Shown one piece after another: positions 1-64,000 of a stretch of DNA of 64,000 nt. Below the pieces are notes generated by a model. It saw only the letters and a program-made list of their open reading frames with translations. It was not told where the DNA came from and made no database searches. Source of the stretch: Raphanus sativus (Eukaryota; Streptophyta; Magnoliopsida; Brassicales; Brassicaceae). The translations under genes were made by a program, and so were the position numbers. Position 1 is the first letter of the stretch. Every line of letters starts with the position of its first letter. The DNA lies in contig NC_079514.1 of the NCBI RefSeq assembly GCF_000801105.2, forward strand, positions 22,360,293 through 22,424,292. Reading direction: 5' to 3'.

Positions 1-2030
1 TATGTTGAGAGCCACATGATTAAAATATGTATTGGTCCCAGCCTTTTCTACTTGCTGGGTTGGGAAGGGACATTGGTCTCAATCAACTTTTTTCTTTTCT
101 CCACCAAGGCATCTAAACTCATCAAAACCGGTCAGGAACTCAATCATCAACGGTCATGCCCTCTTTCTTTCCGAAACTTGTTCTTGCATGGATTTTTCAC
201 CCTGATTCGTCAATAAACGCCTCAAAGAGGCTTGGTCTTTTCAACGTTGCTCTCTTGTCATCACGTAGGTGCCTTGAAGACGAGAGTTCAGCTTACACAT
301 AATTGCCCGTGATAGAGTGCTATCTAATGTACACACACTTTGGCAAGACTTGATACATCGATTGAATGCAGAAGCCAAGATATGTTTACTTGTCTGATAC
401 AGAGAATCTGTATTGGAGAAGATGATGAATAGTAACTTTGGAATCACGTTCGTAAAACGCCAAACCAACTCTCAATGTGTGAAGAACTTAGAAAAAGAAA
501 CAGTTCTAGAACATCAATTGAGGGAATTTCCCAGAAAATTCACAGAAAAATCATAGTAACCACAGAGAAAAGGAAGAAGAAAACTCTAACAAACTTTTGA
601 TCTTTTTCGATGAAGTAAAAATGTAAACGAACTCTGCTTTTATACTACTTCCTATTGCTCTCTCTCTCTCTGATGAGTCTTGATGACGTGACTTAGTTGC
701 ATTCCCTGTATCATTGTCATTGATGAATGTGGAATTTTGAGGACATGACAGATGAGAAAGTTCATGGTTCCTAAGAAAGCTGGATACGAACCAGTTTAGA
801 CCTGACGGTCCAATGACATAGCCAGCAAGATTTGCCATCTGTAATTGTGATACTTAAGTCTTATTTTTCAGCCATCGATGTATTCGTTTGCATGAAGGCA
901 ACCACACTAATAAAACCAGGAGTATTGAGCAAAAGCTATGTACCATGAGGCATGTGATTGTGACAGCACCAGACAACGCTTTGAATTCACGAGGGAGGAA
1001 TTCTCCAAAATCATTCTTAACCTGCGCAGTACTTATCATGTTACCTACAGTTTCCATGGACACAACTCAAACACCGCCACAACTCCCAAGATAGTGGACG
1101 TGGTCCAAAACATATGACACACTGCCTAGTCTCAAACATCATTATAATATGCGATAATTTATGTGAAATTATCGTCTCGTATGCTTAAGTCTTGGAACTT
1201 ATGAGGCTTCACTTATATTGAGTGAATAAACTAATCATTGTTTAACAGACCTTAAATGCACTGGATGCTGAATTCAGTAACAATTCGGGCATGAAGAATA
1301 AAGATGTTAACCATGCCCATGAAAGAAGCTTCCTGATTGCAAACGAAACAATCCACCACATGAGAAGTTGGAACGAATAGTTCATGCAACCTAAAAAAAG
1401 CATATGAGGGCGATGGATTACCATTCTTAATCATGCCACATGGCAACAAATGTAAATACAACCCACACATTCAGAAGCTTTTTGCGTGAACCACCAAGAG
1501 GAATATACATATACCTAAAGGCTAAAGGAAATTGTTGACTTATCAATTACGGGTAGTGACGCTTTAAAGTTGTGACCAGGAGTTTAGGGTTACGATTCTC
1601 ATTTTGAAAATATTTCACAACCAATTAAAATCAGATCTAGGCTCAAAGTACATCACTGTGGTGGGACGTGGGAGTTTACCGTGAGAGAGACGAAGCGATA
1701 TCTGTAGAACATAGGCGTAGAAGAGTATAAGAACGAGCTCTCTCTGTTTCCATTTTTGCGTATCCATTAGTTTATTGGTTCATGACTGATCACATAAACT
1801 ATTGATTCCGGGAAGAGATGAGTTGGTGGCTACTGGGTTTTTGCTGAGTCTTTGATCTACTTCTCCATTTGGTAAAGCGTGAGCAGAATCTTCATCCTAC
1901 ACACGGCCATGAAATTGAAATCTGTTTAGAGGGGGGTTCCTAAAACCTTATATGGGCTTGAACTTTGTTTTTGTGGCTGCCCATGTAAGCGAAAAAATAT
2001 ATCCTCTGCTCTGTTTTTTGCAAGCACGTC
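1..2030. other. Stretch with no recognisable gene
   Basis: I see no protein family, RNA gene or transposon end here. Only short frames are open on either strand, the longest being 95 codons on minus at 551-838 and 75 codons on minus at 241-468. None has a motif I recognise, and none can be joined to a neighbour by convincing splice sites. Base composition is less AT-rich than at 4600-6200, so a decayed gene, untranslated exons or a non-coding transcript cannot be excluded. Confidence 0.4.
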
Positions 2031-2038
2031 CGCTCGAC

Positions 2039-2796
2039 TAGACATAGGCATTTGGGGTTCCAATCGTGTTTTGGCTTTATCCATTCGAATTTCGGTTTTT
2101 CGGTTTATCCAAATCAGTCTCATTTGGGTTTTCTAAAAGTTTTGTTCGGGACTGGTTCGGGTTCTATCGGATTCGAGTCAGGGTTAGCAAATCTTCAAAG
2201 AATCATATAACCTATTGTATTTTCGGATTTGGGTTCCAATCGGTTCTTCGGTTTAAAAATACCTGATTAATACCTATTTTGTAACTAAAAATAAGTGAAA
2301 TCAGTTCTTCGGATTTAAAATACATGATTTGTACCTATTAATTTTAATAGCCAAAACATAAGTAAAATCGATTCAAAAAATAAGAAAAGAACATCAAACA
2401 TAATCATTCAAAATCAAACGAAAGATAAACATAGTTATTGATAGAAAAAAAACCAAATAAATGAAAGTATAAAACAAAATCTAAGTTCTCATGAAATGAA
2501 AAACATTATTAATGAAAACAAAACCAAATTCTAAAAACATCAAGATTCAACCGCTACCTTCAACCATCAACCAAATGCAATAGATAATTATTTTAAAAGT
2601 TCAATAATATCTTAAAGTATTTTGAATACATAGCAGGAATTAAGATCATGTTTGGTAGAAGTTCTTTTTGTGTGTTTTTAATGTTTCGGCTTATATTGGA
2701 TATTCATTTAGGTCCGGTTTGGATCGGATTCAGATTCATTTTTATCGGATTGGGTTCGGTCCAGATTTTTGGATTCGGTTTATTTTTCCAGCCCTA
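2039..2796. mobile_element. Non-autonomous hAT-type element with 8-bp target duplication
   Basis: The left end reads TAGACATAGGCATTTGGGG and the right end, reversed, reads TAGGGCTGGAAAAATAAACC. Both start with TAG and have the loose form of hAT terminal repeats. The flanks are cgctcgac (2031-2038) and agctcgac (2797-2804), an 8-bp duplication with one mismatch, the length typical of hAT insertions. The inside has no transposase and is rich in 'ttcggtt/ggttcgg' runs. It is therefore a MITE-like derivative. The end definition rests on short repeats read by eye. Confidence 0.6.
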
Positions 2797-3172
2797 AGCT
2801 CGACCATTCCTACCTCGAAGAATATGAGATAAACTCACATCTTTGAAATGAATTATACAGATCCTTGAAGTGAATATGGGTTTGAACTCTTTTTGAGCTC
2901 ATTTAAACAAAATAAAATTGTTACTTCTTTCATTCTTTTTAATATGTTCTTATATCATAAATTATTTGTCTAATTTGAAAAGTATACTCAAAATTCTTTT
3001 GTTTCAAGGTCGCAAATTCGTTAAAAAAAATATTCAATGACGTCTGAATTTCATATAATTCTCCAACATAGTCCAAGTAAAATTGTCTCGGGTGAATCTC
3101 CTAAAATGGCTTAGAGTGATATAGTCTGGCATAAATCCTTACAAAATTATCCGTAATGGTTTTAGGATTCAA

Positions 3173-4554
3173 AATTTTTTTTTCTGAACAACTGATTATA
3201 TTAGAACTAAAGATCCTATGGGTTAGGATGATTACAATCTGAGAACAACTCGACGGTAAACTGAATAGCGAGAATAACTAAAACATGACAAATGATAGAT
3301 ATGGCTAAGGAGAGAATAAATCTGTCGAAGATCTTCACTTGTAGTCCTATAATACACGTTCGAAAGAACACACAGATGTCGAAATCAACATTGAAAAACC
3401 CAACCAATGGATTGTAAGAGCAGTTAAAAACAGTCTTTGAAGATGTCTGGTTTTTCGACGTTGCAGTGAGGTGCAGAGAGGCTGCCGGAGTAGGACTACA
3501 CACAAAGTCGTCGACGGTACAGCCTCTAGATAATAACAGCTGATAGAGTCCAGAGATGCTGAGTTTAGGTGATGTTGCAGTGAGATATAAAGGCTGCCGG
3601 AATAGAACTACACACAAAGTTGTCGACGGTACAGCCTTTGAAGTTAAATAAACGTACACATGTATGGAGACAGTGAAGCAACAAACTCACATGGCTGGGA
3701 CAGGACTGAGGATGAGGGATTGGACAAGAGACGAGAGAAGTTGCGGACCGGACACTACATGTTTGCCTGAGATAGTGGAAGCGATCTCCATCGGGAGAAT
3801 GAAGAACGTCACGACATCAAAGCAAACGGTGGTGGTTTCTCGCGCAGTCTCACTATAGAAGTTTCTTTATATGGTAAAGGAGACAGAATAAAGGAGAAGT
3901 TTTGGTGGTGGGCTCTATTCAGATGAATATAAATTTTGATAAATCGGAGTGACGACTCTTCATCTGGGAGTGGCTCGAATCAAAAGACGAGAGCGACAAT
4001 ATAGAGGAGATGGAGGGGAAACTGCGGAGGAGAGTCTAACAGCTCTGGTATGCTCACATACAGGCCGTGTAGATGTGTCGAATCTCGATTCCGTACAGTA
4101 GGTGAGCAACATGAGATGTGTCGGCACTGGGTCTCAAGCCAGTGGAGACTTGTTAAGACGCGACGACAGAACGGCTCCTTGTTATGGATCTGATTGTTCC
4201 GGCGGAGAGAAAATCCGTAGATGAGAGAGAAAAGAAGGTGAGGAGCCACGGTAGAGGAACTGGCGAGCAGATGTGCAGATCGAAGCCGGATTATGGAGGT
4301 CCAAGACAGGCGAACGACAGCGCAAGTGAAAGGCTTCAAGCTTGAGGCCAAGTATTTCAGCGGAGAAGAAACTTGAACCAGAGTAGGAATGGACAACGAA
4401 CCAGAAAACATGAAGAGGTAGATGTGAGTCAGGAGCGGAGAGGAGCGTCGGTTAGCCGGCGAGCTAAAACGCTGCCGGCATCGATAATCGTTAACATTGT
4501 AGGCACCTCGACATTCGGGCAAGAGAGGAAAGTGGAACTAGGGCGAATTCGAAG
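3173..4554 (-). mobile_element. Poly(A)-tailed non-LTR retroposon (possibly SADHU-like)
   Basis: Read on the minus strand, this 1.38-kb unit ends in an A run (T run at 3175-3183). It is bracketed by the 9-bp direct repeat aggattcaa at 3164-3172 and 4555-4563, the hallmark of target-primed reverse transcription. Near the 5' end an open frame of 180 codons (4522-3980) has no domain I know, and another of 147 codons lies at 3659-3216. Inside, a segment of about 70 bp holding 'gtcgacggtacagcct' is duplicated (about 3461-3531 and 3573-3641). It carries no endonuclease or reverse transcriptase, so it must have moved in trans. SADHU is suggested by size, poly(A) and an orphan ORF only, and is not proven. 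Confidence 0.55.
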
Positions 4555-4563
4555 AGGATTCAA

Positions 4564-5587
4564 CGCCTTTTTTAACTTTGAACATTTCACAGCATCTCCT
4601 CTTTCTTCCATCTCATTATTCAACATATACTCAAATTTTATCCAATACAATAATTTTGATTAACAAAATTCATTTTACCAATTAACAATTATGTTTATAT
4701 CAAAATTAAATAAAACTAGTTTTTATTGATTGAGAAATTTAAAAATAATAAATCCTCGTATAGAAAATAAAACAAATTATTTTATTTATAATATGATTGT
4801 AGATTTTAAATAATTACGATAATATGAAAATATAAAAATCCCTAAAATGACATGTACAGTTGGTGGTTCTAATTTTTTTCAATATGCTGAATCTTTTCAA
4901 TACCATATAATTTACATCATTGAATTAACTTTTCAGCAGCCTCATTGCAGTGATTCAACACTTAAATCTTTTATTAAACATATCCATTATAAATTGTTTA
5001 AGGCAGGTAGAACTTTTGATTATAAAATTGTCTATGTTTTAGTTCAAAAAATTTTCAAAAATTTTTCAGATTACAAAACCCAATTACCATGTACCCAAAT
5101 ACCCCATCCAGAAAGAAGCATAACCCAAATGTATAAGCATGGTTCAGTTCAAATTCTCACTAGATAACTAAGAGTTAATTGTGTCATTTAAAATTAATTA
5201 AGTAATATAAGACACTTTGATAAAAACATATTTTAAAAAAATTTATATGGTAAACATTTTTCATTTAAAGTTTGTGATAGTTAACAGAAACAATTTCTTT
5301 TTAAACTTGTATTTTTTAAAGAAAATTTAACATTATTATTTTTTTAAAATATCAATTTGAATAATATATATTTAAAATAATTTATAATATTTAAAATAAA
5401 TTTATAAACTAAATACTTCATCAGAATTAATTCCAAAATACCAAATTACTTAAAAATATGTATTTAAAAAAAATTAACATATTTGTATCATCCAATATTT
5501 TAGTTTGAAACATCCAAATCATTTAAAATAATATTTTTAAAAACTAAAAGAACCGAAAATAAACTGAATATTAGTTTTTTTGGCATC
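4564..5587. other. AT-rich intergenic stretch
   Basis: Very AT-rich sequence with long A and T runs. The 106-codon frame at 4847-5167 has low-complexity composition and no motif. I see no gene, RNA or transposon end until the MITE-like terminus at 5588. Confidence 0.4.
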
Positions 5588-6638
5588 AGAGCATCTCCAA
5601 ATATTATGTATTTAAAAGTTTGCAAAAGTCTATATTTGAAGTTTCAAGGTGTTCTTCTCCAAAATCAAAACTTCAAATTTAATTTCGAAAGTATTTGTAT
5701 TTTACTCTATGTCCTTGTATTTGGCACTATTAATGTAAATCCATACAACTTTTATAAATAACTAGAACATATATAAAAATATTACAGAAATATTAATTAT
5801 TATAAAATGTTACACTACAATATAAAGTTATAAATATAAATACATAACTAAAACACAAAAAAATACAACATTATTTCATAAAATTATTTCCGTAATGCTC
5901 CATCTTCGGTGTCACTAAATTTTTGTGGACAATATTTTGGAGGTTCCAGAGCATATTTACAAGACTATTTTTGTTGTTGTAATATTTAAATGTGTGTAGT
6001 AATTATGTCTTCATGTTTCTTTAAAAAAATATTAAGTATATGTTGTAATATTCTTGTTGTCTAATTCTAGTTTTAAAATTATATAAATCTTATATTTACA
6101 TTTTTTTATTTAGTTTTATGTGTAAACTTAAATTTATAAAAATAAATCTGAAATATTTATGAGATATAAAAGAGTAATTGCAAGGATTAAAACGATAAAT
6201 GAGAAATACTTAAAATCATCACTACAAGAAAATGAGCCTGTAACGACGAAGAATTACGAGGAAAATATTTCCCCGTAAAATTACGAGTTTATTACGAGTA
6301 CTCTACGATAAAATTGTTTCATCGTAAAACAGATGTAAAATTATATCGAAACGCTTTCATCGTAAAGTCAATGTAACTTTACGACGACAGTACGTCAAAT
6401 GAGAACCTTCGTAATAAACGAGATGTGACTTTACAAGTGTTTTACGACGAATTGTGTTACTGTTATACTTGGTGGAAACGTGTATCTAGTGTGCTTTTAC
6501 TTACCTAAATTCGTTGTAAAGCATATGTGACGTTTAGTAAAACTTTTCATTGTAAAATCCTTGTTATACCTTTACCTACCAAACTCGAAAATCTTCAATA
6601 TATATGTCATTTCTCAATGCTAAAAACACACCAATGGA

Positions 6639-9600
6639 GTGAAAGAAAAAAATCTAAAAAAAATAATAAGAAAGGCTGATGGATATAATAATATCTACGA
6701 GATACAGAGTTGGATGTATTCACATAAATATTCCGCCGGTAAAGTGACGGATGCCTTTCTGACCGGGCTAGAGACATTCATGCACCAGACAGGCTCTACA
6801 CCGATCATACAGGAAAGCGGTAAGATGTTCTGCCCTTGTCGGAAATGCAAGAATTCAAAATTTGCACTTAGTGAAACTGTATGGAAGCACTTAGTAAACA
6901 GAGGATTTACACCACATTACTATATTTGGTATCAACATGGAGAGGGTTATGGTGGAAATGAAGTTAGTAGTAGTAATAATCATTTTGAGGATGCTGGTAA
7001 TAATGAAGAACTGAATCAGTTGCATAATGACAATAGTTACCATCAGGATGGGTAGATGGTAGATCATGATAGGGTTCAAGACATGATTACTGATGCATTT
7101 TTAGAAACAACCACAACATTAGCTCATGAAACTGGAAATGTAGAAGAATCTAATTTGGATGCAAAAAAGTTTTATGAAATGCTAGATGCTACAAATCAAC
7201 CAATCTACACTGATTGTAGAGAAGGTCTCTCTAAATTGTCTCTAGCAGCTAGGATGATGCATATTAAAACATATCATAATTTATCTGAGAATTGCATGGA
7301 TGCTTGGGCGGAGTTGTTTAAAGAGTACTTGCCAGAAGATGATATGTCAGCTGAATATTATTATGAGATTCAGAAATTGGTTTATAGTCTTGCGTTGCTT
7401 TCGGAGATGATAGATGTTTGCATCAACAACTGCATGATCTACTGGAAGGACGATGAGAACCTCGAAGAGAGTCGATTCTGCAAGAAACCACGATTCAAAC
7501 CGCAAGGACGTGGAAGGAATATGGTACCGTACCAAAATAAGTGGTACCTACCAATTAAAGACATGTTAAAAAGATTATATAATCTGAGAGGACTGCTGCA
7601 TCGATGAGGTGGCTGCTGAACATGTCCAGAAGGATGGCCACTCATCCATCAGATGCACGAGCGTAGAAACATTTCAACAAGGTATACCCAGATTTCGCTT
7701 AGAATATTCGAGATGTCTATCTTGGGTTAAGCACTGATGTATTTAGTCCATTCAGAATTTCTGGGAGACAATCTTCTTTGTGGCCAGTCATTCTTACGCC
7801 GTACAACCTGCCGCCGGACATGTGAATAAAACAAGAAATTTTATTCTTGACGATAATAATCCCTGGGAAGTAGCATCCAAAACGGTCGCTAGATGTTTTT
7901 CTTCAACCATTGATACAAGAGCTAAAGGAGTCGTGGTCAGAAGAGGTGAGAGCGTATGATTGTTCCATGAAAAACAATTTTACGATGCGAGCAGTTCTAC
8001 TGTGGACGATAAATGACTTTCCTGCTTATGGGATGTTGTCTGGCAGGACAACTCATGGAAGGTTATCTTGTCCAATTTGTCGTGGATCGACAAATGCTTT
8101 TCAACTGAAGAATGGTAGGAAAAGTTGTTGGTTTGATTGTCATCGTCGATTTATTCCCATTTCCCATCTGTACAGAAGAAATAAGACATTGTTTAGGTAC
8201 AAAAAAAGTTTTAAGAGATAGTCCTCCTCCATATCTCTCCGGGCAACAGATCGAAGCGGAATTTGATTATTACGAAGCTTTGGAAACTGTGAAGCGTGGA
8301 GGAAACTGGCATGTTCATGGAAATATGCCTGATGGGTATGGGGTCTCTCACAATTGGCATAAGAATAGTATATTTTGGGAGATGCCTTACTGGAAGGATC
8401 TTCTTTTACGCCACAACTTGGATGTGATGCATAAAGAGAAGACTTTTTTTTACAACATCATGAATACAATATTGAACATCCCAGGAAAAACAAAAGATAA
8501 CCAAAAGTCAAGGATGGACTTACCTGATATTTTCTCAAGAAGTGAGTTACATATCAAGAGCAATGGAAACGTTCCAGTTCCCATCTTCTGATTGTCATCA
8601 GAAGCGGAAACAATTTTGTTTGACTGGGTTTCATCAGAAGTTAAGTTCTCTAATGGTTATGTTTCAAATCTGTCAAGATGTGTTGAACGAGGTCAAAAGT
8701 TCTTCGTAATGAAGAATCATGATTGTCATGTGTTTATGCAACGACTACTTGCATTTGTTTTTGCTGAGCTCTTTCCAACAAATGTACATGAAGCACTTAC
8801 AAGTAAATATTAATTAATAATATACTACATACGTTATAAAATGTAATTAATTAGGTTACATTTGCAATATGCAGCTATTGGAGAATTCTTCAGAGATCTT
8901 TGCAGACGTACGTTCAAGGAAGAAGTCATTGAACAACTTCATGAGAACATTCACATCATATTGTGCAACCTAGAGAAGATATTTTCTCCATCATTTTTGA
9001 CGTGATGCAGCATCTAGTCGTTCACCTCCCGTACGAAGCATAACTTTGTGGACCTATTCACAATGAATGGATGTATCCATATGAGCGGTACATGAAACAT
9101 TTGAAGAGGAAAGCAAAAAATCTTGCAAAGGTCGAAGGTTCAATTATTGCTGGGAGTTTGACAGCAGAAGCTTCTATGTTCACATCATACTATTTTTCTT
9201 CAACAGACCGTACGAGGAAAAAAGTTCCTAGAAGATATGATGATGATGGAGTACCTTCATCATATGCAGTAGACGATGTTCCTGACATTTTATGTCAAAT
9301 TGGACAGTTTGGTGGTAAATTAAAAGAAGTATGGTGGTCCAGTGAAGAGGATAAGCATAGTGCCCACACTTATATTATTTTCAATTGCGAGGATACAGTG
9401 ACGCGTTCGTTTGAAAGGTAAAATTGTTATGTATGTTAATTAATTTTATTGTTGTTAATTATATGACATGATACATTTGTTTAATTTGCAGCATGTTTGT
9501 ATCTCAAGTTAAAGAGGCAATACCATGAATATCCGCAACTGAAGTGGAAGCAAGGAAAGATAAACACTTTGTCAAGTGGTTAAAATCACAGGTAATATAT

Positions 9601-10352
9601 TTGATTTAAATTAAGCAAGCTTTGGTACTATACTATAATTCATGTAAAATTCTAACGATGATGTATTTTGTAGGTTAATTGACGATCCATATTACCATGT
9701 ATGGTTTTCACGATTTGGTCCAGGGTCCAGTAGCAAAGGTCACCACATCACATATGTACTTCACACGAGGTTTTACTTTTCATACATACGAGTATGGGAA
9801 ACATCGGGCAACAAGTAACTGTGGAATATGTGTGAAAGGCGAAACATATTTTTACGGGATCTTACAGGAGATTATTGAAGTAGAATTTCTAGGGTTATTG
9901 AAACTAAAATCAATTCTCTTCAAATGTGAGTGGTTCGCTCCCGTTGAGAATCGAGGTGTTCAGTTTAACAAATTTGGTGTTGTGGATGTCAATTTTGGGA
10001 GAAGATACAACAAATCCAAGCCTTTCATCTTAGCTTCCCAGGCCGACCAAGTTAGCTTTCTTCATACGCTCGCCTTCGAAGTTTCGGGATTAATTGGTTG
10101 GCTACTATCAAAATTACACCTCGTGGACGAATTGTTGCTGGAGAAGAACCACCATTGCAAGAAGAAGATGCTATTAATGAAGTTGATATTCCTGATCAAC
10201 AAACTGCTGAAATCCTTCTGATCGACCCAGATAACTGTCAATACGAAGATCTTCTCGAAGATGCGACATATGAAGCACGTGAAGACGAGTTCGAGGAAAG
10301 TGACGACGATCATTGTAGTGATGTTGATGACAACTTAAACAATTCAGAATGA
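6639..10352 (+). pseudogene. CACTA transposase (TNP2/TNPD-like), decayed
   Basis: The gene would encode the DDE transposase that cuts CACTA ends. Pieces appear in family order. A transposase-associated domain lies at 6700-6960, with the metal-binding 'MFCPCRKCKN' and 'HLVNRGFTPHYYIWYQHGE'. The TNP2 core runs 7056-8220, with 'YNLPPDM', 'HPKRSLDVFLQPLI', 'NFTMRAVLLWTINDFPAYGM' and 'THGRLSCPIC'. A DUF4218-like part spans about 8690-9200, with 'KNHDCHVFMQRLL' and 'WMYPYERYMKHLKRKAKN'. A DUF4216-like part spans 9680-10075, with 'YYG(F/Y)GIL.EIIEVEF' and 'ILASQADQVSFLHT'. An acidic tail lies at 10098-10352. Frame changes near 7600, 8220 and 10090, plus stops (for example at 7053 and about 8589), show it is not functional. 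Some interruptions, such as 8814-8865 and 9422-9490, may be introns. Confidence 0.85.
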
Positions 10353-10388
10353 TGTAATATATGTAACAAATGTTATTTTTTATTAGTT

Positions 10389-10672
10389 TTTTTTTTTGAA
10401 TGAATGTTAAATTTTATTCATCAAAAAAGCCTTTTTACAACTAGTGCAACGTGTTATTACATCAAAAAAACAGAGAACAACTCAAAAAATCAAAACTCAA
10501 ACTCTAAAAAAAACTTAGCCTTCAAAACCAACTGCTCCAAACATCAAATTCCCCCTCAACCTAGACCATATGACACAAATCTAGATTGGAAATGCTATGA
10601 GATTCTCCTCATTAAAACCCCATTAGAGAAAACCCAATTAGGACAAAACTCCAATGGGAAAAAAGAGTAAGA
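10389..10672 (-). mobile_element. Short poly(A)-tailed retroposon with 14-bp target duplication
   Basis: A 284-bp insertion is flanked by the perfect 14-bp repeat attttttattagtt at 10375-10388 and 10673-10686. On the minus strand it ends in a poly(A) run (T run from 10389). Next to the tail is gaatgaatgttaaattttat, a block repeated almost exactly beside the T run at 51403-51445. Its other end has 'aggacaaaact' and 'aaaaaagagta', again matching the far end of the 51.4-52.4 kb unit. It carries no gene. It entered the CACTA element after that had inserted, so it dates the CACTA as older. Confidence 0.7.
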
Positions 10673-10897
10673 ATTTTTTATTAGTTAACTAAGACACTTA
10701 ATGCATGTGTAACAAATGTTGTTTTATATAATATGTTTCTTTGGGTTTTAAATTTTTTATTGGAGTTTAGGGTTTAAGTTGGATAAAGAAGATGAAAGTG
10801 TAAAAGATGATGATGTTATAGATGAGTAACTTTTAGGTTTACGGATTTGATTTTCGGGGTTTCATATGTTTCCTAGTAAAGTCAAAGTAAATGAAAA

Positions 10898-11108
10898 CAC
10901 GGGTCTGGTAACTTCGTCGTAAATAGATTTAAAACCAACTTTCTTCGTAAACTCGTCATAAATCATAAAAATGCGGGCCTGGTAACTTCGTTATAAACGA
11001 GAAAAAGTTTTCCTCGTACGTTCGTCGTAAATGAAAAAACGCGGGCCTGGTAACTTTGTCGTAAACAAAAAAGAACGCGGGTCTGGTAACTTCCTCGTAA
11101 AATTACGA
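10898..11108. repeat. Four-copy CACTA internal repeat
   Basis: Four near-copies of a unit built on 'gcgggtctggtaacttcgtcgtaaa' lie in a row, spaced by about 55-75 bp (starting near 10898, 10973, 11041 and 11075). The 'cgtcgtaaa' part is the same word that fills both subterminal regions of the CACTA element. The block lies between the two transposon genes, upstream of the second gene. It could be an internal protein-binding array or a relic of an earlier element end. Confidence 0.6.
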
Positions 11109-11371
11109 CAAGTTTACGAGGAATGTGTTTTCTTATATATACGCGAGGCCACTGAACGAGCATTGCTCGTTCATTCCTCCCGAACTCCTTCCCCCCTTGC
11201 AAAGGTATTCTCTCTCTCTAGTTTTTTTTTAATTATTAGTTTAGGGGATTAGCTTAGGTGGTTAGGCTAGAGAATTAGTTTAGGTGATTAGTTTAGATAA
11301 TTAATTTAGGTTATATAATAATATTCAATTGTATTGCGGTTTTTAATGAAATTTATTGTAATTTTTTTTAG

Positions 11372-13028
11372 ATGGCTCATAGGAAGAAACATGCAGCACC
11401 TACTTATTCTGATTTGTTTGGTGACGGTACATCTTCTTCTAGCCGTCTGTCATCTTCCGAGGCTTTCCTGACTCTCAAACATCTCAGAGAGTTTCTTGGA
11501 GTCCTCCTTTTCCTTCACCTTAGATACCCTCTCAGATGCCTCCAGCGCCTCCCCAAGCAGCTCCACCTTCTGCCCTGGATCAGCCTCCCCCAGCGGCCGT
11601 AGTTCATCCAGATTTGCGGGTGCCTCCCTTTGCACCATACGCGAGGTATACATTGGAGGATTTGCTTGCCCAGCTGGACGAGAGGGTTTAGACATTCTGG
11701 ACCCCGATAAACCGACGGGTACTTATTGGTAAGAACATTAAATTATTTAATTTAAAAATTAAAATCTTTTATTTTTTTTTAACAAATTGGTTCTATTTCC
11801 AGGTTTGGGGCCAACAACCGTGTTGGCCGGAGCGTTTCGGAGACGATGAAGTGATATTACGACGGGGCCTATCCGAACTGGAGCATGACTCCAAATCACG
11901 TTAAGACGGCGTAGTTTAAATGTTTTGCAGTAATTCTTTAATATTTATAAATATTTATTTTTAATAATTAATTATTTATTTTAATCTTTTCAAAATTTTG
12001 TTTGTTTCAGCAAATGTGGCACTGGTCCTTAGAAATCACCTAGAGGGTGAAGATGGAATTCGTTGCAAAGGCGAATAATCGTCTTTGCAGCACCGTCTTG
12101 GATTGGAAGGACAAGTGGGAGATCTACGGTTATGAGGGGAAGCCGAACGAGATCACGAAGGATGCATAGGATGACCTCATCGCCTATTGGAAGCTACCCA
12201 GCTCGATCCGTAAGCCTAACTCGTTCTCCGCTTCCCGATAACAAAGGATAAAGATGGTCATTTTCCCATGGTTCATAGAACCGGGAAAAAACCCCACGCC
12301 GGGGTTCGTCTAGAAGCTGTAAGTTTTAGACTAAATTTTTATTTTCATTCATTTAAACTTATATTTATTAACTAAATTATATTTTAATTTTATTTATTAT
12401 TTCTGTTTATTAGTTTGAGAGGACGGTAGTCTTGCCATCTCTGTCGGATCTATTCAAGATGACTCACGCCACACCATACGGGATTTTTGTTGATCCTGCA
12501 TCCGAGAAACTCTTCAAGACTGTGGCTGCTCGGGTTGAAGAGCTAGAGACGCAACTAACCCAGCAGTCTCCGGACGGATTCCCCGTCAAATTGACAACAG
12601 AAGAGGTCGACCGGATTTTTGAGGAGGTAAAATTTTAAAATTTTAAAAAATTTAATTTGACTATTTTAGTATAATTAACTCTATAATTATTTTTATAGGT
12701 GGCTCCTAGAAAGAAGGGACGGACGGTAGGAATAGGTTCTGTTAACGAAGTTGCAAGAGCGACTTCATCATACTCTTCGAGACGGGACCAGGACAACTCT
12801 CGGATGCAGGCTCGGATGGATACCCCCCAGCAGGAGCGTTTGGACTCTCTTGAGGATCTGCTGGATGTGATGGCGGTGGGAAATCCGAATATGCAGAGAG
12901 TGTTGGCGGCCAGATGAGCAGCTCTCAGGATGGAACATCTGGATCCCGAATCGACCGAGCCAGCAGGAGGTTCCACAGACCCGAACGCCGCAGCCAACTA
13001 CTTCGATGATGACGTTGGCCTCCAGTAG
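11372..13028 (+). pseudogene. CACTA accessory gene (plant En/Spm Transposase_24-type), decayed
   Basis: This second CACTA gene resembles the plant 'Ptta/En/Spm' family that accompanies TNP2 transposases and probably binds element ends. Exon-like pieces are: 11372-11730, starting MAHRKKHAAPTYSDLFGDG and proline-rich in another frame; 12010-12320, with 'WKDKWEIYGYEGKPNEITKD'; 12415-12626, with 'LPSLSDLFKMTHATPYGIFV' and 'VEELETQL' followed by 'LTTEEVDRIFEE'; and 12699-13028, with 'APRKKGRTVGIGSV', ending 'FDDDVGLQ' before a stop at about 13026-13028. AT-rich gaps between pieces look like introns. An in-frame TGA at about 12915 and frame changes in the first two pieces mark it as broken. Confidence 0.7.
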
Positions 13029-14007
13029 GTTTTTAAAAAAATTGTTTTGTTTTGTATTATAAATTTAAATATTATTTTATGACATTTATATAGTTTTTAA
13101 AAAATTGTTTCATTATCATATTTAGTTTTTATATTTCAAATATTATTAAGTTTTCATATTTTATAAAATTAATATAATAATAATATTATTTATATTATTT
13201 ATATTATTAATAATAATGTAAATTCGTTGTAAACATTGCATGTACATTAATCGTAAAATCATCGTAACATTTACGTGAAATTTACATTGCAGTACTTGTA
13301 AAATCCTCGTAATATTTACATGGAGTTTATATCGAAATGTTACATGTATTTATAACGAAATATAACAAGGGGTTTACAACGAAATTTAATGTGGGTTAAC
13401 GAGGGTACTACGATGAAAGCTTTCCTTTCGTTTTACGACGAAACCCTTTCTGCGTAAATATTAAGTGGATTTTACGACGAAATATCTGCTACGACGGGAG
13501 TTTAACAGCAAAACGCGTTTCCACGTTAGTTCTTCTTAAAGCCCATATTACGATGAATTAACATGGAATACCGCCTTCGTAATGTTTTTTTTTGTTGTGC
13601 CATGTAATTAATTTGGAATGACCGAAATGCAAATAAGAAATATGAAACTTCAAATTTAAAATTTTGTTTGTTAAACTTCATCGTAATTTTGAAGTTTTAT
13701 TTTGATAGAAAAAACTATACATTTAAAATTATAAGATTTCTTTTGGAGATGTTCTTAAATGCTTCCTATTTTTTTTTAGCAGGACGGAACAAGAAAACCG
13801 AAAACGATATGAATTTCATAAAGCTTATTATTATTAATCAAACATTTAGTTTGTAGTATAAAATACTTTCACCATGAAATATCATTTTACACCGCTTATT
13901 TAAGAAAAAATGTATTTGTCTCAAGTGGCGTATATATGTACCCTTGTTGGAGTATACCATATTTTTGTTTCATTTTTTTTTCATTAAATCAAATCGGACG
14001 ATCTATG

Positions 14008-14600
14008 CTTAAAGCTTGACTGGTTTAAATGCAGCGGTTGCATTACGGTTGCGGAGGTTGCGATTTTTAGCGGTTTTAAGAGATTTGTACGACTGGTACT
14101 ATGGTTAGAAATTGATGCCTTTGCGGAATACTTATGACTGATTAACTACTAGATACAACAACAGTTAAAAAAAATAAATGAATAGTATTTAAGTTTTATA
14201 TAACTATAAAATATCAAAAATTATAATATTATAACTAATATAAAAATTATATTCAGAAAATTATAGTTTCAAATTTTAAAATTATAGAAATATTTTTATT
14301 TTAAAATTTTATAATATTAATTAAAATATAATAGATATATTTTAGTATTTTCATAAAAGTTTTATTGAAAATTTTTATTTTTGTATTTATATTGTTTTTA
14401 AGAAAAAGGAAACAAATATTCTCCAGCAACCATCCGCAACCGCAAACGTTAGCTGGAACCAGTTTTTAAATTTTAGAGGTTTAGAACTGTTTGAAACAGT
14501 TTAGACCAGTTTGAGTGATAGTTGCAAAATGTCAACAGGCGCTATTAACCGCAAAATCTGCGTTTGCGGATGGTACCGGAAAAACTAGTCATGCCCTTAG
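14008..14600. mobile_element. Candidate terminal-inverted-repeat element
   Basis: The left end is cttaaagcttgactggttt. The right end, reversed, is ctaagggcatgactagttt. They match at 13 of 19 positions. Inside both ends lie related 'gcggttgc' and 'ccgcaaccgc' words in inverse orientation, so a longer imperfect hairpin is likely. No coding capacity is seen and I could not identify a target duplication, so the exact ends and superfamily (hAT-like by look) are uncertain. Confidence 0.45.
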
Positions 14601-15209
14601 TCCCGTAATATGATTGGACGAGCTTAACTTGAAAATAATTATACATAATCTCCGTATTTGGCACAGTATGTTATGCTACTAATATATTTTTCAACTACTC
14701 GCATTTGATATCGATGTGTGTGGTCAAGCAAGCACACTTGCCAAAATAGCATTGGGTCAATCTTAGACAGGAGGTTTAATTTCGGATTTGTCTATTCATT
14801 ACATCGACCCATGTGTTGGTCCCCCAACTTTAAGCTTGAAAGTTGAAAATTAAATCAGAATCGTTTATTGTTTGGTAGATTCATTGATTGTATTGTATAA
14901 TCAAAGATTCCATCCTCCATGAAAAAGAAATGAATTTGTTAACGAAAACAAAAAATATTTCATCCTCTATACCGAATGACTTGTTATAATCAGGCAAAAA
15001 CATTTGACCATAAACAAAGTTCAAATTATCAGCGATTTTAGATAACAGTAGCTCAAGATTATCAAACAAAAACTAAATATCTCCCGTTCCATTCTTTGGA
15101 TTCTTTTTAAAACACCAAAGAAACAAACTTGAAGAAGAACCTCCAGAAACACTGGTTAGAACTTAGAACCAGAAGTGAAAAAGTGGTTAGAAAACCAGAA
15201 TCTGATGAA

Positions 15210-16208
15210 TCAATCTCTGCGACTCTGCAAAGAATCCTCCAAATCAAGATCAACACCAACACATTTCCGAATCGATGCGTTTGCGTGGCACGAGTGATAC
15301 GAAGATGAAGAAGAAGAGCAAGACGCCAGCTCCCACTTCTTCTCAAGTTCTTTAAACTTCTCAACATCAAACTTACGACTCTTGAGCAACTTTCTCTGCC
15401 TAGAAAGAAACAACCTCTTCATGAAATCTTGATAAGTTGGGTCTCTCGAAGTCATCAAGAAATAAGCATAACCCACAATTATCCCAGTCGCTGTAGTGAA
15501 AAACGTAATGGGTTCCATCACATCCCAAGAAAACTCCCAGAAAGTTAGTCTAAAAAACAGACCAATCTGAACAACAGAGTAACCAAGACCACACCACAGA
15601 ATCTTCCTCACTTGCTTATGTGCTAAAACATCGATCTCTTCCTTCATACTCCTCAGCTTATCGAACTCCACTTTAACTGGATTATCCTCTGGATTTAAAC
15701 CCAAAGGCACTGCCTTTCTAATCAATTCCACCACCTACAACAAGACAAGGATCAATTTCAGACAAACATTATGGTTTTACAGAACATGGGTTTCAGATTA
15801 TCAGACCTTATCTGGATGAAGATATACTTTATCTCTGAAAATCAAAATCACACCAGCATCATCTAGTACACGAGCGAAAGCGTGAGCTTCATCGAGAGAT
15901 CTAGCGATACCTAAACCTTGAGATGCTTCAATGAGTTTACTGTAGGAGACAGTTTCTTCATTCCCCATACATCCGAGCTTCTTCTTCATCTCATCAACAT
16001 TCACTAATCTCATTAGCTTCTTCGCTTCCGTTACAGTTAAATCCTCCTCCTTCTCCTTCTCCTTCTCCTTCTCCTTCTCCTTATCCTTGGCTGTTGGTTC
16101 GATGACGGTGAGAAACCTGCAACCACCACCGAGCCATGGCTTGACCGGATAACCTTTACTCACGGCCGAAAACGCAGTACGCCTCAAAACACCCACCGCC
16201 GACCACAT
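15210..16208 (-). CDS. Mitochondrial calcium uniporter (MCU) family protein
   Basis: A two-exon gene encodes 308 residues. Exon 1 is 16208-15807, exon 2 is 15734-15210, and the 72-bp intron has GT/AG borders and phase 0. The product should be the pore subunit that lets Ca2+ into mitochondria across the inner membrane. The signature '[10 protein letters not shown]' in exon 2 is the plant form of the conserved DIME pore motif. It lies between two hydrophobic stretches, '[19 protein letters not shown]' and '[14 protein letters not shown]'. The N-terminus ([20 protein letters not shown]) is basic, Ser/Ala-rich and acid-free, as in a mitochondrial presequence. '[20 protein letters not shown]' spans the splice junction and fits the family, which supports the intron. 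Length is usual for plant MCUs. A KE-repeat follows the presequence. It appears intact. Confidence 0.93.
16028..16088 (-). repeat. Coding microsatellite in the MCU gene
   Basis: A run of 'tccttc' units (plus strand) encodes alternating Lys-Glu ('[17 protein letters not shown]') just after the predicted presequence. Such runs vary in length between alleles. It lies in the soluble matrix part, away from the pore motif. Confidence 0.8.
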
Positions 16209-16599
16209 CTATGAGGATGGACCCACGAAATCAGATCTGGGTTCTTGTGGGCACTAAAAGACTATGAAAGAGAAAAGAAGGTGTGTGAGATTCGATTGTG
16301 ACGCAGAGTGTAATGTGCGCTGCACCAAGAACGTGGAAGGTCAAAAATAGTAAGGAGGACGAAGCTGCGTAATGGTAATTTTCAGGAATTAGGAAAGTTT
16401 GGTCGACATTGTTGACTGACTCTAGCCATGCCTTTTCTTCGATATCCCTAAACCCATATTTAAGGAGAGACGTTCGTGGAGGGATTTTAGGGCTGGCCGG
16501 CCGAGAATAGGAAATATGATTTGGTTCGGTTTTGATAAACCGGAGATATTTGCTTGCTTTTGCCTTTTTGCGGATCAATTGTTTGCTATTTTGTGGTGA

Positions 16600-18108
16600 A
16601 GAGAAAAAAATGTAAAAGTTCTTTTAATATGGAAATTTGATTATAATTAAGCAAATTCACATAAAAAGTTAAAAAAAATTATGGTTAGAATATAGAAAAT
16701 ACAATATTTTTGTCATCCAACTACATACAACATAAATTAGCTGGGATTTTATTTGCGTTGGAAAAGTTTTATTTGATGTTTTAATTTTATAAAGAGCACA
16801 AAAATAAAAAATCAATTTATTATAGTTTTCAGAATATTTTTCATATGATTTGTGCGATTTATTTATATTTAAGAGCTCAAATAAAAATTTCTCACATAAG
16901 TTCCAGTTAATATTTGTATTTAGTTAGGTGTTTTCCGGCCACTATGTGCAGTTAAATTTAATTATATTTTAAAATATTTTTTTTAAGATTTTATTTTTTT
17001 CTTATTAATTATTTTAGTTTTACATAAAATAAAAATAAAATAAATTATTTTGATAATTTAAATTATATTTAAGAATATATATGTATATATTTAAAATTAT
17101 AATCTTAGAAAGATTTCTTAGCTATTTCTTTTGAATAAAATATATTAAATCAACTTGTATAAAATTAATTAAATATTGATATAAAATTTGAATAATTATC
17201 AAAAATAAAACTAAATAGTATTTCTAAAGTTCTTAGATATATAAAGGAAACTAATAATATTACGATTTAAAATTATACTTTCTAAAAAACAAATTGTAAA
17301 AGATTTTGAAAATCTTTTTTGTAATAAATTGTATAATTATTTAAAACATAGAAATATGTAATATTTCAAAATTTATAAAATATCATTATATTTATTTTAT
17401 TATACTATTAATGTTATATTTTAATAGATTTACTTTAATTTTTTTTAAAAAAGACAATGTATAATTTACTACCATATTTTAAAGAGTTTAGCAGAATTTA
17501 AATAAGCATTAAATGTAATTGTTCATGTCATATTTAGCTATAAGCCATGTCATTATTTTAGTATGTCATGTCCCATCAATTTGGTGAAAATGATTATAGA
17601 GAAGATATCTGTCAAAATCATTTTACGAATAATGTCTAGGGGATAATTATGGTGCATAGATAAATTGTTAATGAATTTGTACTTATGGCTAGAGAAAATA
17701 CTAATACCTAAAATTTAAACCCGACCCAACCCGAACTAAGAATTAGATTGAAATTAAAATACTTGAAAGTTTAATAAAGTTAGTCGAGTTAATAACAACA
17801 TCATACACTAATTTGTTATTCACTTATTCTTCTTGTTTAAATATATTTTAATATTTTCCAGGTCATTTAGTGAAGTTTGTATTGTTATTTTAATGTCTTT
17901 GATTTTTTTTTGCATTTTCTATCATCTATAAATTTTGGTTTTCATGATGTATGAATTTTTTATTGTTCAACAAATAGAAATCATTTTGGATCATTATTTT
18001 ATCATGTATTTAATGATAATGAAATCATCAATACATGCAATTTATAGCCACAAAAATTTATTTGCATGTTGAAGATCATATTTCTGAATCTTAATTGTGT
18101 GAATCATA
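16600..18108. other. AT-rich intergenic stretch upstream of the MCU gene
   Basis: Highly AT-rich with no open frame of note. The first 390 bp upstream of the MCU start (16209-16600) should hold its promoter and leader, but I do not see a convincing TATA box or other element I would name. Confidence 0.35.
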
Positions 18109-18756
18109 TCTATCTTATTAAAGCAGAAACATTCTGTTGGACCTAACATTTATTTTGTAAGTTTTTAAATTAAATACACATTTATACTTTATAGTTAAAC
18201 CTACATTAAATCACTAATATTTCTTTCTTTATACTACTATCTATGTTTACAAACAATATACTTATTTCTTTATACTACTATCAATGTTTCCAAACAATAT
18301 ATTTTTATACTACTATCAATGTTTCCAAACAATACAATAATTAATCTTAGTTATTTTATATCTATCATTTTCTTTTTAAAATTTTGTAGAAACGTTATAA
18401 TTTCATAAATTGCAAAATAATGAACTTTAAATTTTGGATTATAAGACTACAAAATATGAAACTATTACAATTTAAATCCAATTAGATTACATATCAGTCA
18501 TCTATCAGTTCAATCGGTTAGTCTCGGGTTTTAGTGATTTTTTTTAATATGAATATTTTAAAAACCTAAATTGAATTGTCAGATCTCCGGATTAACCGGT
18601 ATAATCACAATCGGGTTGAATTTAAAAACACTGATTTAAATGCAAAAATATTTTAAATACACACTCTTTAAAAATTACCAAAATATTTGTTAAGTTATTA
18701 TTGAAATTTTTCATCGTAAAATATTCCGCGCTTCCAAAACGCGGGTCAAAATCTAG
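18109..18756 (+). mobile_element. Non-autonomous Helitron
   Basis: The 5' end reads TCTATCTTATTAAAGCAGAA and is preceded by A. The 3' end has the hairpin ccgcg-cttccaaaa-cgcgg at 18726-18744, then gtcaaaatCTAG, followed by T. A 5' TC, a 3' hairpin about 10 bp before CTAG, and insertion between A and T are the defining Helitron marks. The 648-bp body is AT-rich and has no Rep/helicase, so it depends on another copy. Two short internal blocks repeat ('tttatactactatcaatgtttccaaacaata' at about 18218-18340, three times). Confidence 0.8.
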
Positions 18757-19261
18757 TATATATTAAAACATAAACATTTGTTGTTAATGTGTTCACACTA
18801 TATCCATCACGTAACATTTTCACATTGATTTCAGTTTAATTATGCTGATGTGTCGGCCTCACAATCATTTAACAATTAATGTGTTTACATACTATTGTTC
18901 TTAACTCCACCGCATACAATTTAATGTGTTCACCTAATTTTTTTTAATCAACTCATTTTTAATTCCTAAATTAACCTTTGTATTAGTGACCTGAAATTCT
19001 CTCCGTACAACTATTGAATAATATCATTTTGAAAAGAAAAAAATTACAAAATCATTAAGATTAACATCTTTTTTTTTTTTTTACTCTAAATTTCCGTTTT
19101 ATTAAACAAAAAAACATACAAAAAAAAGAAAGCCAAGCCCATACAGACATGGAACTCGACCAGAAACAGCAAAGCAGAAAAAAATAAAAAACGAAACAGG
19201 AAAACCTTACCAAACTTACCTTACCGGCCTGAAGAAACCCCGCTGAGAAGTGAACAAACCT

Positions 19262-22200
19262 TCAGTCTGCAAAGAAAGAAAACCATGTGGCCAACACTGA
19301 GTTTTGGTCAGGCTGGAGCACTTGTCTCCGAGCAATTGGATCTAAACGGAGTCTCACTGTTTGCTTGATCTCTGATACAATTGCAGCTGCAGGCTTTGTC
19401 ACTGCAGTATGAATTCTAGTGTTCCTTTCCTTCCAAACAAGATACAGAGCTGCTTGGAAGATGAGCCTCAAAATCAGAGACACTTTTGTCCCTTGATGGC
19501 GCCTTAAGCCAACTCAAAATGGCCTCAAAGCTCTGAGGAGAGGCTAGCTGCAGCCGAGAAACGAAGTAGGTCCATACTTGATGACTGTATTGACAATCGA
19601 AGAACAAGTGTTGTTTTGTCTCATCGAGAGCTGAACACAACACACAAGTAGATGGGACTGTCAAACCGCACCGAAGGAGTTTATCCCTTGTCACCATTCT
19701 GTCCCGGGCAGCAATCCAAGTGATGAAGGCGTGCTTCGGAATTCTGTCGGTAAACCAAACAGTCTTATGCCAATCTACTACTGTCGGGCACTGATGTAAC
19801 ACTCTCCAAGTCTCACTAGTAGAAAAGGAGCCAGATCCTCTGCCCGGTTCCGGATACCAAACATACCGATCATCCACCTCGGAGTTTAATATCTCTTGAG
19901 CACTCGGCAAACACCTCTTCAGCAAAGAGAGAGTATGGCTTCTACTTCTACTGCGATCCCATCTCCACCCATCATTGGTAAGAGCTTCCGCAACAGTTGC
20001 CTCAATTCGAAGTCCAGAAATCTGAGGTCCTCGTTCTCCTACCACCTCTATAAGGGGACCAAAGGAAGTCCAATTATCATACCAAAAACTTGCAGTAATA
20101 CCTGACCCAACTTCACAGAAAACCATGGGTCTAGCCAATGGTCTCAGCTTGCATATTGATCTCCAAATCCAGCTGCCTCTCCTAGTCGAATCTAACAGCC
20201 AGAAATTCTCACTTCCAATTAAATTCCTCCTCACCCACGAGACCCACAAAGAACCTCCAGCTGTAAAAATGAGCCAAATCAGTTTTAACCCAAGAACTCT
20301 ATTCCAATCGGAAAGGCGTTTAAGACCCAACCCTCCGGCCACTTTCGGAGTACAAATCGACTCCCATGAGATCTTGGCTCCTCTGGCTGAGTTTGGAGCT
20401 CCACTCCAAAGAAAAGCGTTGCACATACGCTCCAAGATATCCACACACTCTGCTGGGATTATAAACATGGAAGCCCAAAAAGAAATAGTGGAATAAATAA
20501 CCGCTTGAATCAATTGAAATCTTCCAGCAAAGGACAAGTGTTTTACTGTCCACGAGTTGAAACGAGCAGCAATTTTGTCTAGCAATGGCTGGAAATCTGA
20601 TCTTGTCATCTTCTTAGGGGAGAGAGGGACCCCCAAATAGCGCAAAGGAAGCGCTCCTTGAGCTATATCAAACTCATTTGCTATATCTTTGCATCTGCCA
20701 GTGTCGCCACCATCCAACAACAGCTCTGACTTCTGCCTACTGATTTTCAGCCCTGAGATAACCCTGAATTCCTCCAAAATTTGCAAAATACCTCTTAAAG
20801 AATATGGGGAGCCATCAAAGAATATCAACACATCGTCAGCAAAGCTCAAATGCGTTATAAGAGGTGCTTCACACTCCGGGTGAATGCCAAACCGACCTTC
20901 AACTGCCCCTTTGTCCAACATTTTTGAAAGGACATCCATTGCAATGACAAATAACAGAGAAGAGATGGGATCTCCCTGTCTGAGTCCTTTCTTGCCGGGG
21001 AAAAAACCCTGCAACTCTCCATTAAGAAGAATGCTATACGAGGGAGTTGTGATGCACTCCTTTATCCACGCTATTAATCTGTCCGGCAACTCAAGAGCAC
21101 TCAAAACCTTGATCAAGAAGTCCCAACTGAGATTGTCATAAGCCTTAGTAATGTCAATCTTAAGACAACCTCTAGTTGTAGGACCTTGATCATTGAAGTC
21201 TTTAACCAACTCAGAGGCCAAGAGGACATTCTCACAGAGTAATCTATCTTGAACAAACCCAACCTGATTCCGCTGCACTATGTCTGAGACACAAATTTTC
21301 AGCTTCTTTTAAAGCAATCTAGCCATTACTTTGTATACCGTAGAGCATAAAGAAATCGGCCTGAATTGAGTAAGCATATCAGCGCCTACTAACTTGGGAA
21401 TGAGAGAGATAGCAGTGGTGTTGAACTGTCTAATCAAACGACCAGCCTGAAAAAACTCCTTCACCGCCTCAATGGAATCCTTGCCAACTATTTGCCAGGT
21501 CTCCCAAAAGAATTCAGCTGAGAAACCGTCTGGACCAGGAGCTTTATTCTTGGGCATGGCAAAAAAGGTGGACCGGATATCATCATCTGACGGAATCGAC
21601 GTCAACTGATCCGATATCTCCTGCGGGCACCTATAGTTCAGTAGACTTTTAAGCTCTTCTATGGAAATGTTCTGTAACTCTACATCTTCTGACCCCAAAA
21701 GGTTCTGAAAATAAGCCACCACCATCTGTTTTATTTGATCCAGATTAAAAACTCGCGTCCCACCTGCATCTTGCAAGAAATTAATGGCATTTCTCAACTG
21801 ATGCGCCACCACCGCCTTATAGAAGAACATGGTATTAGCATCTCCACAATCCAACCATCTCACCCGAGCCTTCCTACTGAAAAAAATCTCCTGGGCTGAT
21901 TCAAGAAGCTGCCACTTCTTGCGAGCTATAAACTCCTGTCTGAACAAAAAATCTGAGGGGGAGGACAGTAATTGCATCTGGATTTCCTTTAGCTCATTGA
22001 GGGCTTCAGCTGCCCTCTGTTGAATATTACCGAAACCTTCCTTATTCAATCTTCTGCAAACCTCTTTAGCTCTCTTTAGCCTCTGACCCAGCAAAAATAA
22101 TTTAGAACCCACTGGAATACTTTCCTCCCACTTCTTCAACATCTCCGAGATGTAATGAGGATGTGAAGAAATGAAAGAAAAATATTTAAAGGGACACTTC

Positions 22201-22931
22201 CTACTCTGTACTCCTTCAGCGAAGTTGACAACCACTGGCGAATGATCTGAGTCCCCTGGTGCTTCAAAAATACTCACTGCCTCCGGATATCGATCTCTCC
22301 AACTGTCATTGCACAGAGCCCTATCCAACTTCCTCAGAATCGGATCTTCAGGGCGCTTGTTCGACCAAGAGAAGAAAGCACCCCTGATTTCCATATCTGA
22401 TAATCCACTACTTTCCAAACACTGTTGAAATTCCTCCATACCACGAATTGGAAGCTCATAAGGCTGCAGAGAGAAATGCTCATTCGCAGATAAAATCTGG
22501 TTAAAATCTCCCAAAATTATCAACGGGGAATTTCGGACCAGACCATTGTGAGAAATGCTAAGCAGGTCTCTCCACAAAGACCGTCGCTCCACCTCCGTGT
22601 TATGGGCATACACAAAAACAACTGTACTCTCAATTCCTGAAGCAGGATCCAAGACCCCGCACAGAATTAACTGATCAGTCCGTAAGTACACCACCACTGA
22701 AACCGAAGCTTTCCAAAGTACCCAAATTCTTCCTCCAGACGCATGGGAATAGTTTGTATCCCATCTCCATCCTGGAGCAACTTTACCAAGCACACTAATA
22801 AGATTTTCTTCCTGAACATGAGTTTCCAGCAGAGCTCCAACTGAAGTACCCAAACTCTGCAACCAACTCCGAAAAATTCTCTGACGACCAGCACCATTCA
22901 GACCACGAATATTCCAACTAAAAAACTGCAT
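19262..22931 (-). pseudogene. LINE ORF2: endonuclease and reverse transcriptase, disabled
   Basis: ORF2 nicks target DNA and copies the element RNA into the genome. The start MQFFSWNIRGLNG opens an APE-type endonuclease, with 'LLETHV', 'ILGDFNQIL' and 'GDSDHSPVVV' in about the first 230 residues. The reverse transcriptase follows, with 'FRPISLCSTVYKVMARLL', 'KIDITKAYDNLSWDFL', 'GLRQGDPISSLLF' and the catalytic 'LSFADDVLIFFDG'. Then comes a zf-RVT domain with 'RIPKHAFITWIAARDRMVTR' and 'CVLCSALDETKQHLFFDC'. An in-frame TAA at 21309-21311 cuts it at the start of the RT. A one-base shift near 19480 moves the last 70 codons ('LVWKERNTRIH') to another frame. Everything else is open, about 1220 codons in total. 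Confidence 0.92.
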
Positions 22932-22958
22932 ATTTACAATGATTAGGGGGAGAAAGGA

Positions 22959-24719
22959 TCAGTGACTAAGCTCCTCACTAGAGGAGTGACCTCGAGCGAG
23001 AAACCTAGCAGATTTTGGAGGTAAACCAACTGCTCCCGAAGCTTCCCAGGAGGCCAACTGTCTTAGAGCACGCCTGTAGCTCTTGGAGTGCTTAGTAAAC
23101 CAAACTGAGTCGTCCTCTTTCTCTACTGACGGAGGCAGCTGCTCAAAGGAAACCTCTTGATTCACTTCCCTGAGCTTGGGCTTCTCAGAATCTGCAACTT
23201 CACAGATTTCACCTTCCTCCAATTGATACCCTGACAGCTCCGGCGGAGAGCTTAAGTTTCTCCCTCTGGGGAGACCTCTTGATCGTGATCTGCGACGCCG
23301 AGACTTTGAACGACTCCTGTGACTTCCTTCACTATTGACCCCCTCTGTGATGTTAACCATCTCCTCATCTCTACTGACTGCTACGGATTCATCCACCACC
23401 TTTTCTTTCAACTTATCCTTAGGCGCCGCTGGACGAAACGCCTTCTGATTGGAACCTCCACTTCGTTGCCCTGCGAGATTCTCCTTATGCATCACTCGAC
23501 ATTTATCTGAAGTATGCCCATATCTGTTGCACGAGTCACACTTCACCGGTAGCCACGGATACGACACTGCTATCTCCACCTCTTTGCCATTGGAAAAACC
23601 TGAAACAATTCTTGTTGGAAGTTTCCTTGTCAGATCCACCTTCACGTGTAGCTTTGCCACTTGGAAATTCTCTTTCCTCTCGGTTTCAGGAGCCAAAGAG
23701 ACTGGCTTTCCCACTGCTGTAGCTAGTCTACTTAGACTCTCTTTATTAAACAGAAGGTAAGGAACATTTCGAAACTCCACTGGAACCACAGCACTGGTTA
23801 ACGGCTCTGTATCTGGATCAAGCTCGGGGGACCAAGGAGCCACAAACATAGGGAAACCTGCAATATTCCAGACCGAGCGAGACAGAATAAGCTCCCTTGT
23901 CCTCATCTTTGTGACCTTTAGCAAGAAACCACCCTTCTCAACTTGATGAACAAAGATTCTTGGACCTGCTTTGGCCCATATGGCATTAACAACTCCAATA
24001 ACCCTTCCCATAGATGGAACATCACCTTGAAAACGGGCAAAAATAAAATCCTGGAACTCCTCTTTTGCTGCAACTATGTTCTCATCAGGAATAAGCACAA
24101 AGGGAGCCCCTGAGATGTGCTCTGATGGAGTGCCAATCTCTTCAAGCTCAGATGTTTCCTTGAGGCAGGAAGCATAGCTCTTTACTTCTGGAGTACCTGT
24201 ACCCTTAACCTCCGAAGCAGAAACCTGGCCTCGAGGTTCGGCTGGCACCTCCACCTGTTTCAGCTTCAGAGGAAGATGACTAAGGACCACTTCTCTTGAG
24301 ACTTGTGGCCACTCCAAGACGCTCACTTTATCCAAAGAAACACCTGCCTTGGCTTCGGTACTTTGACGGTGAGATAACGTATACTCCATTTCTTCAGGAG
24401 AGAGGTTTATAACTGAATCTGACTTCAGAGAGAGGGAACTATGACTTGCTGACTTGATTGTCAAAGGACCATCCAAACAACGGTTGCTATCCTCTGTCAC
24501 CACAGTGAGAGTTGCTTCGACGGCACTAGAAGCACCGGAGAGAGGAGGAGCATCGCTTTTGGGAGTCGAGCGAGACGGGCCATTCCCAGCAGAGGCGAAT
24601 CGAGACAACTTCGTCGAAGCCTTGAAGGGGTATTTTCGTTTCTTCTTAGGATGCATCGGACCGGAGGGATTTAGAGGAGAAAGGCGAGATGGTTCTCGTC
24701 GGCACGGCGTCAACATCAA
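22959..24719 (-). CDS. LINE ORF1: DUF4283/zinc-knuckle nucleic acid binding protein
   Basis: 586 codons with no interruption. This is the gag-like partner of the LINE, expected to coat the element RNA. A Ser/Pro/Lys-rich N-terminus with the basic 'MHPKKKRKYPFKAS' (possible nuclear signal) precedes a DUF4283-like domain at about residues 215-340. A CX2CX4HX4C zinc knuckle 'CDSCNRYGHTSDKC' follows near residue 405, and an Arg/Ser block ('RSRSKSRRRRSRSRG') follows that. The true start may be the Met of MHPKKKRK, 21 residues in, since the first residues look like extension. ORF2 begins 27 bp after its stop, consistent with a bicistronic RNA. Confidence 0.85.
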   Translation of the reverse strand: MMLTPCRREPSRLSPLNPSGPMHPKKKRKYPFKASTKLSRFASAGNGPSRSTPKSDAPPLSGASSAVEATLTVVTEDSNRCLDGPLTIKSASHSSLSLKSDSVINLSPEEMEYTLSHRQSTEAKAGVSLDKVSVLEWPQVSREVVLSHLPLKLKQVEVPAEPRGQVSASEVKGTGTPEVKSYASCLKETSELEEIGTPSEHISGAPFVLIPDENIVAAKEEFQDFIFARFQGDVPSMGRVIGVVNAIWAKAGPRIFVHQVEKGGFLLKVTKMRTRELILSRSVWNIAGFPMFVAPWSPELDPDTEPLTSAVVPVEFRNVPYLLFNKESLSRLATAVGKPVSLAPETERKENFQVAKLHVKVDLTRKLPTRIVSGFSNGKEVEIAVSYPWLPVKCDSCNRYGHTSDKCRVMHKENLAGQRSGGSNQKAFRPAAPKDKLKEKVVDESVAVSRDEEMVNITEGVNSEGSHRSRSKSRRRRSRSRGLPRGRNLSSPPELSGYQLEEGEICEVADSEKPKLREVNQEVSFEQLPPSVEKEDDSVWFTKHSKSYRRALRQLASWEASGAVGLPPKSARFLARGHSSSEELSH

Positions 24720-25833
24720 CTAATATGCTGGAATGAGAATGCTTTTAGAAATTATTTTTTTTATCTTGCCAAACTTAGCTATGGTTGAGACATATGTATA
24801 CAAATGCAATAAATAGTTGTGATCGGTTATGAATTAAAAAATTGAGGTAAAAAACACCACACACAACGTTAGATCTTTTGTTTAGCAAAATATTGTTTTT
24901 CTTTAGAAGTTTTCATATCAGAAAAAGAATTAGAAACATAATAAGATTGCTAGAAAAATGAGAAATCATAAAAACTATAAAAGGAAACAAATTTTGAAAT
25001 CAATTGAAAAACATAATTCAAGTGCCGAATGAAGATATCACATTATTTCATGCAAAAACACTTTTCACTCAATTGTATCGTGTTTTTATTATATTTACCA
25101 ATATTGTTTTTAAGAAAACACAAGTTATTGATTATAGACTATGTAAACTTTGCAATATGCCCAACAATATTGACAAGACGCCAAGCAAAATTAATTGTAC
25201 TCAACATGGATGAGTGGATATAGTGAGTAATGGTATTCAGCTTGTCTTTTTCTTTCAATATCTCATCCAAGTTTCCTTCTCGTGGAATCAATGGTCCTTG
25301 ATTACGAATGTTAAAATGATCTCAACCTAACTTAGTTACCATAACCATATATATCAAAATATTTAACTCTAATCCTAACTTACATAATAAAAATTAAAAT
25401 ATATAGTATTGATAGATTAAATATGTATATGTGTTTAAACTTTTTAATATGCATATAGTTATGTTTTCTTTATATAATCATCTATATGTTGGGCTGAGCA
25501 TTCGTAATTGTAATTGTGGACCGAAATCTATTTTGAATTTATGATGAGCATGATCGATTTGGACCTAAAATTTTTAAAACCGTGTTTATACCTATAAAAA
25601 CCGTAATGTGGTCATCAAGTGAAATTTTTATTACAAAAAACAGGTTCTACAATTTTTTTAATAATTTAATTTAACATCAATGAGAACCATTTTAATAGTT
25701 TTAGAACCAGCAGGTTAGTATTGTTTCCAATATGAAATTTTACTTTGACATTAATGTTCCACATATTTTTGAAGGATTTCAACTAGACGACTAAACTGAT
25801 GCAGCTCATTTTCTTGCTTTAAGTCGTTAGTTG

Positions 25834-25901
<68 letters not shown>

Positions 25902-26329
25902 CCATATTAATGAAATTTTATGATCATTTGTATCTTCTTATAACAAAACAAATTAAGTCACTGATCACAAAATTTTCAGAATGGGATTTTATAATTTCTA
26001 ATAATTTATAATCGTTTTGAAAAATTCAAAATATAACATATAAGAAAAATATTATTTTTTATTTTATAAAATTAAACTAAAAAAGAGCTAAGATACACAA
26101 TTTGTTATCAAATATTATTATTCATTATCACTAATTTTCATATATACGTTAATAATATTAGTTAATTTCGTAGCTTTTATTTAGGGAAAGTGCGAGGATA
26201 TTCTTTTCTATACTATTTATCAATTTGATAGTTAGTTTAATAAAATATATAATATAAATAAGATGGACAAAACTAAGAATTCTGAATTCCATTCTCATTG
26301 TGACATGTGGATTTAAAACAATGTTGAGA
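24720..26329. other. AT-rich intergenic stretch with a TA microsatellite
   Basis: No gene or RNA is recognised. An almost pure TA array occupies 25834-25898 (about 32 dinucleotides with one slip). The short overlapping frames at 25004-25223 have no motif. Confidence 0.45.
25834..25898. repeat. (TA)n microsatellite
   Basis: About 65 bp of alternating TA broken once by an extra T, in otherwise AT-rich DNA. It is likely to vary in length between individuals. Confidence 0.9.
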
Positions 26330-29300
26330 GTTTGAGTAACTGAACCAGACAAAAGAAATGCACTAAAGAGACTCTCAATTGTATCCAAACAACCTATGGG
26401 CAATATGAAAGCAGAGCTCCATAAATTCACAATGCTATATATGACTGACTTTATAAGTTGCAAACGACATGTGTATGATAAACTCTTATTTGTCCAAGAT
26501 GGCAGACGCTTCCTGACTTTGTCGATAAGTGGTTCATAATCCTGCCTTGTTAGAGTCTTTGTTGTCAAAGGGAGCCCAAGATAGCGAATAGGTAGTGTGG
26601 GCAGTCCTATACCTTTACCCAATGCAGCCATACTAATCTCAGTTCCACAACCCCCTGAGACAAGAATATAATATTTTGTAGCATTTATGTGAAGCCCCGA
26701 GAATCTAGCAAAATGGTTCATCACCTCCAAGACCCCATATAGAGACCGCACTGATCCATCCGTAAAAACAAGAATATCTTCAGCATAGCTCAGGTGCGTC
26801 AAATTCACTGCCCTGCACTGAGGATGATACTAAAAACGCCATTTTCTGCAGCCTTATTTAATATTTTTGGATAAGACATTATTCAGGATCATATAGAGGT
26901 ATGGTGTGATAGAGAACAACCTTGTCAGATTCCTCTTGCGCTTGTAAAGAAACCCTCAAGACTTCCATTGACTGCAATCGAGAAAGATGCTGTGGAGATA
27001 CAAGTATAAATCCAGTGGATAAACTGAGCTGGGAGGTTCATTTCTTTCAACACATCAGTGATAAAAGACCACTTAACTGTGCCAAAGGCTTTTGATATAT
27101 CGAATTTGATAGCACAGCGAGGCGAAGTAGAACTCTTATGATAACCATTACAATCTCGGATGCAAGTAGAACATTCTCTAGCAACAATCTCCCCTTTACA
27201 AAAGCGCTTTGGTTTGGTTCAAAAGCTTATGGCATGAGGGCTTTAAGTCGAGCAGCTAGGACTTTAGAACTAACCTTGTACAAAAGATTGCAGCAAGCTA
27301 TTGGTCTAAACTCCTTCATCGTCTGAGCATTGTCAACTTTTGGGATTAAAGACAGTATGGTTGCGTTGATTCCAGTAGGCAGAAAACCGTAGAGAAAGAA
27401 AGATTGGATTACTGTAACACATTCCCCTCCAACCACAGACCACGCTGCCACAAAAATTCTTTGGTGTAGCCATCAGGCCCAGAGACTTTATCACTTGGCA
27501 GGGAGTGCAAGGCAGAGATAATCTCCTGTGGAGTACTAGATTTGCAGCCAGTTCGGAGGAACATCTGAAAGTGAGCAGATTCTGAAGAGACTATACTGAA
27601 ATCACCTCACTATATCCCCTTGTTGTTGCTGAAGAAACCTTTGGAAATGCATAACTGCTTCTTTCTTTATCGTGCACTGCTGTAAGGGTTTCTTCTTCCC
27701 TGTTTATCAAGATTTTTATCGAATTCTTAGTATTCTTGGACTGAACTGCACGATGAAAGAAAGCTGTATTGTGGTCTACTGCTTGTAGCCATTTAATGCA
27801 AGATTTCTGTCGAAAGAAACGTTCTTCAATGGCTGCCAGTTTGTACCAGATGTTTGATAATTCCTCAGCCTCAGCAAATTTGTTTGGTGTGGGATCAAGC
27901 AAAACCTGATTCTGGCAGATACAAAGTGCCTCAAAAGCTTGTTTTACTCTTTCTGAAATATTTCCAAAATGGTTCCTGTTAAGAGCCCGCAGCTCTTTTT
28001 TCAGCTCTTTTAAATTATGGTGGAATCGGCTGAGGGTAGTTCTAAAGTGGTGTAAAGGCTCTGTCGAATCCCACATTGCCTTCACTGTATGCACATGTTC
28101 TGCCAGGAAGTTAAAAATTTGAAAGGTCTCCTAACTTCTTCTCTGCTATCTGATAATGATACCATACATCTCGCATAATCTAGGAGCCCTCCAGTATCAA
28201 ACCTAGCATAAGATTAAGGAAATTGATGCATCCAATTTTCATTTATCATGGCTCTATCCAACTTCTTGCCTTCTGGATTACGTTCTCTTTTATTCCACCA
28301 AGTAAATAAAGTGTCCACATAAGACAAGTCAGTGAGATCACAAGCTCCTACTACATCCTGGAAGTGATGCATTCCTGCCTGGTCTGAAAGATAGTCAAGT
28401 GCTCTAGAGTGTTCTCCTGATGCTATAGTGACATTACAATCACCTATCAAAATCCAGGGGATCGCTAGATGACTATAAGCCTTATGGTTTGCCCTTATAT
28501 CCTCCCACAAAGACCTTCTTTCTGATGCTGTGTTATAAGCATACACTTCTGAAACAATAAACTCCTCCCCTGATTCTGGAACCTGTATCGCACAAGTGAT
28601 GATCTGAGCACTCCTATGTAACAAGGTGACCAAAACTTTATTCGACAAGCAAAACCAGATTCTTCCCAATCTATGATAGTCATAATTTGTTACCGAATTC
28701 CATCCCGGTAGCGCTGCCTTCATGCATTTCAAATGATTTTCCTGACGAACCATTGTCTCAACCAGACAACCAAACAAAGGTTTCTCAGATTGTACCCAAC
28801 TTCTAACTACTCTATGTTTGCGTGACATATTGAAGTCACGCATATTCCAGGAAAAAAAGACGTCATAACTTCCTAATGGAAGCTTTTTTGATGTTGATTG
28901 GGCGTTCACAAACTTCAAGTCTTTTGTACGTACCACCTTTTTCTTATTGGACTTATGAGCAACTACCTTTTGCTGCTTCCCAGTGCGCCTGTTTCGGTTT
29001 TCCACTTGGTCCGCCAGTTTATCTGTATCTGCCATCTCAGTATGCTCATTTTCTGCATCAGCCATCTCAGTTTGCTCACCCTCCGGTACTACTTCTCCTT
29101 CTTCAACCTTTGTATATCCTCAATCTTCTCGTTTAGAGTAGCTAGGACACTGAAAGGCGAAGGAGACACCACTGCTTCATTCTCCTGGAATTCGATACCA
29201 TCAGAGGGCTTAGAACTCGTTCCCTCATTTAAAGATTTCTTTCTCGGCCCTCCATTGATAACAATCCAATTATGTTCTTGCTGAATCAGCCCTAATCTAA
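26330..29300 (-). pseudogene. Old L1-type LINE fragment, ORF2 in pieces
   Basis: Parts of a LINE ORF2 run in order on minus but in several frames. The endonuclease is at 29065-28214 ('VFFSWNMRDFNMSRKHRVVR', 'PWILIGDCNVTI', 'KLDRAMINENW'). A linker with 'FHHNLKELKKELRALNRNHF' is at 28094-27591. The RT entry is at 27451-27227 ('ATILSLIPKVDNAQTMKEF', 'FRPIACCNLLYKV'). The RT core is at 26808-26330, where the catalytic box reads 'LSYAEDILVFTDG' (YAED in place of the usual [FY]ADD), followed by 'RYLGLPLTTKTLTRQDYEPL'. Similarity stops near 26330, so the zinc-finger part and tail are missing. It is a different subfamily from the LINE at 19-24.7 kb and much older. ORF1 is reduced to a Lys-rich stub at about 29065-28900. 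Confidence 0.85.
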
Positions 29301-30748
29301 CATATTAATGATATTTTGTTTTAAGATTAATCAAACACCTATAATATAATTTATAAGATAATAATTTATATTATTAAATATAATGTTAATTATGTAATTT
29401 TTGAAATTATTTTATTTGAAATATTTAATTATCAAAATTATCCAATATTAAACATAGTAAACTGAACTACTCGATACTTTATCTAAATGATTTGAAATGT
29501 ATAATATTTTATCCAAAATTATCTTAGAAACATGGATCACAGATATGTTTGATTTTTTTTCTTTTATATTAGTCGGTTCATAATTTTATCAACCAAACGA
29601 TACAAAAACCGAAACAAATAAACCAAAATGAAGCGAATTTCACAAATATATAAATGGTTTCAAGATATTTTCTTTTATACAGAATACCTTCATTTAGTTT
29701 GCAGGAGACGGCGAAAACAAATATGGCAAGTCATTCTATTGAATTCGAGCTAACTCTTTGGATACTCTAATATCATAACAATTTTGCCATCTTCGACTAT
29801 GGGGTTCAATCCAAATACCTCCCAGTTTAGTTCTACTTTTTGTCCAAAAAATAAAACATAAGAAATTGCACTCTATAACCTTCAAACAATTAATAATTCA
29901 CTCAGTATCTAAAAACCCAAACTCACCGATATACCATATCCTTTTTATAGAATATTGTCATATTGCCCTTAAGAACAACCGGGAAAACCTGCTTGATAAA
30001 ATTAAAAAATATAATTTTTATTTTAATGTGTACCCAACTGTCGTGCCCCTTCTTAAATCACACCATTGGTGCACATCTCTTTCTCTTCTTCTTCCTCTTC
30101 CCTTCCAATCTATGTTTCTTCTTCATCTCAAGGCGAGGAAAGAGAATGGATCATGGGCTTACATAATTGAGTTTGGAGGAGAAGATATCACCGTAGGGAA
30201 TGACGAGATGACATCGTGTTTTCTTTGATGTCATTGATCTTGATTTTTTCGTTGTTATTTAATTTGTTATGGTATGCTGAATTGCTACAGTATGATGAAG
30301 AATAATTACTATAGGCCAGTAAATGTGTGTATTGCCAGGTTTGCAAAAAGAGGAAGAGTGAATAATATGAACTTGCCGACTATACTATATGTAGTAAAAG
30401 AAAGTTATAGTATAGTACAGTTTTTATTTTTAAGTACCAAACTAAACAATATGGAACGGTTCTTGCATTTTTTGTACCATTTGCAAGAAATGGAATAACA
30501 CTTACATCTCCATTTTTTCACTGACATTGGCTAACATATATACTTCTTGTTACTTTGTACATATCACCTACACATGTACGATCAGAATTACTATCACCAT
30601 TGATTATTTGCAAAATTCATTATTTATCAATTCCTAGTTTACAAGTCCAATCATATTCTAAAATTCATATTTATGTAGTATGTTTTAATATTATATAATA
30701 TTATGTATTATTTTCAGATTTTGATAATTGAATCTAAAGTTTATATCT
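29301..30748. other. AT-rich stretch without a recognised gene
   Basis: Open frames at 29866-30228 and 30274-30498 are short and of biased composition, with no family match that I can see. A pyrimidine-rich run (ctctttctcttcttcttcct) lies near 30082. Nothing else is supported. Confidence 0.35.
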
Positions 30749-31018
30749 AGATTTAGGGTTTATATCTGGGTATAGTTATTAGGGTTTAGGGTTTATTATT
30801 TAGAGGAAAGGATATGTATAATGAATATGTTTGTGGTAATATTTGGGTTTAGGGTTTATATTTGAATTTAGGGTTTAGGGTTTAGTATTTAGAGGGAATG
30901 GTATGTATAATGAATATGTTTGTGGTTATATTTGGGTTTAAGGTTTATATTTGGGTTTAGGGTTTAGGGTATAGTATTTAGAGGGAATGGTATGTATAAT
31001 GAATATGTTTGTGGTAAT
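30749..31018. repeat. Three-unit tandem repeat of degenerate telomere-like motifs
   Basis: Three imperfect copies of a unit of about 88-90 bp. Each starts with runs of 'gggtttagggttta', like the plant telomere repeat TTTAGGG, and ends in 'ggtatgtataatgaatatgt' plus 'ttgtggt'. Copies end near 30839, 30927 and 31017. Further degenerate 'gggtttagg/tttaggattta' words continue to about 31270. This is an interstitial repeat, not a chromosome end. Confidence 0.7.
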
Positions 31019-31530
31019 TAAGTGAAAGTGTATGTTCAGTATTCAGGGATTGAGGATGAGGGTGGGGTGGGATTGGGTTAGAGTTGCGCATTATACTATT
31101 TTGTTGATGTGGAATAAAACACTACGGTGGTGCATGAACCATTTTATACTTTTAATATTTTGTTCCATTCTATTCAGGTTTAGGATTTATATTTAGGTTT
31201 AATATCGGAAATAATTTTTAGATTGTATTTGGATTTATAGTTTACTGACTAAGGTTTTAGATTTATTAGGGGGTTGGGTATATTATTTAGCGGTTGTAGT
31301 TGGCTTTATATGTGTAGTTACCAGCAGAGGTTTGGGTGATGTACTATGTCACCGAAATAGTACATGTGCAATCGAGATAGAATAGCATACGCGCAATGCA
31401 TTCATTTTTTTTCTTATGTGTTTATTTATGCGGTAAATATTAAAGTGACATAATTCTTTTTTTTTCGTAAGTTATGCAAAAGTCACATAAATACTGGGCC
31501 AAATAAGTTGGTGTCAACTTTATCTCTATA

Positions 31531-31879
31531 CTAGATTTTTACCCGCACGCCCGTGCGGGTTTATGTTTGTAATTTTTAAAATATGTAATTGTGTTTGTTA
31601 TAGATAAATATTGTTAGATTAGTGTTGGATTATTATTGTAATTAACTATTTTTATTTTAATTATGTAATATTTTAGTTTGTTTGTTTCATTTTAAATATA
31701 TTTATAACATGGATAAATGATTATTAATAGGTTCAGCAATTAATTATTTTGTTTTTTGTTTCACTGTTAGTTTTATATTGTTCTCATACCCTAATATTTA
31801 AAATGAACACGAAGAAGGTTAGATTCAAAATAATTTGATGAACATGTATATGTTAAAACATTAAAAATATTAAAATAGA
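31531..31879 (-). mobile_element. Small non-autonomous Helitron, reversed
   Basis: Read on minus, the 5' end is A|TCTATTTTAATATTTTTAAT (from 31879). The 3' end is the perfect hairpin acccgcacg-cc-cgtgcgggt (31541-31560), then aaaaatCTAG (31531-31534), followed by T. These are the Helitron end marks and the A/T target. At 349 bp it has no coding capacity. The hairpin and CTAG are strong. The 5' end is chosen from sequence resemblance and is less sure. Confidence 0.7.
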
Positions 31880-31984
31880 TCAGTCTTCACGTATGCAGTG
31901 CTGTCGTATTTTCTCTACCTTTGCCATGCTATTGTTTTCTTTTCATAGCATTTTCCTAAACATATCAAAATAACAACAGTTTAT

Positions 31985-34181
31985 AATAGAAGGCTTTGGC
32001 CATCTTCGCAAGGAATGCCATGTAGCAAAGATAAAAGAGCTTAAGTGTATTGAATGCAAGGGTATCGGACATACTGCAAGCGAGTGTCCAAGCAATCTGA
32101 AGAAAGACAAATCTCTTTTATGCTTTAGTGACACTGAATCAGAAAGTGAGAGTGATGAAGAGGGTGTGTTGAACAACTTTGTCGCTCTTACTGGTCAGAA
32201 TACAATGAGTGATCATCATTCTAGCTCAGACTCAGATTCAGAGAGAGAGGGAGAAGATATGATTGCTGATCTCAAGTCTGAATATAGAGCATTGTTCAAA
32301 CAATTCGCAGAACTCAGCCATGAAAATATGCAACTCATCAAAGATACAGCTATGTTGAAGGCGCAAGTCAATATCCTGGAGTTAGAACAACCTAATACAA
32401 AAGCTGAGACTGAGCCAAAAACAAGAGAGAATGGTGAGAAAGCCGAGCTTCAGTCCCTTACAAAAGCTATCGCAGAGCAGAACCGAGTTCTACAAGAGTC
32501 TGAAACAAAGTTTCATCAGATGAAACAGCTGCTGAATCAAGAACTTGAGAAAAATCAGTTTCTGGAAAGGCAACTCACTGAGAATCATAAGAAAGTGAGG
32601 ATGTTGAACACTGGTTCAGCAACTCTGGATCATATTTTATCAATTGGACAGTCTCCAAAAATCAGTTCAGGTCTGGGTTATCAAGGGTTGACTTCACAAG
32701 AGTATGGCGAGTCTGAAGGGATAAGGTTCATAAAAGCTAAAGAAAAATCTGGATCAGTGATAAAGATGAAAGAGAAGCAAAACACAACTTGTGGGAATGA
32801 ATTCTTGTTCAGTGCAAAGCGATATTATCATGGGAGCAGCTCTCAGACGGTTGAGAAGAATGAAGAGACCAATTTTGTGAAGCGCTCAATCCCAGTGGTC
32901 TCAGCTGACAACAAAGATGAAACTCAAGCAAACACTGTGACACAAAAGATACAAGACAGTAAAGTTGGTGTTAAGCGAAGGAACGACTGTCACTTTTGTG
33001 GCAAGATCGGACACAGAGTTGCTTATTGTTACGCTCGTAGAAATCAGTTTGAAAGAGCATGGAGGCTGAATTTGTGCTTCATAGAACCCAAGAAGTGTGG
33101 ATATGTGTGGATTGCTAAACGAGATCTCTATCCTAAATTCAGTAGACAGACGGGTCATGAGTTACACCTTCGAACTGATGTATCACACGAGCGTGCTGCA
33201 GAACAAGAGGAAGAAGTTCTATGTAACTTGGCACGCATTCAAATCAAAGAACCAGAGATCAAAATTTCAGCTAGTCCGAAGCTACATCATAAACGTGGCT
33301 TTTCACACCTGGGTAGAGAGAAACATGATGCGGTTTGTGAATGCAAATTATGTCAATCTCACATTGAAAAGAAAGTCAAGATGGAAAAGGAAAAGGAAAC
33401 TTCAGGTCGTGGTGATCAAGGAGACACATATTATGTAGCATGTAACAATGAGGAAACTGTTACAAAAGTGAATGGGCACGTGGATCAGATGGGGTCAGTT
33501 CAACATAAAGCCATTGGTTCTAAAACAGAGAGTCTGTCTCAGAAAGATGTTACACACAGGGAAAAATGTGTGACACCCCCGACTATAAGTGGGCGTTCGA
33601 ATTACCTCACTACTATACGATCACAACACAGTCTTATCACTGACATATGCACCCTATGGCAAGCTGCTTCAGAAGCATCACACCCACTGGTTGTCCGAAA
33701 AATCAGTAACCACGTAAAGGGTATCCTTGAACTCAAATTACATAATTCCCTTGACACTAACATGATGATGACAGGAGTTTGTGATGCCAATTGGATGTTT
33801 TTCTTGGACAACGACAACCTGAAGGTGTGTTACAAGGTGTCACCGTGTCTTGCTGAAACGGAAAACATAGTCTTGAGAACGTTGAGGATCCATATGTTGG
33901 TAAAGAGATCGACACATGCTGAGTATGGTAATACTTTTGACTCTTTTTATGTTCACTGTAATAACTTGAATGTCATCTGCATACCCATGAATCTTGTTCA
34001 ACTATCATTGACTGAGCAAGTAGTTATTAGACATCATCTTGTTAGAGAATTAGAAGAGGAAAAACTTGTTACCATTGAACATGTTGCATCTGAGAACAAA
34101 GCTGTTGATATAGTTACCAAACTACCTTACTTCATTTGCTTTTTGTGTATGCGAAAAGCTCTTGGAATCTCTGATCTCTAA
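31985..34181 (+). pseudogene. Copia gag joined to an RNase H tail in one open frame
   Basis: Zinc-knuckle remnants 'GFGHLRKECHVAK' and 'CIECKGIGHTASEC' (from about 31990) lead into an open frame of 671 codons (32166-34181). It has an acidic Ser/Asp block ('SSSDSDSEREGED'), a coiled-coil-like Glu/Lys/Gln region to about residue 150, and another CCHC knuckle 'CHFCGKIGHRVAYC' near residue 275. The last 190 codons follow the end of copia pol: 'MTGVCDANWM', 'VIRHHLVRELEEEKLVTIEH' and 'LRKALGI'-like 'MRKALGISDL'. The RNase H catalytic pattern is eroded. No stop separates gag from the pol tail although protease, integrase and RT are gone. It could be expressed as one protein, but RNase H activity is unlikely. 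Confidence 0.75.
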
Positions 34182-34328
34182 CTTGTTTTGTCTTTGAGAG
34201 AAGGTCATGTGTCTAGCTGATATCGCATATGGAGTCACACCAACTAAAACCTCTTGTTAGCAAGTTTTGTCCATGTGAATAACAGAAGCTACAATGACTG
34301 GGTCTGATCATAGCAGTTCACTAAAGAA

Positions 34329-34672
34329 AGGCACTCATCTCGGAACAGGATGCAACACATTTTGATTTTGGTGATGATCACTGTCTGGATTGAACAAAGT
34401 AGCACGGGAGAGGATGAGTGTAACACATGCAGGGAGAATGTTTAAAAGTGTGTCCTGCAAATAACAGGAAGTTTTGCACACTGTGAAAAGAAAGACAATA
34501 AGGCCTGACATGAAGGACACTCATCTTGGATCAGGGTGCTGCAACACTTTGTATCTGGTGATGATCACTGTTTTGATTGGGCAGAATCAAATTTCTCAAA
34601 GCACTCATCTTGGATCAGGGTGCTACAACACTTTGTATCTGGTGATGCTCTTTGTTTTGATAAGTATGTGGT
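34329..34672 (+). repeat. Three copies of a ~72-bp repeat in the copia 3' spacer
   Basis: Copies start near 34331, 34509 and 34601 with 'cactcatct(c/t)gga(a/t)cagg' and continue through 'caacac(a)ttt...ggtgatg'. The second and third lie back to back and are nearly identical; the first is more diverged and separated by about 105 bp. Repeats in the untranslated region before the 3' LTR are known in SIRE-type elements. Confidence 0.65.
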
Positions 34673-35482
34673 TCTGGTGAAGTTTTGAAATGGATGAAAG
34701 AACATTAACAGAACACTACCGCAGAGGAAGAGGTAGAAACACAAGATGACCATGTGTCCTCTGAAAACGGTGTGATCATGATCCCAGTCAAAGTGGAATC
34801 TGTTAGTTGCTGGACAAAGGAACTTGTGACAGCTACTCGGCTGAGAAATAGCTACAGGTTTAGGCTGACAAGTTGATTTCATTAATCGCCTTTTGTGATG
34901 AAATATGTGATGAGGTTGATGCTGATCTATCTTACTGACTCAGGAAAGTTATCTAAACTCAATTCTGTAAATCCATTTAAATTTAATTATCTCAGATGTA
35001 CATGCTAGGTGATTTATCATGGGGTCCTTATCTTTTCCTTGCAAATGTGTCGAACTCAGCTTGCTTTGTCTCTTACTCTTCAGTGTTTAAGTGAAGTTGA
35101 ATCTCTGGGTTGATAAAGTGAATAAGTTTGGTCTTGATTGTCCTTACAGTCTTGGTTGTCTTTACTAACAAGATCTTTTGAGTGAGTCTTATATGGTACA
35201 TCCTTATTCCTCTGAAGGATAGTCAACAAATAGGTGTCATTCCTCTCTATGATCTTGCGACGTCAGGTAAGTATTCTCTCCGTGAACCGGTTAGTTTTAT
35301 CAGAATATGCAATCAAGTAGAATCTGCTTGTGTGGTCACAATCAGGGGGAGAACTGAACAACTCACATATTGTTCTGTGATTAATGGTTTAGTGAATTAT
35401 ATTGCTTCCGTGCTTCACTAGGTTTGTGAGTTGATGTTTACAGGATGCTTGAGTTGACATATTCAGATAAAAAGGGGAAGAG

Positions 35483-36150
35483 TGTAAGCTCAAGGATTTG
35501 GAGCTTGACATGATGGTGCAATGACACAGAGAGAGTGTTGCTGCTGTGTTACACATGGACGAGAATGTGTAACACATCGACGAAGACAGAAGGAACTAAG
35601 ACGTGAAGACGTGGAGAGTTCTCATTGGCTGATCTTGTTTGGACGTGAATAACAAACTAAAAGATCCTCAGATCACAAATTGGAAGATTTGGTGATGCTG
35701 GTTTTTAGGAAAAGATATATTGCACAATTGGAAATAATTGGTGGCAATAAAAAGGGAAGTTTAGACCTAGGTTTAGGTTAAGCTTTTAACGTTGTATTCT
35801 CATAGAAACACAGACAGGGGTTTGGGGTTTCAAAAGGTGAGCGATTTGTAGAGGTGATCAACAGGGGTTGGTTCACTCAAAGGGTAGATTAAGAATTGGT
35901 CCGTGTCAAGCCGTGTGTGGCGTTGAGTAATTCGGATTAGACAAGTCTTTGTAAAAGATTGTTTAAGTGATTCTTAATAAAGAGATAGTTGATCTCGAAT
36001 CCCCTGTGTTCTTATTGGTTTCACCTGCTGTAGACTTTTCATTAACATCTAAGCTCATTTCCTGCGTAAAAACACAAACACAACAAACGATCAATACAAT
36101 TTTCTGAGTACGTTTGAGATAGTTTAACTCCCTAAACCAAGAACCTTACA
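35483..36150 (+). repeat. Copia 3' LTR (solo side)
   Basis: It begins TGTAAG straight after the polypurine tract and ends CTTACA, giving the perfect 6-bp inverted ends of an LTR. An aataaa lies near 35978. There is no partner LTR in the window, so the borders rest on the terminal repeats and polypurine tract only. Confidence 0.65.
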
Positions 36151-36164
36151 TCTTCGTTATATCC

Positions 36165-36640
36165 CTCTAAATAATCATTGCTCTGTAGGCTTCTGAAACT
36201 TCCCTCCTTGGAAAGTAGTGACCTTATTTTTATCAAAAATATCTGCAATAACTTAAAACCAAGAATCTCATAACAGGATTGAAGCAATGCAATAACAGCA
36301 GATACAGATAACTTATATAGAAACTATTTTACCTTAAATCAAAGCCTCCTTGGATCTTCTCAACTGTAACCTGCACACAACAATAAAGATCTATTTTTTC
36401 TTACTATGTTTTAAAAGAAAAAGGGAAGAGAGATTACATTCAAGACATCACCAGAGTTGGAACACTTGAAGGAAGGGAGACCGTTAATGGCTTTGTTTCT
36501 GTAAGGTAAATCTGTAAAATCAATGGAAGCTTTTCCTAGAGAAGCCAATATCGAAGAACACTAAAACAAACTTTAGAGGAGAGAAAACCTAGTTGTAGCA
36601 GCCTTCCCGATGGATTTTGTAGATTTGAAAGTCATTTTCT
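36165..36640 (-). other. Possible small spliced gene or gene remnant
   Basis: On minus, exon-like pieces join with GT/AG borders. 'ASLGKASIDFTDLPYRNKAI' is followed by 'NGLPSFKCSNSGDVLN' (up to a donor at about 36434), then 'VTVEKIQGGFDLR' (about 36372-36333) in phase after a 62-bp AT-rich intron. The next candidate exon begins after 'ttattgcag' near 36244. An ATG at about 36634 opens a short basic peptide 'MTFKSTKSIGKAATTR'. I do not recognise the product. It lies between the copia LTR and the second copia insertion and may be the 3' part of a gene cut by those events, or chance. Confidence 0.25.
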
Positions 36641-36949
36641 AAGGCTGAGGGATTCTCAATGGTTTCTTGGTCTTGTAGCAGTAAATAAAAGGTTTTATGA
36701 GTCGGTTACAGATGAGAATCAGAGAAGTTAGAAACACATAGAAGGTATTTGACCCCAAAAAGAAAAAAGAAACACATAGAATCGAAGAAGTTTTATCATA
36801 AATAAATTCAGATCGTGAAATCAGGGAAACGGGATCTGACGTGAAATTAATGGGCTTACTGGGCCTCGAAATTAACACAGACAGACCCAAACAAAATTAA
36901 AAGCCCAGACGCAAACAATGGGATCTGACGTGTAAAAAATATTGATTCC

Positions 36950-37444
36950 TGTTGAGCGGAAGACCTCTTGATTCGAGATAAATCAAGACCGTATCACGTC
37001 GATACGATTGCTCGTGACCTGATTCAATCACACACAAGCACAACCAACAGAAAGATCTACAATAAAGCAAGTAAAGAAGACACACATATTGTTTACCCAG
37101 GGGTATCTCTCCGATATGGAGAACTAATCCCCTGGAGCCAGACTCAGCTAGAAAAATCCACTAGAACAAGGCACCACTCTCAAAACAGAGATGGTGAAGA
37201 ACAGAGTACAACGTCTTCTTCTCGATGACTGACAATCAGCTCTCTCTCTCTCTCTCTCTCTCTCTTCACTTATCCTAATGCTATCTCTCTGATCCTTTTA
37301 TACTGAACCAAGGATGTACAATGCTAACCAGAACCAATTAGCTAAACCGTCCTAACATAACCGGTTCAACCTAATCATTTAACTATCAATAACCAAGAGA
37401 TAACCAACCGAATTACAAGCTTAAGAATAGATCACTAACCAACA
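36950..37444 (-). repeat. Copia 3' LTR
   Basis: 495-bp LTR starting TGTTGAGCGG and ending AACCAACA. Its (CT)n tract at about 37233-37264 is longer than in the partner LTR and accounts for most of the length difference. Confidence 0.93.
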
Positions 37445-37561
37445 AACTCCTCCTTGAGCTAAGCTTAAGCTTCACCACTGCAGCTTCAACTCTTCTAGTA
37501 CCCTTGTTCTCTTCTGTGGACTTCACCTCTAGCTTACACCGTCTGGCGAGGCCTGAGGTTC

Positions 37562-40500
37562 TCAGGCTGAAACAACCTTGAGCAAACTCAACGCTGCGTT
37601 GAACTTGCTCACTGGAACCACTTTTGTCAAGATATCAGCTGGGTTCCGATTTGTATGAATCTTCACCACTTCAACCTCTCCTTCATCCATAATGTCTTGA
37701 ATAAAATCATACCTCACACGCATATGCTTCGTGCGTTCATGAAATACTGCGTTTCTCGATAAACAGATGGCGCTTTGAGAATCACACCAGATCTTAACAG
37801 AACCATGTTCAATCCCAAGCTCGGTAAGCAATCCCTTCAGCCAGATAGCCTTCTTTACCGCCTCCGTCAATGAGATATACTCCGCCTCCGTAGTTGATAA
37901 CGCCACCACTGGTTGAAGACTTGATCGCCAGCTCACTACATTACCACCTATGGTAAACACATAGCCTGACAGAGACATGCTCCTATCTCTGTCTCCTGTG
38001 TAGTCAGAATCACAGAAGCCTTGAATCTCAAAACCTTTCTCTTGAGTAAACGTGAGCTGAACATCTGCTGACCCCTTCATATACCTAAGAAGCCATTTCA
38101 CTGCTTCCCAGTGTACCTCTCCAGGTCTGCTCATAAACCTGCTGACGAGCCCCACTGCGTATGCAAGATCAGGACGCGAGCCCACCGTTGCATACATTAT
38201 ACTTCCCACCGCAAACAGGTATGGAATCGTATCAGTGTCGATACTCTCCTCCTTCTCAGTTTCTGCTGAGAGCTTGAAATGGGCTCCCATAGGTGTTAAA
38301 GCAACCTTAACATCTTCCATCCTGAAGTTTCTAACCACCTTCTTTATATACTCTGACTGAGACAGACGAAGAATCCCCTTGCTTCTGTCTCTGTATATAT
38401 CCATTCCCAGTATCCTACGAGCTGGACCTAAGTCTTTCATCTCGAATGCAGATTCCAGCTGATCCTTGAGCTTCTTGACATCCTTCATGAACTTCGCAGC
38501 AATAAGCATATCATCTACATATAGTAGAAGATACACCATGCTACCGCTTGAACCTTCTGTAGTATACACACACGCATCACTCCAGCTTCTCCTATAACCT
38601 TGGAAGTGCATGAACTCATCAAACTTCTTGTTCCACTGACGAGGAGACTGCTTGAGACCGTACATGGACTTCTTCAGTAAGAATACATGATCCGGCTTCG
38701 ACTTATCCTCGTAACCTTCAGGCTGCTCCATGTATAAGTCTTCTTCTAGATCACCGTGAAGAAAAGCTGTCTTCACGTCCATCTGCTCCAACTCTAGATC
38801 TTGATTCACCACTAATGACAGCAGTGTTTGGATTGAAACATGCTTCACTACTGGTGCGAATACTTCATGGTAGTCAATCCCCTACTTCTGCGTGAACCCT
38901 CGTGCCACAAGCCTCGACTTGTATCTCTCAGGCTCATCCTCAGTGATCCCAGGCTTTATCTTATACAGCCACTTGCAACTGATCACCTTCCTATCTTTTG
39001 GTCTCTTCACTAACACCCAAGTGCCATTCTTGAGAAGAGAACCCATCTCGTCGTCAGACGCCACACTCCACTTATGCCACTCCTTACTTGCCCTTGCCAC
39101 AGAATAATCTTTAGGTTCTTCCACATACATCAGCTCAAACATCGATAGAGAAAATGCCACCTCATAACAGTCATAATCATTGAACTTTACGGGAGGAACG
39201 ACAGTTCTGCGAGGTCTGTCTCTAGCCAGTTGATAGTTTGTCAATCATGAGCTGGCTTGCTCCACATCACCCTGCTCTGAAGCTTCTGAATCATCCTCGC
39301 CATGAGTAGCAGAAGAATCTCCTCCTTGACTTGAGCTACTACAGCCATCACTAGTCGTCAGAGGTATCTGCACAAGAGTCTTCTCAGCGTCCAACGTACC
39401 CGTCTGGTCTGGTACTCCTCCTTGAATGTTCTTCGGGATATCCTTGAACATAGTTTCTTCACAGAACTTCACATTTCGGCTAACCACACACTCTTCACCG
39501 TCTAAGAGCCACACCTTATAGCCTTTTGTCCCAGGAGGATACCCAATGAAGACTCCTTTAACTGCTCGAGGCTTGAGCTTCCCTTGATTAGTGTAGATAT
39601 ACGCCACCGAACCAAACTTTTTCATATGTTTGTAACCCGGCTTCCTTCCAAGCCAGATCTCCTCAGGAACCTTGAACCCAACCGCTGACGAGGGAGACCG
39701 ATTGATGGTATACACTGAGAACGCTGCTGCTTCTGACCAGAACTCTTCACTGAGACCAGACTCATCCAGCAGGCATCGAACCTTCTCCATGATGGTGCGA
39801 TTCATCCTCTCAGCAACGTCGTTCTGCTGGGGCGTGTATGCGCAGGTCCTATGTCTTGCAATGCCATATTTCCTGCAAAACTCATCAAACAAACGGTTGC
39901 AGAACTCTAGGCCATTATCGGTCCTGAGGCATTTAACTTTCTTATCAACCTGATTTTCTACCAGCAATTTCCATTCACTAAAACTAGCAAACGTTTCATC
40001 CTTTGTCCTAAGAAAACAGATCCAAACCTTTCTGGAGTGATCATCTATAATGGACAAGAAATATCTGTTACCAGTCTGTGAACGATGCACGATTGGAGAA
40101 CCCCAGAGATCTGCATGAACATACTCCAAAACATTAGTAGTAGTATGTTTACCAGTACTAAAGCTTACCTTTTTGGATTTTCCCATCACACAGTGCTCGC
40201 AGAAGAACTCAGCTCCCCAACATCCTTCTTGGTAAGAGTTCCAGCCTTCACAAGAACTTGTAGATTCTTGACGCTCATGTGTCCCAGTCTGCTATGCCAC
40301 ACCGGTACTTTTAACTTGTGACCTTCTACATTGCAGCTCTCTGGTACTACGGTTTCACCCTTCAGGATGTAAAGGCCATTAACCAGAGCTCCCCACAATG
40401 CGACCATGGAGTTCTTCATGAAGATAATCCTGCCATCCTCTCCACAATGCTTGAACCCAAGTCGATCTAGGGTCCCCGTAGAAATAAGGTTCCTTCTGAG

Positions 40501-41625
40501 CGCAGGAACGTATCTGACATTCTTCAACACCTTGACGGTGCCCCCACGAGTGTTGATCTTCACAGTACCGATCCCCAGAGTCTCTATTGTGGTATAGTCT
40601 CCTAGAAGAACCTTTGCTGACTTGATCTCTTCAAAGTCAGTGAACCACTCGCGATGGCAGGTCATGTGGTGTGTACACCCTGAGTCTATAACCCAGTCCT
40701 CACTCGCCTCATTGCCAACCGTCGTAAGAGCATTTGGAGCATCATCGAGTGAACTTATTGCTACAGCCGCTTCTCCATCGCTATCTTGTTCCATCCTTTT
40801 CTTCCTCGCAAAGCAGTCTGCTTTAACATGCCCCTCTTTCTTGCAGTACCAGCAAGTAACTTTCCTTCCTCGTGACTTGCTTCTGCCTTTGTTTCCTCGA
40901 GAGTCGCCATGATCGCGCCTGCTTTGTCGTCCTCTTTCAGAGGAATAGAGCACGGATGCTGTTCCCTTCTCATTCCTTCCACTATCTTGGATCTCTCTCT
41001 GTTTGGACCTTGCCGCCGATATGACTTCTTCCAACGTGAGAGAGTCCTTTCCATACTTGAGAGTATGCTTGAGTTGATCATAGATGGCCGGTAGAGAGCT
41101 CAGGAACACAATAGCTTGAATCTCATCAGTGACACTGACATTCAAGCTCCCCATCTCTGCAACAATTTTCAAGAAATCATCTACGTTTATATCGATAGAC
41201 TTTGAGCTATCACATTTAAACGTGTAGAATAAAGATTGAACAAAGATGCGATTGGGTAAAGACTTGGATAGATGCAACCTTTCGAGAGATGACCACATCG
41301 CTGCTGCGGTAGTGCAGGGCTTGATCTTGCGAAGAACTTGATTCCCGATGTTGAGGATAATCATATCTTTCGCCTTTTCATCCTTCTCGAGTTTAACTGG
41401 ATCAAGAATCGTCTTTGTATCTGACGCACCAGTACCGTCGTCATCATCCACCGCCTTTCCCTCTGGTTTTGTCACCGGAACTTCGATCTCGAAGTTATCA
41501 CTAAGCACGACTTCCTTCAAGCCCGATACACCAAAGTGAGCCATCATCTGAATCGTCCACAGCGAGAAATCACCGGTTCCGTCGAACAGTTCCACCTCAG
41601 CGCGTATCGTCTTCGTCGTCGTCAT
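37562..41625 (-). pseudogene. Copia gag-pol polyprotein, three lesions
   Basis: It starts MTTTKTIRAEVELFDGTGDF at 41625. The gag (UBN2-type) spans residues 1-230, with zinc knuckle 'CWYCKKEGHVKADC' near 275. The protease motif 'DWVIDSGCTHHMT' is near 330, and a gag-pre-integrase 'VWHSRLGHMSVKNLQ' comes before a one-base frameshift at about 40215. The integrase (to 39245) has its catalytic residues in 'HADLWGS', 'LRTDNGLEF' and 'NDVAERMNRTI'. A TGA at 39245-39247 and a TAG at 38882-38884 follow. The RT has 'MDVKTAFLHGDLEEDLYMEQ' and catalytic 'YVDDMLIA'. RNase H contains 'GFCDSDYTGD', 'STTEAEYI' and 'WCDSQSAICL'. The frame ends at 37562. General resemblance is to Tnt1-type copia polyproteins. 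All other codons are open. Confidence 0.93.
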
Positions 41626-41652
41626 CGTGAGTCCACGAATCTAGACAACCTG

Positions 41653-41664
41653 GCTCTGATACCA
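41653..41664 (-). promoter_or_regulatory. Copia primer binding site (tRNA-iMet)
   Basis: TGGTATCAGAGC on minus, two bases inside the 5' LTR, complements the 3' end of plant initiator-Met tRNA and primes minus-strand DNA synthesis. Confidence 0.9.
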
Positions 41665-41666
41665 CT

Positions 41667-42157
41667 TGTTGAGCGGAAGACCTCTTGATTCGAGATGAAT
41701 CAAGACCGTATCACGTCGATACGATTGCTCGTGACCTGATTCAATCACACACAAGCACAAGCAACAGAAAGATCTACAAGAAAGCAAGTAAAGAAGACAC
41801 ACAGATTGTTTACCCAGGGGTATCTCTCCGATATGGAGAACTAATCCCCTGGAGCCAGACTCAGCTAGCAAAATCCACTAGAACAAGGCACCACTCTCAA
41901 AACAGAGATGGTGAAGAACAGAGTACAACGTCTTCTTCTCGATGACTGACAATCAGCTCTCTATCTCTCTCTCTCTCTTCACTTATCCTAATGCTATCTC
42001 TCTTATCCTTTTATACTGAACCAAGGATGTACAATGCTAACCAGAACCAATTAGCTAAACCGTCCTAACATAACCGGTTCAACCTAATCATCTAATTATC
42101 AATAACCAAGATATAACCAACCGAATTACAAGCTTAAGAATAGATCACTAACCAACA
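41667..42157 (-). repeat. Copia 5' LTR
   Basis: 491-bp LTR with the same ends as its partner. It holds the element promoter on minus. The CT tract is shorter and interrupted by an a (about 41960-41980). Confidence 0.93.
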
Positions 42158-42328
42158 ATTCCCATTGGTCGATTTAATCATCTGACGTGGAGGCCTTCTC
42201 TGAGCAGGGTATTCTGCTTTTACTACTTGTTGAATTTTTATTTTTTTTTGCGTCTGAAAGACACTTTATTTAGTAAAACCATATAGTATAAGATCAAGAA
42301 CGCTTCACAGCTTGCTTGTTGAAACATC

Positions 42329-42918
42329 TTACCCTTTGATGGCCATAGCATTTGGGATCACAGGCCTCACGTAGAAACCAATAGATTTCAACTGAGCATG
42401 GTCACAAGTTCCGAAGAAACCTCCAAACTCACGGCGTTCAAGTATCCCTGAATGAAACTCCATCTTCTTAAGACCAAATTCTCCTGGATCGACCAGTGAA
42501 CCGCATAGTGTGTACGTTCATTTGTATGAAACGCTAGCGAGGAAATGTAACCATTGTATACCTCCCCGTGAATCCCAGTCACAAACTCTGTCTCATGGTT
42601 CAGCCTCAGCTGTAATCAAATGAACATCAGACACTGTATACAGTGAAAGGTTTGGAGGAAAGAAATGAGACTTACAATTCGCCTGCTACAGACAGGTGAT
42701 GGTGAACCGTAGGTTTTAGAAATGACAACAGATCCATTCTCGACATATCCAAACTGGATTGAAGTGACTCCGCGTTTGTTAAAGGATACATTTATATGAG
42801 ATATTATCTTGTCGCCCGTTTCTTCCCATTGAACGCACCCAGAGTCGGTACAGGATTGACCAATAGGGCCCATTGCTATCATTTGTTTTCTTGTTTTTTT
42901 GCCACAAGCCATCTGCAT
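42329..42918 (-). pseudogene. Single-domain jacalin-related lectin gene with a frameshift
   Basis: Exon 1 (42918-42676, 81 codons) starts MQMACGKKTRKQ and carries 'AMGPIGQ', 'ITSIQFGYVENG'-like 'VTSIQFGYVENGSVV' and 'SKTYGSPSP'. A 66-bp GT/AG intron in phase 0 leads to exon 2 (42609-42329), with 'LNHETEFVTGIHGEVYN' and 'ISSLAFHTNER', then 'EFGGFFGTCDHAQLKSIGFY' and 'VRPVIPNA' before TAA at 42329-42331. These are the strands of a jacalin beta-prism, a mannose/galactose-binding fold common in Brassicaceae defence. Exon 2 is 281 bp, one short of a multiple of three. The frame shifts near 42500 ('THYAVH' to 'DPGEFGLKK'), and the unshifted frame stops at 42388. About 174 residues would be normal for one domain. 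It could be a recent pseudogene or a base error. The copia insertion lies 167 bp beyond its 3' end. Confidence 0.8.
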
Positions 42919-43057
42919 AACTATAAAGCAAGGTCTGTACTCTGTGTAGTCTGTATAGAAATCAGCATAGAGAGGACAAATAAATAGGCAGGAATTTTGG
43001 TCTTAAATGGATTCTAATTTATGGTTTGTGTGTATGGGAAGCAAGCAAAGTTATCGA

Positions 43058-43616
43058 TAGCAATGTCAATTGGGCGGGCCGGGCGAGTTTGGGCGTGTCC
43101 GAATGGGCATCATTTTTTTGCTGGACAAATTTGGTCGAAGCCCAAATGGGACCATAACCAAATGGGACCATAACCAAATGGGACCATAACCAAATAAGAC
43201 CATGATTTACTAGATTTGTTGGGCTGTCCAAATAAGCCCAAATGGGACTCAAAAGCGGAGAAGAATCGATGAAGGAAAAGGAGAGTCGATGAGGGAGGAG
43301 GAGAACCGAAGACGGCGAAGAAGGATCGACGAAATCGCAGAAGATCCGACGAAATCGCCGAAGAATCGCACGAAATCGACGAAAACGGTGGAAAAAGAAG
43401 TGATTTGCGTTTTTTCCAATTTTAGAAAACCCTAGATATTTAGGTTTATTGGACGGCCCATGTCCAAATGATTAAGCCCAGTGGAGCCCACGGACGTAAT
43501 TGGGGTTGTCCATTTGGACAAAAATTAATTATGGTCCAATATGGTTTTGTCCATTTCTGTCCATATCTATTTGGACATGGGCCGCCCATTAATAGCCTGC
43601 CCAATTGACATCTCTA
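43058..43616. mobile_element. Non-autonomous hAT element with perfect 8-bp target duplication
   Basis: The ends are TAGCAATGTCAATTGGGC and (reversed) TAGAGATGTCAATTGGGC, 16 of 18 identical. gttatcga occurs exactly at 43050-43057 and 43617-43624. TAG ends and 8-bp duplications define hAT. The 559-bp inside has a short array of 'ccaaatgggaccataa' (four units, about 43141-43200), 'tccatttggaca' words near the other end that pair with it, and a purine-rich core (43245-43400) with 'atcgacgaaatcgc' repeats. No transposase is seen. Confidence 0.88.
43141..43200. repeat. Short tandem array inside the hAT element
   Basis: Four successive units of about 16-17 bp ('aaatgggaccataacc', the last with 'aataagaccat') near the left end. 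Subterminal repeats of this kind are typical binding sites in hAT elements. Confidence 0.75.
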
Positions 43617-43624
43617 GTTATCGA

Positions 43625-44205
43625 CCACACTATTAGGTGAATCAAATACTGGAATCAAATAAGGATCAGCTATTAGGTGAAAAACTTTGTACCAGTCACA
43701 ATATTTGGCTTTTCAATCTATTAAGAGACTCATGACAATTATTTTCCATTTGATATTTGCTTACTATAGAATAATATTATATGCCAAGATAATGTCCGTG
43801 GGTCTAGTTATAAAATTGAGAAGCAGTGATTTAGTAGCTTTGTTGTTTCCACTCTCTAGGTCTGAATGGTAACGTGCAGGATAACTGTGGGACAAGTGTT
43901 GTGCGGTTCAGATAGTAACAAAAATATATAGATATATAGGTATGTGTAGAAAGTTGTTGACGGCGGTGCGGTGTGGGGCAGTTGGTTACCGTTCAAGCCT
44001 CTATATGTTTTGTGTTGTGGGTCTTTGAGTAAACTTCTTGTAGTGGAACAGTTGAACTGTCTTGTCTGTGCTCAGTTTTCGCTGTGGAGTTTTGTTTCAG
44101 TTGAGGTTAGTTTCATTGCAGAGAGAACTTCTTTATCCATTAATAAGAAACTTGCTTCAAAGTATGGCTCTAACCTCGTAGCTCCCCACCCAAAACATTT
44201 CTGGT
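43625..44205. other. Stretch between hAT and LTR element, no recognised gene
   Basis: The 97-codon frame at 43971-44264 runs into the LTR and has no domain I recognise. The sequence continues past the LTR element at 51033. Joining across the atgtt duplication gives no longer open frame. Confidence 0.35.
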
Positions 44206-44210
44206 ATGTT

Positions 44211-45848
44211 TGTAGCATCCCTATCCCCCGGGGATCGACCGGGGTTATCGGTAGGGAGCTATAGACATGCGTATGCTCTTATAGGCAACCCGCCGTGTCA
44301 GTTACTGGTCCCATGAGTCGACGATCGCATTGCTTTCTTTGAAATTCCGATCCACCCGTATCCATACACTTCTACTTACAGTCCTGCGCACAGGTAAAAG
44401 GAAAGGGAGGGTCTGAGTATTGGGTTACTCAGTGAAGTGACTCTAGACCAGCCTGCCCGCAAGACACTCTACACTACTCTATGCGGGAACCAGGACTGAC
44501 TAGCCACTACAGTCATCAAGGCAACATAAAGCATTCCATAACACATCATTTCTAGCCACCTAGCGAGCAGTCAATACATTAAACTCAGACACTGCTACAA
44601 ATCAATCAATAATAGATAAGACCGACTCGACAAACACAACCGACTCAACTTCAAGAAAAGGACCTATGATCATTTACGGATGTCCCTACGCGTTCCGGTC
44701 TATCCTGGGTGGCGCCTCTTTCGAGCATCCGTCCCGCCCAGCTTCCTAGAGGCTACCCGGATTGCAGCACGTTGGCCCTCTGGCTCTGTTTGCCCCCCGG
44801 CCATTCATAGCCTTACACAGCCCTTCTCGGCTTGACTCGATCCTATGGCGCCACTACACTTGCTTATTTATATCCCGCCCTCGCGCGGTTCCTTTCACAT
44901 CACCACACATCGCACCCTAGACTCTAGACGCCCACCCGTTCTCGGTGGTCCAAGCAGGACTACAAACAAGATCATTGACACTTCTTCCACATTCTCATTC
45001 TCATTCACATTCACTTACTCATACTTACACTTCCTCTTTCACTTACTCCATCACTTACACATAGACTCATAGTCATACTCATACTCAAGACGCCACCCGT
45101 TATCGGTGTCCCACACAAGTCACTTAGCACAAGATTAATATGAACAACCAATCGACAAGATGCTAAGAGAAATCTCTATCAACACATGGGACCAAACAAC
45201 ACATAAGGAATCATCATATTTTATCCACATCAACACAAGACAGTCCATTAATGTCCCTTTTAAACAGTATGAGAGTTCTTATGCAACATGGTTCATGCAT
45301 CTAACAGCCTAGATTCATCATGAACTAACACCCTAACTTTCACACAAGAGCTAATCAACCCTAGATCCAACAAGATTAATATAAAGGACATGAGAGAAAC
45401 TGGGTTTGGATCACCTCATCTTAACCTAGATCTGGACACAAGAGCGAGAGAAGATGAGATCTGAACCACCCGACTGATCAGCTACACCACCACCACGCTA
45501 CCTCAACACACGGCGATCACCACCAATCCGCCGCCGACAAGGAGAGAGAGGGAGAGATCGGACGCCGAGGAGAGAGAGAAGAAGAAGAAGAAGAGAGAGA
45601 CGCGCTGGAGAGAGGAGAGAAGAGAGAAGAGACGGCGGCGCAGGAGAGAAGACTTGACGGCTAGGGTTTCCAGTTCTCCGGGAATCTCTGCAGAGCTCCG
45701 CTTCAGTTTTGTGAATAGGACAAAAGGAGGTGGCTGCAGTCCTTTTTATAAGGATGGGGAGGAGAGACCTAGGTTTTCTAGTCAATCGGGCCGTAGGGAA
45801 GCCCGATCCCATTAGAAAAAATATTGGGTCCGGGATAGGGATGTTACA
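44211..45848 (-). repeat. 3' LTR of the gene-capturing element
   Basis: 1638 bp, bounded on plus by TGTAGCATCCCTATCCC and GGGATAGGGATGTTACA, a 17-bp inverted repeat with one mismatch. It contains a 'cattctcattctcattcaca' type pyrimidine repeat near 44985-45070 and a purine-rich gagagaagaag tract near 45540-45650. Confidence 0.92.
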
Positions 45849-46257
45849 AACTCCCCCACTTAATGGAATTCGGCCCCGAATTCAGCTTGTGTAACTCCCA
45901 ATTCTTAACATCCCTTACCCAATATTTTTTTTCCAACGGTTTCTGCAATCCAAGATATCCTTGGTACTAACTCAATGCGGCTTTATACTACTCCCATGTC
46001 GCATCAGGCGGTACTACTTGCTTCGAGGTTTCATAGGTCTTCTTTGCTTTGTCTTTTGTTCTCCCCCACTTCGATCAGGCATACCCATTTCCTAACACCC
46101 GTCATTTCGTCCCCTATTTCTGTGTGTCAAGACTCCCGTGCCTAACATTCCGACTTCGTGTGACACCCACTCGCCCTTTGTCCGCCAGCGGTTTCACAAA
46201 GTTATCCGAGGCGCTTATTACTATCCTTACTCGACTCGATTGGACCGCCAAGGACAA
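45849..46257 (-). other. 3' untranslated part with relic of a gypsy pol end
   Basis: Beside the polypurine tract is 'cttaatggaattcggccccg' followed by 'aattc' (plus strand). On minus this reads like the last codons of chromovirus pol (Glu-Phe-Xaa-Xaa-Glu-Phe) before the tract. A similar block is at 56548-56575 in the other non-autonomous element. The rest shows no gene. Confidence 0.5.
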
Positions 46258-47730
46258 TGGTTGAAAACTGCTTGTAACCCGGAAACAAGATATTCTTCTT
46301 CTCCATCCACCGATTCAAAATGGGCAGTGGTTGTGCACGGTCTTCTGCTTTTGCACTGTAGAAGTCAAGCAGTGGAGTGTCTTTGTCCTGCCATCTCACA
46401 AACTCTCTTTTCCAGGTAGACAAAAATTCCCTTTGGAAGCACAACCAGTGGCTTAGCCTAAGGATACTTTGCAAGGAAGCTCTGCATGAAACTGATGATC
46501 ATGAAGGTTCTTCCGGAACCCGGAGCACGAGCCACGATACAACCCCCTGGGGTGGAGCACAGCCCACAACCCAAATGAGCTACACGATGAGGCTTCATCT
46601 TGCTAGCATGCGTCGGATGAGCAGGTAGCCCACCTATCATCCGCCCTTCTGCAGATAACTTAATCTCAAAATCTGGTCCCCAAACTTTTTAATCCGAGAT
46701 TCGGAAGCATATGATCTCGTGCTCCTTTTCGCTTTACTGAAGTTCACCTCAACAATATCTAAGATGCTTTTGTCAATAACTCCGCGGACACGGCAACATA
46801 ACCCATGTCGTCCTTTAGTATGAAGGGGTGCGCGCAGTCTTCCACTTCATCGGTCTTTGATTCATTGCGTGAGGTCTCTGCATCCTTGGAACACACTATT
46901 GACATGGCCATTTCATTTCCAGATATTACCAAGATCCTCATCTGCTGCTTCAGACTCATTACCACTTGCATCATCCTCAACGCCCCCATAGACACCCTTA
47001 TCGTTGACCACACCATTTCCAATGGCATGAACTTTTTCTCTCCTTGTTTGTCCCACGCAGACATCTCTGCCAATGACCATACCGTTTTACATAGCAAGGA
47101 GGTTGCCTCTGCTACTTTGTCCCTCCACCAACCAGTAATGGACAAGCCATCTCCCGTCCCCTCCCCAAAAGCGGACTGCGGCGTCACAGGCACCACGTCG
47201 CCTTGACCCTTCTGATGCTGCACAAGACTTGACTGAAACGGACACTTAGGCTTCTCGACAGCATCTTCATCATCATCAGCAGAATCAAGAATAACAATCT
47301 CAGTGGAAGGGACCACAAAGAGAGCCTTCTTCGAACCATCATCATCACCCCATCGCCATCCAAGTCAATCACACAATCCAGAGCCAGCTGACTCTCCAAA
47401 CTCATAAGCTCTCCTTGACCGTCCTCTGTTGCTGCTGCTGCCGCTACTGCTCCTGCTCCCAACACAGCATGGGCAAGCGATGGATACAACCAGATGCAAC
47501 GCTTCACCCGCTCCATCCTCAGGTTAGCCACCTCTTCCAATTCCTTAGTAACGTTCCCGAACTTACCACCGTCTAGAGCCTCAGCATGTTGCTGACGGCA
47601 AGGGTTGAGAAAAGTTGGTGTCTTTAGATGGGTTCCTGTGCCGCTTTGCCTCGGAGGAGCCGAGAGAGAGTCCATCCTCCTCTTGCTTCCTGATGCGGTG
47701 CCCTTTAAGGGGAGGTTGGGGAATCTCCAT
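46258..47730 (-). pseudogene. Captured DRD1/CHR35-like SNF2 chromatin remodeller fragment
   Basis: Minus-strand pieces in changing frames follow one protein. They are: 'MEIPQPPLKGHRIRKQEEDG' (47730); 'QQHAEALDGGKFGNVTKELE'; 'VVPSTEIVILDSADDDED' and 'FQSSLVQHQKGQGDVVPVTP'; '[14 protein letters not shown]' and 'HPFILKDDMGYV'; 'VIDKSILDIVEVNFSKAKRS' and '[14 protein letters not shown]'; '[18 protein letters not shown]'; Walker A-like '[20 protein letters not shown]'; '[20 protein letters not shown]' and '[19 protein letters not shown]' (ends about 46258). This matches, as far as I recall, DRD1 of the DRD1-CLSY family, which supports Pol V transcription in RNA-directed DNA methylation. Only the N-terminal part to just past the first ATPase motif is present. 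Frame changes occur near 47615, 47350, 46930, 46795, 46690 and 46430, and a stop near 46457. No intron-like gaps are obvious, which hints at capture from RNA. A CLSY paralogue is the main alternative. Confidence 0.75.
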
Positions 47731-48085
47731 GAAGGAGACAGAAATCACTAACTGAGATGATACCACGCCATGGTTACAATTCCTGCTTTCGGACACGTCC
47801 TTTCTTCCCGTTTTCGATGATTCCAAACTAAACCCAAACTCCCAAAAATGAGTTATACTCATCCTACTCCTCCATTCCTTATAACCCAAACTTTAACTTC
47901 TACTCGATTATCCTAAAACCAACGAATAAATTCATTAATGAAATGGAGTAGGATTACAATAAATCGGAAAGCTCAAGGCATCTGCACAAACACAGGCTGC
48001 CCAAAGAAAGAAAGAAACACCAAAGCCAGCAACAAATAAATAAATCTGCCAAACAAAACTCGCATCCTACTTCCGAAAAAGGGTC
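47731..48085 (-). other. Spacer between gag-like ORF and captured fragment
   Basis: About 350 bp with no supported gene. It may contain the 5' untranslated part of the captured host transcript, since the frame upstream of 47730 has no further family match. The junction with element sequence is not visible to me. Confidence 0.3.
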
Positions 48086-49186
48086 CTACTCACTCAGCCA
48101 ACCACCACGCGGAGAGTCGCCGATAGTTTCGGTTCCAGGGCCCGCCGTGCCGCCGCACGCCACCCTAGCCTTCGGGTTTCCGTTCTTCTTCCGGGGATGC
48201 TGATGCTCGACGGCGAACCCCCTCCCTTTAATCTTATCCTCTGCAGCTACTGCTTGACTTGCCATCCTCCTCACAAGAGCAAACTCCAGAGGCTCTAGAG
48301 CTGCCCCGAGTTTGTCGTGAATCTCTCTGCGTAGTCCGGCCTTGAACAACCTACGCCACTCCTCTGCAGGCTTGGGCTGACAATGCCTGGCGGTATCCAA
48401 AAACTCCCACAAGTAGTCCCTCACTTTGTTTGACTTCTGCGCAGCCTGAACCCGTACGTCGCAGTCGCAATCGTCCTGATCTGAAGAAGGCTTCTGTGGG
48501 CGCCCCCGTTTCTTCTTGGGTGCTTCCCCACCAGATGCCTTGGGGTTCCCATCGCCCTCCTTCGGTTTCCCGTGCCCAGGTTTCCTGGCTTCAATCTCCC
48601 CTTCTGCTTCTTTTGCTAATCCAGCCATACACTGCACCAAGGCGAACTCCAGAGGCTCTAAGACTCCCTTCACCTTGTCCTGAATCTTCTTACGCAGTCC
48701 TCGCTTGTACCATTTGCACCACATTTCTGTGCTTTTCGGCTTACACAGCTTGGCTTGGTTGATGAAGTCCACAGTGTAGCCAGCAACAGATCGATCCTCC
48801 TGCTTATTCCGGAATAGTGTCTTGCACCGGCATTTACCTGCGATGGATCTCGGAGGCTCTCGGGCTACCCCTGATGCCTTGCTTGGCCGGCCCCGCTTCC
48901 TCGGAAGGTCCTCATCGAGAGCGAGTTGGAACATAGCACAACCCTGGAGTACACGCTCCTCCATAACCATCTTCAGAAAGTGTGGCATTGTCACTATGCG
49001 TCCCACAGTCTGCTCGAAAGGGTACCCGAATGGAAACTCTCTGAACTGTTCCTCTGGATCTGGAAACGTAGGCAGCACCCAGTTTCCCTCTGCGTCACGG
49101 TGCCGCTTCCGGGCGTGCTCCCGTGTGCCCACCGGCTCGTAGTGCAAACCCGGCATCCTCCACTCGTAGTGATCAAGCGGAAACAT
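48086..49186 (-). CDS. Gag-like protein with two AT-hook/gag modules
   Basis: An open frame with no stop, 366 codons from MFPLDHYEWRMPGLHYEP (49186) to 'SPRGGWLSE'. A longer reading from 49258 is possible, but 'ttttactgcag|gATG' directly before 49186 looks like a 3' splice site, so a leader intron and this start are likelier. After an N-terminal part there are two repeats. Each has an AT-hook ('RKRGRPSK', 'KKRGRPQK'), a Cys pair ('CRCKTLF', 'CDCDVR') and a ~60-residue helical segment ('DFINQAKLCKPKSTEMWCKW', 'EFLDTARHCQPKPAEEWRRL', both ending 'LEPLEFALV..MA'). The helical parts resemble the C-terminal half of retrotransposon gag. Zinc knuckle and enzymes are absent. It is likely the structural protein of the non-autonomous element. 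AT-hooks in such a protein are unusual. Confidence 0.7.
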   Translation of the reverse strand: MFPLDHYEWRMPGLHYEPVGTREHARKRHRDAEGNWVLPTFPDPEEQFREFPFGYPFEQTVGRIVTMPHFLKMVMEERVLQGCAMFQLALDEDLPRKRGRPSKASGVAREPPRSIAGKCRCKTLFRNKQEDRSVAGYTVDFINQAKLCKPKSTEMWCKWYKRGLRKKIQDKVKGVLEPLEFALVQCMAGLAKEAEGEIEARKPGHGKPKEGDGNPKASGGEAPKKKRGRPQKPSSDQDDCDCDVRVQAAQKSNKVRDYLWEFLDTARHCQPKPAEEWRRLFKAGLRREIHDKLGAALEPLEFALVRRMASQAVAAEDKIKGRGFAVEHQHPRKKNGNPKARVACGGTAGPGTETIGDSPRGGWLSE

Positions 49187-49371
49187 CCTGCAGTAAAAGA
49201 AAACGATCAGAACCATAATAGAAGCATAGATATAGTGGGTGGTGTTTGAAAACATCACACAACTTCCTCAAACATCAAAACTTTCGAAAACTCTTTTCTT
49301 TTTAAAACAAGGTTTTGAAAAACTTTGGAAATGCCGACCCCTTAGGATAGCACTAAGGGATCTTAACCCCC

Positions 49372-49383
49372 GCTCTGATACCA
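49372..49383 (-). promoter_or_regulatory. Primer binding site (tRNA-iMet)
   Basis: TGGTATCAGAGC on minus, two bases from the 5' LTR end, followed by GGGGGTTAAG. It complements initiator-Met tRNA. Confidence 0.88.
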
Positions 49384-49385
49384 GT

Positions 49386-51027
49386 TGTAGCATCCGTATC
49401 CCCCGGGGATCGACCGGGGTTATCGGTAGGGAGCTATAGACACGCGTATGACCTTATAGGCAATCCGCCGTGTCAGTTACTGGTCCCATGAGTCGACGAT
49501 CGCATTGCTTTCTTTGAAATTCCGATCCACCCGTATCCATACACTTCTACTTACAGTCCTGCGCACAGGGAAAAGGAAAGGGAGGGTCTGAGTATTGGGT
49601 TACTCAGTGAAGTGACTCTAGACCAGCCTGCCCGCAAGACACTCTACACTACTCTATGCGGGAACCAGGACTGACTAGCCACTACAGTCATCAAGGCAAC
49701 ATAAAGCATTCCATAACACATCATTTCTAGCCACCTAGCGAGCAGTCAATACATTAAACTCAGACACTGCTACAAATCAATCAATAATAGATAAGACCGA
49801 CTCGACAAACACAACCGACTCAACTTCAAGAAAAGGACCTATGACCGTTTACGGATGTCCCTACGCGTTCCGGTCTATCCTGGGCGGCGCCTCTTTCGAG
49901 CATCCGTCCCGCCCAGCTTCCTAGAGGCTACCCGGATTGCAGCACGTTGGCCCTCTGGCTCTGTCTGCCCCCCCGGCCATTCATAGCCTTACACAGCCCT
50001 TCTCGGCTTGACTCGATCCTATGGCGCCACTACACTTGCTTATTTATATCCCGTCCTCGCGCGGTTCCTTTCACATCACCACACATCGCACCCTAGACTC
50101 TAGACGCCCACCCGTTCTCGGTGGTCCAAGCAGGACTACAAACAAGATCATTGACACTTCTTCCACATTCTCATTCTCATTCACATTCACTTACTCATAC
50201 TTACACTTCCTCTTTCACTTACTCCATCACTTACACATAGACTCATAGTCATACTCATACTCAAGACGCCACCCGTTATCGGTGTCCCACACAAGTCACT
50301 TAGCACAAGATTAATATGAACAACCAATCGACAAGATGCTAAGAGAAATCTCTATCAACACATGGGACCAAACAACACATAAGGAATCATCATATTTTAT
50401 CCACATCAACACAAGGCAGTCCATTAATGTCCCTTTTAAACAGTATGAGAGTTCTTATGCAACATGGTTCATGCATCTAACAGCCTAGATTCATCATGAA
50501 CTAACACCCTAACTTTCACACAAGAGCTAATCAACCCTAGATCCAACAAGATTAATATAAAGGACTTGAGAGAAACTGGGTTCAGATCACCTCACCTTAA
50601 CCTAGATCTGGACACAAGAGCGAGAGAAGATGAGATCTGAACCACCCGACTGATCAGCTACACCACCACCACGCTACCTCAACACACGGCGATCACCACC
50701 CCCAACCACCACCAATCCGCCGCCGACAAGGAGAGAGAGGGAGAGATCGGACGCCGAGGAGAGAGAGAAGAAGAAGAAGAGAGAGACGCGCGGGAGAGAG
50801 GAGAGAAGAGATGGCGGCGCAGGAGAGAAGACTTGACGGATAGGGTTTCCAGTTCTCCGGGAATCTCTGCAGAGCTCCGCTTCAGTTTTGTGAATAGGAC
50901 AAAAGGAGGTGGCTGTAGTCCTTTTTATAAGGATGGGGAGGAGAGACCTAGGTTTTCTAGTCAATCGGGCCGTAGGGAAGCCCGATCCCATTAGAAAAAA
51001 TATTGGGTCCGGAATAGGGATGTTACA
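49386..51027 (-). repeat. 5' LTR of the gene-capturing element
   Basis: 1642 bp, nearly identical to 44211-45848. It differs by scattered substitutions (for example ccgtatccc against ccctatccc at the edge) and an extra 'cccccaaccaccacc'-type insertion near 50700. Transcription would start here on minus. Confidence 0.92.
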
Positions 51028-51383
51028 ATGTTGGCGTTGGAGAAAATGCAAGATAATCACTGAATGCCGAACAAACTCTACAGTAACGGTCTTAACTCAT
51101 GAATCAGTTTTTTTCCATGCAAAGTATGAGTAAAGCTTTTAAATGTCTAGTGTTAGCTTATTTGTGTGTACTTTTTTTTTCTTTATTTGTGTATACACTT
51201 GGTTTGATTAACTCTGCAATCATGAAAGAATATGTTCGGTGCTCTTTGGATTTTTTTTTCCTTTTTCTTAACAAAGTTGTGCTTTTTCGATTGTTGTAGA
51301 AAGATGCGCAGAGAGTTTAAGTGTTCCAATCACCAATGCGCAGAACTACTTTAATAATGATATCTGTTTCAAAAAGAATCTAT

Positions 51384-51399
51384 TACTCCCTCCGTTTTA
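51384..51399 (+). mobile_element. Stowaway-like MITE terminus, one end only
   Basis: ta-CTCCCTCCGTTTTATT matches the well-known Stowaway (Tc1/mariner) terminal repeat next to a TA. The opposite end is not found nearby; the adjacent poly(T)-headed retroelement begins at 51403 and probably replaced or split it. Confidence 0.5.
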
Positions 51400-51402
51400 T
51401 TA

Positions 51403-52440
51403 ATTTTTTTTTTGAATGAATGTTAAATTTTATTCATCAAAAAGTCTTTTTCCAACATGTATAGACCATATTAAAAAAACCTTAAAAACAGATTCCAAAC
51501 TTTATAAAGGCAATATCTACACTCTTGTGCTAAACCAAAACTGGAGTGCTCCTTCCATTCCCTTAACTCCTTTCCTTCTCAACAAACTCAATTTGTTTCT
51601 CACTCCTTTATCAATAAGCTTCTTTACTACAGCAATAGTGTTGTGGGCAAGATCTCAATCTGGCCGGATGGTCAGATTAGAGAGAGAGAGGGCGGTCGGA
51701 TGGAGAGTAGAATGGTTTTTGGTTTGTACCTGAAACAAAGAGAGATTTTTATGAGTTTTCTTATGAGTTTAAAAGAAAGAACAGAAAGTAAACTAATAAG
51801 AAAATGAAGAACAGAACCAATATGATTTTTATGGGATTTTCAGATGCAGATTAAATGATATGAAAACTGAAACAAAATTAAATAAAAATCAAGAACAAGG
51901 ATAGAAAGATGGTGGATGGATTCAAGTTGCTGGACTGAAGTCTCTCTCAACAAGAACAGTGGATGGGAGATGGATAGATGTGGGATTTGCTTGCTGGACT
52001 GAAGTCTCTCTCAAACTAAATCGATGGGTGATGAATCGCTACAAGCTTGGTGGTGGGATCTTGATAAGATTCTGGCTGCTTCTAGCTAATTCTCTCACCA
52101 AGAAGACTTAGGGTTTATTTGCTCTTGCAAACTAAAAAACTTTCATAAAAGACTAAGGCTCAAAATTGCCATTGTCAAGGGTTTATAAAGGCCACCCTTA
52201 ATGAAATCTCAAAGATAAAAAAAAGGCCTAAACAAAAGGGCCAACTCTTAAACAAATAAAAAGGCTGACAATTTTCCAAAGTCTTAACCAAAATAAAATT
52301 AAATAAAAACAGTAAACCGGTTGCGGTTTGAGATACCTTGACCAAAGCTCATAGTATGCTTGCATGTTGCCTCGTTAAAAACTTATAAGGAAAATCCAGT
52401 GGGACAAAACCTGATGAACGAAAAAGAGTACAACACATAC
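51403..52440 (-). mobile_element. Poly(A)-tailed retroelement related to the unit at 10.4 kb
   Basis: It starts (plus) with a T run and gaatgaatgttaaattttat, the same tail-side block as the 284-bp retroposon at 10389-10672. It ends with 'gcctcgttaaaaacttataa', 'ggaaaatccagtgggacaaa' and 'acgaaaaagagta', which correspond to the other end of that unit. No protein domain is visible. A short repeat 'ttgctggactgaagtctctc' occurs at 51927 and 51989. I found no target duplication, so the outer borders are approximate. Confidence 0.5.
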
Positions 52441-52459
52441 TACTTCCTCTGGTGGTTGG

Positions 52460-53370
52460 CTAGATCTCTGAACCGGAAGCAAATTGGTTGGATGGATTGA
52501 GGATTGATTCTGAACCGAGGTCGAATGTGAAAATGATCAGGCCGGTTCGGTTATAGACGATGGAAGAGAACTGAATCGGACCGGGCTGGTCTTGAACCTC
52601 TTTGGAGCCGGTCGGATCTTCAATCTTTAATCCGGACATCTCTTGGATCAATAGCTGTTTGAGGCCTTGATCAATCATCTCTGACAGCCTTGGTAAAACC
52701 ATTTCTTAAGTTCCTCGCACCTGACCTGGTAGTCGGACCCTTGTGAACTTGGGGAACCTCAGCTTGGGTGACCACAACTCCTTGGCTTCTTCCGGGTTAA
52801 CTCTATATGCGGCTCGGTTCGGTAAGGGCGCCCCGGGTACAAGATCTATCTGATGTTCTATGCCACGAATAGGAGGTAAACCGGCTGGTATCTCAACAGG
52901 GAAGACGTCCTGGTACTTGTCCATAAGGACTTGCACCTCAGCTGGTACGTCTTGGACATCAAAACCTGCAAAACAACCTTCCTTAAAGATCATTAGTAGC
53001 ACCGGCGTTTCATGATGTAAAGATTTAAGCACTTGACCAGAAGTAATATAAAGGTTAGTCTTACTTACCTTGCTGGCCTGGTCCATTGCCTTTTGCATGT
53101 CATGAACCTCTTGTGGACTGAGTGGTGCTAACCTATGCTTCTTGTTGTTGTGGTTGAAGCTGTAGATGTTGGTCCGGCCATGATGGATGGTCTCCTTATC
53201 AAATTGCCACGGCCTCCCTAAGAGTATATGGCCGGCTTGCATGAGGACTACATCACACTTCACCTGGTCGTGGTACTTACCAATACTAAAAGACACAACA
53301 GCTTCTTCGGCTATTTTAAGCTCGGTCTCATCATTAAGCCACTTGAGGCTGAATGGTCGAGGGTGGGGAG
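52460..53370 (-). pseudogene. Old Ty3-gypsy pol, part downstream of the nested insertion
   Basis: 53370-52706 on minus continues the gypsy polyprotein: protease remainder 'RPFSLKWLNDETELKIAEEA' and 'AGHILLGRPWQFD', then the RT entry 'YQDVFPVEIPAGLPPIRGIE' and 'HQIDLVPGAPLPNRAAYRV'. The frame then derails ('WSPKLRFPKF') and stops at 52706. RT core, RNase H and integrase are missing. The next frame, 52702-52460 (MVLPRLSEMIDQGLKQLL), may be the pol C-terminal tail brought close by a deletion, but I cannot prove that. Confidence 0.8.
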
Positions 53371-55351
53371 TGTAACACCCCCAAACCGTCCTAGGCATCG
53401 GTCAAACCACCGACCAACAATCAAACAAGAACATGACCGACGGAGCGACCAACACTAAGGGTTGGAGGTGAAAGGTCAACCGGCCAGCCAATAATAAAAC
53501 AAGAACATGACTGACCGTCCAACCCAACACCATGGTCCGGAAGCGCTACATGACGAGCTAGGGACGATCCAGTCAGTGCCACAGAATTTACTCTGCAACT
53601 TAGACCAGTTCATCCACTAACACATCCCGCTAACTCAAGGCATAAGGCTTTGCAACCCGTACCCGAAGTTAACGTTTTCCGTTAGATCGAGGCCTAAGGC
53701 TTTTCAACCCGTACCAAGAGCTAACGTTGTGTTGGTTCGGACTAAACCAATATCATATTGGACCCGTTCAATTTTAAATAAATTCTAAGTCTTTTAAGAA
53801 TATTTGCAATATTTTTGGGATCCCAAACCCGAATAAAACGCAACGGAAAAGTTATGTTTAAGAATCAAACCGTAGCACAATGCACTGCAAATCTACTCCG
53901 GCGGCCTACGTATCCAATCTTCTACAACCTAAACTCCTGCAAAAAGGACAACGAGAGTTGGGTGAGCAACCTAATGTTACCCAGTGAGCTGGCTACCTCT
54001 AACACAAATCCTAATGTAGCTAGCCCAGACAACCCAAAAACAACAAGCAATCTAGCCTAAGCGCAATAATAAAGCTTAAGGTCAATCCTTAAACCGCACC
54101 GACTAAAGTATGCTCGACCTTAATCTAAAACTAACAGCTTGGCCAAACAGCCAACTAATCGAACGGATCCCTAGCAATTCTAACAATCAAGACTCGATCT
54201 AAGTTAACACCGTATCTCGGTGCTAACACTAACTCAAGGGTTCCACAACCCTTAACACAACAATAAATAAAACTAACTCGATGCAATACTCTAACTAGAC
54301 ACCACTCAACAAAATAAAATACTCTAACCCGGGAAATGGTGATTTCGTGTTCATCCCCAATATCGGCAACATCCTAACTTCCTACCACAAAGGCCAGAAG
54401 AGAGGAACTTTCAACTGACCGCGGCCCACAGTCATTCGGGTCACCGCGCGACAGCCCACAGTCCTTCGGGTCACTGTCACATTACACCGTCGTGTAATCA
54501 CTCAGCCCTAGGCCATGATCCCGTCTCTCTGAGTCTTCCCGATCCAGCGAATAAGGGGTTTCCTTAAACCCGCTAAATACGAGGCAGCGAGGAAACACTA
54601 ATCAACCCTAGACAAGCCTAGTATGGGCGGGTTACGCACATACTGTCGGCATACACAAAATCCTATCCTAGACTCTCGACTCTATGACACTAACATCTAG
54701 TACCAGTAATCCGGCCTATATGGCGTAGGATCCCAAGTACTAACATCTAAGAATAAAAACAGCAATAACATAACTAATCAAACCAACCGGTTAGTCACTC
54801 CCTTACCAAGAGCTGACTAACCTCAAACAACAATCAATAACTCAATCAAACCGTTACCCAGATAGTTAAGCCTCATGCTATGAAACTATCTTTAAAGATA
54901 ACGGGAACCTGCACACAACCAAATAACCAAGCAAGAATAGAAAACATGATGCACCCTAGTCCTAGTCCTAGTCAGGTTATTAACTCAGTCTTAATTCCTT
55001 TCAACTCAGCTTAGCCCATGCTAAACTGAGTCCGGTTTATAAAGCAAATAACCCTAAGGACTCTATCATGCAACAGCGTGAGCATTCTACTCTATATGCA
55101 ACAACTATCCTAAGTTCCAAGTGGAACTCAAACAAACCAACTCACAGTGTTCTTGCAGCGTGCCGATCGGAGAGAGCCTAGCCAAAATCCGTCGTCAACG
55201 TCTGGAATGGACTGGTATGGACAGATAAGCACTCAGACAGAACCTCCTCTAGCTGCTGGATAATACTGCAGAACTTCTCGGCAGAGTTTCGGACCTCGAA
55301 AATACTGTAGAAGTCTCAAAACAACTCGAAATCTCTTACTTTCTTTTTCTA

Positions 55352-55390
<39 letters not shown>

Positions 55391-56538
55391 GCTTTATTTT
55401 GAAGTGATTTTGGGTCTGACTGATGAATGAAATGAGCAGGGGGGGGGGGGGGTTGGGTTTATATAGGAATGGCAAAACCATTGAAATGGTGCCATCCTTT
55501 CGCCTGTGTGTCGTCGCGCATGCTTCCGGTTGCATGTGTTGCGACACACGGGCGTCCAAATGTCACTCAGCATGACTACTTGACATACCAGATGACAGCA
55601 CCACGTCCACATGTCTCTCAGACTGGCTGGAGTGCTTGCATCGCGACACACGAGTTCCCTGGGTGTCGATTCGCATGTGCAGACTGCAGATATGGAGGCA
55701 CCTCGTGCTACGACATGTCAAGCAGTAAGGGAGAGGCTTTTGCACGCCTACACCTCCTCCTTGGGTTGAAACTCAGCTGCTCAGTGGATAAACATCACGT
55801 CCTGACCTCTCAGATCAATCCACCTCGAGCTTCCCGGTCGATTTGCGCGATTTCGGCCTTCCCGGCTTATTTTCGACCCGTGATCAATCCCGAATATTTT
55901 TCCGCTCCCGTTCTGATGCTCTGAATATTACTAATAGACTCCATAAGGATTCTGAACTTGGAGAAAAATAATTCCCGAGTCTCCGGCTTCCTCGAGAAAT
56001 AGACAATACCGAAATCAGGGTTTTCGGTCGATTTCGGGTTTTCCCGTCGTGCTTGCTTCCCGTCATGCTTGCTTCCCGTCCTGCTTAATTCCCGTCCTGC
56101 TTCCAACTTATAATGTCTCTGAAATTATATTCCGCTCATACGAAGTTTCGGGGAAAACTTAGCGGCTAAGTCACGTCATGCTTCGAAAACGTCGTGCTTC
56201 TATCCCGTCGTGCTTCCAAAAAGGTTATGCTTCCAAAACGTCCGTCTGATAAATCTAAGATTCTTCTGTAAAGAGTAGAGCAGCTTACTTCGACTCATGC
56301 TTCACTTACGATCCATTCTTGACCTTCTTGTACTTCGAAACTTCCCGATCGATCCGTATCGTCCGCGATTCGACCACAAGGTTGATGCTCGACCAATCTT
56401 CTATTTTCTCCGATCCATGTCAAGTTTTAAATGATCAAAACTCAACATTCTTCATGACTCTTTGATTCCCAAAAGCTTGGCTCCAGATCTTGACTTTTAC
56501 TCCCTCGACCATTTTATCCCTTCGGGAGGGTTATTACA
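53371..56538 (-). repeat. 3' LTR of the nested element
   Basis: 3168 bp. It includes a (TC)n tract at 55354-55389 and a 14-base G run at 55439-55452, both longer than in the partner LTR, and a 'cgtcgtgcttcc' repeat block at about 56040-56245. Confidence 0.93.
56040..56245. repeat. Degenerate 'cccgtcgtgcttgcttc' tandem repeat in the LTR
   Basis: About eight variants of 'ccgtc[g/a/c]tgcttgcttc' or 'cgtcgtgcttccaaaa' in two clusters, 56043-56103 and 56173-56245. The same block is in the other LTR at about 61848-62045. It may bear on transcription of the element. Confidence 0.65.
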
Positions 56539-57893
56539 TTCTCCCCCCCTTAATAGAATTCGTCCTCGAATTCTTAAGTGTGCAACTGCTCAGCTCCACG
56601 ACTCTTGCTCTGCCTTTGATAACAATCTCTCCTTGGATCACTTCGTCTCACGGTCTTGATCACTTGATTTGCTTCTTTATCGATTCGCCCTTGAAATCTC
56701 TCTTTCGGTTCCTTTGATCTCCATAAACACTTTGGATTTTGAACTTGCTTCACCTTGATGACGACTACTCCATAATTCTTCCTTACTTTACTCTAACTTG
56801 ATTTCTAGATGTACTTCTTCATCGGTTCGTCTTTGATGTCCTCCATACGAACTTCTGATTCTTAACTTCACTACTTTGATGTATTCCGGAACAATCCCCC
56901 TTTGTCTTGAATTCTTCTTGACTCCTCATGGTTTACTCACTCTCAACTCATCTTCATATCGGTTTACGCTCTTCACAGATGTTACAAGGTCTCCATAATC
57001 GTCTTCATATCTCTCCACTTGAATGATCACTGAATTGTCTGCTCGCTCTTATTCTGCCGTAACGCGTATTTTCCATGATACTATCTTGTCCTTTCGATAG
57101 ATATCATCCTTGCTTCTGATTACTCAAACCCATTTTCTGAAACTCTCCTTTTTCCCAAATACTGATGAAGCCTTTTCTCAACGAAGTCTTGTTCTTGTTC
57201 AGTCCATACCACTGTCTTGTCCGTCTGAACTCTTTCTCTTTGGGTTTTTGGCTTTAACTCTTCTCACTTTAAGGTTTCCATCCTTAAAGTTCCGATCAAC
57301 AAACTCACAAGCTGCAATCTCAAAAGAACACTTCACAGCAAGTTAGTTAACAACTAACCTAACAATCTAATCGCAACACTAACCAGCAACCTAACGATTC
57401 TATCCACACAACCTAGAAATTCTATCTAGGCAATCTAGCAAATCTAACCAATCTATCCAAGCAAACTAGCAAATCTAGGTTCCACTATCTACTCTAAAAG
57501 GCGGTCTAAATCCTAAGGTTCTAATGATACTAACGATTTGTGTGATATCTAAACCATTGTAAATGTTTTGTTAGGCCATATGTCCAAGCGCTCACTATTT
57601 TTCATCTTGTAAACCACACGATTCAAATATGCAACAATCAAACAAGAACATGCATACTTGAATAATATGGTCACGTAATTACTCAATAGATAACGCAAAA
57701 TGATAACCATTTTCACTATAAAACATATCATCCCATCAAATACATACATACTTGACAGAAAAACATCTTTTATCGCTACCGATGGTATATCATACAACAA
57801 AAGGGACATCGGCTGTCACAACACACTACAAAAGTCTGTACACCGCTATATCACAACAAAATGTCAGTACCCTACTTACCAGGCCCTAGGCGT
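56539..57893 (-). other. 3' non-coding part of the nested element
   Basis: It starts with the polypurine tract and 'cttaatagaattcgtcctcg' plus 'aattc', the pol-end-like block shared with 45853-45885. The rest is T- and C-rich on plus with no supported gene. Short tandem words 'aatctaacc/aatctagc' occur at 57360-57480. Confidence 0.45.
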
Positions 57894-58961
57894 CTAAGAA
57901 CGCCATATATAGAGTAACATGTCGCAGTTGGGACAGTAAGTCCACTCCGACGATTCCCCGGCTGGTTGTGCACTCGGTAGGTAGGGTATCCCGGATAGCT
58001 CGTAGTACCTCCGGCAATCAGCAGTCAAGTGTCCGGCAGCTCCGCAAGCAAGGCAAGTCGGGTACAGATACGATCCACTAAGATAGGTAGTAGTATGATA
58101 TGGGTATCCGTGAGGATCCACATATCTATCTCTGGCACCAAAAAGAACATCTCTACCTTGTCCGTGATGATAGGACTGAGGAGCGTAAGGATCTCCAAGA
58201 GAAGTAGATCCTCCAAAAACATAGGATGTGTCGATAGCTGGAAGGCGAGATGGCCCTCCGGTCTCATAGATAGTCTGATAAGGTGGTAACTCAGTCGCGG
58301 CTGTCTCCATAGGTACACAGGTGGACGGTCCTCCAGTCTCATAGGTAGTGTGAAAATGTGGTGGCTGAACCGTGGCTGTCTCCATAGGTGGAATGCTGGG
58401 AGGCCCTCCGGTCTCGGATGTGATAGGAAAATAAGTAATCACAATATCCATCATGTCGAGGTAAGTCTGCACTAACTCGTTGTTTCTATCGTCATCTCTA
58501 CCCTCAATAGCCATTGTGGGCAGACAGAAGTACCTCCATAATGCGTCCTCCATCTGGAGAAAAGCAGGGTGGTCGGGAAATCCTTGTAATATGGGTGGAG
58601 TGGGAAACTCGAACGCCTCCGAAGGTGGGGACCCAGATGGCATCCCTACTGGCGTCGATGGTGAAGGACCATGATCCTCAGCTGGATCATATCTAGGTGT
58701 CTCTCCGTTAGTGCCGGTAGACGAAATGGTGATAGGACTTGGTGGCCCTACTCCAGAAACCTCTGTGACAACATCCTCAGGCTCGGTGTCATCATCAGAA
58801 AGAACAATAACAGGTGCCAGATCCACCATAGCATCAGGATCAGTATCATCATCGGATATAACAATGGGTGTCGGATCTGTATCAGGCAAAATAGGATCAC
58901 ACTCCTGTGATGGAAAAAGATCGGCCAGTATCGGGCTATGCACAACGTCGGAACCCTCCAT
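57894..58961 (-). CDS. Zinc-knuckle gag-like protein with ETGGP repeats
   Basis: Open frame of 355 codons from MEGSDVVHSPILADLFPSQE (58961) to 'DMLLYIWRS'. The frame is open upstream to 59075, but 'gattccgcag|gtt' lies between and may be a 3' splice site. The first third is acidic with repeated '(V/I)(V/I)(I/L)SDDDT(D/E)P' units, possibly SUMO-interacting by look. The middle has three ~29-residue repeats built on 'ETGGP(P)S..PMETA'. The end has a CCHC knuckle 'CLACGAAGHLTADC' and a Cys pair 'CPNCDM'. It lacks a clear gag capsid domain and any enzyme. As the only ORF of the element it probably serves RNA packaging or binding. No stop or shift breaks it. Confidence 0.72.
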   Translation of the reverse strand: MEGSDVVHSPILADLFPSQECDPILPDTDPTPIVISDDDTDPDAMVDLAPVIVLSDDDTEPEDVVTEVSGVGPPSPITISSTGTNGETPRYDPAEDHGPSPSTPVGMPSGSPPSEAFEFPTPPILQGFPDHPAFLQMEDALWRYFCLPTMAIEGRDDDRNNELVQTYLDMMDIVITYFPITSETGGPPSIPPMETATVQPPHFHTTYETGGPSTCVPMETAATELPPYQTIYETGGPSRLPAIDTSYVFGGSTSLGDPYAPQSYHHGQGRDVLFGARDRYVDPHGYPYHTTTYLSGSYLYPTCLACGAAGHLTADCRRYYELSGIPYLPSAQPAGESSEWTYCPNCDMLLYIWRS

Positions 58962-59185
58962 AACTCCAAATATCCACCCTACCACACCAGTACAGCAACC
59001 TGCGGAATCAAAGTTACAAAATATATAGGGGTTAGACGAAATTCTAAAACTATAATCTATCTTACCCCTCCCCAACGATTGGATACGACCGGATTCCTAG
59101 AGAGTGCATTGGCGACTCCTTTTTGACTCGAAAATTATCGAAAACATTTTTAAAAACACGGGAACCAGTGAGCATTATCGTAACC

Positions 59186-59199
59186 ATGCTCTGATACCA
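59186..59199 (-). promoter_or_regulatory. Primer binding site (tRNA-iMet) of the nested element
   Basis: TGGTATCAGAGCAT on minus, four bases from the 5' LTR edge; complements initiator-Met tRNA. Confidence 0.88.
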
Positions 59200-59203
59200 C
59201 CTC

Positions 59204-62200
59204 TGTAACACCCCCGAACCGTCCTAGGCATCGGTCAAACCACGGGCCAACATTCAAACAAGAACATGACCGACAGAGCGACCAACACTAAGGGTTGGAG
59301 GTGAAAGGTCAACCGGCCAGCCAACAATCAAACAAGAACATGACTGACCGTCCAACCCAACACCATGGTCCGGAAGCGCTACATGACGAGCTAGGGACGA
59401 TCCAGTCAGTGCCACATAATTTACTCCGCAACTTAGACCAGTTCATCCACTAGCACATCCCGCTAACTCAAGGCATAAGGCTTTGCAACCCGTACCCGAA
59501 GTTAACATTTTCCGTTAGATCGAGGCCTAAAGCTTTTCAACCCGTACCAAGAGCTAACGTTGTGTTGGTTCGGACTAAACCAATATCATATTGGACCCGT
59601 TCAATTTTAAATAAATTCTAAGTCTTTTAAGAATATTTGCAATATTTTAGGGATACCAAACCCGAATAAAACGCAACGGAAAAGTAATGTTTAAGAATCA
59701 AACCGTAGCACAATGCACTGCAAATATACTCCGGCGGCCTACGTATCCAATCTTCTACAACCTGAACTCCTGCAAAAAGGACAACGAGAGTTGGGTGAGC
59801 AACCTAATGTTACCCAGTGAGCTGGCTACCTCTAACCCAAATCCTAATGTAGCTAGCCCAGACAACCCAAAAACAACAAGCAATCTAGCCTAAGCGCAAT
59901 AATAAAGCTTAAGGCTAATCCTTAAACCGCACCGACTAAGGTATGCTCGACCTTAATCTAAAACTAACAGCTTGGCCAAACGGCCAACTAATCGAACGGA
60001 TCCCTAGCAGTTCTAACAATCAAGACTCGATCTAAGTTAACACCGTATCTCGGTGCTAACACTAACTCAAGGGTTCCACAACCCTTAACACAACAATAAA
60101 TAAAACTAACTCGACGCAATACTCTAACTAGACACCACTCAACAAAATAAAATACTCTAACCCGGGAAATGGTGATTTCGTGTTCATCCCCAATATCAGC
60201 AACATCCTAACTTCCTACCACAAAGGCCAGAAGAGAGGAACTTTCAACCGACCTCGGCCCACAGTCATTCGGGTCACCGCGCGACAGCCCACAGTCCTTC
60301 GGGTCACTGTCACATTACACCGTCGTGTAATCACTCAGCCCTAGGCCATGATCCCGTCTCTCTGAGTCTTCCCGATCCAGCGAATAAGGGGTTTCCTTAA
60401 ACCCGCTAAATACGAGGCAGCGAGAAACACTAATCAACCCTAGACAAGCCTAGTATGGGCGGGTTACGCAGATACTGTCGGCATACACAAAATCCTATCC
60501 TAGACTCTCGACTCTACGACACTAACATCTAGTACCAGTAATCCGGCCTATATGGCGTAGGATCCCAAGTACTAACATCTAAGAATAAAAACATCAATAA
60601 CATAACTAATCAAACCAACCGGTTAGTCACTCCCTTACCAAGAGCTGACTAACCTCAAACAACAATCAATAACTGAATCAAACCGTTACCCAGATAGTTA
60701 AGCCTCCTGCTATGAAACTATCTTTAAAGATAACGGGAACCTGCACTCAACCAAATAACCAAGCAAGAATAGAAAACATGATGCACCCTAGTCCTAGTCC
60801 TAGTCAGGTTATTAACTCAGTCTTAATTCCTTTCATCTCAGCTTAGCCCATGCTAAACTGAGTCCGGTTTATAAAGCAAATAACCCTAAGGACTCTATCA
60901 TGCAACAGCGTGAGCATTCTACTCTATATGCAACAACTATCCTAAGTTCCAAGTGGAACTCAAACAAACCAACTCACAGTGTTCTTGCAGCGTGCCGATC
61001 GGAGAGAGCCTAGCCAAAACCCGTCGTCAACGTCTGGAATGGACTGGTATGGACAGATAAGCACTCAGACAGAACCTCCTCTAGCTGCTGGATAATACTG
61101 CAGAACTTCTCGGCAGAGTTTCAGACCTAGAAAATGCTGTAGAAGTCTCAAAACAACTCGAAATCTCTTGCTTTCTTTTTCTACTTTCTCTCTCTCTCTC
61201 TAGCTTTATTTTGAAGTGATTTTGGGTCTGAATGATGAATGAAATGAGCAGGGGGGGTTGGGTTTATATAGGAATGGCAAAACCATTGAAATGGTGCCAC
61301 CCTATCGCCTGTGTGTCGTCGCGCATGCTTCCGGTTGCATGCGTTGCGACACACGGGCGTCCAAATGTCACTCAGCATGACTACTTGACATACCAGATGA
61401 CAGCACCACGTCCAAATGTCTCTCAGACTGGCTGGAGTGCTTGCATCGCGACACACGAGTCCCCTGGGTGTCGATTCGCATGTGCAGACTGCAGATATGG
61501 AGGCACCTCGTGCTACGACATGTCAAGCAGCAAGGGAGAGGCTCTTGCACGCCTACACCTCCTCCTTGGGTTGACACTCAGCTGCTCAGTGGATAAACAT
61601 CACGTCATGACCTCTCAGATCCATCCATCTCGAGCTTCCCGGTCGATTTGCGCGATTTCGGCCTTCCCGGCTTATTTTCGACCCGTGATCAATCCCGAAT
61701 ATTTTTCCGCTCCCGTTCTGATGCTCTGAATATTACTAATAGACTCCATAAGGATTCTGAACTTGGAGAAAAAATATTTCCCGAGTCTCCGGCTTCCTCG
61801 AAAAATAGACAATACCGAAATCAGGGTTTTCGGTCGATTTCGGGTTTTCCCGTCGTGCTTGCTTCCTGTCATGCTTGCTTCCCGTCCTGCTTAATTCCCG
61901 TCCTGCTTCCGACTTATAATGTCTCTGAAATTATATTCCGCTCATACGAAGTTTCGGGGAAAACTTAGCGGCTAAGTCACGTCATGCTTCGAAAACGTCG
62001 TGCTTCTATCCCGTCGTGCTTCCAAAAAGGTTATGCTTCCAAAACGTCCGTCTGATCAATCTAAGATTCTTCTGTAAAGAGTAGAGCAGCTTACTTCGAC
62101 TCATGCTTCACTTACGATCCATTCTTGACCTTCTCGTACTTCGAAACTTCCCGATCGATCCGTATCGTCCGTGATTCGACCACAAGGTTGATGCTCGACC

Positions 62201-62344
62201 AATCTTCTATTTTCTCTGATCCATGTCAAGTTTTAAATGATCAAAACTCAACATTCTTCATGACTCTTTGATTCCCAAAAGCTTGGCTCCAGATCTTGAC
62301 TTTTACTCCCTCGACCATTTTATCCCTTCGGGAGGGTTATTACA
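59204..62344 (-). repeat. 5' LTR of the nested element
   Basis: 3141 bp, highly similar to 53371-56538. The TC tract (61186-61200) and G run (61251-61257) are short here. It would drive transcription on minus into the zinc-knuckle ORF. Confidence 0.93.
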
Positions 62345-63792
62345 GGGAGTCTTGACCAAACCTAGCTTATCAACAAGATACTTGCTAGCCACATTAGTAC
62401 AAGAGCCACCATCAATGATTAGGCTACATACCTTTTGTTCCACGGTACATCTTGTGTGAAAGATGTTTTCTCTTTGGATGGTTTTCAGATCAAAGAGGGC
62501 ACTGAGGGATCGTCTGGTCACAAGTAACTCTCCAGTGTCAGCATAGTCTACTATCTCGTCACCAGATTCAACCGTCTCCAACTCGGCCTCATCTTGCGAC
62601 TCTTATTCACCATCGGCCATAAGAACCATCACACGCTTGTTTGGGCAGTCCCGGGCGTAGTGTCCTTTTCCCTGACACTTAAAACAAGTTATGTCACGGG
62701 TTCTTTGAGATTGAGCTTGACCCTTACCTTGGTCGGATGAGCCGGTTTTTGTTGACTCGGTTGGTTCTTCTTGAACCGGTTCTCCACTTCTATGGATTTG
62801 TTCCTTTCGGCACCTTTGGAAGTGGATTGGGACCAAGCGGGCTTACTCCGGCTGTTGGTCGCAGTCTTCTTTTTAATGTGGGTCTCGGCTTGGACGGCAA
62901 AGTGTAATAGATCGTTGAAGTCTTCATACGTCTGTCGTTCCACTTTGCAAGCGATCCGGTCGTGTAGCCCTTCCAAGAACTGGGCCATGAGGGATGCTTC
63001 AGGCTCATCAACGTCTAACTTGTTCCTAAGATACTCGAACTCCTCAAAGTACTCCTCCACGGACTTAGTTCCCTGTGTCAACTTAAGAAAACGTTTCAGT
63101 ACATCTCATTGATAATAGGACTTGGTCCGCATCTCGATCCAGTTGAGGGCTCGCCATGCTGGTCCGGACTTAGCAACGTCTCGATCCCACCAAGACAAGG
63201 CATTATCGGTCAGTTGAGCCGCGGCCAAAGCTATCTTCTTGGATTCGGAGTAGTCATAGTATTCGAAGATATACTCCATACGCTTCTCCCAAGTGATGTA
63301 GGCGTCCAGGTCAACCTTTCCCGCAAATGTAGGCGGAATCAACTTAAGATCCTTGCCCCCGCGCCGATCGTAGTCCTCGTCTTGGTCTCGACCTCGCCTC
63401 CGGTTTGGACTTCCACGCCGGTCGTAGTCCTCTACCTGGTCTCGACCTCTCCTCCGGTTTGGACTTCCGTCTCTTCTCCTGATCGGACTTCCATCTCCTT
63501 GGATCCGATACTCTCATCTTCCACCTCGTGCGGCTCGGTCAGCACCTCCCCGATCTGGTGGTTCATACTCAGACTCATCTCCTTCCGACTAGGACTGCGG
63601 CTGGTTCAAGTATGGGCAGAATCCTCTTGCGGCCGGCTGGCCATTGGGTTGGTTTCCTTGTCCCATGCGGTTCATCTGAGCGGCCAAGGTATTAAGGGTT
63701 TCTGTGAGCTGAGCTTGTCCGGCCTGCAAGACTTGGAGTTGGGCATTGATCTAAGCTGGAACTGGTGCTCCATTAGCATTGAGGTCTCCCAT
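62345..63792 (-). pseudogene. Old Ty3-gypsy gag and protease, upstream of the nested insertion
   Basis: It begins MGDLNANGAPVPA at 63792. A Gln-rich stretch 'TETLNTLAAQMNRMGQGNQP' follows, then two tandem 18-residue repeats 'GSPNRRRGRDQ.EDYDRR' (about 63360-63480). Next comes the gag domain: 'IPPTFAGKVDLDAYITWEKR', 'NALSWWDRDV', 'GTKSVEEYFEEFEYLRNKL' and 'FLEGLHDRI'. The zinc knuckle 'CFKCQGKGHYARDC' is near 62680, and the protease 'CSLIIDGGSCTNVASKYLVD' near 62410. Stops near 63755, 63593 and 63505, a TGA at about 63103 and a frame change near 62700-62800 disable it. The frame runs into the gggag duplication at 62345 and resumes at 53365. Its 5' LTR would lie beyond the window. Confidence 0.88.
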
Positions 63793-64000
63793 GTTATTCC
63801 TGAGAACAAGAAAGGAAGAAGATCAAGTGCAAAAAGGAAACGGAAATAAAGTAAACAAGAAAAGAACTTAAAGAAAAGAAAAGATGGAATGAAACTTAAA
63901 TGAGATTTAATCAAAACTATATGCAAACAATGAATGAAAAATCTTTTTTTTTTTAAGTTTGAAAAAAAAATTAAAATAGAAAAGTTTTAAAATAAGAAAA
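63793..64000. other. Leader of the old gypsy element
   Basis: Purine-rich and A-rich sequence upstream (on minus) of the gag start. The primer site and LTR are not reached before the window ends. Confidence 0.4.

Follow-up and report, generated by a model that had tools for sequence, protein, structure and literature searches.

DRD1 is a plant gene needed for the silencing of transposable elements. Why does an LTR retrotransposon of radish carry a piece of it? We addressed this question within a 64,000-nucleotide stretch of the radish genome (C4:22360293-22424292; hereafter the window). A preliminary description of this stretch, made from its letters, had proposed that a complete LTR element with 5-bp duplications captured part of DRD1, and had named both an effect on the donor gene and passive cargo as possible outcomes. 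To our knowledge, the idea that transposons turn fragments of silencing genes on their hosts rests on few cases.

The element proved to be complete. It spans 44211-51027 of the window and has paired LTRs bounded by TG..CA, a primer binding site, a polypurine tract and the same target-site duplication on both sides (Table 1), which are the features of an LTR retrotransposon. The duplications, the primer binding site and the polypurine-like tract place it on the minus strand. We take the primer binding site to be of the initiator-Met type. Aligned over 1628 bases, the two LTRs show 22 differences, and the longest inverted match within the element is 17 bp, at the LTR ends. The 3537-bp interior lacks pol and contains a gag-like ORF and the DRD1 piece alone.

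Table 1. Positions of features in the window, and of one related locus on another contig.
Feature	Position	Strand	Remarks
Target-site duplication ATGTT, low-coordinate side	44206..44210		Same 5 bp at both ends
3' LTR, 1638 bp	44211..45848	-	Direct repeat with 49386-51027
Putative polypurine tract AAGTGGGGGAG, adjoining the 3' LTR	45851..45861	-	Read from sequence; role as polypurine tract putative
Filler between DRD1 copy and old element sequence	46085..46229	-	Unaligned in fragment-less L037, L039 and L040
Spliced DRD1 fragment, 25 nt 5' of ATG and CDS to ~nt 1513	46228..47755	-	ATG at 47730
163-codon ATG-to-stop frame containing the peptide-7 stretch	47184..47675	-	ORF list; translation putative
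Stretch matching DRD1 peptide 7 (DMS3/RDM1-binding), open here	47451..47582	-	tblastn coordinates; PDB 6oit chain G
Filler upstream of DRD1 copy	47756..47914	-	Unaligned in four fragment-less relatives
Gag-like ORF, 366 codons, two related units	48086..49186	-	Names of relatives; Pfam in family members
Primer binding site TGGTATCAGAGC (its start)	49372..49383	-	Two bases after 5' LTR
5' LTR, 1642 bp	49386..51027	-	Direct repeat with 44211-45848
Target-site duplication ATGTT, high-coordinate side	51028..51032		Identical to low side
L018	C1116:5500-15000		Fragment copy under P0005

A protein search with the gag-like ORF returned 34 matches, several of them titled 'Retrotransposon gag domain-containing'. 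The matches that carry an organism name come from Brassica, Raphanus and Eruca, and three of the 34 (P0121, P0128 and P0130) carry none. Pfam recognized Retrotrans_gag in 10 of the 15 family members scanned (E up to 10, best 5.2e-05), and the window's own gag-like ORF gave no match to this domain at E up to 10. With gag and no pol, the family is classed as non-autonomous and gag-only. It resembles the TR-GAG elements, described in PMC9784723 as non-autonomous, with two LTRs around a single gag ORF. It differs from them in the host-gene fragment downstream of gag and in a gag that is weakly recognized by Pfam and consists of two related units. In most copies showing both units, these are ~63-66% alike at the DNA level. 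L039 and L040, two relatives that lack the DRD1 piece, have similar LTRs and primer-binding-site regions, short interiors (~1.6 and 2.5 kb) and a single-unit gag-like ORF or remnant; L039 seemingly has one gag unit.

The protein and nucleotide matches of the captured sequence both point to DRD1, in agreement with the preliminary description, and the four host-protein peptides quoted there are all present, distributed over three frames. The stitched frames match Brassicaceae DRD1 best (A. halleri, E 4e-143) and not an unrelated or transposon-encoded helicase. A longer stitched query placed Brassiceae DRD1/CHR35 on top, with CHR35 of other plants after the Brassicaceae DRD1 proteins. At the nucleotide level, the piece is 84% identical to the native DRD1 of the same genome over 1551 aligned columns. 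In Pfam, the unstitched, broken frames of the DRD1 piece had no match, and the stitched read-through matched SNF2 just under the cut-off. The peptide-7 stretch matches PDB 6oit chain G (E 8.3e-14), and this peptide is reported to be absent from other SWI2/SNF2 proteins (PMC6718625). We identify the piece as DRD1/CHR35 and not as CLSY or another SNF2 protein.

The piece starts 25 bases before the ATG and extends into the last exon, thereby covering the first ~55% of DRD1/CHR35. The limits first given for it, 46258-47730, lie inside the copy but are too narrow, as the copy runs from about 46228 to 47755. In the window copy itself, the match to the native gene can be traced to about nt 1488-1501 of the 2766-nt CDS; its 3' border at CDS nt 1513 is taken from other copies and is placed within ~25 bases. 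At 46531-46593, ~60 bases of the window copy depart from DRD1 and match six places outside native DRD1 and the fragment loci described below (50-62 bases, 83-91%). This is perhaps a small patch from another repeat.

In a protein tree, the window piece grouped with P0005 (UFBoot 100), beside P0155 and Hirschfeldia (88) and inside Brassiceae. Among 234 sites that are invariant in five Brassiceae hosts, the piece and P0005 have the same derived residue at 4 and depart differently from the hosts at 2 more, compared with ~3 coinciding sites expected by chance. The piece shares 0-2 derived residues with any single host at these sites. P0005 is a 401-aa Raphanus 'SNF2 domain-containing protein' (SNF2/helicase), which we considered as a separate host DRD1 and rejected, because it apparently places on C1116, the site of a fragment copy (L018). 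It seems to be a gene model that runs across the DRD1 sequence carried by that copy, a case in which annotation can take captured cargo for a gene.

The intact native DRD1 lies within C5:31666500-31674500, has 921 codons in five coding exons and is 97.5% identical to P0155. Its introns follow CDS nt 28, 603, 843 and 996. All four are gone from the piece, and from this we infer that its source was a spliced DRD1 mRNA. Intron-free host sequence between LTRs is also the arrangement of Bs1-like mRNA transduction.

We searched the radish genome (433 Mb, 6413 contigs) with the piece and obtained 45 DNA matches. Removing native DRD1 (four pieces) and six short matches (50-62 bases), and merging the remaining pieces, left 28 loci: the window and 27 others (L010-L036). 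The fragment is thus present at no fewer than 28 loci, at all of which it lies in the sense orientation of the LTRs. With a long native query, the fragment begins at -24 or -25 in 11 of the 28 loci, and in 12 its last base is precisely CDS nt 1513. No locus reaches past native -25 on one side or CDS nt 1513 on the other; we read the shorter spans in other copies as deletion or decay. The copies used for indel and identity comparisons were extracted with a query reaching as far as native 1488, and the 3' border comes from the longer query.

The fragment is flanked by common element sequences across loci. In gag-bearing copies with complete stretches, the order is LTR, primer-binding-site region, gag, gap1, piece, int3 and LTR. 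Paired LTRs with a matching, exact 5-bp duplication are present at 14 of the 28 loci, the others being truncated or partial or having none that we found. Intron loss alone would also suit a processed DRD1 pseudogene, into or beside which the elements had inserted. However, equal borders and flanking element sequence recur at many loci, including those 14 with their own duplications, and this already contradicts such an origin for the family as a whole. We give it next to no weight, although a lone DRD1 pseudogene may have served as the donor before capture.

Relatives without the fragment show the insertion site. In all four (L037, L038, L039 and L040), the part that aligns with gap1 ends at nt 168-172; the part that aligns with int3 begins at 158-172 in three of them (L037, L039 and L040), L038 not being clear. 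Fillers of ~159 and ~145 bases flank the DRD1 sequence, and neither has a counterpart in the retrieved native DRD1 locus. The common borders are consistent with a capture that probably happened once. The two fillers are a point against a single-capture account, which leaves them unexplained.

Gag is missing at seven fragment loci (L012, L021, L022, L024, L028, L032 and L033), six of which share a 5' end at native 94. Conversely, a search with gag gave 28 matches and 25 gag loci, after one 59-base match was dropped and two partial matches were assumed to be part of a split element, L015. The piece is present at 21 of these 25. At two gag loci it lies at a distance, ~16 kb off and between paired LTRs at C7:22706964 and ~7 kb off at C7:24588349; we assume that both are elements split by insertions. 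It is missing at C7:24792132 (77% gag identity) and at C4:44906768, C2:11695486 and C1997 (69-70%), the absence at the last two being taken from the lack of a match in the genome DNA search. A search with the LTRs, in which 40 of 205 candidates were scored, yielded eight LTR pairs that lack a fragment match and five that have one. Since elements with the same LTRs occur without it, the piece is common yet dispensable for mobility.

We dated the insertions from their LTRs. Eight loci gave no pair, and the pairs of L011, L016 and L023 are partial. An apparent pair at L020 was a local duplication and not LTRs, and was dropped. Across the 19 pairs, the K2P distance is 0-0.028, with 14 under 0.01, and the LTRs of L013 show zero differences in 1700 bases. 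Paired LTRs that differ by 0-2.8% indicate that the family moved recently. Substitution rates are 0.7-1.5e-8 per site and year, which gives insertion ages of 0 to about 2 million years. Ks between the copies and native DRD1 is 0.175-0.40 (21 copies), or several million years at the same rates, so the capture is much older than the dated insertions.

The gag sequences form two lineages, A and B, with a distance of 0.267 between them and of 0.089 and 0.077 within them. This split is not seen in the piece (0.152 between, 0.147 and 0.150 within), is hardly visible in gap1 (0.166 versus 0.153 and 0.141) and is slight in the LTRs (0.213 versus 0.175 and 0.183). In the tree of the piece, lineage-B elements are scattered among those of lineage A; for example, L016 joins L013 and L014 with full support. 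Recombination between elements is the simplest reading of a cargo found in both gag lineages. The piece has diverged about as much as its noncoding neighbor gap1 (A-A 0.147 versus 0.153).

Does the cargo encode a protein? Measured against the native gene, all 28 copies carry two or more indels whose length is not divisible by three. Two of the frameshifts recur, at CDS 932 in 15 and at CDS 1151 in 16 of the 23 copies covering the site. Frame-breaking indels in each copy, many of them shared, imply that a DRD1-half protein was not kept, and the sharing of frameshifts implies that the family continued to transpose once the frame had been lost. Of 187 sites that are constant among the hosts, the window copy departs from the Brassiceae majority at 32, and of 297 variable sites at 51; for the seven host proteins examined, the count at invariant sites is 0-5.

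Substitution patterns were compared with the expectation from the copies' own mutation spectrum, using 20 long copies. Private changes in the piece fit neutrality (111 synonymous, 251 nonsynonymous and 12 stop versus 97, 265 and 12.5 expected; p 0.25). They are evenly distributed among codon positions, but those of gag are as well (0.18, 0.17 and 0.18), and so private changes cannot separate the two. Changes shared by two or more copies number 108 synonymous, 207 nonsynonymous and 6 stop in the piece, versus 83, 227 and 11 expected. Their omega of 0.70 (p 0.0036) departs from neutrality and is a weak sign for a kept protein. In the piece, shared changes per site at codon positions 1-3 are 0.28, 0.27 and 0.35 (p 0.055), and in gag they are 0.28, 0.27 and 0.62 (p 2e-17). 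Gag was kept and the DRD1 frame was not; the inherited substitutions reflect weak constraint at most in the piece and strong constraint in gag.

Uncorrected Ka/Ks between copies is 0.56 for the piece (210 pairs) and 0.24 for gag (136 pairs). Values below 1 had first suggested a kept protein, an idea that we rejected, as the shared changes, which do separate the piece from gag, give no more than a weak signal in the piece. Two local patterns were noticed afterwards: codons 351-400 have 28 nonsynonymous changes versus 55 expected, and codons 1-150 have no stop versus 6.3 expected. L018, L032 and L033 are nearer to the native gene (0.91-0.92) than most copies. Given the shared omega of 0.70 and the Ka/Ks of 0.56, the piece may have been coding at first, or the native gene may have been sampled more than once.

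A shorter product might still interfere with the host. A truncated DRD1 with peptide 7 and no working motor would occupy DMS3-RDM1 and block DRD1; peptide 7 is reported to be sufficient and required for the interaction with DMS3 and RDM1, with one per complex (PMC6718625). In 16 of the 28 copies the core of peptide 7 lies in an open frame with an identity of 70% or higher; 11 of these 16 have an in-frame start codon before it, and L026 has 273 codons from an ATG. The window copy keeps 36 of 39 aligned peptide-7 residues as in the native protein and has Arg in place of the Walker-A Lys. However, nonsynonymous change at peptide 7 is not reduced (observed/expected 1.09), its omega of 0.64 is at the 10th percentile of 50-codon windows, and a search by codon windows across copies found no selection on it. 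Several copies have frameshifts inside or beside the peptide, and the product would need translation downstream of gag. Such a decoy is unlikely, and we would count it a long shot.

We favor passive retro-captured cargo, acquired in one capture of spliced mRNA and with potential for siRNA crosstalk, as the best reading, with a probability of roughly two in three. A gag-only LTR family of radish would have acquired a stretch of spliced DRD1 mRNA, in what was probably a single event and most likely through template switching during reverse transcription in a virus-like particle. The cargo-bearing element would then have amplified over a long period while the cargo lost its coding ability stepwise, becoming a passive passenger as far as protein is concerned. 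Co-packaged RNAs could have recombined and so spread the cargo over two gag lineages, and small RNAs against the family could act on native DRD1 through shared 21-24-nt stretches. Passive cargo, offered as one alternative in the preliminary description, emerges as the better-supported choice from the uniform sense orientation, the broken frames and the absence of the piece from several elements with the same LTRs.

The potential for crosstalk can be described from shared k-mers. Of the 1513 native bases, perfect 21-mers shared with some copy account for 1032 and 24-mers for 947; allowing up to 2 mismatches raises the figure for 21-mers to 1463. At least one perfect 21-mer is shared with native DRD1 by 27 of the 28 copies. 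As a control, the native CDS after nt 1488 shares 0 of its 1258 21-mers. Because perfect stretches of 21-24 nt are shared, family small RNAs could reach DRD1, and small-RNA crosstalk with this gene is possible.

Crosstalk could go further and benefit the element. The 21-24-nt siRNAs of the family might lower native DRD1 through cleavage or methylation of its first 1.5 kb, as with miR820 on OsDRM2, and so weaken Pol V recruitment and help the family. The shared 21-mers, the recent activity of the family and several precedents speak for this: miR820 (PMC3459959), B. napus Helitrons (PMC11986588) and maize donor genes (PMC13317346). Against it, the fragment is in sense at every locus with no inverted match over 17 bp, and it diverges about like noncoding gap1. 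The strongest 200-nt fold (47128-47327) is ordinary (z -1.5; 15 of 200 shuffles are as stable), and LTR pairs without the fragment outnumber those with it among the scored candidates. The B. napus study also reported that expression did not differ in its homoeologue groups (PMC11986588). We found no foldback precursor of the miR820 kind; the fold statistic and the lack of longer inverted matches leave such a precursor unsupported. On balance, we consider that siRNAs of the family serve it in this way unlikely.

Much the same doubt attaches to the fuller claim that siRNAs act in trans on the first five exons of DRD1 and lower Pol V-dependent methylation, and that the cargo would hence have been kept and passed between gag lineages despite its dead frame. 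If true, a second RdDM gene, after OsDRM2, would have been turned on its own pathway, by an unrelated transposon class, and a possible counter-defence of this kind at the RNA level would be striking. With recent activity, at least 28 fragment loci, an intact native gene, fragment-less relatives and known borders, the radish family offers a decidable test case.

The same shared 21-24-mers would also suit camouflage, in which cargo from an important gene shields the element because strong silencing would harm DRD1. This was proposed in general terms in section 11 of a review (PMC13317346), but fragment-less relatives are numerous too, and we hold such shielding to be very improbable.

Searches of open-access literature listings found no earlier account of a DRD1 capture. 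By analogy, the closest precedent for the cargo-bearing radish family is the group of miR820-bearing CACTA transposons of rice. According to PMC3459959, five CACTA elements carry a precursor that resembles OsDRM2 and was possibly derived from it, and OsDRM2 is cleaved and methylated. In both cases, a multi-copy transposon carries sequence akin to a host RdDM gene and possibly taken from it (PMC3459959). The rice elements are DNA transposons with similarity extending into an intron, a foldback miRNA and targeting that was shown (PMC3459959), whereas the radish elements are LTR elements with sequence from spliced mRNA of DRD1, in sense only and with no foldback found.

Gene capture by an LTR element (Bs1), and siRNA effects on donor genes in maize, are reviewed in PMC13317346. 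Bs1 is likewise an LTR retroelement with host-gene pieces in its internal region, in that case from three other host genes (PMC13317346); the radish family has one silencing-gene piece, at 28 loci, and LTRs less than 1% apart in 14 of 19 dated copies. VANDAL elements also have cargo touching DNA methylation, and VANC is described as a protein, encoded by the transposon, that strips methylation from members of the same family (PMC13317346). In contrast, none of the 28 copies of the radish DRD1 piece preserves an intact frame, and its frame-breaking and shared indels do not agree with a protein kept by selection. For gene-capturing Helitrons in B. napus, siRNA crosstalk has been proposed (PMC11986588).

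The window contains further repeats. Direct repeats of 3.1 kb, 97.2% identical, lie at 53371-56538 and 59204-62344, and between them, at 57894-59096 on the minus strand, is a 400-codon frame with a CCHC-like motif and no Pfam match. Together, 53371-62344 is probably another LTR element with very long LTRs. A Copia-type element at 36950-42158 has LTRs at 36950-37445 and 41667-42158 (97.2%) and a frame for an RVT_2 reverse transcriptase. At 19416-24719, a LINE-type element has consecutive frames with DUF4283 and then RVT_1 and zf-RVT. A 174-codon frame at 15210-15734 matches the mitochondrial calcium uniporter (MCU, E 1.9e-49) and represents a gene or a remnant.
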